Shown here: in pieces, positions 1 to 64,000 of the stretch | How the letters are laid out: each line of letters begins with the position of its first letter | Position numbering within the stretch: position 1 is the first letter of the stretch | Source of the DNA: Craspedostauros australis | Lineage: Eukaryota; Bacillariophyta; Bacillariophyceae; Mastogloiales; Achnanthaceae | DNA: 64,000 nucleotides | Reading direction: 5' to 3' | Assembly (NCBI GenBank): GCA_026770025.1 | Contig: JAMXDE010000035.1 | Coordinates: 62,001 to 126,000, forward strand | Translations under genes and position numbers: made by a program | Notes under the pieces: model-generated | Seen by the model: the letters and a program-made list of their open reading frames with translations, nothing else | Database searches by the model: none | Told to the model about the DNA's origin: nothing

Positions 1-252
1 TGCATGCGCCTCAGGAGTGTAGACTGATCTCTCAACAGCTGAACATGATGAAATGCACTTGTCATGAACAATGAAATGGACATGATGAGAGAGATTGCAA
101 TGATGATCATGAGGGGCAACTACAGGAGGCCATCAGCATCCTCATGGGCAAACGAGTTGACGATTTGAGAAACGAGTGTGTTGTTCTCACAGTTCTAAAA
201 CGGTACAGTTTAATAAGCATTAGACTATATCTATAACCCCGGATTTCCAACA
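1..252 (+). repeat. TE1 5' LTR, 3' portion only
   Basis: This stretch is identical base for base to 6753-7004 by eye. It ends with TTCCAACA, the CA end expected of an LTR. The beginning of the repeat is off the left edge of the window. Confidence 0.95.
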
Positions 253-264
253 CGTTTCGAAACG
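253..264 (+). other. 12-bp palindrome at the TE1 primer-binding-site position
   Basis: CGTTTCGAAACG is a perfect palindrome that starts at the first base after the 5' LTR, where reverse transcription normally starts from a tRNA annealed to the primer-binding site. The usual TGG (complement of a tRNA CCA end) is not there. TE2 has the same arrangement with CGTTTATAAACG. That it is the primer-binding site is an inference from position. Confidence 0.6.
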
Positions 265-339
265 TGACGATTGAAATCCTACGTTTCTACCACCATCAGC
301 ACAGCAACACTCGCCATCACCCTTACCACCACCATCATC

Positions 340-3300
340 ATGAGCTCCTTCTTTGGCAAGTCCGATCGTTACCCCATCGTGTTCGACGGAAAGAAGACCA
401 ACTGGAACGCATGGAGCGCTAAGTTCCTCACCCGCGCTGAACGCAAGGGCTACGGGAACTTTTACCTCCAAGCTGCGGATGCCGTGGTGGTGAAGGATGA
501 ACCTCTCGGACCATCCGGTCTTGCCCCGACGACGGGCGGAGACTCGGGTACGGGGGAACCCAAGAAGGTGTCAGCCATGTCCTACATGGAGAAGGCTGAG
601 TACCGGAAGGCGTTGGCGAAGTACGCGTTTGAAGAACTGACCATGGCTATCAACCATGAAACTCCGGAAGGCAATGTTGCCTTCATGGCTGTGCTGGGAT
701 GTAAGAGCGGTACCTACGAAGATGGTGATCCACGCAAGGCGTGGAAGGCGCTCGAGCGCATCTACGAGCAACGTACTGCTCCAGTGAAGGCGCAGTTGTT
801 GGCTCAACTCAACGGAATGCGGTTGAAGAAGGGCGAGCGCCCTGATTCGTTCCTCACCGAGATGGAGGTGCTCCGCAACCGTTTAGGGAATGCTGGCGTG
901 AAGATCGACGTCGAGCAATACAACATGCTTGTACTCAACGCTCTCGAGAGAGACTACGAGATGGACGTGAAGCTCATAGAGCTCAAGTTCGCAGGCAAAG
1001 AAGACAAGATGACAGTTGAAGACATCCGCGAGGCCGTGTGCCTCACCTACGACCGCCACCATACCAAACATGGTTCTAAGCGCGAAGGAGGCAACCATGG
1101 CAAGGAGGAGATGGCCTTGGCCGCAATCGGCGGGTTCAAGGGCAACTGTCGCAACTGTGGCGTCTACGGGCACAAGAAGGCGGACTGTCGCTCCCCTACA
1201 AAGAGCGGCAACGGCAAGCAAGGCGGTGGCGCCAAGAAGAACGGCAACCGCGGCAACGGCAACCGCAACAACGGTAACTTCAGTGCCGGAGGCTTCAACG
1301 GCAAGTGCAAGTTCTGTGGCAAGACAGGCCACAAGATCTTACAATGCTTCAAGTTGAAAGCAGCGATGAAGGACGCAGACTCAGCCAATGTGGCTACTGA
1401 CGGGATGGACGGCATGGACGACGTCGCGCTGGTCACCGTCGATGATGTGATGATGTGTCACGAAATCGCAGAGGATGGGAAAATCGCGCGCAACATCGAA
1501 AATGTGAGCGAAACCAAAATTCTCACCAACCACGAAATCGTGACAACACACACCCACGACACGGAGAGCGGCATCGAAAACCTCATGGAGGACATGGCTC
1601 TCATGGTCGTCGATGGAGACCTGGCCGCAGGATTCTACAACGGGACCAACAACAACAATGACGATGGATCGGTCGAGGTGGTTGGGATTCGCAACCCGAA
1701 CGACTACGGTTATTACGGACCACAAGTCGATGCAGATCGCATGATGAGTGACAACTTGTTCTCGTCTGATGAGAGCGAAGCTGACGAAACCGAAAGCAAC
1801 GAGATCGCGATGCCCGGCATCGACCTCCACGCAACGACCTCAGCAAGGCGACCAGAGCCAATTTACAACGTACGCCCCATCCGCTCCTACTTGGACGGAT
1901 TGATCGAGACCGCGTCTCGACGCGACAGAGACAACGCGTGGTGCCCACTGTGCCTAACCAAAGGGCCTTTGTTCTCGTGGTGTGTTGACTGCCCGTTCTG
2001 CCCGTTCTTGATCCTCATCCCAGGAGGACCAAAGGGAGACGTGCCTGTAACACCAGCCGAGAAGCTCCAACGCCGCCAAATCCTTGGAAGCGACAACCCT
2101 CCCTATGCGGTGAGATGCTCGCTGTCCAACGTGATGCCTGCGAACGATGTTCGTTCCGACCTCTCGCTCATCTGCTATGACGCGATGGAGGCATACCAAG
2201 GCATCGACGAGAACCGCATGGAAGTGCGGAGTGTGTACTTCATGCTGATGACCATCGGGGTGATCGGAGCATACGACGTGGCGAGCAAGGCAATCGACAT
2301 CAACGATCTGCTTGAGGAGAATCGTCTCCCGCCACTCCCGAAGAACCTGATCTCGCGTATGAGCGCCATGGCCGCGGATCGCCTGCTCTGGATTCACCAT
2401 CCATCGGACAACGGGGTGCGCGACGGACACATGTTCGACGAGTTGCCTATCTACGGGTACAACCATGCGCACGAACTAGCCATGGTGATCGGTGACATGT
2501 ACGACGCCGGCGAACGCAAGAAGACCATCGCGCCAGATCGCCACGAGGCAAACACCTGGCTTGGCGACTCGGGGGCATCGTGCCATCTCACCAACAGCGA
2601 CGAGGGCATGACCAACGTGCGCCTCGCGAGCTTCGCAGTGAAGGTGGGAAGCGGGCGCTACCTCAAAGCAACAAAGGTTGGCGACAAACGCATGAAGGTG
2701 ATGCAGAAGGATGGCTCGGAAGTCATCATCATCCTCAAGGCGGTGAAGTTCGTCCCCAAGCTTTGGGTCAACCTCCTGAGCATCACGAAGGCACTCGAAA
2801 GCGGATTCGACATCAGCAACAAGGGTGTGGTGATGGCTCTCGAGAAGAACGGATTGCGCATCCGTTTCGACCGCATCATGGCGACTCACAGTGGATTCGT
2901 TTCCGGCGTGAACATGGTGGCGGTCCCAGCCGAACATGAGATGGCAAACATTGGTGTGTCCACCGGCAAGGCGATCGACATCAATCAAATCCATAAAATG
3001 TTAGGCCACGTTGACACTTACACTATCTCGCGCACTGCTGCGCGATACGGATGGAATGTCATAGGACGAATGAATCCATGTGAGGACTGTGCTATCGGCA
3101 AATCTCGACAAAAATGTTTGTCGAAAATGTCACAGGCGAAGGCGAGCAGAGTTGGCGAACGGCTGTTCATGGATACCTCCAGTGTCCAGACGTACAGCTT
3201 TGGTCGCGGAAAATTCTGGCTCCTGATCATTGACGACTACAGCGACTACTGCTGGAGCTACTTCATCAAAGAGAAGAGTGAAGTGGGATCGAAGATGATG

Positions 3301-6144
3301 TCGCTCTTGAGATGGCTCAAGGCGAATCAGAACGTGACTGTCAAGAATATCAGATGTGACAACGCAGGAGAGAACTACAGCGCAGAGGCGCAGCTACTCA
3401 AGGAGGGATTCGGCCCGACGTTCGAATACACGGCAGCTTCAACTCCACAGCAGAATGGTCGCGTGGAACGGAAGTTCGCTGTGCTATACGGAAAGGTCAG
3501 GGCGATGCTCAATCAGACCCACCTACCAAAGCATCTACGAGGAAAGCTATGGGCCGAAGCAGCAAGAACAGCAACGCAACTCGAGAACATCATTGGAACG
3601 AAGTCGAGAGAACCGGCTTGCGTACTATTCAATGGGCAGACACCCACATACGTGGACGGACTGCGTTTGTTCGGCGAGATTGGCATGGTGTTCATTGGAG
3701 GTCGAGTGATCAAGGCGAAGCTGGACGATCGGTCCAAACCTGCTATGTTCGTCGGATACGGACAGTCACATGCGAGCGGTGTATACCGAATGATGAACCT
3801 CGCAACGGCAAGGATCCTAATCACGCGAGACGTGACATGGATGAACCAGTCGTATGGGCAATTCAAGGGTGTTGAGAATGCCAACAGATCGGTGATATAT
3901 GATCTGGATGACGACGACTCTGAGACTGGAAATGCAATCCAGAGAAAGAGAGTGACTTGGGGGCGAAGCTCGAATATCGCGAGGAACGCGAAGATCGGGG
4001 TCGCAGAGAGGAGCGGAAGAGCCGGACACACACAAGGAAACACAGATGACACCGCTCACGAGCAAGATGACTTGCTACCTACCCAAGGGGAAGAACCATC
4101 GTACAATGATGAGGGCGATGAATCCGGAAGGGACAATGACCGTGCGGGGCGGATCGATTCGGCTATTGAGCAATCGACCGCTCGCACTCCCGTGAGACCA
4201 TTGGCGCGCGTACCGAGGATGGTGAGTGCCCTGGCAGGCTACAACAACTCACCGATTCCCCAAGAGGAGAGGGAACGAGAATCAGAATCAGATTCGGAAT
4301 CGGAGGCAGACGAAGCATCAGCATCAGGAGATGAGGATGGCTATGATACTGCGCAGGAGACGATGATAGTCCCCGCGGCTACTGGAGGACCCAACTTCCA
4401 CACAGATGGGTCGATGTTCAACAGAGACGTCGCCAGCATGATGATCGATACTACCCAAGGGAGGATGAGACTTATCGACTTCATCGCTGCGAGTCAAGAT
4501 GTTGAGAACGAACGGAATGGTGAATGGTCCGAACAAGCTAATACGGCTGTGATGTTGGACCCAACGACGTTCGAGGAGTGCTGGGATCATGCTGATCCCG
4601 AGAAGAGAGAGAAGTGGCGTGGGGCTATCAACAAGGAGTTTACCGACATGGCCAGAAGAGGAGTATGGCAGAAGATCAAAAGGAGCGAGATGCCAGACGA
4701 CCGACGATGCGTGAAGACCAAGTGGGTGTTCAAGGAGAAGAGGAACGGCGTGTTCCGCGCCCGACTGGTTGCATGTGGGTACTCCCAGATTGCAGGAGTC
4801 GACTTCTCAGCGCATCATGCACCGGTGATCCACGACGCTACCTACCGAGTGATGCTAACCATGAAGATGCTTCTCCGAATGGACTGCATCATCATCGACT
4901 TCGAGACAGCATTCTTGCATGGGGATCTCGAAGAGGAGATCTACATGCAATGCCCGAAAGGCATGAGGCATGAGGCCAATGAATGCTTGTTGCTCAAGAA
5001 GACGATCTATGGGCTCGTGCAGAGCGCCAGGCAATGGAACAAGAAGCTGGTCGACATCCTGATCGAAATGGGATCCAGACAGAGCAAGGTGGATCCATGC
5101 CTCCTGATTCGGAATCAGGAAGGGAGACTGTTACTGATCGGAACCTACGTCGACGACTGCCTGTGCATCGGGGATGAACAGGAGCTGAAAGACCTCGTGG
5201 GGGACATCAAGGCAAAGCGATTCGGTATCAAGGTGGAAGAAGATCTTGAAGATTACCTCAGTTGTAAGATCAACTTCAACCACGATGAGACCAATTGCTG
5301 GGTGAACCAACCGCACATCATCAACAACATCGTCAGCACTTTCAAGGACGACGTGATGAAGCTGCAACGATACGGTACACCAGGGACGCCGGGACAAGGC
5401 ATCCAGAGAGAGAGTGACTCACCAAAGGTCGACAAGCAGCGACACAGCAACTACCGAAGCGGAGTGGGGATGCTGCTGTACCTGGTGAACCACTCAAGAC
5501 CCGACATCGCCAATGCAGTGCGAGAGCTGACCAAGGTGTTGGACGGACCAACGGCCGCAGCGTACAAAGAGATGCTGAGAGTCATGAAGTTCGTGTCGGA
5601 CACGAGGGAGTACGGTCTGAAGATGAGACCGAAACCTTTGGAGAACGATGCATGGAAGATTGTGGTGTACACCGATAGCGAGTTCGCTGGTGACAAGGAC
5701 AATCGCATCAGTGTGGGAGGACACCTCGTCCTACTACAGGGAGTGCCTATCATCTGGAGATCGAAGGCGCAACGCAGCGTGACGCTGAGCTCAACGGAGG
5801 CAGAATACGTTGCACTGTCGGAAGCAGGCAAGGAGATCCGCTTCCTGACGCAATTGATGAGTGACATCGGGTTGGGGATACACAAGCCGACAGACGTGAT
5901 GGTTGACAACGTGGGAGCAATCTTCATCGCTTCCAACCCATCTACATCGGCCAGAACCAGACACATCGATATCCGACATCACTTCATCCGAGAGCTGATT
6001 GCGAACAAAGAGGCTAGAGCCCGGTTCGTACATTCAGAGGACAACATCGCTGACGGCTTCACCAAGAACACGAAGAAAGAGATCTACGACAGACACAAGG
6101 GAGATATCATCCAGCCTCGGTCAGCAGTGGACCGAGAGGAGTGA
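340..6144 (+). CDS. TE1 Gag-Pol polyprotein, intact
   Basis: This is a single frame of 1934 codons from the first ATG (340); the same frame is open upstream to 271 but has no ATG there. In order it has: a Gag region; two CX2CX4HX4C zinc knuckles (first Cys near residues 270 and 323); a long acidic linker with an extra cysteine cluster near 535-554; protease with DSGA (D743); HHCC integrase zinc finger from H885; integrase DDE residues D945, D1007 and E1043; reverse transcriptase with first catalytic Asp near D1520 and YVDD at 1603-1606; and RNase H starting with D1779 (YTDSEFAGD) and ending in the usual ADGFTK-type tail. Gag and Pol share one frame with no frameshift. All catalytic residues I could locate are present, so the protein is probably functional. 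Confidence 0.95.
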   Translation: MSSFFGKSDRYPIVFDGKKTNWNAWSAKFLTRAERKGYGNFYLQAADAVVVKDEPLGPSGLAPTTGGDSGTGEPKKVSAMSYMEKAEYRKALAKYAFEELTMAINHETPEGNVAFMAVLGCKSGTYEDGDPRKAWKALERIYEQRTAPVKAQLLAQLNGMRLKKGERPDSFLTEMEVLRNRLGNAGVKIDVEQYNMLVLNALERDYEMDVKLIELKFAGKEDKMTVEDIREAVCLTYDRHHTKHGSKREGGNHGKEEMALAAIGGFKGNCRNCGVYGHKKADCRSPTKSGNGKQGGGAKKNGNRGNGNRNNGNFSAGGFNGKCKFCGKTGHKILQCFKLKAAMKDADSANVATDGMDGMDDVALVTVDDVMMCHEIAEDGKIARNIENVSETKILTNHEIVTTHTHDTESGIENLMEDMALMVVDGDLAAGFYNGTNNNNDDGSVEVVGIRNPNDYGYYGPQVDADRMMSDNLFSSDESEADETESNEIAMPGIDLHATTSARRPEPIYNVRPIRSYLDGLIETASRRDRDNAWCPLCLTKGPLFSWCVDCPFCPFLILIPGGPKGDVPVTPAEKLQRRQILGSDNPPYAVRCSLSNVMPANDVRSDLSLICYDAMEAYQGIDENRMEVRSVYFMLMTIGVIGAYDVASKAIDINDLLEENRLPPLPKNLISRMSAMAADRLLWIHHPSDNGVRDGHMFDELPIYGYNHAHELAMVIGDMYDAGERKKTIAPDRHEANTWLGDSGASCHLTNSDEGMTNVRLASFAVKVGSGRYLKATKVGDKRMKVMQKDGSEVIIILKAVKFVPKLWVNLLSITKALESGFDISNKGVVMALEKNGLRIRFDRIMATHSGFVSGVNMVAVPAEHEMANIGVSTGKAIDINQIHKMLGHVDTYTISRTAARYGWNVIGRMNPCEDCAIGKSRQKCLSKMSQAKASRVGERLFMDTSSVQTYSFGRGKFWLLIIDDYSDYCWSYFIKEKSEVGSKMMSLLRWLKANQNVTVKNIRCDNAGENYSAEAQLLKEGFGPTFEYTAASTPQQNGRVERKFAVLYGKVRAMLNQTHLPKHLRGKLWAEAARTATQLENIIGTKSREPACVLFNGQTPTYVDGLRLFGEIGMVFIGGRVIKAKLDDRSKPAMFVGYGQSHASGVYRMMNLATARILITRDVTWMNQSYGQFKGVENANRSVIYDLDDDDSETGNAIQRKRVTWGRSSNIARNAKIGVAERSGRAGHTQGNTDDTAHEQDDLLPTQGEEPSYNDEGDESGRDNDRAGRIDSAIEQSTARTPVRPLARVPRMVSALAGYNNSPIPQEERERESESDSESEADEASASGDEDGYDTAQETMIVPAATGGPNFHTDGSMFNRDVASMMIDTTQGRMRLIDFIAASQDVENERNGEWSEQANTAVMLDPTTFEECWDHADPEKREKWRGAINKEFTDMARRGVWQKIKRSEMPDDRRCVKTKWVFKEKRNGVFRARLVACGYSQIAGVDFSAHHAPVIHDATYRVMLTMKMLLRMDCIIIDFETAFLHGDLEEEIYMQCPKGMRHEANECLLLKKTIYGLVQSARQWNKKLVDILIEMGSRQSKVDPCLLIRNQEGRLLLIGTYVDDCLCIGDEQELKDLVGDIKAKRFGIKVEEDLEDYLSCKINFNHDETNCWVNQPHIINNIVSTFKDDVMKLQRYGTPGTPGQGIQRESDSPKVDKQRHSNYRSGVGMLLYLVNHSRPDIANAVRELTKVLDGPTAAAYKEMLRVMKFVSDTREYGLKMRPKPLENDAWKIVVYTDSEFAGDKDNRISVGGHLVLLQGVPIIWRSKAQRSVTLSSTEAEYVALSEAGKEIRFLTQLMSDIGLGIHKPTDVMVDNVGAIFIASNPSTSARTRHIDIRHHFIRELIANKEARARFVHSEDNIADGFTKNTKKEIYDRHKGDIIQPRSAVDREE

Positions 6145-6215
6145 ACGGGATGGTGGTGCAAGAGAGTGATGGAGTGTGGAGTCTATGGTATGATGTCGAT
6201 GCGACAATGGAAGGG

Positions 6216-7004
6216 TGTCAGGAATCGAGGGTGCGACTATGTCGTATTATCCTAGATTGCCGCACCTCCCATAATACCAAAAATAGACTGACCGATCTAC
6301 CAAAGTCGGACACGCTCCCAAGTCCATTGTGGACCTCCTCCTCTGTGTGTCAAGAGTATGACGGACGACGGACAGACGAATCGTGAGACATGGTTTGAGT
6401 GGATTGACGAACTGGCATGGCGAACGGAGGATGTAAAAGGGAGACTGGAACACCGAAGTGTTCCAAGCATGAGGGTTGACCGGTTAACCTGAAACATCTA
6501 TGCAAATGCGCTACCACAGTTGAGTCGCTCGGAACCCAGAACATGATTACGTGACTGACAGAGAACCAGCGAAGGAGAACAAAGCGCGGACTGGAACAGC
6601 ATCGAAGGACTGCACTGATCGTGCCAGAACTCCATGTTCTGAGCAAGTGTGAATGTTGGTGAACATGTGAGAAGAGTGAGTGAACAACACGGAAGAGTGT
6701 ACTGAATGAGTGATGGATGTCCGATGAGAAGAGAGTGAATCGAGCATCGGCATGCATGCGCCTCAGGAGTGTAGACTGATCTCTCAACAGCTGAACATGA
6801 TGAAATGCACTTGTCATGAACAATGAAATGGACATGATGAGAGAGATTGCAATGATGATCATGAGGGGCAACTACAGGAGGCCATCAGCATCCTCATGGG
6901 CAAACGAGTTGACGATTTGAGAAACGAGTGTGTTGTTCTCACAGTTCTAAAACGGTACAGTTTAATAAGCATTAGACTATATCTATAACCCCGGATTTCC
7001 AACA
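6216..7004 (+). repeat. TE1 3' LTR, 789 bp
   Basis: The LTR starts TGTCAGGAATCG right after the purine tract and ends TTCCAACA. The start is supported by a second, diverged LTR at 8800 that opens with the same 12 bases and also shares ATTGCCGCACCTCCCA shortly after. It contains a hairpin at 6447-6464 (GGAACAC, loop CGAA, GTGTTCC) that could lie in the transcript. Confidence 0.9.
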
Positions 7005-8799
7005 GTCTTGTGGAGGAAGAGTCACACCATGTCTCTTCCTCTGTTGTGACTCGTTTTTCATGACGTGGAATCCGTTCCCTGTGACGTAGAAGACGGATCA
7101 GCGAGAGCAAACACGAAATAGCTCTAAATATCCAATCGCCGATTCTCCCAAAAGCGAGCAAACCAGTGGCAACAAGGGGCCAAAACTCCACAACTAGTGT
7201 TATCGTGAGTGCATCAACTGCGATCTGGACCTCGTATGTGCGCTGAGGTGGTGCGTTTTTTGGCGTCTCCATGTGTCGGTGTCGCTCTTGGGCGTTGTGG
7301 CCAGGACGAACGCGCACTCGATTTCGCGACACGGGATTGTTTGGTGAATGGTATTGCTGTGTGTTTTGGGGGGCACCAAAACACGATCACTTGGTGTATG
7401 TTTGGAGAAATGGTCGCCAAACGAACTTTGGTCCTCCTCCGTTGCCGCACACGCACCCACACAATCCGAACTTGTCAATGACCAAGGGTAGGAGAAGCCG
7501 GAACATGGGGTTCCGTGACACGTTACCACGCCATGCATCACAGAGACGAAAAGCTCCTGACACAGAAGTGCTCCTTCTGGCGCTTGAAGATAGATACGTC
7601 TGGTAGAGAGCTGCTCCTGTTGGAATCGCAGCGCAATAAATCAATGGAGGGGTTCTAGTGGCCCCAGAACTTGGGTACTAAGACACACCAGGCTATCCGA
7701 ATTTCAGGGGGAGCCCCGCAATAGAGACTGGTCTAGGCACAACCGAGACAGCCACTTTCGTGAGGATTAGGGTCTTTGTAATGCTCATGTGACGTCACGC
7801 TTCGCTTTCTTCCTTTCCCACCTCCCACACCGTTTCATCAAACTATTTGTTTCTTCATGGTACCAACATGGGTTTTCGCATTTTTGCCCAATCTGAACCA
7901 AAATGATTGATTCTACTGTCCAGATCTCTCCCTTTTTGCATCTTGTGTGTGCCAATCAACGCATGATTCTTGTCTCTTCTTGTTTCTTTCTGCCCAAACA
8001 GCAGCCACTGTTCAAAAACAAGGACGATAATGCCAACAATTGAGTACTTTGATATGTGGTCTACTCGTGTTGTTGGCAACAAGGAGGAGCGTTGGTTTCT
8101 TGTGTGAGGTGATCCACACTCAACTCTCAACACAAACATGAAGAAACTTGTTGGCAAGACTGCCAATCAATGCTGCCTCTTCCCTCCCTTCTTTCCAACT
8201 CAACTTCATCTGCAGAGCAAGTATGTAGCTCATGCAGCAGTGGGATCGAGAGTGCAAGAAAAGGCACATCATGCCCAGAACCCAAGCCATGCCAATAAAC
8301 AGTCCCCAGCAACAAATAAGTCCAACACAACAGTTGCCACCCTCCCCATCTTCAGCCACTCCATACTTGGCATTCAACAAACACCCTTCCATCCATCCCT
8401 GCCATGCCATGTCATGCCAATGTGTCTCAAGAGATATCTTTGACACCTGGGGGATACTCTATCCTGTCTTGCATCACACCAAGCAAAGACCGCACCAGTT
8501 GGGGTGGATGATCTGATAGGAATGGGCATACATTTGCTTTGCAATCACAAAGTGATGGAGGTGTCATTCCATGTGGAACCTTGTGACTGTTACAGAGACG
8601 TGGTGCACTGAGTCATAGACTTGTCATGCTATGTGCATGTCACCAATCAACACAGCAATGGCACCATCATTCTTTGCAACAATCACGGCAGATATACATG
8701 GTGTTTTCAATGTTCCCTTGCGCTGTCTTCACCATCTCATCAGACCACACATCACCAATGTAAAAAGCAGAAAGCGATGCATCGAGTGAAACATCCATC
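7005..8799. other. Intergenic stretch with no supported gene
   Basis: This is about 1.8 kb between TE1 and the solo LTR. The only open frames are short, overlap one another on both strands and carry no recognisable motif. I saw no tRNA, LTR end or tandem repeat in it. Confidence 0.6.
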
Positions 8800-9613
8800 T
8801 GTCAGGAATCGGGTGTTCTGAAACATCGAATTGCCGCACCTCCCAAGAGTAGGAAGTCGAATGTCAAGAAATGCTATGCTACCGCAAGTCACTCTTTGGA
8901 TCTTTGTGACAGAAAATGTGAGCTACACGCGTCTTGTGGCGGAGAACGCCACGTGCCGAATGAGAACCAGATCGTGACGTTCGTGACCTCAATGCAGGAA
9001 TGCAAATCACACATGCATATCGCAGGGGGCAGGGATGTTGGAATCGTGACCAACATCACGATACATGCGACTATGGCCCCCATGTTGTAACGAATGAAAA
9101 GAGAGTATTCAAGACATGCTGATGTCACGAAGAGTGAGATGGCCTGTGAACGGATCACCGATGACAAACCAGCAAAAGATTGGTGAAGTGTTGGTGATGT
9201 ATCGGAGAGGTACCGGAAATGTATTGGAGATGATCGGAGATAAGCGATGGTAAGAAGGTGAAAAAGCAATCATCCAATCCTTTCCTGTGAAGAATGGGAG
9301 ACCGTGATCCGATCGAATGAAACGAGCCAAGTGATGCCTGTGACTCAAAGATGTCTAAGCCGACAAAACTATTGGAGGGAAGACAACGTGTTGAGTGCAC
9401 GGACATGGGGCGATTGGTGGTGCATGCATGCCCATGATGAATTTGCGATGAATGCAAGAAGAATGCATGCTAGACCAACAGATGAACCCATGGAGGTCTC
9501 AGGAAGAGATCGAACTTTGGAAGATGAGAGCAATGAAGAGCTCACAGTTCAGAGAAGTAGATCCTAACAAATGATTAGCTTTCTACTATCATCACCACCC
9601 CAAATTTTCAACA
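8800..9613 (+). repeat. Solo LTR of a TE1-related family, with 6-bp target duplication
   Basis: It begins TGTCAGGAATCG and ends TTTTCAACA. It shares blocks with the TE1 LTR near both ends (ATTGCCGCACCTCCCA near the start, CTCACAGTTC near the end) but is clearly diverged in the middle. TCCATC stands immediately before it (8794-8799) and immediately after it (9614-9619). No internal region or second LTR adjoins it, so it is best read as a solo LTR left by recombination between the two LTRs of a full element. Confidence 0.8.
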
Positions 9614-10317
9614 TCCATCAGGCACCAATGGACAATCACCTCATCAACACCATTTGTTGGCAAGTTCCGTTGACGGATACCTTGCGATCGTGGAAGACAG
9701 TGTTGGTTGATAGTTGTTCGTTTGCTATTTCATTGAGTTTTTCGAGATGTACATGCGTGTATATGTCAAGATGTACATGTATATGTTCATCGTTCACCCG
9801 TTGTTCTCTTATACATGTTTGGACGGTAAAACTACATTCGTGTCAATAGTATGATGTGATTTGTCAGAATCACAGCGGAAATGGAACACACAAAAATGAG
9901 CAGAATTTCTGGAGGAAATTGCAATCAACGATTTCTGAGAGAATCAGGAACATCGTCCGTCCATCCATCAATGGAAACGTATGGTATCGAGCGAAGCTCG
10001 ATGTACCTCCCAACTAAACCCCAGATGACGATATCATCTGACAGATCATCGCATCATCAATGGAACGTGACATCTGGAGAGCAGAAGGACGCCTACTGAC
10101 GTTGACAGGATGTCATCATGTCACCACATTGACATCTGTCTCCATGTCAGAAGCAGAAGGTGAAGATTCGATGACCGAAGGGCATCGAGATCATGGATAC
10201 ACAAAGAGGAGTTCAAGTGGTAAGTACTCATGGAGTAGGAACCAGCAATGAACTCATGGAGCATCAAATGCGGAGTATACATCGAACACGGCGTGTCATG
10301 TAACATGAACACGGAAT

Positions 10318-10320
<3 letters not shown>

Positions 10321-10354
<34 letters not shown>
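10321..10354. repeat. (GA)17 microsatellite inside an LTR
   Basis: There are 17 uninterrupted GA units. The TE2 LTRs carry a shorter CT/GA tract at the corresponding place, so the microsatellite is part of the LTR family and has expanded here. Confidence 0.95.
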
Positions 10355-10357
<3 letters not shown>

Positions 10358-10719
10358 CGATAGCAGCGAGAGAGCATCTCACGTACTGACTCATAGTCGG
10401 AGACTCAATCTACAAAACAGATAAATGTGCCAAGAGCATTGGGCAAGAGAACAGACACTGAGAGGATTGGAGTGCCAATGTAATGAAATAGCAAACAGAA
10501 CAACTATCAACCAACACCGTCTTCCACGATCGTTGGCTTCCAATCATGGAACTTGCCAACAAAGGTGTCAAGGTGTCACCACGTGGACATCTGTCTCAAC
10601 ATCAGATCAAGAAAGCAAAGATTCGATAACAGAAGGACATCGAGATTGTAAGTATGCAAGGAGGAGAGCAGTGTGGGAGTACTGGCGACTACTCATGGAG
10701 TAATGGGCCAATGGAGCAT

Positions 10720-11354
10720 ATTAGCGCAACGCTAAATCTCAAACAATAGCGACACCTGTCGACCAATCAAAAATCTCCACTTTTCTCACCTTTTCCGTTC
10801 CGAACGGAAATTTTGGTCGAAAATTCGTTGTGTCAAATTTGTGTCACATTTCACGTCGCAAGAATCGTTTTCCCGTCAATCACAGATCCAAAATGTCGCG
10901 GAAATTGATTTCTTGCCAAGATGAACCACTCTGCCCAATCAGGACAGACTTGGATCTTGGGTGTGACATGTGCGAATCTTACCACGACCTTCTCAAGTGA
11001 ATACGATAAATCGTGTGATCGTACTACTAGCAACATCGTGAGAAGATGAAATTCACAACATGGGGTATCGCGGTGTTTTGTTCATTGACTTCTGCTAACT
11101 CTACTTCACGCAGTAACACGCACATTTGTCGTGTTGTCTCCGTGTTATTTTCACTTCCAATTGCATGAGACCATGTCATGTCTCTCTCATGCTCACAGTT
11201 CCAAGAATACAATCTTGTGAGCTCACCTGCATTTCTACCACTCATATGAATAACACTCTAATACAAACACTCATCCTCACCCCAACAACGATCTGATCAC
11301 TCTACGTTTTGGTGCGGAATCCCATCTTCGATTTCATTCTAACAGAGCACAAAA
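10720..11354. mobile_element. Unclassified ~635-bp insertion inside an old LTR
   Basis: This DNA interrupts an LTR copy. Flanking it are CAATGGAGCAT (10709-10719) and CAATGGAGTAT (11355-11365), an 11-bp near-perfect direct repeat (10 of 11) that looks like a target duplication. It starts with a small hairpin (TTAGCG, CAA, CGCTAA at 10721-10735) and holds a second palindrome built on TTCCGTTC/GAACGGAA near 10793-10809. I see no terminal inverted repeats and no coding frame. It could be a non-autonomous DNA transposon; the class is not clear. Confidence 0.5.
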
Positions 11355-11639
11355 CAATGGAGTATGGACTGCATGCATAGTACACACTGAGTATGGAACA
11401 TTGTGTGGAGTGAACACGCAACATTGAGAGAGAGAGAGTAGGAGCAACAGCAAGAGAGGATCTCGCATACCAACTCATAGTCAGGCAAACAAGAGAGACG
11501 CGCCAAGAGCATCAGCCAAGAGAACAAGAGACGCCAAGAGGATCGGAGTGCTCACGTAATGAAATAGCAAACAGAATTGTAACAATCAACACCATCTTCC
11601 ATGACCGCAAGGTATCCATTCATGGAACTTGTCAACACC

Positions 11640-11710
11640 TGTTGAGATGTATATATGTGTATGTGCATCATTCACCCATTGTCCTTCTAGCCGTCATACA
11701 AGTGCTGTCA
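11640..11710 (+). repeat. Left part of an older LTR interrupted by TE2
   Basis: It begins TGTTGAGATGTATATATG, matching the start of the TE2-family LTR, and stops at the TE2 target duplication CTGTCA (11705-11710). The LTR resumes at 18995. It follows another LTR end (11637) by two bases. Confidence 0.65.
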
Positions 11711-12493
11711 TGTTGGCAAGTTCCGCTCACGGTAACTTACGATCGTGGAAGATGGTGTTGGTTGATAGTCGTCTGTTTGCTATTTCATTACGTTGGCACT
11801 CCGATGCTCTCGGTGTCCGTTCGTTCTCTTGCCCGATGCTCTCGGCGCTTCAATCTGTTTCGTAGATTCGGTCTCCGACTATGAGTCGGTACGCGAGATC
11901 CTCTCTGTATTCTCTCTCTCTCTCTCTCTCACTATCGTGTGCTCGTGCTACACGATACTCCGTGTTCGATGCGTGCTCCGCATTCGACACTCCGTTCATT
12001 CAGTACTGACTTCTACTCCATGAGTACTTACCATTTGAAGTTCACCTTCAGTATCCATGATCTCATGGGTCATCGTATCTTTGCCTCCTGCTCTAACTTG
12101 GAGACAGCTGTCGACGTGGTGACATGTTGACATCCTGTCGACGTCAGTAGGCGTCCTTCTGCTCTCCAGATGTCACGTTCCATTGGTGATGCAGTAGTCT
12201 GTCAGATGATATCGTCATCTGAGGTTTAGTTGGGAAGTACCTCGAGATTCTCTTGGTACCATTGATGCATGGACGGATGATCTTCTGATTCTCTCAGAAA
12301 TCGTTATTTGCAAATTTCCTCCAGAAATCTTGCCCCTTTTTGTGTGTTCCATTTCCCCTGTAATTCTGACGAATCACAGCATACTATCGACACGAGTATA
12401 GTTATACCGTCCAAGTGCGTATGAGAGAATAACGGGTGAACGATGCACATATACACGTACATCTTGACATATACTCACATGTACATCTCGACA
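11711..12493 (-). repeat. TE2 3' LTR, 783 bp
   Basis: Read on the - strand it starts TGTCGAGATGTACATG and ends ACTTGCCAACA. It includes a GA-rich microsatellite around 11923-11942. It matches 18212-18994 with one difference seen. Confidence 0.93.
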
Positions 12494-12513
12494 CCCTTCC
12501 TGTGTGCATTCGG

Positions 12514-15500
12514 TCATTCGAATGTTCTCGATGTGTCAAGGTATGACTTCTCATGTTCACGTTGTAAGTCGGCCTTGATGTTCTTGGTGAATCCGTCGCT
12601 TGTGTTCTGCTCGGATTTGACAAAAATGATTTCGATGGTTCTGTTGATTACCATATTCCTCACGTAGTGATGGCGCACGTCAATGTGCCGCGATCGTTGG
12701 GATGTTGATGGGTTCTTGGCGATGAAGATTGCCCCGATGTTGTCCACGCGGACCTTGATTGGTGTCTTCACTGGGATGCCCACACTTTCGAGTAGCTGCA
12801 CAACGAAGAAGATCTCCTTTGCCGCTTCGGGAAGGGCAACGTATTCTGCTTCGGATGAGCTGAGTGTGACGGCCTTCTGTGCTTTGGATCGCCAAAGGAT
12901 TGGTACCTTGCACAGGTATATGATGAATCCCCCTACGCTGATTCTCGTGTTCTTGTCTCCTGCATATTCGCTATCGCAGAAGAGCTCCATGTCCCAGCCG
13001 TCGTCGTCTGGACGTGCTGGATGGATCTTCAATCCATAGTCCTTTGTATCGATCACATACTTGATGATCCGATACATCTCCTTCATTGCAGCCTTGGTGG
13101 GCCCGATCAATACCTTGGAGAGTTCCCTCACAGGATTCGCGATGTCTGGTCGCGAGTGCTTGATGAGGAAGAGTAGCATACCGACGCCTCAGCGGTATTC
13201 GGCATGTTCTTCCGGTCCGACCTTCTGCAGTCCGTTATCTTCGGATGGTCGTACGATGATTTGACCCGGGGTTCCCGGTGTCCCATAACGTTGCATCTTC
13301 TCAACCTTGGCTCCGAACTCTTCGATGAGGTGTCGGATGAGATGTGGTTGACGCAATGTCGCTCTAGTCTTGTCATGGTTCAGTTCGATGTTGCAGCTGA
13401 GGTAGTCTCCGAGTCCGCGCTCGATTGTCACCTTGAACTTGCTGCCTTGGATGTCCTTCAGGAATGTCTCCAGTGCCTTGGAGTCTCCGCAACAGAAGCA
13501 ATCGTCCACGTAGATGGCCACGATCATGCTTCCTTCGTTCGTCTTCCTGTAGAATAGGCACGGGTCTGCTGCGCTCTGTTCGAAGTTGATATTCTTGAGG
13601 GTCGATACCAACATCTTGAACCATTGCCTGGCGCTCTGCACAAGTCCATAGATTGGCTTGTGTAGGGTCAGGGCTTCGTCTTCGATTTCCTCATCATCTG
13701 TAGTTTCATTGTTGGAGTTGTCGATCATCTCGTCGCTGAGTTCGTCACTCGTCTCGTTGGATGATGGATCGCTCTCATAGCCTTCTTCCTTTCGACCTCG
13801 TTCGTTGAAGTCTGCGAGCTCACGCAGAACTCTGGGAATACTCTTCCCTGCAGTTGACTTGGGATTAGCTTCTCCCTTCCTGCCTCGTGCTTCGTGACGT
13901 CGGATCCTTTCCTTTCTAGTTATGTCACGCTTGTTTGGTTTGCTTGGTGGAAATCTAGATGGTGTGTCATGTGTAGACCTTGCTGGTGTGTTCGGAGGAG
14001 TGACACCCGTCTCGTCATCGGCTTCGTCGCCGGAGGGTAGGATTTCGTCATCCTCATGATTGGATTCGCTCCGATCTTCCTCGTCATTCTGGATTAGTTG
14101 AGTCACTACTCCGTCGTCCTCATTATCCTCATCATCGCTGTCTGATAGGATGTAGTACCTGTTGCTGTCAGCGAAAGATACTCTCTTCGCTTCCGATGTT
14201 TGACGCGTTGCCGTCCTTGGCGTTGCTCCCTTCCGTCCAATGGTTGTGAAGCCGTCTGCGTCCGTTGTTCCTGTTTCGTTGGATATGTTCGGTGCTGATG
14301 CCCAGCCACGGAACTGTCCGTATGATTGGTTGAGCCACTTGATGTCCCGTGAACAGATGAGTGACTTGGTCGATGGTCTGTACATGTTGTAGACCCCTGA
14401 TGCATGTTGGTGTGCATATCCAATGAACACCATCTCTTCTCCTCTGTTCTTGAGTTTGGCGGTGATCCCGCCGTAGGTAGTCTTCACAACACCCACCTCT
14501 CCAAATGTGCGGAGTGCATCCGCATATGGTGGATCGTTGCCAAAGAATTGTCGATGTGGTGACTCTTTCTGATTCTTCGCTACAGTGATGTTGGCAATGG
14601 CAGTGGCAGTGCTAGCAGCTGCTGCCCACAGGCCATGCCTATACTCTTCGTCGAGCTGTGCTCCGTTGAGCATGGAGCGAATCTTGGTGTAGAGGTACGC
14701 GAACTTGCGTTCCACTCTGCCGTTCTGTTGCGGCGTGTTCGATGCCGTGTATTCGAATTTCACGTTGAGTCCTGCATCGATGAGAATATCCTCCGTGGAT
14801 TTGTTCTCTCCGCTGTTGTCACCTCTGAAGATGATCTGTTGGTCACCAGTCTGTGACTTGATCGTCTGGATGAATCGTTTGATGTATCCTGGTTGATCAC
14901 TCTTGTTCTTGAGAAAGAAACTCCAGCAGTGATCCGTACAGTCGTCCACGATCAGGGTCCAGTAGCGTTTATCTCCGAAGCTTATGTGTTTAGTATAACT
15001 AATGTCAATGAAGAACCGTTCGCCGCGGCGAGTAGCTCTTGGAATGGTTGCCTTTGGAATATTCTTCACTCTTGCGTTCGCGACCGCGCAGTCACGACAC
15101 ACCGGCATCTCGCCGATGATTTTCCATCCGTACTGAGCGGCCGTCCGCTTCATGGTCTCGAGTGGCGCGTGGCCGAGCATTCGGTGTAGGTTCACCGCGC
15201 TGATCTCCTTGGATGAATTCTTGACGATAGCTGTGCAAGCCTTATCGTCGTCTGTTGGCATGATGGGATGCATCTGCACTCCCGTGATGAATCCGTTGGA
15301 TGTGGGGAAGACTCGGTCGAATACGATCTTCATTCCGGATCCGTTGATGATGTCCATCAGAATGCCATTGTTACCAAGTTGGTAACCGTTGTACAGGGCC
15401 TTGTTCGTGGAGAAAAGGTTTACCGCCATTTTCGGTGTGTACTTCACGTCATCGAGCCGGATGATGTGGCCAGTGTTGTTTCGCTGCTTGACCTTCAAGC

Positions 15501-18129
15501 GAATGGATCCCATCTTGGGAGAATCCAGCTTCGTGCTGTCTCCCACTTGGACGAAGGACTTGATATGCCGTACGTTGAAGAGAGCGGCGTCTGAATTGAC
15601 GATGTGACACGAAGCTCCGCTGTCGGCGAGCCAGGTGTCCTTGTTGACCTTGTCCTTGTACTTGGTGCTCAGCTCGTGGAGTTGCTCCACAGCTGCCGCA
15701 GCTATCTCGTCGTTGAAGCTGCCGTCATCATCGTCTTCGTGGACTCCATCTTCGTTGTATGGAGGATGATGATCTCCGTCATCCATGTCATCGGGTAATT
15801 GCGCGTAGTCCGATGGAACCGTACTGTTCCGATGAGATCCTGTGGCTGGATCGTATGGATGGACCCGTGGTCGTTCGCGTAAGAGTACGCGCATACATCC
15901 TCCAAGGATGTAATGAAGATCCGTCTCTGGGATTGTCTCTGTCTCGGCTGCTTCCAGTATGCGATTGATCACAACTGAATTGGCGAGAATCTCTTCAATC
16001 GATCTGAAGTTCTCGGATAGGATGGATCCCATCATGTTGACCCATATCGGTCTGAGTACTCCTCGTTCGATTCCTGGGAATAGGCTCACTCCTGCTTCCA
16101 TCACTGCATCGAAGATGAGCTGCTTCTGGATCACCAATGCTGTCTCTGTTGCATATGGGACGGTGTCATGACGATGGAGATAGTTGGACCTGTTGGGATC
16201 ATCGATTGGTGGGAAGTCGATATTCCCTGGGTACACGACACGCTCGTTTGGATTGAAGCTGTCGTCTGGATGATTGCCGTCCTCGGATTCGTCGCTGTCA
16301 TCCTCGTCGAAGATGCCCGATCTGTTGTTCCCCGCCGCTGGAGGAGGAGGCGCCGCGCCGCGGTCCGCCTCATTGTCTTCGTCTGCGCCGTCCTCGTCGG
16401 CGTCGTCGTCGTCATCGCTCATGGCCTCTTCGATGTCGCTATCGTTGGCCTCGTCGTCCATCTCAGCTTCGTCGCCGTATGAACCGATCAGGTCGTGCGC
16501 GTTGAAGCAGCATTCGTAGCTCACTTCGCGTCTTGGATCCACCTCGTGGATGATTGGCTCCTCGCTGAGCCATTCCGGGATGATCTCATCATCCTGTACT
16601 TCGTCGTCACTCCCGACGTATTCGAAGTTATCGAAGAAGGAGTCTTCGATGTAGTCGTCGGACACCAACATGCAGAGCGGCATGTCCTTCGCAGAGAGTA
16701 CCATCTCGTGCCCGCTCTTGTCGTGTCCTTGCGTTGCTGTGTTGGCCTGTTCGTCGGCCTTCTTCTTCTCGTTGAACTTCTTCTTTCGGCACTCCGCCTC
16801 GCGATGTCCGAAGATGCCGCAGTAGTTGCACTTGCCCTTGAAGCCGCTTCCCTTGTTGCGCTTTCCGTTCATCTTGTTGTTGTTGTTGTTGTTGTTTTTC
16901 TTGTTGTTCGATTTCTTGCGTTCTGGGCAATCGGCGGATCTATGGCCATACACGCCACAGTTGTGACAAGTACCCTTGAAGTTACCGGTGCTTGTGAAGC
17001 CGGTGTCGTTGCTCTTCGTGTTACTGTCTTGGAAGTCGTCCACGTATGCCTTGCCTCCTCTGTGCGTGGCGTATGCAGTACGGAGTACTCCTCTGATCGT
17101 GTTGATGGTAACCAGTTCCGGATTGAACGTGAGTTGGTGTTGGAAGTTCACGATGTGGGTTCTGTATTCCACGCTCACCGTGCTGAGGATCTGCATGATC
17201 ATTTCCTCGTCCGAGATCTCATACTTGACATCGTGGAGACGCGATCGTAGAATCTCGAGTTGCGTGATGTAGATGTCGGGGTCCGTGTCTCTCTTCATCT
17301 TTTCGTTGTTGAATTGGCGCTTGAGTTTGATCTTCGTCACCGCGTCGGATGGTCGGAACTTCTCCGAGAGAACGTTCCACGCTGCGTGTGCGTCTCCTTC
17401 GGGGTAGTCGTCGGAGATGCATTGGTTGATGTACTGGATGGCCTGCTTACCTTTTCCTTTCTCTGCATCCATCATGAGGATCAGATCGCTGAAGCAGTCG
17501 CATCCCAATTCGTAGATCTCCTCCATTGCTTCCTTGGCTTCACCGGCGGCTGCCGCGATCTCGCTCACTGTTGGCACCTTGGTCTTGCCCAACATCACGT
17601 CTCTCGTCTTCTGTGCACGAGCGTATGCCTTCGCTTGGGACTCCCATGCGCTGTAGTCTTCCTGTTCACCGCTGAACATCGGCGCCTTGATGCGTCGCTT
17701 GTTCACGTTGGCTGATGTCGCCATGTTGGTTCGTTGTTTCGTCGTTGGTGCGCTCGCGCCCTTGATTTCCGTCGGTTTCTGTGTTGCCGATTCTTCGATT
17801 TTCGCCTGTTGTTGCGCGGAGATTGTTTTCGTCACAAATTCTCCTCTTGGTGGTGTCTCACTTTTCCCACCCTGTTTGGCTGTGCGAATGCTCTTCGTCA
17901 CACCAGTCTCCTCTTGCTTGATCGCCTTGAGAATCCTCTTCTCCTTACAATGTAGTCTTGCAGACCGTTCTTCTTCGGTCTCGTCGATCGCGCTTGCGTC
18001 TGCGCCTGATAGGACAGTAGCCGCGGCTGCTTCCTTCTCTTCTCGTGGTGGAGTCTCACTCGCACCTTCTTCTCTCTTGATAGTCGGATTGGACAGAGGG
18101 ATCTCTTTCAATTCCTCTTCCTCGCTCAT
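12514..18129 (-). pseudogene. TE2 gag-pol, broken by internal RT deletion and a stop codon
   Basis: The frame starts at ATG 18129 and has: a charged N-terminal extension of about 130 residues; Gag; two zinc knuckles (first Cys near 388 and 434) separated by an Asn/Lys run; a very acidic linker; protease DSGA (D836); integrase DDE (D1042, D1104, E1140); and YVDD at 1540-1543. Compared with TE1, the segment just before IYGLVQSARQW is missing in frame: the acidic linker joins directly to it near 13660-13690. This removes the fingers and the first palm half of the reverse transcriptase with its first catalytic Asp. A TGA at 13189-13191 then interrupts the frame where TE1 has a Ser codon; the same frame resumes and encodes RNase H to the stop at 12514. 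Gag, protease and integrase look intact. Confidence 0.9.
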
Positions 18130-18199
18130 TCAGCCTGCTGCTCTTGAATGATGTTCGTCTTCCTCGCACGATACGATTCGCGGGCTCGCCCTGATCTAT

Positions 18200-18211
18200 C
18201 GTTTATAAACG
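18200..18211 (-). other. 12-bp palindrome at the TE2 primer-binding-site position
   Basis: CGTTTATAAACG is a perfect palindrome abutting the inner edge of the TE2 5' LTR. It matches the TE1 palindrome except for the two central bases. There is no tRNA 3'-end complement beside it. Its role as primer site is inferred from position. Confidence 0.6.
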
Positions 18212-18994
18212 TGTTGGCAAGTTCCGCTCACGGTAACTTACGATCGTGGAAGATGGTGTTGGTTGATAGTCGTCTGTTTGCTATTTCATTACGTTGGCAC
18301 TCCGATGCTCTCGGTGTCCGTTCGTTCTCTTGCCCGATGCTCTCGGCGCTTCAATCTGTTTCGTAGATTCGATCTCCGACTATGAGTCGGTACGCGAGAT
18401 CCTCTCTGTATTCTCTCTCTCTCTCTCTCTCACTATCGTGTGCTCGTGCTACACGATACTCCGTGTTCGATGCGTGCTCCGCATTCGACACTCCGTTCAT
18501 TCAGTACTGACTTCTACTCCATGAGTACTTACCATTTGAAGTTCACCTTCAGTATCCATGATCTCATGGGTCATCGTATCTTTGCCTCCTGCTCTAACTT
18601 GGAGACAGCTGTCGACGTGGTGACATGTTGACATCCTGTCGACGTCAGTAGGCGTCCTTCTGCTCTCCAGATGTCACGTTCCATTGGTGATGCAGTAGTC
18701 TGTCAGATGATATCGTCATCTGAGGTTTAGTTGGGAAGTACCTCGAGATTCTCTTGGTACCATTGATGCATGGACGGATGATCTTCTGATTCTCTCAGAA
18801 ATCGTTATTTGCAAATTTCCTCCAGAAATCTTGCCCCTTTTTGTGTGTTCCATTTCCCCTGTAATTCTGACGAATCACAGCATACTATCGACACGAGTAT
18901 AGTTATACCGTCCAAGTGCGTATGAGAGAATAACGGGTGAACGATGCACATATACACGTACATCTTGACATATACTCACATGTACATCTCGACA
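18212..18994 (-). repeat. TE2 5' LTR, 783 bp
   Basis: It has the same length and the same ends as the 3' LTR at 11711-12493, with one base difference noticed between the two. Confidence 0.93.
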
Positions 18995-19680
18995 CTGTCA
19001 ATGTATATTTGATCTACACGCAGTAACCGAATGAAATACATCACAGACTTGGTACGTCCGCCCATCCAAAGTGTTATCGAAAACTTGTCATGACTCAATT
19101 CTGAGAGCATCAGAGATTCGGTATGGCCGCCGTCCGTCAAACACGTGGCGTCGAATCTGAACTGATCTACTTCCCAACCAAACCTGAAGTGACACTTCCC
19201 TCGACGACCTCAAGTATCATCAATGGAATGTGGAATTGGCAGAGCCATGGAACAGTGACGAATGATGTCAACACAGGAGACGTCATTGCCACATCATGGG
19301 TCATCTCCGCATCAGAACAAGATTACGAAGATGCAATGACCGAGAGCAGACGAGATCTTCGAAAGTGCAACATGAGAACCATGTGAAGCATATACAACTA
19401 CATGCAAGACAAGAGACCGATATGAGAGAGACAGACGACTGACGCATAGAGCACGTGTATGATTACTATGAGAGAGAGACTCGTAGAGACGGAAACGCAA
19501 GAGATCATCTTGCGTGAACTCATAGTCGAGCTGTCGAGTAATCAAGAGAGATCGAGCGAACTATCGAGCGAGAGATATCCGCAGAGATACTCAACCACCA
19601 ACATACTGAAATAGCAAACAGAAACAGCAATTGCATCACCGTCTATCAGTATGGAGATACTGTGCGCGAAACATGTCAAT
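18995..19680 (+). repeat. Right part of the older LTR interrupted by TE2
   Basis: After the CTGTCA duplicate the sequence continues in the order of a diverged + strand LTR of the TE2 family. Recognisable blocks are TACTTCCCAACCAAACCTGA, ATCATCAATGGAA, the GA-rich stretch near 19465 and TGAAATAGCAAACAGA. It ends with ATGTCAAT next to the C tract. Together with 11640-11710 this makes about 760 bp, close to one LTR length. Confidence 0.65.
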
Positions 19681-19703
19681 CCCCCCCCCCCCCCCCCCCC
19701 CCC
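19681..19703. repeat. Homopolymer of 23 C
   Basis: This is an uninterrupted C run sitting exactly between the end of the old LTR and the start of recognisable cysteine-rich coding sequence. Its true length is uncertain, since sequencing through such runs is error-prone. Confidence 0.9.
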
Positions 19704-20741
19704 GGCATCCTTCACTGTTGGATGTCTCTCAATACCGGGTGACGACACATCAATGTTCAATACGATCATTGGTGACATCCTTTGTGATGAGGCGACAGGC
19801 ACATGCGCTAGCTTTGTCGCTGCAGTCGACGCCCTCGGTGACAAGGGCAAGATGATCAAGAGCATCTTTGGATGCAATGCTGCAGACCCTCCACGGCCCG
19901 TGACGTTGGAGGTGATGCAGAAGCGCTTTGACAAGATGAAGAACGACGAAAGTGTGACTACCGCATTGTTGACGATTGTGATGGAGGGCTAGAAGCTCTT
20001 CACTGGTAGCGGGGATGTGGTGACGACTGCTTGCAATGACAGATGCTGCAGAGGTACTTTCGCTTGCGTCACTGACCCTGTTGATGGCGGTGTCATGACG
20101 GTGAGTTTAGAGTCATGTACCGGGACTTTCGCTTGCAAATCCACACGTCCTGACGCAATCATACTTGACAGTTGCAAAGGATTCCTTTCTTGCTATCAAG
20201 TGAGAATTTTCGTCGGAGGTCAGCCAGCTGCTGGTGCCGAAGTCGGTTTCAGGGTGATTGGACCAAGAGCTTGCCTTCCACAGCAGAGTTGCAATGTTCT
20301 TGGAGTTAACACCTTTGGCGATGTACGAGTGGAAGAAGGAGCCTGCGATGGATTAAATGCATGCACTGACTTTGCAAGACGCACCAACCAAGGGTCTGCA
20401 ACCACGGATCCGATTGTGGCAAGTATCTTCATCGGAAAGAAGGCGTGCCAAGGGGAGAAGGTTTGCAACAAATTGCATCACTTCACATCGGCCAAATTTG
20501 CAGGAAACGTGCTGATCGAAGACGGTGCGTGCTCTGGCGCGAGCGCGTGCCAAGATCTTGGCAAAAGTGACTATGCAAAAAATGACATCATCGTCAAAAC
20601 AGGAGTCTGCGCGACAGACGCCGCCTGTAACCGATGCGGCAGGGGATCACTCTCTGTGATTTAGACACAGAAACGTACGTAATCGACGACGCAAGCAAGG
20701 ATTGCCGTGGGCCATTCCAATCTGCCTGCGAAGTCGTCTAA
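19704..20741 (+). pseudogene. Broken cysteine-rich repeat protein gene (5' truncated)
   Basis: One reading frame runs from the C tract to 20664 with a single in-frame TAG at 19990-19992. The part after the stop has repeated units of the form Gly-x-C-x-G-x-x-x-C about 35-40 residues apart (for example KKACQGEKVC, EDGACSGASAC, KTGVCATDAAC). Such repeats occur in secreted or surface proteins of algae and other protists. Near the end the frame hits TAG at 20662, but the neighbouring frame continues from about 20643 and closes with a last Cys pair (KDCRGPFQSAC) at TAA 20739-20741, which suggests a one-base indel. There is no start Met or signal peptide; the 5' end is lost against the LTR. A short intron removing the first stop cannot be excluded. 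The function is unknown. Confidence 0.6.
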
Positions 20742-21044
20742 TCATCACATACATAGCCGCACATACTAGAATGCTCTAGCTTGTGGTCTCCCACCATGTG
20801 CTGAGCTCTGTTGGAAAAGTGGGGTAGATTAACTCACTGAAGTGGGTCTGGCCTTCGACCGTATACCTACACTTGCTGCCCGATTGGATTGCAGTCAATC
20901 CCGCCAAAGTCGTGCACAACCAATACACGAGTTGCCTGCTTCTCCCTCCACGATGGCGACAACGATGGTGGTGATGGCGACTCGATTCGGCCCCATCCAC
21001 AAATGACCGTTGCGGCATTCATGAAAGACGAGACCACAACATAG

Positions 21045-21088
21045 CACTTATACAGCACCCATACAGCACTTATACAGCACTTATACAC
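21045..21088. repeat. Four 11-bp tandem units just before a start codon
   Basis: The unit is CACTTATACAG (one variant CACCCATACAG) at 21045, 21056, 21067 and 21078. The last base lies one base from the ATG of the glycosyltransferase gene, so the repeat forms its immediate 5' leader or core promoter. Confidence 0.85.
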
Positions 21089-21089
21089 A

Positions 21090-22789
21090 ATGGCAGCCAA
21101 GAGCCGCAACCGCAGGAGAAAGTTGGGCGAACGCAAGAATGGCAAGCCACAGCAGCTGCAACTGCAACGGCGACTGCTGCTGCTGGCGATTGGGGTCGCC
21201 TTGGCGTATCTGTGGTTGCGGTATCAGTGGCATGATCCATTCGCAACGGGCCAATCTCTGCTGCCGCTTGTGCAGGATCTGCCTCCGACACAAGGCAGTC
21301 CTTCCGCGCGTGAGACCAGCGCCGCCGTATCGCCATCAGCGCCTGCTCGTGCGAGTATGAAAGGCGAAGCGCTGGCACGAGAAGCAGCCACTATAGAAGC
21401 CACAAGAAGTGCAACGGCAACCACATTTGTAGAACACCCGAATATGTCGTTCAAAGAATATATGAAGCCATGGCCCAACGTGACAACGTACGCCCTGGCT
21501 GGCAAGAGGGGATTCTACTCTGGCTTCCGCAACCAGATCATGGTCTTCACCTTCTTCGTCATCGAGGCCATGGAAATGGGACACGGCCAGCTCCTGGCGG
21601 GCAAAATGCTACACAAGAGCCTCGGTAGTCCCGCCACGACGGTTCCGCACCGCGTCCTCTTCGACGTGCAGCACTGGAATTCCTTCTATCCCCGGCTGCC
21701 GCGCATCGTCACATGTGATGCCGAGATCTTCGATGAGTACAACTGTCGCATGCAAGAGTGGACACAGAAGCTCAAACCCGAGCGACCCTACCGATGCGAC
21801 ACGAAACAGCATCAATTCATGGGACGCTACTTTCGCTATTCCAAAGGCCGTTTCGATGCTGTGCGCGGCGTCTTCCCTCATCCCGTCGATCGCTTGATCA
21901 TGGAAGGCGCCTTGCGGCCGTCGCAGCGTATCCGCGAACTCATGGCGAACGCGGTGCGCAAGCAGAGTCCTGACGGCCAGCTGCAGTACTTTACGTTGCA
22001 CGCGCGCGTGGAACCCGACATGCAGGTGCATGAAGTGTGGTACGTTCGTTGTCATCATTTGTTCAGGATATTGCATGTTGTCTGCGTCGCCGGTATTCGG
22101 TTGTATTGTGTTGCGGCGTGCTGTGTTGTGCTATGTTGCGATGTGCTATGTTGCGATGTGCTGTGCTGTGCTGTGCTGTGCTGTGATGAATCATCTCACA
22201 ATCTGACCGTCACCACCACCACCATCGTCCTCTCCTTATAATCGATAGCACGAAGGAGAGAGAGTTCAATCTCCAAAAGATCTTTCAAGATCTAGAACGC
22301 ACATTCCCCACACCGCCGGCGCCCGTCTTGTTCATCGCCATCAACCGTCCGCTGCTGGAAGAACATGGCACGCTCAAGGACGAATCATTGCTTGCAACAC
22401 GACGTCAGCAGCAACAGACCAACCTCTCCGCAGTCTTACCCGACATCGTCGACGGTGTCAATTACGTCGCCATCGACAACCTGCGCACGCTGAATGCGGC
22501 GCGACAGAATGGATTGTGGGGCGGGACCGTGCGCGTCATGGAGTTCGGTGGCGCCGCGTTGCAAGGCACGGAGTTTCAACAGGCGCTCACCTTGGTGGGT
22601 GGCATGGTGGACTACTATCTGGCCACGGACAGCGTCGTCTTTATCGGCACGCCCATCTCCAGCTTCTCCTATCAGATCATGGCGTCGCGGTTTCATGCCA
22701 AGAAGTACGAGAATTACAAGTATTTGCCGGGCGGCATCGAGAAGTGGACCAATGCGACGATGAAGCGTCCGGAAGGCTTCTTTTGTTGA
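21090..22789 (+). CDS. Putative type II membrane glycosyltransferase (O-fucosyltransferase-like), 2 exons
   Basis: Exons are 21090-22039 and 22249-22789, giving 496 residues. The 209-bp intron has GTACGT at the donor and ATAG at the acceptor; joining them gives a continuous frame (VHEV-C-TKERE). A basic N-terminus is followed by one hydrophobic anchor (about residues 29-47), the topology of Golgi glycosyltransferases. The luminal part has GFYSGFRNQ, like the Gly/Arg/Asn donor-site motif of GT65/GT68-type fucosyltransferases, then PHRVLFDVQHWNSFYPRLP, which resembles hypothetical proteins I know from diatoms. It ends with SVVFIGTPISSFSYQI, typical of the C-terminal nucleotide-sugar site. The substrate is unknown. 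The intron contains short TGTGC/TGTTGC-type repeats (about 22105-22190). Family placement is by motif memory only. Confidence 0.75.
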
Positions 22790-23479
22790 GTCAAAGTGTC
22801 GCAACACGAGCTATGGTATGTGTCCGTACGTTGGGAGAACGATACTCGCACTCCTGCTCTCACTCGTATGCAGCGCAGAACAAGCCATTTCGAAATCAAC
22901 ATTGATCAAAGAGTAGACAATAGAATACTCCATGGCCGTCCCATGGCATCGAGACAGTGGAAGACAACTACTATTGCATTTGCATGTGAGTCAAACATGT
23001 GCCTCGAGTGTTTGCGATGAGTGGCCTCAAAAGCGTGAGAGAATTTCGTCAGTTGGAGATTTCTTGGTATCCTTTCTCACCAGCCACATATCATCCATCC
23101 AACGTTGGATTTCCGTTGCAGGAGAGAGGCATTCGAAACAGCACAAGGAGTCAACATGTCAGCATGCGAGTCTCCCCTCTCAATGAATGGAGTAGATGAC
23201 ATGCCAGATGAGGAGAAGTAGAAGTGGAATTCCGCTGCTGCTCCACGAGAATGGTGCTGTGCAATGGTACGAGTGCACGTATGTGTCTGCCAACCGGGCA
23301 TGCGACGCCGTGTCATCTCTGTGTTGGCGTCAAGTGATGATCAGCATCCGGAAATGGTGCCACAATTGTAGCAGCAGCATCGCCGTCGTCGTCGTCGCCA
23401 TCAGCATCACCACTGTCACAGCACCTACCAACAACAACTACCAGCAGTAGCATCAGCGTCCACAGACCCGCCGAACAAC
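22790..23479. other. Intergenic stretch with no supported gene
   Basis: This is 690 bp between two same-strand genes. Short open frames on both strands overlap and have no recognisable content. The right half must hold the promoter and leader of the next gene. A CGTCGT/CAT-rich patch lies at about 23380-23450. Confidence 0.5.
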
Positions 23480-23572
23480 ATGAGAAAGGCACCACGAAAG
23501 GCCATGGTGGTGAAGAATTCCAACTGGAACACGTATCAGCATTCTCGCGCAACAGCAACACCGGCACCACGA

Positions 23573-23606
<34 letters not shown>

Positions 23607-24625
23607 AGACGAAAAACCGACATCCCACCTTTGAAAAATGGATCCAAACGAGCTACGCCCTACATCACGATGCCAAGTTGGCCACGCGCGAGATGCTGCT
23701 GGGTGCGTTGGTCGATCGTGCGCCGCTCGCGGCAGTGCAGTGCATCGTCTCGTGCAATCCCAAGGCCGCCATGATCCCGCCGCACGGTCCGACGCCGTTG
23801 CAAGTGGCGGTACAGTTCCATGACGACCTCAAGGTCATCCGATGCGTCCTCACGGCGTGGCCCTTTGCGCTGTGCATGACGAATCCGGATCGTCCGATGG
23901 ATCCACTCACGTACGTGCGCAAGTATCGCAAGAACGACGCCAAATTGATTCGGTTGCTGAGCCATCCGCTGAGTCATTGGGTGGGCCGGTCGCTTGGTAA
24001 CGACAACGGCAACGGCAACGGCAATTCCGACGCTCAACAACATCGTACCCAGGATGCGTCGTCGTTGCCAAAACCAAATCGCAGGAGGCAAGTTCGGCAG
24101 CTGTTACCACCCGAACGACGACAGCAGCACAACGGCACCAATCATAACGTTGCCAATCACAGCGGTAAAAAGAACGACGCCGACACGAAGCACCTGCAGC
24201 AATTCTGCAAGTACCTCTACGGACAGCAAAAGAAACTGCATCGCGAAGTGCACCACCTGCAACGCGACATGCAGGCCTTGCAAGATCAAAAGTCCAACAT
24301 GCTGGAGGCGCTCAAGATGGAGCAAAAGCGGCAGTTCTACCTGCAGCGCGTCGCGCTCGACATGAAGGAGAAGGCCATGGTGGCGCATCTGGATCGTGTC
24401 GAAGCACAGATTTTGCGGTCGTGGCAAAGTCAGCAAACAGAAGAGAGTAAGGCGCATTCGGACGAAAGTCAAGCGCAGGTATTTGTCGTGGAGGACGCGC
24501 CACAACCGAATCCGGGCAATCGCAATATTACGAAGCAACGGCGCAAGAAGCAACCGGCCGGTCGCAACACCATCCTGCCGAACTTCTGCCGCGTGTCCTT
24601 GTTCGATTACTACAGCGATGACTGA
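23480..24625 (+). CDS. Ankyrin-like protein with C-terminal coiled coil
   Basis: It is 381 residues with no intron. After a Thr/Ala-rich N-terminus, residues about 55-165 form helical pairs of ankyrin type (YALHHDAKLATREMLLGAL, then PHGPTPLQVAVQF, then NPDRPMDPLTYVRKY), a pattern common in diatom proteins of unknown role. Residues about 175-230 are Asn/Asp/His-rich and probably disordered. Residues about 235-320 are rich in Gln, Lys, Leu and Glu with heptad spacing (LHREVHHLQRDMQALQDQK), a probable coiled coil for self-association or partner binding. No catalytic motif is visible. It converges with the next gene across 135 bp. Confidence 0.7.
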
Positions 24626-24760
24626 GGCACGCAACTCGGACCAACGCGACGCATCGCATGGCGCCAAGTTTCCTCTCCTCTCCAACTCATATAAACGAAT
24701 TAGTAATAGAATTGATGCACTTTTGATCTTACCACACCCGAGTATGAATTTGGTGTTCGT

Positions 24761-26776
24761 CTAATAAAAGCTGGCGGGATTGGCACCGGCAGCATACGGA
24801 TCCTCATCGCCACCGCCGCCGCTTTCATTACCGTCCATCAATCCGGATCTGCCGAACAGAACGTCCGTAGCTTCATCGCCGCGATCGTCGCCAGCAGAAC
24901 CATCGTCGGAGGATGCAAAGTCATCCATGATGGCCTTTTGCGCCGCGGCCATGCGCGCATCTGCTGGACTGCTGCTGCTGCTGGCAGCATCGCCGGAACG
25001 TGAAATCAATTCCTTCAACAACAAATCACTCGCCATCATGGTGGCGCTGGTTTCGGGACCCGACAGCTGCTGCGGTTTGCCTCCTGTGGTTGTGCCCAAT
25101 CGCTTTTCCAAAGCCTGCAGCACGACGTTGACCAAATTGCCCTGTTCGACTTGTTCGCGATCCACCTTGGCTGCGGCAGGCGTGGCATCGTGGATCAGAT
25201 CCTGATCGCTGCTTTGCACCTCACCCGTCTGCTGGTAGTCCTGCGCGACGCGCAGCGCCTCGATCTCGCGACGGTTCACCTTGACATCGGCGATGGGCTG
25301 CCAATCTCTGAGCCGCAGCATGGTCTCGAGCTGATCGACGCCGATCTTGGACAGCGTCTTTTCATTTTGCTTGTATACGAGTCCGGTCGGAATCCCGCGC
25401 TGCGCCGCGCGCACCTGCTTTGTGCGCAGAATATTGATCATGGGCCAAGGACTGCGCCTGGCGTAGTTGGCGGCCATCCCGGCACCACCGCGTTCGCTGC
25501 CGTCGCGGAAGCACCAATGCGGATGGAAGAAAACGAGCTGCAGCAGATCTTCCATACCCAACGCCGTCAGCGGTTGCGTCAATGTCGTGCTGAAGGTTTC
25601 AAACAGCTCCACGTTGTCCATGCAGAATTCGGGCGTGATGAGCAACGTCGTTGAGATTTCCTTCTCAGGCTGCTGCTCGATCCGCACAACTTCCTTCCAG
25701 TAACTCGCGTACATTTCTTCAAACGACGAGGCGCGGTCGACAGCATAGTAGACGGGTCCCAGCGGCAGTCCGGCTTCTTCGGCCGAGCTGGCGAATGGGC
25801 AGATGCCCATGTCGGAACAGATCTTGCCGACCCACTTTTTGGAAAGGTCGATCATGTCCTCATCATCCTCCGGTATTTTGTTGACGATTTCGGGATACTC
25901 GGACTTGAGTTCGCCGCCCTCCTCTTCCTCGTCGACGCCTTCGTAGCTCCAATCATCTCCGTCGTCCCAAAATGGATCGTAGGCGAATTCCAGGTTGTCC
26001 GGATCATGGTCTGGATTGCGGTAAGATTTGACGGTGAATCCCACAACCTTGCCCTGTCGCGTGTAGGGTTGCAGGGTGGTGGAGATTCCAAAGTAATCGC
26101 AAACGTCCTTGCAGGCATCGAGATGCGCCATGATCAAATTGAGGTAGCGCGGTGTGAAGAGTTCCTCCATTTGCGGGAACACGATGGTGGACGATTCCTG
26201 TTTGTCGCGTAGAGGTGCATGTGCGGGGTGGTGTGGTGTACGAGCACAAATGGTGTGCAGTAGTAATAATACGTGTGCCCGTATTGTGTTGAGCGTCAAA
26301 TGATCGATGATGAGATGCAGAATGAGATATCACATGTAATGGAATCGTAGCGAAGTGTAGCGCAATGAATAGCATGCATGATGGATGAGCACACTCAGCA
26401 ACAAGCAAAGAAATGGAGTGCAATTCATTCAATCAAATCAAATCCAACTCAACACGCGCACAACAATGCACCCACTCACCCCCTTGACCAAGCTATTTCC
26501 CTGCGCGATGAGATACCACAGTGCGCTGAGGAATTGCGGCGTGCTGTGCGCTGGATCCATGGGGTGCCATTCGCCATCGTCATTGTCTGATTGTGGATCC
26601 TCCAATGGTTTCTGCACAGAGGAAGCCAGCGCTGTGCCACACGCATGGTAGTTGCTGCTGTGGATGTGGCCATTTGCAGCGACCGCGGGGGAGGATGGGA
26701 TGACGAAGCACGTCGCCGTTGAAATTACGATGGACGCCAACGCCACGATTTCCCACAATGAGTTGCCTTTCTTCAT
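24761..26776 (-). CDS. DUF1415-family protein with probable plastid presequence, 2 exons
   Basis: Exons on the - strand are 26776-26480 and 26197-24761 (577 residues); the 282-bp intron has GTGAGT at the donor and ACAG at the acceptor, in phase 0. Exon 1 begins with a signal peptide-like segment (MKKGNSLWEIVALASIVIST) followed by ATCFVIPSS. A Phe right after the predicted cleavage site fits the diatom plastid-targeting (ASAFAP-like) rule, so plastid import is a reasonable inference. The body carries hallmarks of DUF1415: a Trp-Val plus Gly-x-CPF motif (about residue 230), FHPHWCF, and NYARRSPWPMINILR (about 343). An acidic insert (about 185-215) and a low-complexity tail (from about 450) flank the domain. 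The biochemical function of DUF1415 is unknown. Confidence 0.82.
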
Positions 26777-26788
26777 GGTCTTCTTTCA

Positions 26789-26823
26789 ATTGGATTGGAT
26801 TGGATTGGATTGGATTGAATTGG
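26789..26823. repeat. ATTGG pentanucleotide tandem repeat
   Basis: Seven units (one ATTGA variant) lie about 13 bp upstream of the DUF1415 gene start, in its likely 5' leader. Confidence 0.85.
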
Positions 26824-27804
26824 ACCTTCAGTTGATGATTGTTCTCTTCTGGAATATGATATTACACCTCAAGCGAGATACTCGTAACACTGATGATGAT
26901 CAATCAGCATCGACAACGTCCGTGGCTGATCCAACAGAGAGATGGTGTTGATGTTGCAGGAATGTTCACGCTCGTGCGTTGCGCACCGTGCGTCGATTTG
27001 TTCTGTTGGATCCGATGATGGCTGGTTGACGCAAAAAGTGAATTCATGATGGGTTCGATCATAATCACATCAACGACTGACGCATGCCAGACGGTGGCAT
27101 TTTGATGTCCGTGGAACACGTCTACGCATAGAAGATAGAGAGACGGTGACACCATGCACAATGACTCTCGGCTACCCAAGCAAGGGACTTACACTGCATC
27201 CATGCATCGGTCTATTGTATGACATAGGAATTTCATTCAGAATGATTCTGCATCCGCCATGGCACTGGGAAGGTGCTGGCGTCTATGGTGCGTCGTCGAT
27301 GGAGCGTGTCACGCTTGCCGCTTCACCACATGATATGCGCATCGCACAGAACTGGAAACTTTCGTCATTATCGGTAGCACAGACTCCCTTTTTGACTGCA
27401 ATGTTGCCGAGAGGAAGGGAAATGATGCCAACTTTATGGCATTTGCACATCTGTTCCCTGACGTGCATCCGCTTCAACCATGATGCTCGCTGCTGCACAG
27501 CGGAATGTGTCATTTCTTGGAGAGAAGAATATCGGACGACTCTACTCTAGGATTTTAATACCCACCAGAATGAAATCGTGCGCAGTTGCTCCTGAGAGAG
27601 AGAGAGGCAGAAGCACAGATGACGGCTTCTCAGGTTGTTTTCATTCGCACACTGGCACGCGGCAGTCTGATCACCTGTGCGGTTGTCAGTCAGTTTAGCA
27701 ATACATATGTGTTTGTTTCTGTCTGTTTCTGTCTGTTTGTGTCTGTGTGTGTCTGTGTGCATCATTTTCTGTATGTCTGCCTGTTGCTGGACTGGAGTTC
27801 TGGC

Positions 27805-27921
27805 ATGTCGAAGGTGCTGTCGAAGCACGAGTCCGAGGTTGTGGAGGAAGGCGAGCCTTTTAACTTCATGACATGGAAGTACATCGGAACCAAGCTGCGT
27901 GTCCAGAGGATCAATCCATGA
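27805..27921 (+). pseudogene. Short conserved frame, copy 1 of a duplicated gene end
   Basis: The ATG at 27805 opens a 38-codon frame ending FMTWKYIGTKLRVQRINP-stop. Nearly the same end (FMTWKYIGTKLRVKRINP-stop) occurs at 33609-33721, on the other side of the AAA-ATPase gene. The DNA around both is also alike. The parent gene is not recognised. The frame continues upstream into GTCTGT repeats, so this looks like the 3' end of a duplicated, broken gene. Confidence 0.45.
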
Positions 27922-28137
27922 TGCACCAGCATGTTGGTACGGCATCCTCACTGATACGTATTATACGTATGATCCAATACTGAGCCGTGGAACAGCGGCG
28001 TTTCTCAGAGTGCAAAGCTAGAATTGCTTGTTGATTTGTAATACTAATGGATTATTATTTATTCGTTCTGCTTTGCTCAATTGGTAGTGCAGGCAGTGAT
28101 GTCCTGCGGTGTGAACAGTGTTGGTGGAGTTGGGGCT

Positions 28138-28210
<73 letters not shown>

Positions 28211-28254
28211 TCGTCATCGTCATCGTCATCGTCGTCGTTGTTGTTGTTGTTGTT
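28138..28254. repeat. (GTC)24 trinucleotide tract with interrupted tail
   Basis: There are 24 uninterrupted GTC units (28138-28209), then ATC/GTC alternation and GTT units to about 28254. It lies about 160 bp beyond the 3' end of the ATPase gene. On either strand it yields only homopolymer peptides (Asp, Val, Arg, Ser), so the frames seen there are not genes. Confidence 0.95.
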
Positions 28255-28416
28255 GCATATGTCTTCGTCCACGCGCATGCAGCCATTCTCACCCTTGCCG
28301 ACATCACCGACTCTCTCTATGAAGAACGTTTCCGCATTTTGCCTTTCTGAGACGCTCGATCATTGTATGTGGTTGGATCACAGGATGATTTGTTGATATC
28401 ATTGGACTCATCATTA

Positions 28417-31400
28417 TTAATACGAGTTGTCTGTCAACACTGATACATTGTCACCATCGCCGTCATCGTCGTCGGTGCGGCCGTCCTCGCTGCCGTTGCT
28501 GCGGCCACTGTTTTCCGCCTTCCTATCATTGTTCGATTTCGAAGGTGATGTGTGTGTGCGATCTTGAGTGTCGTCTTGAGCGCTATTTCTGCCATGCGCG
28601 CCGCTTGGATATGGCCGTGGCACGATCTCAAAGCCTGCGAGATTCGTCGGTGACGCAATGCCAAACAGCTCTGCAATGGATACGTTGCGATGGCTCCAGT
28701 CCGCCATCTTCGAATTCGGCCTGCCATCATCATACGTAGTGGTCACGAACTGCCCGCGTCGTTGCTTGATGTCATCCACCTTGATCTTGCAACCCCAGGC
28801 TGCGTAGTGCTCGACCGCGTTGTCGAAGTAGTCGCCGACCATGTCTGCCGCACCATGTCGAGCGAAGTGTTCCCCTGCCAGTTCGTATGCAAGAGCTGTG
28901 TCGCTGATGCACGTGGATTGTGCGGCAGAGATGATCGCTAGGCTGTACGCGTACTGTATTTTGGAATGGCGCTTGTTCTTCATGGTGATGGAGTGCTCCT
29001 CTGCTTCGAGCAGGAATGCCTGATGGATCCAGTTCCGCCCTCTGGTCTTGCCGAGATGGCGCAACGCCTTGATGGATTTGCGCAGGGTTGCTAGGTAGCG
29101 ATGGCTGCCGGTCTCCCTGTACCTTCCTGCCGAGATCAAGCCTGACAAGTACGCTATCATCATCAAATTGAAATACGAGGGAGCCTTTGAAGAGAAAATA
29201 TGGAAGCACTCGTACAAGCGTTCCGCGATCTCGTACCGCCGATGGCGGATTGAAAGATACACTCGGCCGAAGAAGTGAACCGAGTCTCGTCCAGCCAGGG
29301 CTGGATCCAATGAGTCCTCGTCGATACCTTGCTTGGCCTCAGCCTCGAGTTCTTGCCATGGGACCGGCTCGTCTCCGGCCAACCACTTCAGCATGAGCAA
29401 AAATTCCTTCGCTGTTGCAACGTGCGAGGAGACTTCGTATGTGGTGTGGTGTTGGATGGTTGCATGTGTTGCTTCAATGAGCTGCCCCAGCTCGAAGCCA
29501 ATAACGAACGACAATGCGAGGCAGTAGTGCAAGCACAAGAGACCGATTTCAAACTCTCCAACCCCCATGGACTCATGATGAGCTTGTTGGGATTGACGCA
29601 GCGGCTGCAGGAATGGCACACTGAACGTTGAGATGTAGTCGTTCACGAGAAGCGAAACAAGCCCCCTTCTTGACTTTCCATTGATTCTGTCGAGGATCGC
29701 AAATGCAATGTCCGCACAACGCTGACCCATGGCTTGGTCTCCTGTGATGGTCATGATGAGACCATAGTCGGCAAATGCGCTTGCTGATTCTTCGCAAATG
29801 CCATGCTGAATGGTTCTCAGAATCATCTTGGATAAATTGAGCACCAGCAATATTGCAGTGTTGGTAATGTGGCACCGAAAGCCGAAGTCGCCACAGATCT
29901 TCATAGCGTGGACCTTCCTGGGGTCCGTCATCAATGGCATCGAAACGATCTCATCGTTTGTATGTTTCTTCATGAAGCTTCTGATCTTCAGCAATGATCT
30001 GGCCGTACGCATCACATACCATCGCTTCGGGAACTCACCCAGTGCCCGAAGCGCCCGTTTCTCTAGTTTCTGCGCGTCCGCGTGACGATTCTCTCTGCCC
30101 AGAGCCTTAGCCATCACATAGTATGTGGGGAGCTTGTCCTCCAGTGACCGAGCTCTCTCCATCACTTCGTTGCCAAGGTCGTACCCAGCGTCGAAGTGGT
30201 TTAGAGACAGCTCGATGTCACAGCGAGCGCGGTATAGTCGCAGACATGCGCCATAATGATCGTCGCTGTCCCACATCGACGAATGATTGCCTTGGTGGGG
30301 AACGACGACGTTGCTGTCGTCTTCGTTGCTGCCGCTTCCGTTGCTGGCGATGGCGGCGAGGGCGGGAACCTTCGAGTTTCTCACCAGACGGAAGGCGGCG
30401 AATGCGTTCCCCAAGTATTCGGATGCCGATTCCAGAGCTCCCATTTGCAACGCTTTCTCGCCAACCTCCAGGTTCATCATGACGGTAAACATGTGATCCT
30501 TGGTCTGGACGGCGTTGAGATGATCGGCTGCCACGAACAGGAGACCATCAATCGCATCGGACCCTGAGGATGTATCTGTTGCGGTCGAAAACGTAGAGCT
30601 TGTTCCTTGCGATGTCATGCCAGCGGTCTGTGATCGTTGATGACGCTGCTGACTTGATGCCTTGGTCATCTTCGGACGATTCTTCTTGCGGCTGCGGCCT
30701 TGGGCATGGCTTTCCTTGACATTGTCGCGGCTGTCGTCATCTTGATGCAGACTTTCTTCGTCGTGCTGTGAGCTCCGGTACTTCTCCAGCAAGCAGTGAC
30801 CGATGCGCAATCTCAGCTTGTCGCGGGTCTCGCCGGGTGGGATCATGCCGTATGCGGCCTGCTGAATACGGTCATGTGCGAAGTGATACATGGCGCCGCC
30901 GATGGGATTGACTATCAGGCGTTCCAGCACGGCCTGTTCCAACACATCGGACACTGCTTGCGCGTTGGCAACGACGCCTGCTGCATCAACCGCAACATCG
31001 ATCACGCCATCAACATGGTCTCGCTCGTTCTGCAGCACATGTCGAAGGACGGAAACATGGAAGGCTGATCCGATGTATGCCGCGACGGCCAGTGCCCTCT
31101 GTAACAGCAGCGGAAGCTCTTCGAGCTTGGATTGGATGGTGTGGATGATGCTGTGACTGATGGGAAGACTGGCACTGCGAGAGTTGCCCTTGCCGTCGCC
31201 TCCTTGGTTGGGGATCTTCCATTCCCATTGGGATGATTCCTGGTTGTATGTGAGGATGTTCTTCCTCTCCAGCTCTTCCAATGCCTGCAACGCGAAGAAG
31301 ATGTTGCCGCTGGTCTTGGTGTGCAGCTTCTTTGAGAGGATGTCGATGTCTTGACAAGGCAACAAGGCCGTCAGCCATGCCGTCATGTCTGGCAGTGACA

Positions 31401-32682
31401 GGTTGGTGATGGTGACGTGATGAAGCGTGCGATGGCGTTGCCGCTGATGACGGTCAGCTCCGCCAACTTGAGATGCCGACGCAAATCGCTGCAAGAAGGA
31501 TGTCGACAATGGATGATTCGATGGCAGCTCCAGCACTTCATCGTTGTGCGGATTCGTCTCCTGCCGAATGGCACCCAGGAGAAGGAAGTTCTTCAGCTCT
31601 GTGTCGTCAACCAGCTTCGCCAGCAGGCGCAGAGCCACGCTGGATGACCATTGCAGATCGTCCAGGAACAGGTAGACAGGGCGTTCCTTGGTGGAGACGG
31701 CCTTGATGAACTGCAGGAAGATGTACTGCAACTGATTCCACGAGCTGTCACCCAGCAATTGGGTCGATGATGACATTGGCAACGAAGATGAACCGCCAGT
31801 TCGGTGCTGGCTGTTGCTCAAGCCCGTTGTGATGCTGCCGACTTCGATGCTGTTGCTGGTGCCACCATGTTGAAGCGTTGAACGACGCGTCACAGATCCA
31901 TCTTCATTCACCGTTGTGTTTGGCGATAGGATGGAAAGGGCTGGCACCACATTGATCAACGGATCGAATCCATCGGTAGGGAAGACCGCTTGGACACGCT
32001 GGCGGATTCGGTGGAGCTCCTCTGGTGATCCACGCTTGAGCTGGGATGTGAAATCACGCATGGCCTGTGCGATGGCGGAGAATGGATCGCTGCTGCCATT
32101 GTATTCGTCGTACTTGCCACGCAACACGTAGCAGCAAGTGCAGGTGTGGGATTGCGAGTTGGTTGGTTGTTGTGCCTGCGTTGCCTCTTGTTTTGCAGCT
32201 TGTTTTGCCGTTTGTGGCTGATCGACAAGGTCGTCATCTTTTGGTTGTACATTGCATGTACAGCACGTCGTCTGCAGAAAGTGGTCGATCAGAGCTGACT
32301 TTCCCGTCCCGCTGATGCCCCAAACCAGAACGGCGGGGTACGCAGTTGTCTTGGCGCCCCCCGATTTGGATGCTCCCATGACTTGGCGGTTGACATCATG
32401 GAGCTGCTGCAATTCGTGCTGCCTGCCAAGAAAGCATGCAGATGATCGCCACGAGGCCGTGTCATTTGATCGTTTCTGCTTGCTGGCCGGATCAGGTGGA
32501 TTGGCGAGTTCATCGCTGGCGGAAGGAGAAGGCGACACGATGCCCTGAGGACTATTGCCTTTCGGCTCGGTCTTCGCGTCTCTGTTGCTGCTGCTCATGA
32601 TATCAGTGACAATGGTGGGCGCGTGCGCGAGCTCAGTTGCTTCTACCACTTGGATCGGTGCGGAGTTCATTGTCAGCGACAT
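28417..32682 (-). CDS. Large AAA/Orc1-like ATPase with helical-repeat C-terminus (COG3899 type)
   Basis: It is 1421 residues with no intron. Residues 1-85 are low complexity. FLGRQHELQQL (about 86) opens an AAA-ATPase module: Walker A GISGTGKSA near 122-130, Walker B-type LFLDDLQWSS near 335, and a sensor-like region (LLGAIRQE). This is the predicted-ATPase module that in bacteria and diatoms often sits beside kinase, cyclase or histidine-kinase domains. Here no such catalytic partner is visible. The rest (about 700-1340) is alpha-helical with TPR-like spacing. The C-terminal about 80 residues are Ser/Asp-rich and disordered. It is probably a signalling or scaffold ATPase; ligand and partners are unknown. 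The Walker A region contains an unusual Lys-Gln/His insert after it (about 145-190). Confidence 0.85.
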   Translation of the reverse strand: MSLTMNSAPIQVVEATELAHAPTIVTDIMSSSNRDAKTEPKGNSPQGIVSPSPSASDELANPPDPASKQKRSNDTASWRSSACFLGRQHELQQLHDVNRQVMGASKSGGAKTTAYPAVLVWGISGTGKSALIDHFLQTTCCTCNVQPKDDDLVDQPQTAKQAAKQEATQAQQPTNSQSHTCTCCYVLRGKYDEYNGSSDPFSAIAQAMRDFTSQLKRGSPEELHRIRQRVQAVFPTDGFDPLINVVPALSILSPNTTVNEDGSVTRRSTLQHGGTSNSIEVGSITTGLSNSQHRTGGSSSLPMSSSTQLLGDSSWNQLQYIFLQFIKAVSTKERPVYLFLDDLQWSSSVALRLLAKLVDDTELKNFLLLGAIRQETNPHNDEVLELPSNHPLSTSFLQRFASASQVGGADRHQRQRHRTLHHVTITNLSLPDMTAWLTALLPCQDIDILSKKLHTKTSGNIFFALQALEELERKNILTYNQESSQWEWKIPNQGGDGKGNSRSASLPISHSIIHTIQSKLEELPLLLQRALAVAAYIGSAFHVSVLRHVLQNERDHVDGVIDVAVDAAGVVANAQAVSDVLEQAVLERLIVNPIGGAMYHFAHDRIQQAAYGMIPPGETRDKLRLRIGHCLLEKYRSSQHDEESLHQDDDSRDNVKESHAQGRSRKKNRPKMTKASSQQRHQRSQTAGMTSQGTSSTFSTATDTSSGSDAIDGLLFVAADHLNAVQTKDHMFTVMMNLEVGEKALQMGALESASEYLGNAFAAFRLVRNSKVPALAAIASNGSGSNEDDSNVVVPHQGNHSSMWDSDDHYGACLRLYRARCDIELSLNHFDAGYDLGNEVMERARSLEDKLPTYYVMAKALGRENRHADAQKLEKRALRALGEFPKRWYVMRTARSLLKIRSFMKKHTNDEIVSMPLMTDPRKVHAMKICGDFGFRCHITNTAILLVLNLSKMILRTIQHGICEESASAFADYGLIMTITGDQAMGQRCADIAFAILDRINGKSRRGLVSLLVNDYISTFSVPFLQPLRQSQQAHHESMGVGEFEIGLLCLHYCLALSFVIGFELGQLIEATHATIQHHTTYEVSSHVATAKEFLLMLKWLAGDEPVPWQELEAEAKQGIDEDSLDPALAGRDSVHFFGRVYLSIRHRRYEIAERLYECFHIFSSKAPSYFNLMMIAYLSGLISAGRYRETGSHRYLATLRKSIKALRHLGKTRGRNWIHQAFLLEAEEHSITMKNKRHSKIQYAYSLAIISAAQSTCISDTALAYELAGEHFARHGAADMVGDYFDNAVEHYAAWGCKIKVDDIKQRRGQFVTTTYDDGRPNSKMADWSHRNVSIAELFGIASPTNLAGFEIVPRPYPSGAHGRNSAQDDTQDRTHTSPSKSNNDRKAENSGRSNGSEDGRTDDDDGDGDNVSVLTDNSY

Positions 32683-34378
32683 GGGGGATGGTGAATGTTG
32701 ATGGTTGTGGGAAATGTGCAGTTCTAGCCACTCGTGCTATGCTTTGATCTGAGTTGAAGCAGAGCTCCTTCTGCAAGTTTGGATGGGTGAAGGCAAGAAT
32801 GTGAGTCCGACGCGATTGTATCACGCAACACTGTCTTCTTTCTGATTTCGTTTTGTGTGTGTGTGATGTTGTTACGTGCGGTGAGATGCGAGGATGGAGT
32901 CTCTGCTGACACTGTCCCCCACGAGATGATGACCTCAGAAAGATGTGATCTCGTGGACGAGAACAAACATCTGGGTGGTCCGCCTGCGCGATGAGCGAAT
33001 GAGTGGGATACCCGGTAAAACCTTCTTTGGTGGTTTGTTATGACTCCAATTGTCAGCAAGATCGGTCCACGATTGCGCCTGTCATTATTAATTGAGACTA
33101 CTTATCGTGGATCCTCGGCCAAAATGTCGTTCAAGCGCTTTTGCAGCCTAATCGACATGTTCTAACTTCGACTCTGTCTGGACTCTCATCAGCAACCGTG
33201 TGCAAAGAGGAGGTCCGCTTCGCAGAACCATTGCCCCCAAACATGAAGCATCCTGGACGAGCGGTTTCATTCTTGCGACGCTGCTGGGGGTTCATCTCCC
33301 CTGCAACCAGAAACGAATCTTCATCTCTCAATACTTCATGCTCGCACACACCCAAGCAATGCAGGTATGATAAATGTGTGCGTGTCAGTGAGCCATCTGC
33401 CACAGGAGAAGCACGGATTCGTCCTTCTCGACGAGACCAGCAACACCAAGGTGGAGCTGCTCAGCAGCTCCAGCGTGTGTCATTCCGCATCTGCTGCCTG
33501 TCTCATCGCAACAGAAATGCATTCGAGAATTCCGGTGGGTTCAAACCAAGGCGCTGAAGAGCATGATGGCGCTTGCTCATGGTAGGCAAGGCGGAGCTGT
33601 ACTCCGTGATGCCGAAGGTGCTGTCGAAGCGCGAGTCGAAGGTCGTGAAGGCGAGCTTTCGAACTTCATGACATGGAAGTACATCGGGACGAAGCTGCGT
33701 GTCAAGAGGATCAATCCATGAAGTAAGTATGATGTTGGGACCACACCCATGCTGACGTTGAGTTTGTTGTGACACAAATCTTCGTCCGCGCAAACGGAGC
33801 AATCTTCGCCTTTGGCGACATCACCAACCGCCTCATTGATGATTGATGATGAGGTGGTTCGTGTCTCGCCTCACAAAATGGCGCCATCCACGACTTGTGA
33901 TGAACTCTCTTCCCACGAGTAGCCTTTGCAGTCGAAGAATGAAACAAGTGCAGGCATCGATTGTAGATCCAGATTCAGGGCAGTCTTCAGCTGTGGTGTA
34001 TTGTATTTTTATTCTATGTAGCAGTCACACAGCTCCGACAGCTTTTGTGAGTGTCGGTAACACGCCTGAGGCGCGCCTCTTGCAAGTACGAAGACAACCT
34101 ACATACTCCAGATCGTACTCGAGAGAGCGTTTTACCAGCTCTCTCTCTCCGGAGAGAGAGAGCGGCAGCGAAGAACGGGACGACGGTGGCCATGCGGCCA
34201 TCCAAGCTTCATCCTAGAGTCTCCAAGAATCAGCGTGCTTCACACTCAGTGTCTGCTATTGTTATATCTTTCATGTCTGTTATCCTGTCCTCTCCTTGAT
34301 TCTTTCCTGACTCGCTGCCGCACCAACGCGCACGAACACGCACCAACGAGCACCCGGAACAAGAAGAACGCGTCTGAT
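32683..34378. other. Intergenic stretch holding a broken gene end and short repeats
   Basis: The left part is the promoter side of the ATPase gene. It contains copy 2 of the duplicated gene end (33609-33721). Near 34128-34165 there is a palindromic CTCTCTCTC-CGG-AGAGAGAG region (ACCAGCTCTCTCTCTCC followed by GGAGAGAGAGAG). No full gene is supported. Confidence 0.5.
33609..33721 (+). pseudogene. Copy 2 of the duplicated gene end, frameshifted
   Basis: It matches 27805-27921: ATG-CCGAAGGTGCTGTCG, then an end coding FMTWKYIGTKLRVKRINP and TGA at 33719-33721. The ATG and the conserved end are in different frames here, whereas in copy 1 they share one frame. The end's own frame is open upstream to about 33440 without a start. 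Downstream similarity to the copy 1 flank (TCTTCGTCC, GACATCACCGAC-like) resumes around 33778. Confidence 0.45.
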
Positions 34379-35062
34379 TTATCCCTTGGCATTTCGGGCA
34401 GCGCGACGATCGGCACGCGAGGTGGCGTGGTAACCGCTGCGGATGGGCAGCACACTTCTGGAACTGCCACAGTCACGGCAATGGCAGAAGTAGAGGCGGC
34501 TGGCACCGTCCTTCTTGAGGTCGGTGTTGGGAGATCTGCACATCTCGCACGTGACGTAATCCACGACGTACTTACGCAGCAAACTCTCGATGTACTTGGG
34601 CACGTACTTGCCGCGGATGATGAGGCGCTGGTTTCCGTCGATGCTGCCCTCCGTACCGAGCTCGGCCATGAAGAAGGCGTAGACGTGGTCGGGGCTGCGC
34701 TGCATCATGGTGCAGATCTCCTGGAAGTTGATCCATAGCGTCTTCTTGCTGCTGAGCAGGGTGAGCTGCGGCGGCTTGATGTTGCGCTTCTTCTTCTCCA
34801 CGAGCGCCGGGTTGTTGACCTGCAGCAGGTCCACGACCTTGTCCAGCAGCTCCTCGTACGTGTACTCTGCCTTGCGGTCGTACTGGTCCTCCACCTCCTG
34901 CAGGGCGTCCTGCTCGGCCAGCATGCCCTTCTGGCCGCTCAGATCGGCGGCGGCCTCCTTCTTGCCGGAGTCCTTCTTGTCCGACGACGACTTTTTCTTC
35001 TTTTTCTTCTTCTTCTTGGACAGGTCCAGCATGTCCGCCAGTTGCTTGTCTTCGTCCGCCAT
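34379..35062 (-). CDS. EIF2S2: Translation initiation factor eIF2, beta subunit
   Basis: It is 227 residues with no intron. eIF2-beta is part of the eIF2 complex that delivers initiator Met-tRNA to the 40S ribosome; it binds eIF5 and eIF2B through N-terminal Lys blocks. Visible here: one run of nine Lys (residues 16-24); the core with YEELLDKVVDLLQVNNPAL, KPPQ and WINFQEICTMMQRSPDHVYAFFMAELGT; and a C-terminal C4 zinc ribbon (C172, C175, C195, C198). Animal and fungal proteins have three Lys blocks; I see one strong block and a weaker KKDSGKK, so the N-terminus is short. It shares a divergent 5' region with the F-box/WD40 gene, now split by TE3. Confidence 0.96.
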   Translation of the reverse strand: MADEDKQLADMLDLSKKKKKKKKKSSSDKKDSGKKEAAADLSGQKGMLAEQDALQEVEDQYDRKAEYTYEELLDKVVDLLQVNNPALVEKKKRNIKPPQLTLLSSKKTLWINFQEICTMMQRSPDHVYAFFMAELGTEGSIDGNQRLIIRGKYVPKYIESLLRKYVVDYVTCEMCRSPNTDLKKDGASRLYFCHCRDCGSSRSVLPIRSGYHATSRADRRAARNAKG

Positions 35063-35448
35063 CTTGTTCTTACCTTTGCGTCTGTTCTTACGTTTGTTCT
35101 TACTCTGGTTCTTCTGCTCTTACTCTTGCTATGACAGCTGTCTGCAGATCAGCAGCGCTCTCCTTGTGCTGCGCAGCGGCGTGTTTGCCGGTCTCCGTTT
35201 GTGTTGCGCCATGGTCGCTGTTTCGTTTGCCGCTCATTTTCGATCGACCAAGATTTTCTCCAATCGTGCGGCTCATGTGCGCACAGTCGCAGTACAGACT
35301 GTTCCGTTCTTTGTTAGACCCAAAGTTTCAATCCATCGAGTCCAATTGGTATCCAAAAGTGGTCACGAGGCGAAGATACCATGTGTGTTGGTTAGAATCA
35401 TGTTGGCGGCAACACGCGCAACAGAGAGATCCTTGCGTTGTCGCTGCT
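35063..35448. promoter_or_regulatory. eIF2-beta side of a divergent promoter split by TE3
   Basis: These 386 bp lie between the eIF2-beta start codon and the TE3 edge. With 42077-42143 they would have formed one intergenic region of about 450 bp between two divergent genes. A TTCTTAC/TTTGTTCTTAC direct repeat lies at about 35065-35110. I see no clear TATA box. There is no gene. Confidence 0.5.
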
Positions 35449-35556
35449 TGTGAGAGTCTGTGTCAGATGGAGAAACAGAGAATTTATGAGGTTGTTCTGC
35501 TGTTGTGGAGAAGGCAGACACAGCTGTGCCAGACTGACGTCGGCCAGACTATGACA
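35449..35556 (-). repeat. TE3 3' LTR, 108 bp
   Basis: On the + strand it runs from TGTGAGAGTCTG to GACTATGACA. It is identical to 41969-42076 by eye. Confidence 0.95.
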
Positions 35557-35623
35557 CCCCCCCACGGTCGCTGGGTGGAAAACCCAGTGACCGGAACAAC
35601 TCGATTAAATGTATTATGTAAAA

Positions 35624-38600
35624 CTAGGCCTCAAGCCTAGCAGCAGACCACACCGGCACGAGTGCACCGGAAACGTTGTCCCAGTGCCTAAAGAACGTGG
35701 GCGGAGCCGTCTGCTTGGTGCCCATGTCGGCAGCATTCACAGTTGTGTCGATATCCATGAACGTGATGAGCTCGTTTTCGACCCACTGCTGCACGGCAAA
35801 ATGCCGAATCTCAACATGTCGTGTGCGTCTTGAGGGTTGCCCAGCATTCGCTATCATGAGGGCCCCTTGATTGTCTTCGTACAGGACAGTTGCCTGCACT
35901 TGTGGCACACCGAGTTCCTCCAGCGTACATCGCAGGCAAAGGGCCATGCGACCCGCATCAGAGGCGCAGAGCAACTCAGCCTCAGTGCTGGACATTGCCA
36001 CTGTAGGCTGCACTCTCGCTTTCCACGCGACCGTGGCGCCTGCCAGCTTGAAGACGATGCTGGAAACGGACCTGCGATGCCGAGTATCGGTGGCCCAGTC
36101 GCTATCAGCGTACCCGTAGAGGACAGAAGGATCTTCATTGGGATGGCGATGAAATACACCATCCTGAACCGCAACGGCGGCCGGCAGGGGAAGGTCCGGA
36201 AGGTCCACGACCCGCTTAGTGCGATGGTACGTGACCCCGCGACCCATCGTGCCATGAAGATACCGAAAGATTCGCTTGACCGCCGTAAAGTGCAAAGCTG
36301 AAGGTCGTGCTGAGAACTGCGAGAGCTTGACCACGGGGAAAGTGATGTCTGGACGACAAGTCACCATGGGCCAGATAAGCTCACCAACAGCTTGCCGATA
36401 TGACCCAAACTTGGCTTGAATCTTGCGAAGCTCATCAGATTCGAGTGCCTCCGCATCATCCAGAGCCTTGACATGAGCGTTGCTGGCCGCCATGGGAAGT
36501 TCAGTGTCATGCATGTCGTCCCAATCATGACGCCGGAATACCTTGCCGAGGTATGTGGCGTTGTGCATGGTGATATGCGTGGACGTTTGAATGATGTCGG
36601 CCCCATTGAAGTGCTGGAGCAAACCAAAACGCTTCATGGGCACGAAGAGAAACCCATCAAGTTCATCACAGATCGCCCCAAACGTGTCAGCACAGTCGCA
36701 TGCGATGGCGAAGTCGTCAACTTGTCTGAGGAACAGAACATCGCGCCCTTTGTATGTGGCCCTGTAAAGGCACGGTGCATGCGTGGTCGGCTTGAACCCC
36801 ATGCGTTGCAGTTGAGCATCGATGTGTCTTGCCCATTGCCGGGGCGCCTCAGGATGCCCTTGAAGGTTCTTGCAGATGGGAATGACATGCCCCTTCGGAA
36901 TGGGTGGCTTGCCTTTCGACTTCCACCAGTTGGCGAATGGTATGTCCACATGCATGAAGTATCGTTGCTCACCGCAAGGGGCTTCTGCAAATGCATTGGA
37001 CACATCGGCGCCGTAGATTTTCTTGTTTTCCAAAGCCGAGATGGCCACAAAAAGTCGAAAATCCGTAGCATCCGGTGTCGCAGTGAATGTGTGTCCAGTG
37101 ATGACAGCCTTGCCTGCGCGAGGAGATCCATCGCACACTGCGCGGGCCTTGCGGCGCGTCTCAGTGGGATTCTGTTTGAGCACGTAGACCCAGACCCAAT
37201 GGAACACCTGGTCACCGCCTTGAGCAGCCACTGGGCTGCCGAACATGCCCTGGTCGTCGTATTGCTGGAGCTGCTGAAACTCAGATTGCTCCCAAAGTTC
37301 CCACTCGTCTTGACCACGTAACACTCGTCGTGTGAGCTTGAGCGCCACTCGATGACGTGAAGATGAGTCGTCCCCGCCGTCGTCTTTGGCGGCACGGCAC
37401 AGCGCCCGGATGTCTCGCCACTGGTCGAAGTACAGTTGTACCAGACCACGAGCGGACAGAGTGTTGCGTATGGCGTCAAAAGCGAACGTGAAGGTGGCTT
37501 GAGTTTCACCAAGTCCTCGAGCGTCACGGACGACCGTCTCAAGTTCCGGCAGGTCGTATACTGGTAGGCCATTGACCGCCAGCAAGTATGCGCCGCGAAG
37601 CCTTGATTTCCACTGGGGTACACGCCTTGCGCGCTGCCCAGAAGAAATGTCGAAGAGTCGAAGCCTCTCACGGTGATTGTTCGAGTTCCACTCGATGCCC
37701 GCATGCGGATGGTTGCCAAACAACGGTATGTCCACGTCGAAAGACTTGTCATACGGATGGCCGGACATGTCCAGCATCATGACGTCGTTCATGGGTGGTT
37801 TGGCATGCACGGCTGCAGCAGACGCAGCCGGCGCGATGTGGAATCCATCACGGAGAGGTAGCGGAACGAAACTTGCACCTTGGATCCCAGGCAGGACTTT
37901 GAGCTTGTCAAGGGTTGGTTGAATGGCGAAAGGTGGACCACCAACTTTTGGTTCCGCAGCTGCACCTTCGACAGGTGCCTCAACCTGTTCAGCACCCAGG
38001 TCGAAGAGAAGTTGGGCTGAGGGTGGACGATCCGTGCACATGTAGTGTGCCTCATCGAACACCACGGAACCACCAACCTTGACAGTGCCGGAGTCCAGAT
38101 CGATGTACCGAATATTGACTCCATTGCCCATGAATCCAAGGAAGATCCCGCTGTAGGTGTGCACATCCAGCTTTCGGATGGCTTTGTCAGGCTTGCGAAC
38201 CGTGACGCGAGATCCAAATACCCTCAGATGTGCAATATCGGGGATGTTGCCGTTGAGCGCTTCATATGGCGTTTTGCCAATGGCAGCATGCCACATGCGA
38301 TTGCGCAGATATGCAGCATGTAACAGCGCTGCCGACCAATACTGCGGTGGCAGACCAGCCCCATACAGCATGGCACGAACCATGACCGCGTACACTCGAT
38401 TGAGTCTCTCAGCCTTGCCATTTCGATGATGTACACCGGCGCCCGTTGGTTCGAGGATGTACCCAGCATCACGAACCATTTCCGCGAATGCCCGGGATGT
38501 GTACAGCTCACCACCATGATCCACTCGAATGGCACGGTAGCCGTCCTTCCGACCGAACCGTTGGAGGTGTGTACGCACCACATCAACTGGAGTGCTCTTG

Positions 38601-39754
38601 CCTTCGGTGTTAAACACCCACGCGTACCTCGAGTATGCATCCACGATGAGCAGATATGCAGTACATCGGTCAAAGGATTCCACCACTGCCGGCATGTTCT
38701 TGACTTTGGCGTACTGAGACGAGCTCGCACGCATGTAGCCGAAGTCCATATGGAATCGAGAACCAACCGCCAGAGCGGAAACGTCAGCAGTAGGACCTCT
38801 CGGCTGTCGTTGTGCACGGGCCTCCATGCACGTGGTGCACATGCGGACCGGATGTTGACCGGTTGCAACCTTGGCGGGGATGCCCACAGAGTGTTGCGGA
38901 AGATGTACCATCTGATGATGCCCAGGATGTCCAAGGCGCTGATGCCACAGCTCGTAGGTGAGGGCTTTGTTTCCAGTAGATGCTGTCACGCTGTGTACAG
39001 AGTACAGAGCCATGAAAAAGTAGAGGTCGTTGATCCTCACCATGGAAGCGCGCTTGGAGAACTTGTGTGCGTTGCCATAGAACCTGACATGGGGGTCATT
39101 ACGATCCCTGCACACCACATCGAAGGTGTCATACACCGCCGAGTGCTCACAGATGAGCTGTGGAGAGAGAAGAGTGGCCGAGACGTGCTGGCAGAAGTAC
39201 ATCGGGATGGGGATGACATCGCCATCGTCGAGCCGGAATGGAAAGACACCACGGTGTGTGCACACCATAGCACCTGACCTGACGTCGGCGCCGGATAGGT
39301 CGAGTGGAAGGTCGAGTGGTGTCACGTCCGCAAGGACGTGTTTGGCATTGGTGACTGAGATGTTGGCACCCAAGTCGCACTGCTGGCGGGCAGCGCTGTT
39401 GAATCCGCCAACCGGTGTCACATGATGGAGCAGTGGAACGCTGTGTATACGTTCATGACCACCGCTCGCCTCATGGGCAATGACACATGCGATGCTTGGC
39501 CCTTCAGGCACGAGCATGTGCCACTCAGTCGGCTGCGCGGGTGGCTTTGGAAGCACCTGCGAGGTCGACTGAGTACCATGGGCCTGTGATGGCGCAGGCA
39601 GTATGCCAACGGAGTTGGCTGGCCCTGAATCTACCGCGCGTTCATGTGTGATAAGCCGTTCACCAGCAGAAGGATGTGCTGGCCGGCTTAGGAAAAATCC
39701 TGCCCGAACTGGAGCACGGACATGAGAAGATCGTCGTCGTCGATATCGGACCCA
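35624..39754 (-). CDS. TE3 Pol (protease, integrase, RT, RNase H), in -1 frame to Gag
   Basis: The frame is open from 39754, just below a TGA at 39755-39757, to the stop at 35624 and has no ATG near its start. It overlaps the end of gag by 67 bases in the -1 frame, so it is probably made as a Gag-Pol fusion by frameshifting. The protease-like site reads CDLGANISVTN (39369-39377 for DLG) where D-S/T-G is the rule. Integrase: HHCC finger with HQRLGHPGHH; DDE Asp codons at 38744-38746 and 38519-38521; Glu at 38408-38410 (GKAERLNR). Reverse transcriptase: VSNAFAEAP with the first Asp (GADVSNAF) and QVDD (36714-36725) in place of YVDD. RNase H: GYADSDWATD and STEAELLCASDAG. Confidence 0.92.
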   Translation of the reverse strand, partial: WVRYRRRRSSHVRAPVRAGFFLSRPAHPSAGERLITHERAVDSGPANSVGILPAPSQAHGTQSTSQVLPKPPAQPTEWHMLVPEGPSIACVIAHEASGGHERIHSVPLLHHVTPVGGFNSAARQQCDLGANISVTNAKHVLADVTPLDLPLDLSGADVRSGAMVCTHRGVFPFRLDDGDVIPIPMYFCQHVSATLLSPQLICEHSAVYDTFDVVCRDRNDPHVRFYGNAHKFSKRASMVRINDLYFFMALYSVHSVTASTGNKALTYELWHQRLGHPGHHQMVHLPQHSVGIPAKVATGQHPVRMCTTCMEARAQRQPRGPTADVSALAVGSRFHMDFGYMRASSSQYAKVKNMPAVVESFDRCTAYLLIVDAYSRYAWVFNTEGKSTPVDVVRTHLQRFGRKDGYRAIRVDHGGELYTSRAFAEMVRDAGYILEPTGAGVHHRNGKAERLNRVYAVMVRAMLYGAGLPPQYWSAALLHAAYLRNRMWHAAIGKTPYEALNGNIPDIAHLRVFGSRVTVRKPDKAIRKLDVHTYSGIFLGFMGNGVNIRYIDLDSGTVKVGGSVVFDEAHYMCTDRPPSAQLLFDLGAEQVEAPVEGAAAEPKVGGPPFAIQPTLDKLKVLPGIQGASFVPLPLRDGFHIAPAASAAAVHAKPPMNDVMMLDMSGHPYDKSFDVDIPLFGNHPHAGIEWNSNNHRERLRLFDISSGQRARRVPQWKSRLRGAYLLAVNGLPVYDLPELETVVRDARGLGETQATFTFAFDAIRNTLSARGLVQLYFDQWRDIRALCRAAKDDGGDDSSSRHRVALKLTRRVLRGQDEWELWEQSEFQQLQQYDDQGMFGSPVAAQGGDQVFHWVWVYVLKQNPTETRRKARAVCDGSPRAGKAVITGHTFTATPDATDFRLFVAISALENKKIYGADVSNAFAEAPCGEQRYFMHVDIPFANWWKSKGKPPIPKGHVIPICKNLQGHPEAPRQWARHIDAQLQRMGFKPTTHAPCLYRATYKGRDVLFLRQVDDFAIACDCADTFGAICDELDGFLFVPMKRFGLLQHFNGADIIQTSTHITMHNATYLGKVFRRHDWDDMHDTELPMAASNAHVKALDDAEALESDELRKIQAKFGSYRQAVGELIWPMVTCRPDITFPVVKLSQFSARPSALHFTAVKRIFRYLHGTMGRGVTYHRTKRVVDLPDLPLPAAVAVQDGVFHRHPNEDPSVLYGYADSDWATDTRHRRSVSSIVFKLAGATVAWKARVQPTVAMSSTEAELLCASDAGRMALCLRCTLEELGVPQVQATVLYEDNQGALMIANAGQPSRRTRHVEIRHFAVQQWVENELITFMDIDTTVNAADMGTKQTAPPTFFRHWDNVSGALVPVWSAARLEA
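39688..39754 (-). promoter_or_regulatory. Predicted -1 ribosomal frameshift region between TE3 gag and pol
   Basis: Both frames are open across these 67 bases. The gag frame reads GAT TTT TCC TAA at its end; the pol frame reads GGA TTT TTC CTA AGC. A run of five T just before the gag stop allows a one-base backward slip. No classic X-XXY-YYZ heptamer is complete, so the mechanism is a proposal. Confidence 0.55.
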
Positions 39755-41793
39755 TCACTATCTTGTGCCCTGGTTTGAAGCACCCTTGCAACGGCCTTGC
39801 GCCCATCGGGTGTGGCCATCTTCATGAGGGTGTTGCCCAGTTTCTCGGCCAGCTTCATGTTCTTCTCGCGGAAGCTGGCAAGATTTTGGTGGCGAGCAAG
39901 AAACACGCAGCTGGTGCTCTCGTGCCCTCCACGGCCGCAAGCGGCGCAGATGGCGCCCTTGACTGGCTTGCGGAAGTCGTCGCGACGAGCGCGGAAGTCT
40001 TGATTGACCCCATCATCATCGTCATCGCTCGCACGATCGCGATTCCTGCGACCACGGCTTTGGCCATGTGGCCCGCCTTGGCGTCGTTGGGACCGGGTCA
40101 CGGCATGTGCGGTCTTGGTGTCGCCTGCACTGTCAGCAAGTTTGACAGCCAGCTCCCCAACGTGTAAGGTATGAGGAAAGCTGGAGTCATCTTCGCGTGC
40201 GAGAACCAGCTCTTTGTACTGATTGACGTTGTGTCCGGCGCTCTGCATCTCATCCAAAAAATGAATGGATGCTCGACGCGGACTGAACTGATGCAATGAT
40301 CCATGCTGGTCGACGAAGGTCATGAGGGACGTCGCGAAAGAGATGATGCCTTGCTTCCCATCAAATCTTGGTGGCATGGGAATGCCTGCAGCCGCCGGTG
40401 CGGTTACCGTGCACTGTAGGACGCGATGCAGAAAGTGAAATGCGTTGAGCATTTCAAAACTTCGCGTCTGTAGGAAGCGCTGGTAGTGGATGGCAAGCTT
40501 CGTGTCAGGCTTGACCTCGAGCACCCCGGGTGACAGCAGCTTCATGGCGTGCGCCGCGTTGATAGCAGCGACCGTGCTGCTGGTGAGGAAAGACGGAAAC
40601 ACGACGCAGTCGACCCTGTAGAAGGAAAGGGGAATGACGTACGCGCCGTACTGTTCCGCCACCATCTGGTAGTGCTCATACCATGTACGGACATGGTGAG
40701 GCTCCAGACTGCTGAGAGGAGTGACATGGGCATCAAGGAAGCCGCGCTTGTCAACTTGAATGCGCGAGCTGGCTTGATACTGCCACGTGGGATGCTTCTT
40801 GAGGTCGACACCATAAGGCGCGGAATTGTGGTACCTGGCGCGGTGCGCCGAGTCTTCACGCATGATGTCGTCGAAGAAGTCGTACCCACTGGAGCCGTCC
40901 ACGTGAGTGCGCGCGTCGGCAGCAGCACCACGTTGGTTGGCACCGGTAGGAGCCCTGCGATTGCCATGGCGAGGCGTGCGGAAGTCGGGCGTGGGAATGC
41001 CACGCTCGAACATGTCCACGAGCTCAGGGTCGTCGACCACGGACCGGTCGAATGCAACACCACCGTCATCGCGCTCGCGAGCGACGGCGTCGTTCGCAGG
41101 GGCGTCGGCATGTGTCTCAGTCCTGGACCGATCACCGCGGGTGTCGAGTCTTGGAGTAGTGTCCCGTCTTGGTGTGAGCACCACTGCAGGGTGTGTTGCG
41201 ACAGGCTGACCGGCCGCAGGGCGAGCCGAAGGCGCCCCCAACGATGGAATGGTCACGGACGTATCGGAGGCGATGGGATCACCACCCCGATAGAGAGCTG
41301 CGGAGAAGTTCGACCACTGGAAGCCATCTGGCAACGTGGATTGCTGGTACCACTCGCGCAGTGTCTTGAGCTCGTTGAGGTCAGGCTTGCTGATGGACCC
41401 GTACAGATTGACCTGCGCGGCAGCGCGCTGGTCACTGGAGATGCGAAGAAGATTGTGGAACCGCCCCCACACTGAAGGTTCGTCGAGGCAGTTGGTGAAG
41501 TACTTGGCCACCGTGGCGGCACCGGCTGGAGAAAGGTAAGCCACGCGAAGAATGGGTTGCACGAGTGTGCCAGGATCGAAGCTTGCTGGCAGCGCACCGT
41601 CGTCGAGCGTCGCATTGTTGTCATTGGTATTGCCAGTGACACCTCCGCCGCGAGCGTTGGTACTGCCCCCTTCGCCACGAGAGTTGCCCACGCCGTCGCC
41701 AGGCACAGCGTTGTCAGCACCAGTGCCAAGCGCGTCATCGCCAGTAAGGCTGGATTGGTGGGTGGTGGTGGAGTCAGTTGTGTTGGTCGTCAT
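39688..41793 (-). CDS. TE3 Gag
   Basis: It is 701 residues from ATG 41793; upstream codons in frame lack an ATG. The N-terminal about 110 residues are Thr/Asn/Gly-rich, followed by a capsid-like helical region and one CX2CX4HX4C zinc knuckle near the C-terminus (CAACGRGGHESTSC). The frame stops at TAA 39690-39688, four bases after a T5 tract (39693-39697 on the + strand as A5) that is the likely slip site into pol. TE1 and TE2 have two knuckles, TE3 one. Confidence 0.88.
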   Translation of the reverse strand: MTTNTTDSTTTHQSSLTGDDALGTGADNAVPGDGVGNSRGEGGSTNARGGGVTGNTNDNNATLDDGALPASFDPGTLVQPILRVAYLSPAGAATVAKYFTNCLDEPSVWGRFHNLLRISSDQRAAAQVNLYGSISKPDLNELKTLREWYQQSTLPDGFQWSNFSAALYRGGDPIASDTSVTIPSLGAPSARPAAGQPVATHPAVVLTPRRDTTPRLDTRGDRSRTETHADAPANDAVARERDDGGVAFDRSVVDDPELVDMFERGIPTPDFRTPRHGNRRAPTGANQRGAAADARTHVDGSSGYDFFDDIMREDSAHRARYHNSAPYGVDLKKHPTWQYQASSRIQVDKRGFLDAHVTPLSSLEPHHVRTWYEHYQMVAEQYGAYVIPLSFYRVDCVVFPSFLTSSTVAAINAAHAMKLLSPGVLEVKPDTKLAIHYQRFLQTRSFEMLNAFHFLHRVLQCTVTAPAAAGIPMPPRFDGKQGIISFATSLMTFVDQHGSLHQFSPRRASIHFLDEMQSAGHNVNQYKELVLAREDDSSFPHTLHVGELAVKLADSAGDTKTAHAVTRSQRRQGGPHGQSRGRRNRDRASDDDDDGVNQDFRARRDDFRKPVKGAICAACGRGGHESTSCVFLARHQNLASFREKNMKLAEKLGNTLMKMATPDGRKAVARVLQTRAQDSDGSDIDDDDLLMSVLQFGQDFS

Positions 41794-41968
41794 GGTGATG
41801 GACACGAATGATGTTGCGAAACGGAAAGCGAGAAAAAGTTTTTGTGTGTGAAAAGCAAACTACGCGTGAAACCACGAGGAGAGAGGTCAGCAATGACGCA
41901 AACTTCGTGTGTGACCGCGGCAGGGATGCGTGAAAAGATCGTGAGATCAGAAAGAAGGCTCAGAAACC

Positions 41969-42076
41969 TGTGAGAGTCTGTGTCAGATGGAGAAACAGAG
42001 AATTTATGAGGTTGTTCTGCTGTTGTGGAGAAGGCAGACACAGCTGTGCCAGACTGACGTCGGCCAGACTATGACA
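41969..42076 (-). repeat. TE3 5' LTR, 108 bp
   Basis: It is identical to the 3' LTR at 35449-35556. The element-strand sequence right after it is GGTTTCTGAGCC, which is not palindromic and does not start with TGG. A half-tRNA primer as in Drosophila copia is possible but unproven. Confidence 0.95.
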
Positions 42077-42143
42077 CTGCTGTCGCTGGCGCTGTTGCGG
42101 TCATTGATCACAAAAAGAAGGCAATCAGACATCCCACTCAACC
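42077..42143 (+). promoter_or_regulatory. Remaining 67-bp 5' region of the F-box/WD40 gene
   Basis: Only 67 bp separate the TE3 LTR from the ATG at 42144. The first five bases are the target duplication CTGCT. Anything farther upstream that once drove this gene is now 6.6 kb away on the far side of TE3. Confidence 0.7.
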
Positions 42144-43502
42144 ATGAATGCCAAAGCCGATCATGATTTTCCCTATGCCACAGACATTGACGACAATGAC
42201 GATGTCAAGGCCCCGCAAGGTCCAGATTGCGGTGTGCTGATCCTTGACAAGCTCCAGGATCTCCTGCGATTCTGCGGTGTGGCGCAGCTCCATCGCAATG
42301 GTGACGTATCGTCATCGTGGCAGGAGCGCCCTGCGTGGGCTGCACAATCGAGAGATGTCTCTCTGCGCGGCGATGAAGCGCTCTCTGTTGAGTCCATAGA
42401 TGACGACACAGACAACGATGCGACCAACAATGAGCAGTCGGCAATGCATCAACGAGTTGACGACCAACCACCGACGCAACAATGCATCGTGAACAACATG
42501 CCTTCGACACTCCTGATCCACATCGCATCGTACATCAACGACCGCACGACGTTCAATGCGCTGGCCCAAACCTGCCGCGAGGTGCATACGCTGTGCCGGC
42601 AACTGCTGCTGCCACCGTGGCCCTCCAACGTGTCCTTGTACGCCGGCCCCTGCTCGTCGCACTGGTCCCTCGCCTTCTCACCCGATGCCACCATACTCGC
42701 ATGCGGCGGCGGCGACGGCAAGATCCGACTGTGGCACGTGCGCGATGGACCGCAGACACCGCTGACGGGACATCTGGGACGCGTCTACGCGTTGACGTTC
42801 TCGCAGAACGTGCTGGCGTCCGGCAGCGGCGACGGCGACATCCGTATCTGGGATCTGTCGCAGAAGGACACAACGATGATGCAGCTCGATTTGGAATCCC
42901 CGCACGTCGACAGTCTCGCCTTTTCGCGCGACGGCACGCAGCTGGCTTCGGGTGGCGATGGATGCGTGCGATTATGGGACACGACGAGCTGGCAATGCAC
43001 GCATTCCTTGCGCGAAGATCATGCCATCGTCGAAGCCTTGGCCTATTGTCGCAATCATCTCGCCAGCGGCTCGTGGGCGCATCAGATCAGTCTATGGAAC
43101 GTCGCAACGCAAGAACGTATACGCACGTACCGCGATACGTCGGAAATTCGGTGTTTGACGTGTCTGCACGATGGCAGGATCGTGTCGGGTGCGGATTCCG
43201 GCGCTATTCGCGTCTGGGATGCTGCCGGTAACGTTCGCAATTGGATGTCGCCCAATCAATACGGATGTTGGGATGTTCACTGTAGTTCTGATCATGTCGT
43301 CAGCGCACATGAAGATGGCATGGTGCGCGTGTGGGACGCGCGGGATCGTGGCAGCGGGAGGGTGGTGCAGACATGGAAGGTGTTTCACGATAGCGTGCAT
43401 GCGGTGTCCATTTGCAATGGCGCGTCAACGAGCAAGACGAAGCTCGTGGCCTTTGCTGGCAATCATCGGTATGTGATACTGAGGTCGTTGGAGGCAGAAT
43501 GA
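42144..43502 (+). CDS. F-box-like / WD40-repeat protein
   Basis: It is 452 residues with no intron. Residues about 117-160 (NNMPSTLLIHIASYINDRTTFNALAQTCREVH) resemble an F-box, which would bind Skp1 in an SCF ubiquitin ligase. From about 170 there are WD40 blades with the usual spacing and W-D ends: GDGKIRLWHV, GDGDIRIWDL, GDGCVRLWDT, HQISLWNV, DSGAIRVWDA, EDGMVRVWDA. Counting the weaker first and last strands, this gives about seven blades, one full propeller. It is probably a substrate receptor of a ubiquitin ligase; the substrate is unknown. TE3 ends 67 bp upstream, so expression may be altered. It converges with the next gene across 184 bp. Confidence 0.88.
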   Translation: MNAKADHDFPYATDIDDNDDVKAPQGPDCGVLILDKLQDLLRFCGVAQLHRNGDVSSSWQERPAWAAQSRDVSLRGDEALSVESIDDDTDNDATNNEQSAMHQRVDDQPPTQQCIVNNMPSTLLIHIASYINDRTTFNALAQTCREVHTLCRQLLLPPWPSNVSLYAGPCSSHWSLAFSPDATILACGGGDGKIRLWHVRDGPQTPLTGHLGRVYALTFSQNVLASGSGDGDIRIWDLSQKDTTMMQLDLESPHVDSLAFSRDGTQLASGGDGCVRLWDTTSWQCTHSLREDHAIVEALAYCRNHLASGSWAHQISLWNVATQERIRTYRDTSEIRCLTCLHDGRIVSGADSGAIRVWDAAGNVRNWMSPNQYGCWDVHCSSDHVVSAHEDGMVRVWDARDRGSGRVVQTWKVFHDSVHAVSICNGASTSKTKLVAFAGNHRYVILRSLEAE

Positions 43503-43686
43503 GGTGCGGAATCACGTGGACCAGAGGATTGGTAGAGTAAAGCAAGGCAAAGTGGAGTACGTGTACTAGTTGGATGTCGATAGAGTATGAGTAATGGTTC
43601 TATTGTTAACGTTTGTGTTCACACGGCACGGCATGGCATGACAAAGCATGCGTTCGTGAGTGTGCAAAGCATGTTGTGATATGTGA

Positions 43687-44973
43687 TTAATGTGACAAGG
43701 CGTATTTGGAATCGTTGGACGACGATCTGGAGTCCGTGGAGCACGCCTTGACGTCCGGAACGCTGTCCTCCGCGCCTGGCGATGCAGCATCCCGCAGCTC
43801 GCCGATACGCTCCGATATCCGCTGCGACAGACCGTGGCTGGGCGGCGGCGTCGGGGCTCGTATCGTTGGTGTGATCTTGCTGTTGTTGTGGCTGTACAGG
43901 TGTTGGTATTGCTGCTGCTGCACGAGCTGCGTCATCTTGTGCGACTCCTGCTCGATGATGGCGCGGATCTCATCTTCGCGGTGGCCCACCTTGAAGCGAT
44001 TGAACAGCGGCATGGGGGGTTGCGATTCGACGACGTGGCTGTACTTGGCATCGAAGTAGAGCGTCGACGTGATGGTGTCCTCGCAGGTGTTGAGGGTGCC
44101 GGCTTCGGAGGCATCCTGCGACCGGAAGACCATCTCATCGGGTTCGTCGCTGCCGCGCACGGGTGTGGCGAAGCAGAGGGCGATGGAAGGGCTGAGGTAT
44201 CGCGAGAAGGTGTCCTGCGGTCCGCCATGGGGACCCGTGGTTCCGACGCCGCACGATTTGGGGTCGAAGGGAAGTTTGACGGGGATGCGGAGATTGGTTG
44301 GTTTGTTGCCGCTGCAGGCGTTGTTGTTGTTGGCGATGTTGGTGGCGGCAGCAATGAAGTCCCGGGTGCGGAAAATGTCGTCCCTGGACTTGCCGGACCG
44401 CCTTCGCTTGGTTTTCTGTCGTGAATGGTTGGCGGCAATCTTGGCCTTTGCGACCTCGAGCGCCTGATCTATCTCTGGATGGACGTCGTTGGCGTGGTTG
44501 TTGCTGTTGTGGCTGTGGTTGCTGCTTTGGCTGCGGCTTGTGCTGGGACTAGTGCTGGGACTGGTGCTCGCAGTGGGCGTCTGCGTGGGGGTCCGCGTTT
44601 CATCGGGCTGCTCCCGGGCGCTGTTGTTGTTGGTGGTGGTGGTGTTGCCGGTGAAGCGCTTGGCCTCTTCGAAGAGGGCGTCGTACTCCTTGTTGTTGAG
44701 CTCCAGACGCCCCGTTCTGCGCTTGCCGGCGGAGGAAGATTGGTTGTTGGCGTCAGAGACAGGGCGTCTGCCTCCGGTGTTGCTTCTGCTGCGGCGGCGC
44801 GTGCGACTTCGACTACGACTTCGCGAACGATTGCGACTTCGTGAACGGTTGCGACTTCTGCTGCTCCGCGATGAATGCTTGCGTCCGCGTGAGCTCGATG
44901 GCGGCTGGTGGCCGAAGCATCGGCAGAGGCTGTCGAAGATGGGCTGCAGCTGCTGGATGCTTTCGTGCACCAT
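43687..44973 (-). CDS. RS-rich, Ser/Asn/Thr-rich protein of unknown function
   Basis: It is 428 residues with no intron. A short N-terminal segment with CRCFGHQ is followed by an Arg/Ser-repeat block (about residues 28-68: RSRNRSRSRNRSRS), as in splicing-related proteins, then Thr/Ser/Asn low complexity (about 110-165). The conserved-looking part is about 205-360: a basic KTKRRRSGKSRDDIFRTRDFI, then LRIPVKLPFDPKSCGVGTTGPHGGP, RYLSPSIALCFATPVRG and MPLFNRFKVGHREDEIRAIIEQE. No known domain is recognised. The basic/RS composition suggests a nuclear location, which is inference. Low-complexity tracts are common in this genome, but the 1.3-kb frame argues for a real gene. Confidence 0.6.
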   Translation of the reverse strand: MVHESIQQLQPIFDSLCRCFGHQPPSSSRGRKHSSRSSRSRNRSRSRNRSRSRSRSRTRRRSRSNTGGRRPVSDANNQSSSAGKRRTGRLELNNKEYDALFEEAKRFTGNTTTTNNNSAREQPDETRTPTQTPTASTSPSTSPSTSRSQSSNHSHNSNNHANDVHPEIDQALEVAKAKIAANHSRQKTKRRRSGKSRDDIFRTRDFIAAATNIANNNNACSGNKPTNLRIPVKLPFDPKSCGVGTTGPHGGPQDTFSRYLSPSIALCFATPVRGSDEPDEMVFRSQDASEAGTLNTCEDTITSTLYFDAKYSHVVESQPPMPLFNRFKVGHREDEIRAIIEQESHKMTQLVQQQQYQHLYSHNNSKITPTIRAPTPPPSHGLSQRISERIGELRDAASPGAEDSVPDVKACSTDSRSSSNDSKYALSH

Positions 44974-46428
44974 CTTTCAAGCTGCTCCGTTGGATGTTGG
45001 GCTGTGGCAGTGTCTCTCCGGATGCCTTTCTTGCTGGCAATCGTTCAATCTCGAATCTGTGCAAAGGTGGTGATCTGCTCTTCCTTCCTGTGCTTGCCTT
45101 CCTGCAGAACAATACCCAACTCGATGCGAGAGTCTCTCTTTCGCTTCGACCGCTCCAATTGCTTCAATTGCTTCCTCCCTTTCTCCTTTGCGGGATGGTG
45201 CCTCTCTTTCTCTTTCTCTCCTGTCTCTCTGTCTCGCCTGTTGCGTGGGTGTCGCTGTCAATTTAGGACGTTGCGTCGATGCAATAGAATTCGATACGAT
45301 CGAGAGATGAGGTGGATGGATGCCTCACTTCGCTTCACTTCTCTTCTCTTCGCGCCACTGCCTTGCTCGACTTGCACGCCGCTATTGCTGTTGCTGCTGC
45401 TTCTGCCGCCAACAAACCACAACTTCCAATTCGAATCAGTTGTCCCGCACAAATGACCACATAAATTTAATGACATCAAAGGACGCTCAGGCCGATACAC
45501 ACACACACACACAACACTCAACACAACACACAACAGCACGAACACAAACACAGCAACAACACCCATACTCATGCAACTTGTGCATCCAATCGTGTGGCGC
45601 GAAAACTTGGAATACGCCGGCCGCATCGTGTCGCACGATCTGAAATTTTTGTATTTAGGCAAACAAGGTTGGGCTGGCTTGCCATTTTTCATCAACGACG
45701 ACCGACGTAAAAATTGACATGCGTGCCATTTTTGGTTGGAGAAGTTGTTCTTGTTTCTTCACTTCTTGCCGTGTGATGATGGTGTGTATCATTCCGTTCG
45801 TCTCGTTAGAATTGGAGGAAGAGTTGTCGACCATGGCACGATTTGTTCCATCCCTCGACTCGTCCAACGTTCGCATCCCACATGGACGGATCTTTCGCGA
45901 CGAGGGGCATTGGAGTTGCGGGCAACCTTCATGCGGGATTGTTCACATCTTCTGTCGTGTGTGATGTGATCAATCTTTGCGCTAGACGATCCATTGACGT
46001 TGCTGACAACACTACAATGGCATCATCTTCGTTGCGGCCGTCAATAGCGTTCCACATTATGGCCATCATCGGCATCGAGGTCGTCGTCATTTTTTGGTGG
46101 AGGACTTCACTGCAGCATCTTGTTGTTACGGTCGTCGTCATCATTGTCGTCACTCGTCGTCACCGTTGTCGTTGTTGTTGGCATAGCGACCGGTTCTACA
46201 CTTGGAACTACTCTAGCTCGTTCCTTCTCGTACTCCTACATTCCTGGTCTACTGCTGTACACTACATCCTTATCACTAACTGTTGCTATACCCATCCATC
46301 CATCCATCCAATCAATCAATCGATCGATCGATCGTTGCATCAATCCAAACACACGCCTCTGTCAAACACCATGATATTCCCTCTCACACTGCGTCGTATG
46401 GTATGTATGATAGATACGATACCGCCGC
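44974..46428. other. Intergenic stretch with no supported gene
   Basis: It lies between two - strand genes. It contains an (AC)-rich run near 45498-45515 and a CATC / AATC / GATC tetranucleotide patch at about 46296-46335. Open frames on both strands are Ser/Leu- or His-rich and lack motifs. Confidence 0.55.
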
Positions 46429-47609
46429 TCATTCTGCAGTCGCCCCTATCCCGCCTCCCATGGCAAAGGACATGTTCGAGTCTTCCTGCATGGGCGCGAC
46501 GTTGTCATTCGTCTGTGTGGGCATCGCCGCCGTTGCCGCTGCTTCATCCTGCTCTCCCCACGAGATTGGGAATTTCGTCACGCGTGGTTTGTCCGCCAGT
46601 ATCTGCCGCTGGATGTGCTCTATCGGTATGGGGTTGGGCAGCGACGGCGTTGCTGCAGCTGGGACGGCCTCGCCATTGTCTCCCATCGTGGGCGGCGGTG
46701 GCAGGGCATTCGGGTCGTTGTATTCATTGTTGACGTAATATCCCACTCGGACGAATTCTCTCTCCTTGTACGAACAAGTGACGAGCACAACCGTGACGCC
46801 CAACAGATCATCCGTCGCCAATCTCGATGGATCGGGTGCATCTGCCTGCAGCACGAATTTGTTGGTCCCCACCGGCACTGGACCGACCAGCACCTCATCC
46901 AAAACCTGGTCGTGGCTGGAATCCTTTGCCGAACCGACGTACAGCACCTTCCATTCCAAGTCTGTTCCATTGTTGCGCATTCCATCGCGTTTGCATTGTG
47001 TGTCATGGTCGATTGCCATTGCCATTTCCATTACCATTGTTTCATAGTAAATTTCATATCCATTCGTAACGGATCATTTGATCGCCAAAATGAGTTTCGA
47101 AATCATTCCATCATTTGTCCATTCAATGACGTTGTGCATGACGTGTGTTGAACCATCGTCCGTTCATGCCAATCCAAAGGGCATGAAAGAGAGAAAGAGA
47201 GAGAGAGAGAGAAGCACGTGTGTGTGTGAGACGATTGAAAGCCACGAAATCGAATGCAATCTTGTGTTCTGCTGCCCAAGTCATCGTGACGTACCATCTT
47301 CCAGCTCTTGCAAGCATTCAAATGTGATTTCGAATTGGAACGGATTGCTGAAGCATGTTGGATTGTCCAACACGACCTGCAGGGGAGGAAAAGAGGAGAC
47401 AAAATACAAGATGAGGCAACGGAGATTGTGTGAGTTGCTGCTGCTGTTGAAGACGGTGTGACTGTGGACACAGTGGACCGTTGTTGGTTGACAACATGCG
47501 TGCTTTTCATCCTCTGTGATCAAGCGCAAGCGATAGTGCGAGTGCAAGTGCAGGTCTATGCGTGCATGCATCCAGTTCGTACCATATCGACAACGTTGAC
47601 GAGCGCCAT
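46429..47609 (-). CDS. ASF1: Histone chaperone ASF1, 3 exons
   Basis: Exons on the - strand are 47609-47583, 47376-47295 and 46961-46429 (213 residues). Introns are 206 bp (GTACGA...GCAG) and 333 bp (GTACGT...ACAG). ASF1 binds H3-H4 dimers and passes them to CAF-1 or HIRA in nucleosome assembly. The spliced N-terminus MALVNVVDM plus [21 protein letters not shown], then [35 protein letters not shown] and [11 protein letters not shown], follow the ASF1 fold closely across about residues 1-155. The tail is Ala/Gln/Asn-rich and only weakly acidic. The 9-codon first exon is needed for the conserved beta-strand 1, which supports this start. It shares a divergent 5' region with NAC-alpha. Confidence 0.96.
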
Positions 47610-48776
47610 GGTGTATGTGGATGTGTATGAGTATGAAAGTGCTTGTGCTTGTGATGATCACGCTTGATTGATTGATGGATGGATTGCTGGATTGATGAGT
47701 TGCTGAATTGCTGAATTGATGAGTTGTTCCTGTTCTGTTGTTGGTGGTGGTCTCTTTGTTGGTGCGATTTTTTGGCGATTCTGGAAAGTTCCTTTTTTGT
47801 CCCACGCGTGATTGCGCCAAAATAGTACGATGACGAGTCCTCAGAACAATGTACGATCTGCTGCTCTCTGTTGTGCGTGTTTTTGTTGGTGGCTTTGTGT
47901 CTCTCTCTTCAAACAAACAAAAACAAGGAACTTCTCTCAGATCAGCTTTTGGAATTTATGTGCACGTGTGTGATGGATGGATCTTCGTCGATGTGCTGCC
48001 TGCCTTGCTTGCTTGCGTTCGTGTCCGTGTCCGTGTTGTTGCGGCAGAACTGCGTACGAATATAATGCGATGTAATGCAGCAGCCCTCTCTGCTGCGGTT
48101 GTCGATGGATGAGCGTCTCAATGCGGAACCACGAAAAGGCAATGTGTCAAGGTCCACGTTTCAGATTGTTGCTGTCGCTGTTGATCTCCTTCGCTTGCTT
48201 TCGACTTCGTTCTCTTCCTTGTTGCGTTTGTGTTGATGTATGGATGATGAATCCAACAACTCTTGTTTGATCTCTTTGTGTTTTTGTGGTCGAGGGTGAC
48301 AACGGTTCCAAATGCTCATCGCTCTTCGGTTTCTGCGAGTCGCACGCTTTCTTGCTGCTGTTTTCTTTCGCCAGATCGTGCGCCACGTACAATGCAGAGT
48401 AGTCGTTTCTTTTTTCGCGCCAAGAAGAGTTTGGCGATCGGCCAGAAGTACATGCGCCTAATCGGGAATAAACGCAACGGGTCTCGAACCATTTAATGAT
48501 TCATTCGACCATTTCGTTTCATTCTTGTCTGTCTGTCATCAGGTTCCTGGAATCGTGGGGTTCTTACTCGATTACTTGCGTCTTGCGTTGTTTTCGTTGT
48601 CGTTTTCAGCGGAACGTGGACTTGCGTTGTCGTTTGTTGTCGACGATGGTGAACGGCTTCCGCTCAGCGCCGCTTGCCGCATCCTCAACTGCAACAGCAA
48701 CACATCCAAACGAACGCATCCACACGTTCAATACACCACGCCCCCTTTCCTTTTTTGAACAGCAAGAATCGCCAAC
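47610..48776. other. Divergent 5' region between ASF1 and NAC-alpha
   Basis: These 1.17 kb must hold the promoters of both genes. There are GATTG/GATGAGTTGCTGAATTG-type repeats around 47665-47735. A Cys/His-poor run of short frames shows no coding signal. Confidence 0.5.
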
Positions 48777-49519
<743 letters not shown>

Positions 49520-49860
49520 ACGGCCGGGCGGATGCAACCCGTTCTACTCGACACGAGCGTGATCGAGTGGAGTTAAATTGGAGTAATTACTCTTCCTCTC
49601 ATCAATTCTGCTGTCTCTACGAACAATGTATGTTACTGTGAAATGGCGGTGGCGCACCATACCTACTCGTACACACCAGCAACAGCTTCATATGCCACAA
49701 ATGCTTGCACATTGACGAACATTACTAGTGGAACATCCATTCTGTTACATATATTGTGAGCGCGTTGAGCGGAACTGCGGGACTGTCCAGCTTTTCCATC
49801 GCATCGGTTATCGGCTTTGTACAGCAGCGCTCCTGCTTGTTCCAACCACACGCCTCGTCT
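49520..49860. other. Convergent 3' gap between NAC-alpha and the kinase
   Basis: It is 341 bp with no gene and presumably contains both 3' untranslated regions. I see no strong hairpin or repeat. Confidence 0.5.
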
Positions 49861-52242
49861 CTATGGACCGGACATGTTCGATGTCTTGCTGCGTCTTGAC
49901 ATTGAGTCATCCTTGTCACCGTTGTTTTCATCCTCGTCGTAGTTGCATCCTTCCAGATCCTCCGCATTCAACATAGGCGCCGGCGCTTTCCTGCTGCTCG
50001 TGCTGCTATCCAATTTGTGCCCGTTCGCCAACGCTTTGCGAGACAGGGCCGAGGAAAACACGAAGGTGCTGCGCCGCCGCGTGTGCTCCAATCCGCTGGC
50101 ATCTCCGTCACGAATTCGGATGCATTCGGTGCGCAGGATGGACGTGATTTGTCCAAATGTGAGCCGTTCCTTCCAATTCGCACTCCAACCACGTTGGATC
50201 ATCACCTTGAGAGACAGCGGCCACGTATCATCCATGAAGGGGCGTTTGTGAGGTTCATTCCACACCGTCGCGGCGAATTTGCGAGTAGTGTACACCTCGA
50301 ACGGCGTCTGCATCGACATCATCTGCCACACGAGGATGGAGAACGAGTACACGTCGCAGGACTTGTTGTACGGTTCCTCGCGAGCGACCTCTGTCGCGTG
50401 GTGCGCGCGTACATTATCAGGGGATTCGACGTAATGCAAGACCGGAGCGAAGGGCAAGATAGCAAGTGGCGGTGGGAACGATGCCATGTGAGTATGCAGC
50501 AGCATGCGCATTGAGAATGGATACTGTTGTCGGCCGTATTGCCGTTGTCGTGCGGCGCTTTTCAGCGCAATGGTTTGGTTTGCTTTGGTCTGCTTTGGTC
50601 TGGTCTGCTTTGATCTGGACTTACCTGGTGCCATGTATCGAGGCGATCCTGTCATTCCTGTGAGATTGTACAGATTGTCTTTCACCCTATCAGTATCCGA
50701 CAGCTCCTTGGCCAACCTGGAGTGGGTACAGTTGCAGGTGAATGGGAATGCAATGGAATAGAACGGATGCAAGCAGGGTGCGCTGTCGTGAGATGATGAT
50801 TCCTTCAATCTCTGCAATCTCACATCCAACCTTCTATCGGGACAGTATCGCCAAGCTCGCAAACAACCATGCTCTCCGTTTCCTTTTAATGCACTTACCC
50901 GAAATCAAACAGCTTGACATCGTTGCGCTGTTGGATTGGTGCGTTCATTACAGAGTGGAATTTGAATATTGCAGAAGAGATGAGATACGAGTGAGGTGGA
51001 GAGAGGGAAGAGCGGCGGCGGGGTGCGAAGCAAGGGGGTTAGTGCGGTCTCATCGCATGCCGTGATCGTCGCAGTCCGGAACACAGATTCAACCTGCAAG
51101 TCACCGCAACAGTAGCTCCGCGCAAACATCCCAGCCGTCTCCGAAATCCACATTACTTACGATATCAAATCCAATATTCTGTTGTACGTAGTGTCATCAT
51201 AGTCGTTGTTGCCGTTGTTGGCATCGAGAGAGTTGCGAGTGTAGACCACAGCCGACGTCGCCCAAGTACGCATCGCCCAAGTACGCATCGCCCAAGTACG
51301 CATCGCCCAACGATTCATTTCGCGGACGTGATGAAAGGGACAAAACCGGTGAGATTGGGGACCACGCGTGAGCAAATGTTGAGGGACAGACCATCCATGT
51401 TGTACTTCTGCCACAGCAAAGCTCTCAACGCATGCACACTCGTGCTCCTATGCAGGCCCGCAAGATGAGATGAAGGCCACTGTAGTAGCGGCATCGTTGC
51501 GTTCCCGCCAAAATCGCATTGCACGCACCTCCGGTTTTAAATCGCGGTACAGAATACCGAGGCCATGAAGATAATCCAGTGCAGCCGCCAAGTCGAATGC
51601 TGTCACCACCTTCTCTTCGAAGATCGCCTTGGCTTTGGCGCCGCTGCCATCCAACAGCTTGCCCCAGCATCCTTGATACCGGTCGCTTTCTGTCTTCCAC
51701 TTATTGATACGCTTCTCCAGAGTGTCGTACAGTCGATCCATCACAATGATGTACCGTTCGTGGTAGGGCGAGACCTTGCCCATGGCTCTCATCTTGATGA
51801 TGTTGGGATGGTTGATGAAGGACAGTATCCTCGTTTCGATGGCCATATCCATGATGCCCTGGATGTAAATGGAAGGATCGTCGATGATTTCCTGGCTCAG
51901 AAACTTGACGGCGTACCGACAATCGGAATTGTTGCGCAGACAATGATCCGAGATGAACATGCGGTCCTCCATCTCGCCCTCTTCGACTTCCGGATCCGCG
52001 CGGCTTTTGCTCTTCGACTGCTTGCGGCCCAGGCTCTGGCTGGCGTCGAAGTGCCGCACCTCGTAGACGGAACCGAAACCGCCCTTGCCGAGCAGCTTGC
52101 CGAAGGTCAGCTCATCGCGATCGAATCTGGGGAACCTGTTGGACTTGTCCTCGATGGCGGACTTGTCGAAGGTCTCCGCGATCTCCTTCTGCGCGTAGAC
52201 GGCTCCAGCGTCACGCAGCGCCTGGTTGTTGGGCGTTGCCAT
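49861..52242 (-). CDS. Serine/threonine protein kinase, 5 exons
   Basis: Exons on the - strand are 52242-51529, 51178-51161, 50927-50899, 50716-50625 and 50390-49861 (460 residues). All four introns are GT-AG (350, 233, 182 and 234 bp). Gly-rich loop LGKGGFGSV (about 51-58); ATP-binding Lys in YAVKFL (K113) after a basic/acidic insert of about 40 residues; catalytic YRDLKPEN (232-239); DFG at 252-254; MAPE after SPRY; and CDVYSFSILVWQM. Tyr instead of His before Arg-Asp is common in AGC-type and protist kinases and does not imply inactivity. Exon 2 is only 18 bases (Asn-Ile-Gly-Phe-Asp-Ile) and supplies the Mg-binding Asn. The C-terminal 70 residues are Ser/Lys/Asp-rich. The substrate is unknown; it is TKL-like by eye. 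Confidence 0.92.
51259..51310. repeat. 15-bp tandem repeat in kinase intron 1
   Basis: The unit CGCCCAAGTACGCAT occurs three times in tandem with a fourth partial copy. It lies inside the 350-bp first intron, so it should not affect the protein. Confidence 0.95.
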
Positions 52243-53630
52243 TGTTGCGATGTGGTGTGCTTGTAATTTGTATGTCTGATTTGAATTTGGTGGGGCTGGG
52301 AACTGGCAATTGATGTTGCTGTCACCGTCAATGGCATAGTCAGTGTCACGGAACGCGAATGCTGATGTTTGATTGTGGTCGTGAGATGATTTTATGGAAG
52401 GTCCGGAGGTCCATCCGGTGGTGCATGCGATGTTTGAGGAGAGAAGATGGTTGCTGAGGCGTGTCAGGTCGCGTCAGAGTACCGTATCGCACGCGTGTGG
52501 TTGGACTCCTCTTCACATGTCAGTGGAACACCGATAACAGCCAAAGCAATTCAATCAAGGCAAAACGACGAATCTGAGCAGGAAAATGTCATGGCGTCCC
52601 AGTCGCTCACCTTTCCAGTTTGCTTGTCGGTTGATTGGTCGGTTGATTGGTCGATTGATTGGTGAGGCTGCCGATGTTGCTGATGTTCTTGCTTCACCGT
52701 TTCTACCTTTCTCGACTTTCTCGACTTTCTCAAGCCGATCCTCCTTGTCGTGATGTTGTGACCGTCGTTGATTTTGTGCAGGCCGTTGCCACAGTACGAA
52801 TACAATGCCCCAACGTGTGGGCGTTCTCGTCCTGGGGACCTTTGCCCAAGAGGTATGGATCGTGGTCTTCTCCTGGCAAGAGATGCAGTTTCGGTTTGTG
52901 ACATCGTTTTGCGGATGTTGTTGTCGGTCCAGTGACTTGCGGCCAAGTTGTCTTGTCTTGTGTGGTTGTGGTGGCGTTTGTGGATAAAACGAACGAGAAG
53001 CCTGCATCGCCATTCGGAGTATCATTTTTCTCTTGAGTTTGTTTGTCCGTTCACTGGTACTAATTGAACAACAATGCCTTGCCCACGCTCTGCTCGCTTG
53101 TTGTGCTGTTGCAGAAACTGTGACAAACTCTGTGACATGTCGACGACACGACACAACATATGGGTTGTTACAAAATACGTCGATGTAGTACCGCGTCCGT
53201 CTTCTTCATGAGCCCACATGTCATCTGCTGCCTCCGTCCATAAATGAAGACTGATACCAGTGGTGACATTCCGGAGATTGTTGGTGTCGCACTTGACACG
53301 TTTCCCCAGTTCCATTTTTGCGAATCCACCAAAAATCCCACAATCGAGAACCTCCGCCAAACCACAAACAGAACCCTTGCCAAGAGAGAATCCGAACCGG
53401 AGACGATCCCGGAAGAAACAGCGAGCAACAGAACATGGACGATCTTCGGAACACAGCAACAGGATCCTTTGCCCTTGTCCCCTGACTTCACGTCGTCGTA
53501 TCTTCGGCCCAAAGGTGCATGAACCAATCCGCACAATCCACTTCGATCCAATCGAGACTTGCCAAACGCCCTCCCCTCCCACCGATCTTCCCACATCAGC
53601 GCAGGTGCCTTTCCCTCAACGTGAGAGACC
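52243..53630. other. Divergent 5' region between kinase and methyltransferase
   Basis: These 1.39 kb hold no supported gene. TTGGTCGGTTGATTGGTCGATTGATTGG-like repeats (about 52627-52663) and CTTTCTCGACTTTCTCGACT repeats (about 52710-52730) are present. Open frames on the - strand (to about 190 codons, 53022-53594) overlap frames on the + strand and have no motif. Confidence 0.5.
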
Positions 53631-54335
53631 ATGACCTCCGATCAGCCACAAGCTTCTGCCGACGCCACTCCGTCCATCCATGCCTCGCAACGCACGACGG
53701 GAGCCTTGGCTGCTCGTCACGCTGCCGCGCTGCTCGCCAAGGATGCCGCGGAACTCGAAAAGGTTTACGATGGCTGGGCCGAAGAGTATGATGCGGATCT
53801 CGATGGCATCGCCGGCGATGGCCAATGGGGATGCACCGCATCCAAGATCGTCGTCAAGCTCTGCTCTCCCAAGGACATGCCGAAGCTTCTGGACTTCGGC
53901 TGCGGGACTGGGATCGCGGGACCGCATCTCAAAGAGCATGGCTGGATCGACACCCTGCACGGATGCGATCTGAGCCAGGGCATGCTGGACGTCTCCGCCA
54001 AGCGCAGGTGTTACGCGCAGCTCATCAAGAGCACAGAGAACGAGAGCGGGGTCAAGGCTGGATCCTACGATATCGTCCATTCGGCCGGCATGTTCGCGCC
54101 CGGCCAGGCACCGCCGTCGGCACTGGATAGCATGGCCAAGGCCCTGCGCGTCGGCGGTCTGGCGATCTTCACCATCCGATGCGTTTACTACGACGGTCCG
54201 GAAGGTGCCGCGCACAAGGGGCGTTTGGAGGCAATGTGCAAGGAAGGGCTGTGGAGCGTGGTGCAGCAAACAGAGGAGGAATACTTGCCGAAGGACCAGG
54301 TCACGGCGTACGTGTTCGTCATGAAGAAGCTCTGA
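53631..54335 (+). CDS. SAM-dependent methyltransferase, METTL27 (WBSCR27)-like
   Basis: It is 234 residues with no intron. VYDGWAEEYDADL (about 45-57) is the N-terminal signature of the METTL27 group. Motif I LLDFGCGTGIAGPHL (about 85-99) binds the SAM methionine part; GCDLSQGMLDVSAKR gives the acidic residue for the ribose; YDIVHSAGMFAPGQAPPSAL and LRVGGLAIFTIR are motifs IV and V of a class I methyltransferase. The C-terminal strand pair ends VTAYVFVMKKL. The methyl acceptor of this family is not known. The predicted start gives a short Ala/Ser-rich leader with no obvious targeting signal, so it is probably cytosolic. Confidence 0.87.
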   Translation: MTSDQPQASADATPSIHASQRTTGALAARHAAALLAKDAAELEKVYDGWAEEYDADLDGIAGDGQWGCTASKIVVKLCSPKDMPKLLDFGCGTGIAGPHLKEHGWIDTLHGCDLSQGMLDVSAKRRCYAQLIKSTENESGVKAGSYDIVHSAGMFAPGQAPPSALDSMAKALRVGGLAIFTIRCVYYDGPEGAAHKGRLEAMCKEGLWSVVQQTEEEYLPKDQVTAYVFVMKKL

Positions 54336-56163
54336 TGAGGTCATGTTGTTCAAGATGTCCGCCTTCCTCGCGCGCGTCTCCGCTGCAACAGCGATTCTCA
54401 CCTCGACAATCAAGGCTAGCATGGAGCACTCTCTCGCACTTTGTTTTCACGATCTTTCTCCAGAGAGTCTGGACAAAACTGCGGATGATGCCTCATTTCT
54501 TACCCCGCTTAGTCCGTCGTATCCTTATTATTTGATGCGAATCTGCGGCATCTGGCGAGATGGATAGCCAGCATGCTCTCGCTGTTCGACGCTGCCAGAG
54601 CGACTTCACTTCGAAGTTGTATCAATAATACTCATTGTTCCCAGAATATATTAGTTGCAATGAGAATAATAACACTGTAGGGAGTGGACAGTGTCGCATG
54701 GTACGATACGCTGCTCCTGCAGCCGATCAATCGTTTGGTACAACTACACGCGGTGCTTCGCAGGACTATTAGGCTGGACAACGCCTTGTTTTGTGATCAG
54801 GTTGGTCGAACGAATCCAACGTGGAAAGGAGTCTCACTGTTGATGACCAGACAAAAGATGTCAAGCAGAATGATCTGGGCAAAAACTGACATGTGCGTCA
54901 CCAGGAGGTGCGAGGCAAGAGTGCTCCAGCTGATCATAGTACCGTCGCAGAGAGTACATACGCGCACTCTATGAAGACTTCGCTCACATGATGCGACAAT
55001 GCGAGTGCGAGCTTCAGGCATGCCACCCGCGTGTACCTACGCATGATACGTGCACGGCACCGGATACATCACATCAAGTTGTTGAGTTGCGTTTGCCCTA
55101 GAGGGTGGAGTATCGAAATATTGATGGTCAGCCACAGAAGAAGGGGGAGATGCACCGTCTTTCCCTCCCTCGGTATGTTCATGTCAGCAACGCACTTGAC
55201 AGCAGCTGCGCCATACACTTCGGTGGTCCGCGCTTGCCAAGATGTTCCATACGCTCCTGTTTTGAATGTGTGGATCTTTGTATCCATTTCGATCATTCGG
55301 ATGCGCTTGATGATGACATCTCGGCCGAGCTATCATTGCTTGGACGCTCCGTGTTGCGTTCCATTGCCTGTAGAGTGCTTGCTGAAGCACCCCCAGTCCC
55401 GCTGGTTGCAGGTCACTGTTGGCACTCGAGGATGCACGTGGTGAATTCGTTCCCTCCAAGGCATTTGTATGCTGAATCTCACATTGTGCCGTCTTTGCGG
55501 AGATGCCGGTGCTCGTAGTATAGATCTATGGGCACCTCTCTCTCTCTCTTCATTCGTAATCCTCTATCAAGGAGCCATTCGCCTCTGCGAATCTCGTTGG
55601 TCCGGCATTATGCTGCTCTGCCATAGCTCGCACGTGTAATGTGGTGTGCAGCGAATGGTGCGAGGAATCTGACCTGAGCAGTATTCTCTGGGACTTGGCC
55701 ATCGTCAGGTCTCGTGCATGGTCGACCGACCACTCCAACATGGTGACAGAGGAGCTTCTCGCCAGCTTTCTGCCAACTTGATACTCTCCGTCTCCTCCTT
55801 GCTTGCGTATAGATGCCCTGAGATATGATTGCCGCCTTGAGCCGCAGTCTTGGTCTCATCGATACCCAAAACACTATTATACATCATGGCTGAAACATGG
55901 CTGAAACATGGGAATCTTGCCAGTCTTGCTGCTGATCCTGCCGCCACTTCTTGCTCATGCAAGCCACATTGCAACTCTCAAACCGCCCATTGCATACGGG
56001 CAGACATGCTTTCGATGACGTGGTGGAGTCCTCACGAGAGCTGCGCCCTGCCGATTTCGCAGCTACCTTCCCTCCCACACTACCTGTCGTTGGCACGACC
56101 GCATGTGGCGGTGACTGTGGCTGCCAACAAGCACAATGAACCAAGCGCTCGTATGAATCGTGC

Positions 56164-56949
56164 ATGGAACGGATACAGTACTATTATACGAGTATGAACC
56201 CACTAGCCCCAGCACTTGGGAGGAGTCGTATCATAGCTACGCTGATATCCGACGATCGAGGCGTAGCGTATGGTACTCTACGCTGTGTGGGCCGTGTATA
56301 CGCATCTACAGTTCCGAGTCCAAGTCCACTCGCGCAACATTACTTCCCCATGCACTCGTGGAGAGGAGACATCTGTTCACGTTGGGCAGAGAAAGACAGA
56401 CAGAGGGAAGAAAGCAGACTGTCGACCGAGTGCGTCATCGCTCATGGCGTAGCTCGTACGGACCCTTCATGCCTGCGCCCAACCGCAGCGAAGCGAATCG
56501 GAATACTCCCAAGAACATACCGCATCGTCAATGCACGCACCATCCAAAGATTCCTGAACGATGCGGATACTCAGCATGGTATTTTGTTCGCAGAGAGTGT
56601 ACTCATACTGAGGTACTTGCCAACGCCGCACGAGATATTCCATGCAGGCGTCAGCCCACAGCATGCGCATTCGTTGCCAAAGCAAGACGGTGTGCAGTTC
56701 CGTGGAGGCAGGCGTAGTGTGCACTCATTCTCCATCCTCTTTATTCGCGCGTGTGTGCCATGTCCAGCTGCAAGTGCTGTCGCTAGCAGCATGTCCAAAT
56801 ACGAGTACCTGCCCCAAACCAGGTCCAGAGACCAGCCGCTCTGTGTTGATTGGTCATCGGTTGCGACGAAACAAGACCGCACAGTCCCAAACCACACCCA
56901 AACTTCAACTCCGCTCGGTTTGACGAACACTTTCGGCGCGGAACGCTGA
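56164..56949 (+). CDS. Doubtful open frame, 261 codons
   Basis: The frame is open and starts with ATG, but the predicted protein has irregular composition, no domain, no signal peptide and no membrane segment. Another + strand frame is open over 56160-56717. It is listed only because it is the longest + strand frame in this 5-kb stretch. It is more likely chance than a gene. Confidence 0.12.
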   Translation: MERIQYYYTSMNPLAPALGRSRIIATLISDDRGVAYGTLRCVGRVYASTVPSPSPLAQHYFPMHSWRGDICSRWAEKDRQREESRLSTECVIAHGVARTDPSCLRPTAAKRIGILPRTYRIVNARTIQRFLNDADTQHGILFAESVLILRYLPTPHEIFHAGVSPQHAHSLPKQDGVQFRGGRRSVHSFSILFIRACVPCPAASAVASSMSKYEYLPQTRSRDQPLCVDWSSVATKQDRTVPNHTQTSTPLGLTNTFGAER

Positions 56950-57301
56950 CCTCGCCGATCCTGGAGCGCTGTATTTTGTGCTACCTCCAACGTGCATGCG
57001 GCTTGCGATGCTGGGTGTGTCTGTCACATTTCGTACACTTCGTACAGCACTGCGAGTATGTCATACGGCTAATCCTGCGCAGGCTTCGCTGGCGTCAAAG
57101 CAGAAAATGCGGAATATCAATCAGCGAATAGTGCTCTGTTGGGCCCCTTGTGATGGATGAGTGAAGAGTACGAGTGCTCCCATGCCAGATTCGCGTCGTA
57201 GGTGGCGAGGCAGCCACCAAAGAACATTCCGACGACCATTTCGCGTCGTTCTTCGATTCGGGAGCCGGAGGCGTGCACTGGCAAACGAACGCTGTGCCCC
57301 A

Positions 57302-58009
57302 TCATTGAACAGAGCAACAAATAATGGTGCTATGAACAACACAGGGCGATACTTTCCTTCGTTTCGATTCGTTGCAGGAGGCGATGGGGTGGTGGCTGTT
57401 CCTGATACAGACGATGCCATGCTCGGAACGTATGTTGGGTCCAGCGCACATGCTATACTCATCTACTGCGAATATGCTGACAGGAGTATTCGTTGGGTAC
57501 GTGACATGCCCTGGGTGTGATCCGGGCAGTGCGGTGATCGCTTCTGCCCTCCTCTCTTGTGGTGCACTTGTGCGGCAACCGCCCAAAGAAGTATCGAGGC
57601 AGACATCAACCGACAGAACAGCCTGCGCCATCCTTGAGGTGGGCAGGACGAAACTCAATGTCTCGGACATCAAAGCCAAGCATTCCCAGTGAACGGTGCT
57701 TGGGTGGCACTTAACGCCGACTTGGATGCACCGATCGGATTGAGCAATGAAGTTGAGTGTTAGTGGTAAAGATGGCGTGCAGTCTTCCGTCAGCAGACGA
57801 ACGACAGCGTCTATAATGTCTCTGTTTCTACCTCTTTCGGCAGAGCGTGACGACAACACACGCCATTCGCCGAAAAAAGATGGGCGAAGGACATAATCTC
57901 CATTGTGTACATGCATCAAAAGAGTTCGCAATGGTGGGTCTTCCCTGTGATGTTGGAGAGGCCAGAGAAATATCCGTTGCCGAGTTGTGTCAGCCTTGTG
58001 GTTCGACAA
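57302..58009 (-). CDS. Doubtful open frame, 235 codons
   Basis: It is the longest - strand frame of the 54-59 kb stretch. It has several Cys and His with no regular pattern, and no recognisable motif. It is probably chance. Confidence 0.12.
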   Translation of the reverse strand: MSNHKADTTRQRIFLWPLQHHREDPPLRTLLMHVHNGDYVLRPSFFGEWRVLSSRSAERGRNRDIIDAVVRLLTEDCTPSLPLTLNFIAQSDRCIQVGVKCHPSTVHWECLALMSETLSFVLPTSRMAQAVLSVDVCLDTSLGGCRTSAPQERRAEAITALPGSHPGHVTYPTNTPVSIFAVDEYSMCAGPNIRSEHGIVCIRNSHHPIASCNESKRRKVSPCVVHSTIICCSVQ

Positions 58010-59157
58010 GAAGGTGGATTGTTCGCTAGATCAAGTGTATCCTGAAAGAAGATGCGTCTTGCCAACCACGACACGGATATACACGAATGGAACGACGCAA
58101 TATGAAGAACAAATTCTGGATTTCCGACTGCATCGAGTGAACCAAAAAAGCTTGCTGTTGGGACACTCTTAGTCACGTCGGACGATGGAGCTCATGCAAG
58201 GATCTTGTAGCTGCTGCAGAAGGAATCTATCTCGACATCAAGGAACGCCGATCCCCACAACTTCAACCACTGCATGCTTATTGCGGGGAGTTTGTTGACA
58301 CCGCTCGGACACGATTTCTGAGACATTGCATGCATGGTTGCCTTGGCCCTTCGATGTCTTTGTCCTTCTCGGAATGCGTTGACCCACCACGAAAGGAGCG
58401 GTGTGGTCCCTCGGAAACCTTTCGGGTGACGAAATGTACTCTGCATGAGAACAGTGCCAGAGAGACGGCCGCAGCACGAGTACGTGTAGGAACAGTACCA
58501 GTACAAGCACCACACGCAGGGAGAGTGGCAGAGGAAGGAGGAAAGAAGGAAGGAGAGGCGGGCGAGGCGCAGCCAGCTGTCGTTCACGACTACTCCACTA
58601 GCACGGTACATCGCGGGTAATCACTGACGGGTGCCCGATCCACAGAAATACATCGGTCACAGACGAAGCTGCGTGCGTGAAACGTTCGCCGATCAGCCTG
58701 GAAACGTGTATGAGCTATTCTGCCAACGGGGGTTGCTTGGGTCAGGAGTCTGTTCAATCATGGCTGCTGCATGTATGCCACACGCCATAACATACCGTGC
58801 CATACTGCAGTACACCATATATTGTGCCGTACCCCACAAGACACAGCGCCACATGGTACCATCCCATTCGCGCCAAGGCGGTCAAATCACAAGGAATCAT
58901 ACCCTACGTACCCATACCGGACAGGACAGGAAAACGTAGTAGCGACATAGCAACAGTACAACGCGGGAAGCAGCTGACACCAAACAGCATTCACGGTCAT
59001 TCTCCCTCTCTCTCTTCCTTGTCGTCTTGGTGCTGCTCTTGCTCTGTCCCACAAAAAAACGAAAGCACCCACAACGAGCAGCAATCGAAACCTCAGCACT
59101 ACGGTCGACATTCGATCAGCGCATGCACCGGAGCAACAATTTCACCAACCCGATCAG

Positions 59158-59280
59158 CCATTCAGCCATTCAGCTATCCAGCTATCCAGCTATTCGGCAA
59201 TTCAGCTATTCGGCAATTCAGCATTTGAACCATCCACTCATCTACCCATTGACTGTCATCCACAGCTATTCAGCTATTCA
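59158..59280. repeat. Short tandem repeats in the leader of the DUF6824 gene
   Basis: Degenerate 10-15 base units of the type CAGCTATTCGGCAATT / CAGCTATC repeat about eight times, with a further pair at 59268-59282. They lie 70-190 bp upstream of the ATG at 59352. Confidence 0.75.
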
Positions 59281-59351
59281 GCTTTCCGTCCATCATCAAC
59301 TCGCCAACTCGCCCTCTATCCACCTCTCGATCAGCAACTGCCGTTCTCAAG

Positions 59352-60899
59352 ATGATGTACTCAGGATCTGCAGCGAACCAGGAACCGAGCGACACGGGCG
59401 CGAGCACCACTTCTGAAACAGTCGCAAGCCAAGCCACTGGAGTATCGACCGCAACTGCAACTGCAACGGCTGGCACTGCGACGACGACGACGCTACTGCC
59501 GACAACTCGCATGATCAACCCGTATGCGCAAAAGACGGCAGCGACACAAAAGCAGCAGTTCATGAACCAAGAGCAGACTTTTCTGCCCCGCGACTATATA
59601 CCCGACGACTCGGATGTGCTGTGCGGACGAGGCGCTGCATGCTGGAAGCATCCAGGCAATACTCAATACAAGAATTTGGTCAAGCAGAGTGCTCTGAAGT
59701 ACCATGCAGTGTCGAAGAAGATTGATAAGAGCGTCATCGTCGCATCCGCCATCGATCATCTCCGCTCCACGGGCGCACTATTCTTGAAGCGCGATTCCGA
59801 GACCAACCTTTGGTACGACATCGGAGACGAAGTAGCCCGCGACAAGGCCGGGCATGCCATCAGGGACTGCCTCAAGAAGATCTTGCAGCGACAAAGCAAG
59901 CCTCCCAAGTCAAACAGCGCCAAGAAGCCCGCTGCTGCCTCCGTCATCAAGAAACGAACAGCGACCGCGAAGGGTGCGGCAAGCAAGCGAAGCAGCAAGC
60001 GCGGACCAAATGCGAAACCAAGAATCAAGGTATCGACACGCGTGGCACCCAAACGCACAGCCAGAGCTCCACCAAAGCCCAAGGGGGCTCGAACCACGCA
60101 ATCACGACATCCTGCCAGTTCTCGCCAACGAGCTACTGCTGTTTCGTCCACAGAGGGTGCCCAAGTGCCCCTCACATCGCTCGCCTCCCAGATCAGCCTG
60201 TGCACTAGTTCCCCACAAGTGAATCCGCCGGGTGTCACCGATCCCGTTCCTGTCGCATCGGACACTGTGCCAAAGGGCATGGCCAGTGCCACCGCAAGTG
60301 CGAGCAATGGTGATATGAATGGCGATGCCAGACACTTTTGTGTTGGCGATTCTCATGCTAGCATCGTGGATGGGTCCACAGAAGCAAGATTCATCCAAGA
60401 ATATGGTGTCAGCAAGAAGGCTGAGATTGGGGTCAACTTTGGCATGAACCGCCGAATGGAGATTGGAACCTTCATGGAGACGAGGAAGCTAGCTCACAAC
60501 TCGTCGCTGATGCGTCGCATTGCTACCGATATGGTCGCCGCAATTGGTGCAGACGAGGACTTCGATGCACCGAAGAAGGCAGGATCGTCAGATCTTTGCT
60601 CATCCGCGTACAAGTCGCCCGCCCTTCCGGGTGCCTGTGGCTTGGGATGGTTGCACTCATGGGAGATGGAAGATGAGGCTTCAGGGATCGCTGCGGCTCC
60701 GCTTGATCCCAATCTGACCAGCATGGACGTGGAAGGAACTCCAGCAGCCATTTCGTCACCCGCTCCCGAAAGTGAAAGTGAAAGTGGACGAGGCAACCAG
60801 TATCTACGTGCAACAACAGTGCTTGACTCGATGCCAATCCATGAATTGGATGAGGAGGACCTTGACCTTTCCATTCCAAGCTGCAGCCATGGCGTCTAG
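59352..60899 (+). CDS. DUF6824-domain protein (diatom-type, possibly nuclear)
   Basis: It is 515 residues with no intron. The only clear domain is DUF6824 at about residues 84-180: DVLCGRGAACWKHPGNTQYKNLV, then SKKIDKSVIVASAIDHLRSTGALFLKRD, LWYDIGDEVARDKAGHAIRDCLKKIL. This domain is abundant in diatoms and often sits in presumed regulatory proteins; its function is not established. It is followed by a very basic Lys/Arg/Ala region (about 185-250), compatible with DNA binding and nuclear import, then Ser/Ala/Thr-rich sequence. A later region (about 345-400: EYGVSKKAEIGVNFGMNRRMEIGTF) looks structured. The tail is acidic (DEEDLDLSI), as in activation domains. A role as transcription regulator is an inference. 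Confidence 0.85.
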   Translation: MMYSGSAANQEPSDTGASTTSETVASQATGVSTATATATAGTATTTTLLPTTRMINPYAQKTAATQKQQFMNQEQTFLPRDYIPDDSDVLCGRGAACWKHPGNTQYKNLVKQSALKYHAVSKKIDKSVIVASAIDHLRSTGALFLKRDSETNLWYDIGDEVARDKAGHAIRDCLKKILQRQSKPPKSNSAKKPAAASVIKKRTATAKGAASKRSSKRGPNAKPRIKVSTRVAPKRTARAPPKPKGARTTQSRHPASSRQRATAVSSTEGAQVPLTSLASQISLCTSSPQVNPPGVTDPVPVASDTVPKGMASATASASNGDMNGDARHFCVGDSHASIVDGSTEARFIQEYGVSKKAEIGVNFGMNRRMEIGTFMETRKLAHNSSLMRRIATDMVAAIGADEDFDAPKKAGSSDLCSSAYKSPALPGACGLGWLHSWEMEDEASGIAAAPLDPNLTSMDVEGTPAAISSPAPESESESGRGNQYLRATTVLDSMPIHELDEEDLDLSIPSCSHGV

Positions 60900-63800
60900 A
60901 GGCAAAATCTATGACTCAACTCCGCGTTCCAAACTTAATACTGCATACTGCATACTGAATACTGTAATCCTTTTTTGTATTTGTCACGCATGCTCGTGCT
61001 CGATAACAGTAGCATCATCGCACCATCATACAATCGCACAGACTCTCATCAGTACAGTCAGCGCATGGACGAAAGAAGAAAGAGCAAAGAGCAAGCTGCG
61101 ACTTGGCTGACGCCAAACAGCAAAGGAATCGTGCTCGTCAATGCAGTATGCCAAGCCTGCACTACCATGCACTCCAAGTTGGGGATTCCACCTCGGTGAC
61201 CGCTCATGCTGAGATGGGGTGGTGACCACAGAGCAGTTGCAAACCCCGCTCAAAGATCCGGCTGTTGCCCAGACGCCAATGGGTCGCAACAGCAATCCTT
61301 GAGGATTTGGCGCCATTTCCATCGAATCTTTAGTCTCTTCATTCCCGATTTCTCGCACATCACCTACGTGTAGTATCTTGGCTGTATTCATGCGTGGCAA
61401 GCATTGCGTGCAGTCAAGGGTGGCGTGAAATTCAATACAAACATCGACCGCCACAGCGTCCAAAGAAAGCGCGCGGCATTGCACATCCTGTATGACGAAT
61501 CTCCACAAATGGCAAGCAGCCGACTTTGCATACCGGGATCCTTGATGCCGCAGGTGACCAAAATGGGTGTTCTGAAACATGCTCCGCCCAAGTGTCGATC
61601 TGTGGACCAACCCCCGACGGAGACACTCCAAGTTTCATGTTCTTACACCTCCGACATCCAACAACCTTCGCCCAGCTTTCAGCACCCGACAACGTTCTCT
61701 AAACATTCAACATTCAACATTCAGCATTCAACCTTCAGTTCTTAGCTTTCCGCATCCAGCAACCAGTGCTGAACGAGTCAGTCTGACCTGTTTCCACAGT
61801 TGCCCAGCACGCAAAACCTCTTCGCAATCTTCTACTCGCAGGAAACATCGAAACGACGCGTGTCGTTGATGTGCCGTGCCGTGCTAGTCGTACGCGATAG
61901 CATGCACCAAAGTGGAACGCCACGCAATGGTTTGGCGCGCTGTTTGCTCTGCATTCGCATCGGAGTTGGTGTCGCCAGATTGTCCCTGAATCGGTGCATA
62001 CAGCATGATGACCCAAACGAAGGCGCGAATGGGCAGAAATTGTACGCGAAAACATACTCCACAGCACATCACATACGCCGTTCTCGTTTCATCCTGATCT
62101 ATTCGAATGAATCGAAGGTGCAACGAACAATCAATCACGGACGTTCCATTTTCGAACTCGACAAACAAAGAACACTGACGGAGACAGTGAAACGGACGAC
62201 TATCGTGACTTGTCTGTGTCGAACACACGTTTAAATCGTTATACCTCGTATATACGATAACGTTTTCAACCGCAATGACCTCTCCAATGACACCATTGTT
62301 TGTTCTCGACTCTCTGCCGCAGTGTCCATAGAATACCGCACAACGAGGAAGGGCAACAGCAGGAACAGCAGTAGCAGAGGGAGGACGGAGAGGAGCGCTG
62401 AAACCACCCAACTGCTCTGCTGCACTCTGATATCTCTAGAGCGGAATCTGAGAAACATGAAGAATGATATTGTCTCAAGCGCAACGACAGCGACGTGAGT
62501 ATGGATCTTGAAGCTGCGAGATGAGGTAATGTGTATGTGTGCGCGCGATACGTGTGTTTGGAACAGAAGCGCTCAACAAAGTGATGAAAATGAAACCATG
62601 ACATCGGAAAGGTTCGACGCCTTCTTCAAGTTCGGTCATGTCGGAGAAGTTGATTAGCCTCAAATCGTGTTAAGCCTCAAGGCAGAGGCGCACACCTGTT
62701 GTTTTCCCCTAGCTCCCATCATTGTTCGTGTGGTTACGGTCTGTGCACGTATGCGTGGTTCCACACGAAGACTTCTGTTTCGTTCCTGGACTCTCTTGGT
62801 GCGTTCTTGGTGCTTCTTCGAACATGGGTTCGAGGAGCTTCTTATGGCATGTGCGCAAGGTGTTTGTGTCGCGATGGATAAGACCCGCCTGAGCGAAAAT
62901 AGTACACCTTTCTCGGGAAGTCCTCTCAGATTTCCCTATAAATTTAATATGATGTTCCTCTATATGAGAAAGTGACGGATTGACTTTCCTAGAATTGCTA
63001 CACTTTATATTTTATAAGTTATGAGGGCTTGAGTTGAGAAATTCCCCACAGTAGCCCGTGCTTTAGGTTTTTAGCTTTCGATCGGACATGGATGCGACTC
63101 GTCATTGTCTTCAAGTTGGACGTCGGCGAGCGGCGAAAATGTCCTTTTTTCCTCTCTGAGACGGACTCACAGCAAGGCACTCGAAGCTGAACTCAGACGT
63201 GTCTACAGTCGTGCAAACGGATCAACATTTCGGCTGTTTTTGGCCCCAATTGATTGCACGCAGTTTCTCGCAGTGGACTTGGAACAGGTGTGGAGGAGAA
63301 AAACTGCATCAGAATGCGATGGTACGTACGTGCACTGCGCTGTACGTACGACATTAGGATGGGATGAAGGTGCAGAGCTATCAGCATATTCCACCAGGTA
63401 TAGTGGGATGTTACTTTTGCCTTTGCTGATGCTGGTAGTACTTCGTGAGCGCGGGAACTGTGATCACTGCCGGGTTCGTTGCACCATGATCTCGCGCGTT
63501 CCACGTGTGGTCTCTCATTTCATACAAGGGGCACGAGACTCTGTGACAAGATAGGTGCAGGAGGATGACGTTCCCATCCTGCGAATCAAAGTTGACCGGT
63601 GGAAACTACAGCACATTCCTGATGTACGCTGCTGTGCTCTTCTCGAGTTGCTGAGTTGCCGAGTCGCCGCGCGTTGCGCCTCTCAGACAGGATTTCGGTG
63701 TCTTGTTGTTGCTGTTGTGGAAGTTTGTGGCTTCATTTTGCTCTTTTCTTGATCACGTTTCATTCCTTTTCCTGGTTCTTTTCCATGTCGCACCCAAAGA

Positions 63801-64000
63801 AACGCTCTGTTCTACTTCAGATGTCGGTGGACAGACAGACGTGAGATGTGGTGTTTTGGTGGAAACATGCATGGAACAAAACCAAATCAGATACTGCGCT
63901 CGCGAATTCTGGACTGCTTTGTGCCTGTTGATACACATTCCCAGAAGAATCGTTTCTGGCGCGCCACAAAACTGCGGAGTGGCTCTGCGAGAACAGAATG
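60900..64000. other. 3.1-kb stretch with no supported gene
   Basis: Short open frames on both strands overlap. ATTCAACATTCAACATTCAG-type repeats occur near 61705-61735. AT-rich DNA lies around 62935-63020. No gene, LTR or RNA is supported up to the window edge. Confidence 0.5.

Follow-up and report, generated by a model that had tools for sequence, protein, structure and literature searches.

The first 19 kb of the window, the 64,000-nucleotide stretch of the Craspedostauros australis contig analysed here, hold two young Ty1/copia insertions, TE1 on the plus strand and TE2 on the minus strand (Table 1). Both are Ty1/copia LTR retrotransposons by their LTRs, reverse transcriptase (RT), gag and target duplication, the last seen as a flanking repeat for TE2 only, where TGACAG lies on both outer sides (11705-11710 and 18995-19000). 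The domains RVT_2, Retrotran_gag_2, SH3_retrovirus and Pol_BBD matched in both elements, which are 38-47% identical in the matched pieces; TE1 carries the RT motifs YVDD and SRPDI. An earlier sequence-only reading of this DNA had called the LTRs of TE1 and TE2 unrelated, and BLAST agrees, returning nothing except an 11-base chance match (E 0.23). Their common end, CCAACA, is read as the usual integrase-recognised terminus because TE1 also starts with TGTTGG. The LTRs of TE2 are identical at 782 of 783 positions, yet the pol frame inside the element (12514-18129, minus strand) is stopped; TE2 is perhaps a young but already defective insertion that was moved by other copies.

Table 1. Features of TE1 and TE2, with positions in the window.
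Feature	Positions	Strand	Evidence or remark
TE1 5' LTR, visible 252 bases	1..252	+	starts before the window; 0/252 mismatches against 6753-7004
TE1 palindrome CGTTTCGAAACG, primer-site position	253..264	+	sequence
TE1 extended 16-bp palindrome CACGTTTCGAAACGTG	251..266	+	reaches 2 bases into the LTR
TE1 leader ACGTTTC, complement of the palindrome's 3' arm	281..287	+	resembles CHSeq2 of fungal GalEa, from the available part of its description
TE1 gag-pol ORF, 1934 aa, Ty1/copia	340..6144	+	RVT_2, Retrotran_gag_2, SH3_retrovirus, Pol_BBD
TE1 3' LTR, 351 bp, TGTTGG...CCAACA	6654..7004	+	start placed by the TGTTGG end
TE2 5' LTR, 783 bp, TGTCGAG...CCAACA	18212..18994	-	1/783 mismatches against the 3' LTR
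TE2 palindrome CGTTTATAAACG, primer-site position	18200..18211	-	sequence
TE2 gag-pol ORF, 1646 aa, Ty1/copia, broken copy	13189..18129	-	RT profile matched in the later part only, then stop
TE2 3' LTR	11711..12493	-	pairs with 18212-18994

In most LTR elements reverse transcription is primed by a borrowed tRNA, and the place where it would bind is taken by a palindrome in both elements. The TE1 junction reads GGATTTCCAACA (LTR end), then CGTTTCGAAACG, then TGACG; that of TE2 reads CTTGCCAACA, then CGTTTATAAACG, then ATAG. Perfect 12-bp palindromes directly after both 5' LTRs had been the starting observation of the sequence-only reading; their sequence and coordinates are exact, and the LTR pairs confirm the boundary. 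The unusual thing about them is their position, not palindromy as such: the window holds 17 palindromes of 12 bases against about 16 expected, the chance that a given 12-mer is a palindrome being 1/4096 at equal base use. Nor does the motif exceed chance in the window alone, where a search allowing three mismatches gave three matches, two of them exact, against 1.91 expected.

Across the genome the site is abundant and nearly always self-complementary. Searching the 74.8-Mb assembly for CCAACACGTTTNNAAACG with at most two mismatches returned 708 matches (336 and 372 on the two strands) against 43 (24 and 19) for the reversed control. The exact form, CAACA followed by CGTTTNNAAACG (that is, CAACACGTTTNNAAACG), occurs 579 times (271 and 308), against none for the reversed control. 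Its centre is AT at 313 sites, CG at 238 (one of them the reverse reading of a single place, C19:170566), TA at 22 and another dinucleotide at 6, so that 573 of the 579 are perfect palindromes; the non-palindromic centres AC and GT were seen among the 100 matches listed. At C19:170561-170582 both strands give the same reading of the site, flanked at either end by CAACA. We considered this as a fossil of dimer priming and rejected it: it is an ordinary TE1-type copy whose leader begins TGTTG, with no second LTR. In IMG/VR, 89 stretches matched the site, 19 with a palindromic centre, which is compatible with chance; tblastn found no match to the TE1 or TE2 proteins there, and RT searches using TE1 and the third family described below found no relatives.

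Sampling elements by RT rather than by the motif ties the site to several families. Copia RT domains were sought independently of the site, and 150 of 1493 candidates were scored; TE1-type RT loci are absent from these 150, and the TE1-type loci used here were chosen by motif. The top-scoring RT group proved to be a third copia family, with an LTR end, TTTCAACA, whose boundary was set by the point at which 17 copies diverge, and with a sister group that is 77% identical. In both groups CGTTTTAAAACG follows the LTR directly, inside an 18-bp palindrome (one copy each), and a TA-centred site lies 3.0-3.2 kb upstream of RT in 21 of 21 RT-selected loci from both groups. For the TE2 type, the sample comprised RT loci on contigs C1-C9 that match profile positions 9-231, nearby members having TE2-type LTR ends. 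The site lies 4.7-4.9 kb upstream of RT in 38 of these 42 loci (36 AT, 1 AC, 1 GT) and is missing from four, counted with AT and CG centres covered throughout C1-C9 and other centres up to C5:1.57 Mb. Most RT-selected loci thus carry the palindrome, where the sequence-only reading had allowed that other family members might lack it. On the same contigs the site was found upstream of RT in one of two group G loci and in none of the loci of groups B (0/4), D (0/2) and E (0/3).

Several deeply split, old copia families therefore carry a self-complementary site where the tRNA primer normally binds. In RT/RNase H the third family is 34-36% identical to TE1 and group B 32-35%; the third family is hardly nearer to TE1 than group B is, so families that share the site are separated from one another about as deeply as from a group that lacks it. 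Where the LTR edge was set independently of the motif (TE1, TE2 and the third family), the site begins right at that edge, with no base in between. TE1 and the third family include the LTR's terminal A in the palindrome; most of the TE2-type copies read do not.

Group B carries a tRNA-like sequence at the same place. Its LTRs are about 190 bp long (TGTGCAG..CTGCACA), and in one copy (L188, C5:1651734-1651793) CGCTTCCTCTGCGCAACG follows the 5' LTR. The first 14 bases of CGCTTCCTCTGCGCAACG are the complement of GCGCAGAGGAAGCG, which lies within AGCTGCGTGGCGCAGAGGAAGCG at three places in the genome; a fourth match, with three mismatches, is without it. We take AGCTGCGTGGCGCAGAGGAAGCG to be the 5' part of an initiator methionine tRNA. 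The group B site accordingly appears, from its sequence, complementary to the D-arm of a host initiator-tRNA-like gene, and an internal tRNA fragment would be its primer. A missing TGG would not by itself be remarkable in a copia element (internal tRNA fragments prime some of them); a cut at the D-arm site of group B would be further 5' than the one that makes the half-tRNA of Drosophila copia. Finding a tRNA-like site at this position supports the position of the palindrome as a primer site.

No tRNA that we predicted matches the palindrome. The set comprised 26 ARAGORN predictions, mainly from 30 of 63 tRNA loci, with some near-duplicates and some organelle-like members. Against these, the best complement of the palindromic site was 5-6 nt when anchored at the LTR edge and 7-8 nt when unanchored (site plus flank), and no host tRNA fragment complementary to each site, the sequence-only reading's own counter-case, turned up among them. 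The anchored test gave group B a score of only 5, its own tRNA being outside the 26, so the test cannot exclude a tRNA among the remaining loci. Readings of the palindrome as an anticodon loop, worked by hand, were rejected because the flanking stem stays unpaired. As a separate observation on the tRNA genes, contigs C83 and C89 carry the same ones, shifted by one of two fixed offsets (36512 and -29745), as would happen if a single circular organelle molecule had been linearised at two places.

Centre and arms of the site vary by different rules. Three centre states are known, and an unconstrained centre would give three palindromic states by chance about once in 64 cases; the suggestion that self-complementarity is kept between families is borne out by these three different centres across deeply split families. 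The arms, CGTTT and AAACG, hardly vary across families. Changes at arm position 5 occur in 2 sites against 3 in the control, at position 4 in 6 against 5, and at position 3 in 11 against none, 7 of these 11 being the same uncompensated CGATTATAAACG. A matching change in the other arm accompanies only 3 of the 19 arm-changed sites (CGTTGGTCAACG, CGTGTTAACACG and CGTCTGGAGACG), no more than chance. Over such divergence, pure self-complementarity should leave room for compensated arm changes; that the arms stay near-invariant indicates that their sequence is read by something as well. Here lies the main tension in the data: the palindromic centre argues for self-pairing, but the arms point to some other reader or an additional one.

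Two variants bear on how strict the palindrome is. CGTGTTAACACG, after CAACA at C4:859326-859342 (minus strand), is the sole perfect palindrome among the three compensated sites, and may reflect either chance or a further family. CGATTATAAACG follows CAACA in seven copies on five contigs (C4:1024786, C9:2035021, C17:412404, C17:431809, C22:955830, C22:978848 and C23:887082); its spread over five contigs indicates that an imperfect palindrome may still be mobile, and the seven copies are possibly a subfamily moving with one.

Predicted RNA energies place the effect of the centre in a duplex between two RNAs. The bare 12-mer hairpin has -0.1 kcal/mol for all seven centres tried, with the centre in the loop. 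The self-duplex of the bare 12-mer depends strongly on the centre: -15.9 kcal/mol for CG, -12.4 for AT, -11.8 for TA, -16.3 for GC (a centre with no example among the matches listed), -5.9 for AC, -5.9 for AA and -9.4 for GT. With neighbouring bases, self-duplexes reach -26.7 kcal/mol in TE1, -25.2 in the third family and -14.6 in TE2. Because the centre affects duplex energy and not hairpin energy, a palindromic centre makes sense for an RNA-RNA duplex. The arms do fold as a small hairpin in both folding windows tried in five of nine sequences (TE1, L016, L027, L091 and L093) and in the shorter one only in L010; TE2, L001 and L020 lack it in both. A stem between LTR end and leader was not consistent, with duplex z-scores from -0.2 to -3.6 across seven sequences.

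Leaders of the TE1 type have a second, downstream complement. CGTTTC lies 17 nt past the palindrome in 13 of 13 of them, all motif-chosen (TE1, L006, L015, L016, L018, L020-L022, L025, L026, L028, L030 and L187; a fourteenth row, the reverse reading of L187, was left out), and could pair with the 3' arm. No such complement is present in the 60-nt TE2-type leaders or in L091 of the third family; L093 has only the 5-nt AAACG.

We propose, tentatively and at somewhat less than an even chance, that a large set of copia elements uses the palindrome as primer site, with the element's own RNA as the likeliest primer. In LTR elements minus-strand DNA begins at the 3' end of the primer, a point marked by the LTR edge. 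That 3' end has to be complementary to the bases that immediately follow the LTR, CGTTT, so the primer should end in ...AAACG, as the element's palindrome itself does. In the proposed scheme, two packaged genomic RNAs would pair via the palindrome, over 12 bp or, with neighbouring bases, up to 18 bp. A nuclease, perhaps the element's RNase H, would then cut one strand at the 3' edge of the palindrome; RNase H makes the primer of Tf1. The new ...AAACG-3' end would lie opposite the first base after the LTR, from where reverse transcriptase could extend it into the LTR, and minus-strand DNA would begin precisely where the LTR ends. The primer would in turn be copied during plus-strand synthesis, which would rewrite the site as its own complement and so keep it palindromic. 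In a more specific version of this scheme, each of the two packaged RNAs would prime the other from its palindrome, so that dimerising and priming would be a single event and every cycle would restore the palindrome; we consider that version rather unlikely.

Self-priming would explain the zero offset from the LTR, the palindromic centres and the lack of a matching tRNA among the 26 predictions. Alone it leaves the invariant arms unexplained, though Gag, RT or the nuclease may need them. Against it stands that a primer RNA continuing beyond the palindrome would have to stop being a template after 12 nt; no stop signal is known.

The main rival is a host RNA that reads the arms. A conserved tRNA fragment or other small RNA ending in ...AAACG would prime through the invariant arms, with the palindromic centres partly coincidence. 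Near-invariant arms across families whose RT is only 34-36% identical are what a fixed partner would be expected to leave, and an internal tRNA fragment seems to serve as primer for group B of the same genome. One RNA, however, cannot match AT, CG and TA centres fully, a point that also counts against the sequence-only reading's idea of priming by one fixed tRNA fragment. The weak anchored complements among the 26 predictions (5-6 nt, mainly 30 of 63 loci) and the failure of any anticodon-loop reading of the 12-mer to yield a paired stem argue the same way, and we consider a host primer unlikely. Improbable by a further step is that the palindrome serves only as a dimer-linkage site for packaging two genomic RNAs, priming being left to another RNA or contact. 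Precedents are at hand in the available portions of the literature: dimerisation of Ty1 RNA begins with kissing loops, the Ty3 initiation complex dimerises through palindromes at tRNA ends, and the dimer sites of retroviruses are loops with a palindromic sequence; here, too, the hairpin seen in five of nine folded sequences in both folding windows exposes a self-complementary 4-nt loop. The retroviral dimer site, as described there, exists besides a primer site, whereas the palindrome directly abuts the LTR, the place at which a primer's 3' end has to pair.

The remaining alternatives carry little weight. Dimeric DNA-binding proteins typically recognise invariant half-sites around a looser centre, and in TE1 and the third family the palindrome reaches into the end of the LTR, so a transcription factor or integrase might bind a DNA-level site just downstream of the LTR. 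Such a protein would not need a palindromic centre, and the exact abutment to the LTR in three families, together with the tRNA-like site of group B at the same place, fits a primer site better; we think a protein site very improbable. Most improbable of all is priming of the Tf1 type, suggested by the sequence-only reading, in which the 5' end of the transcript folds back onto the site. It would agree with the lack of a tRNA match among the 26 predictions, and the partial sources at hand describe tRNA-independent priming in Tf1. The longest LTR complement to site plus flank, however, measures 6 nt in each of the three families (TE1, TE2 and the third, whose LTR was represented by the first 493 bases of L091); of 200 shuffled LTRs, 115, 179 and 184, respectively, contain one as long. 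Because the LTRs hold no complement beyond the shuffled level, fold-back is unsupported.

A palindromic site in this position has a precedent in fungi; the sequence-only reading had known of no description, while allowing that it might have missed one. According to the available part of a 2017 paper (PMC5445492), fungal GalEa copia elements have no tRNA primer site and instead a Conserved Hairpin Site: CHSeq1, 9 bp that make up a palindrome together with the LTR's final A and read CTGATCAGT or CTAATTAGT in 85% of families, and its complement CHSeq2, 12-41 bp downstream. Its authors proposed the hairpin site as a stand-in for the primer site and stated in that text that no described model fits. 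Similar inverted repeats are noted in the accessible portion of a paper on bivalve TRIMs (PMC6934838). As far as these texts extend, the diatom site shares with GalEa a short palindrome directly after the 5' LTR, variation at symmetric positions, conservation across families and the lack of a tRNA site, here against 26 predictions; TE1-type leaders also have a downstream complement, 17 nt after the palindrome. The diatom site differs in being CGTTTNNAAACG, 12 bp long and wholly outside the LTR, although extended into it in some families, and does not have the CHSeq1 sequence. None of the TE2-type leaders read shows a downstream complement, and in the third family L091 lacks one and L093 has only 5 nt; the fungal RT/RNase H motifs are QTDD and CQPEA where TE1 has YVDD and SRPDI, and the host is different. 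On this partial view of the fungal work, position and principle are already known; the sequence, its length, the host and the RT motifs are new.

Other known systems resemble the site in part, on what the available sources say. Tf1 also does without a tRNA and uses element RNA as primer, as proposed here, but its site complements the 5' end of the transcript and is not palindromic, whereas here the LTR holds no such complement. Half-tRNA priming in Drosophila copia belongs to the same copia superfamily, and group B fits this kind; the palindromic site, by contrast, matches none of the 26 tRNA predictions and occurs with three different centres. Self-complementary sequences also lie in the 5' leader as Ty1 kissing loops and as retroviral dimer sites, but the retroviral dimer site lies beside the primer site and the palindrome here occupies it. 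The words tRNA, palindrome and priming were not found in the accessible text of Maumus and colleagues on diatom retrotransposons (PMC2806351), and a term search of diatom papers, as far as their text was available, returned no unusual primer site. Open-licence literature on palindromic or self-primed sites held no report of this one; among exact 12-mers only CGTTTATAAACG was found there, in a paper that by its title concerns scallop immunity.

With about 570 self-complementary sites in several deeply split copia families beside a tRNA-type group, this genome offers a direct test system for tRNA-free priming. The unexplained hairpin site of fungal GalEa becomes a possible case of a wider mode, and if dimer priming were true, a palindromic priming mode would exist in both fungal and algal copia elements.

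The window holds further repeats. Just past the 3' end of TE2, at 9648-10561 and 11530-11644, lie degraded pieces that resemble its LTR (77-89%) in mixed orientation. At 28140-28255 a long CGT/CAT/TGT triplet repeat lies near the 3' end of a 1421-aa ORF (28417-32682, minus strand) with an AAA ATPase domain.
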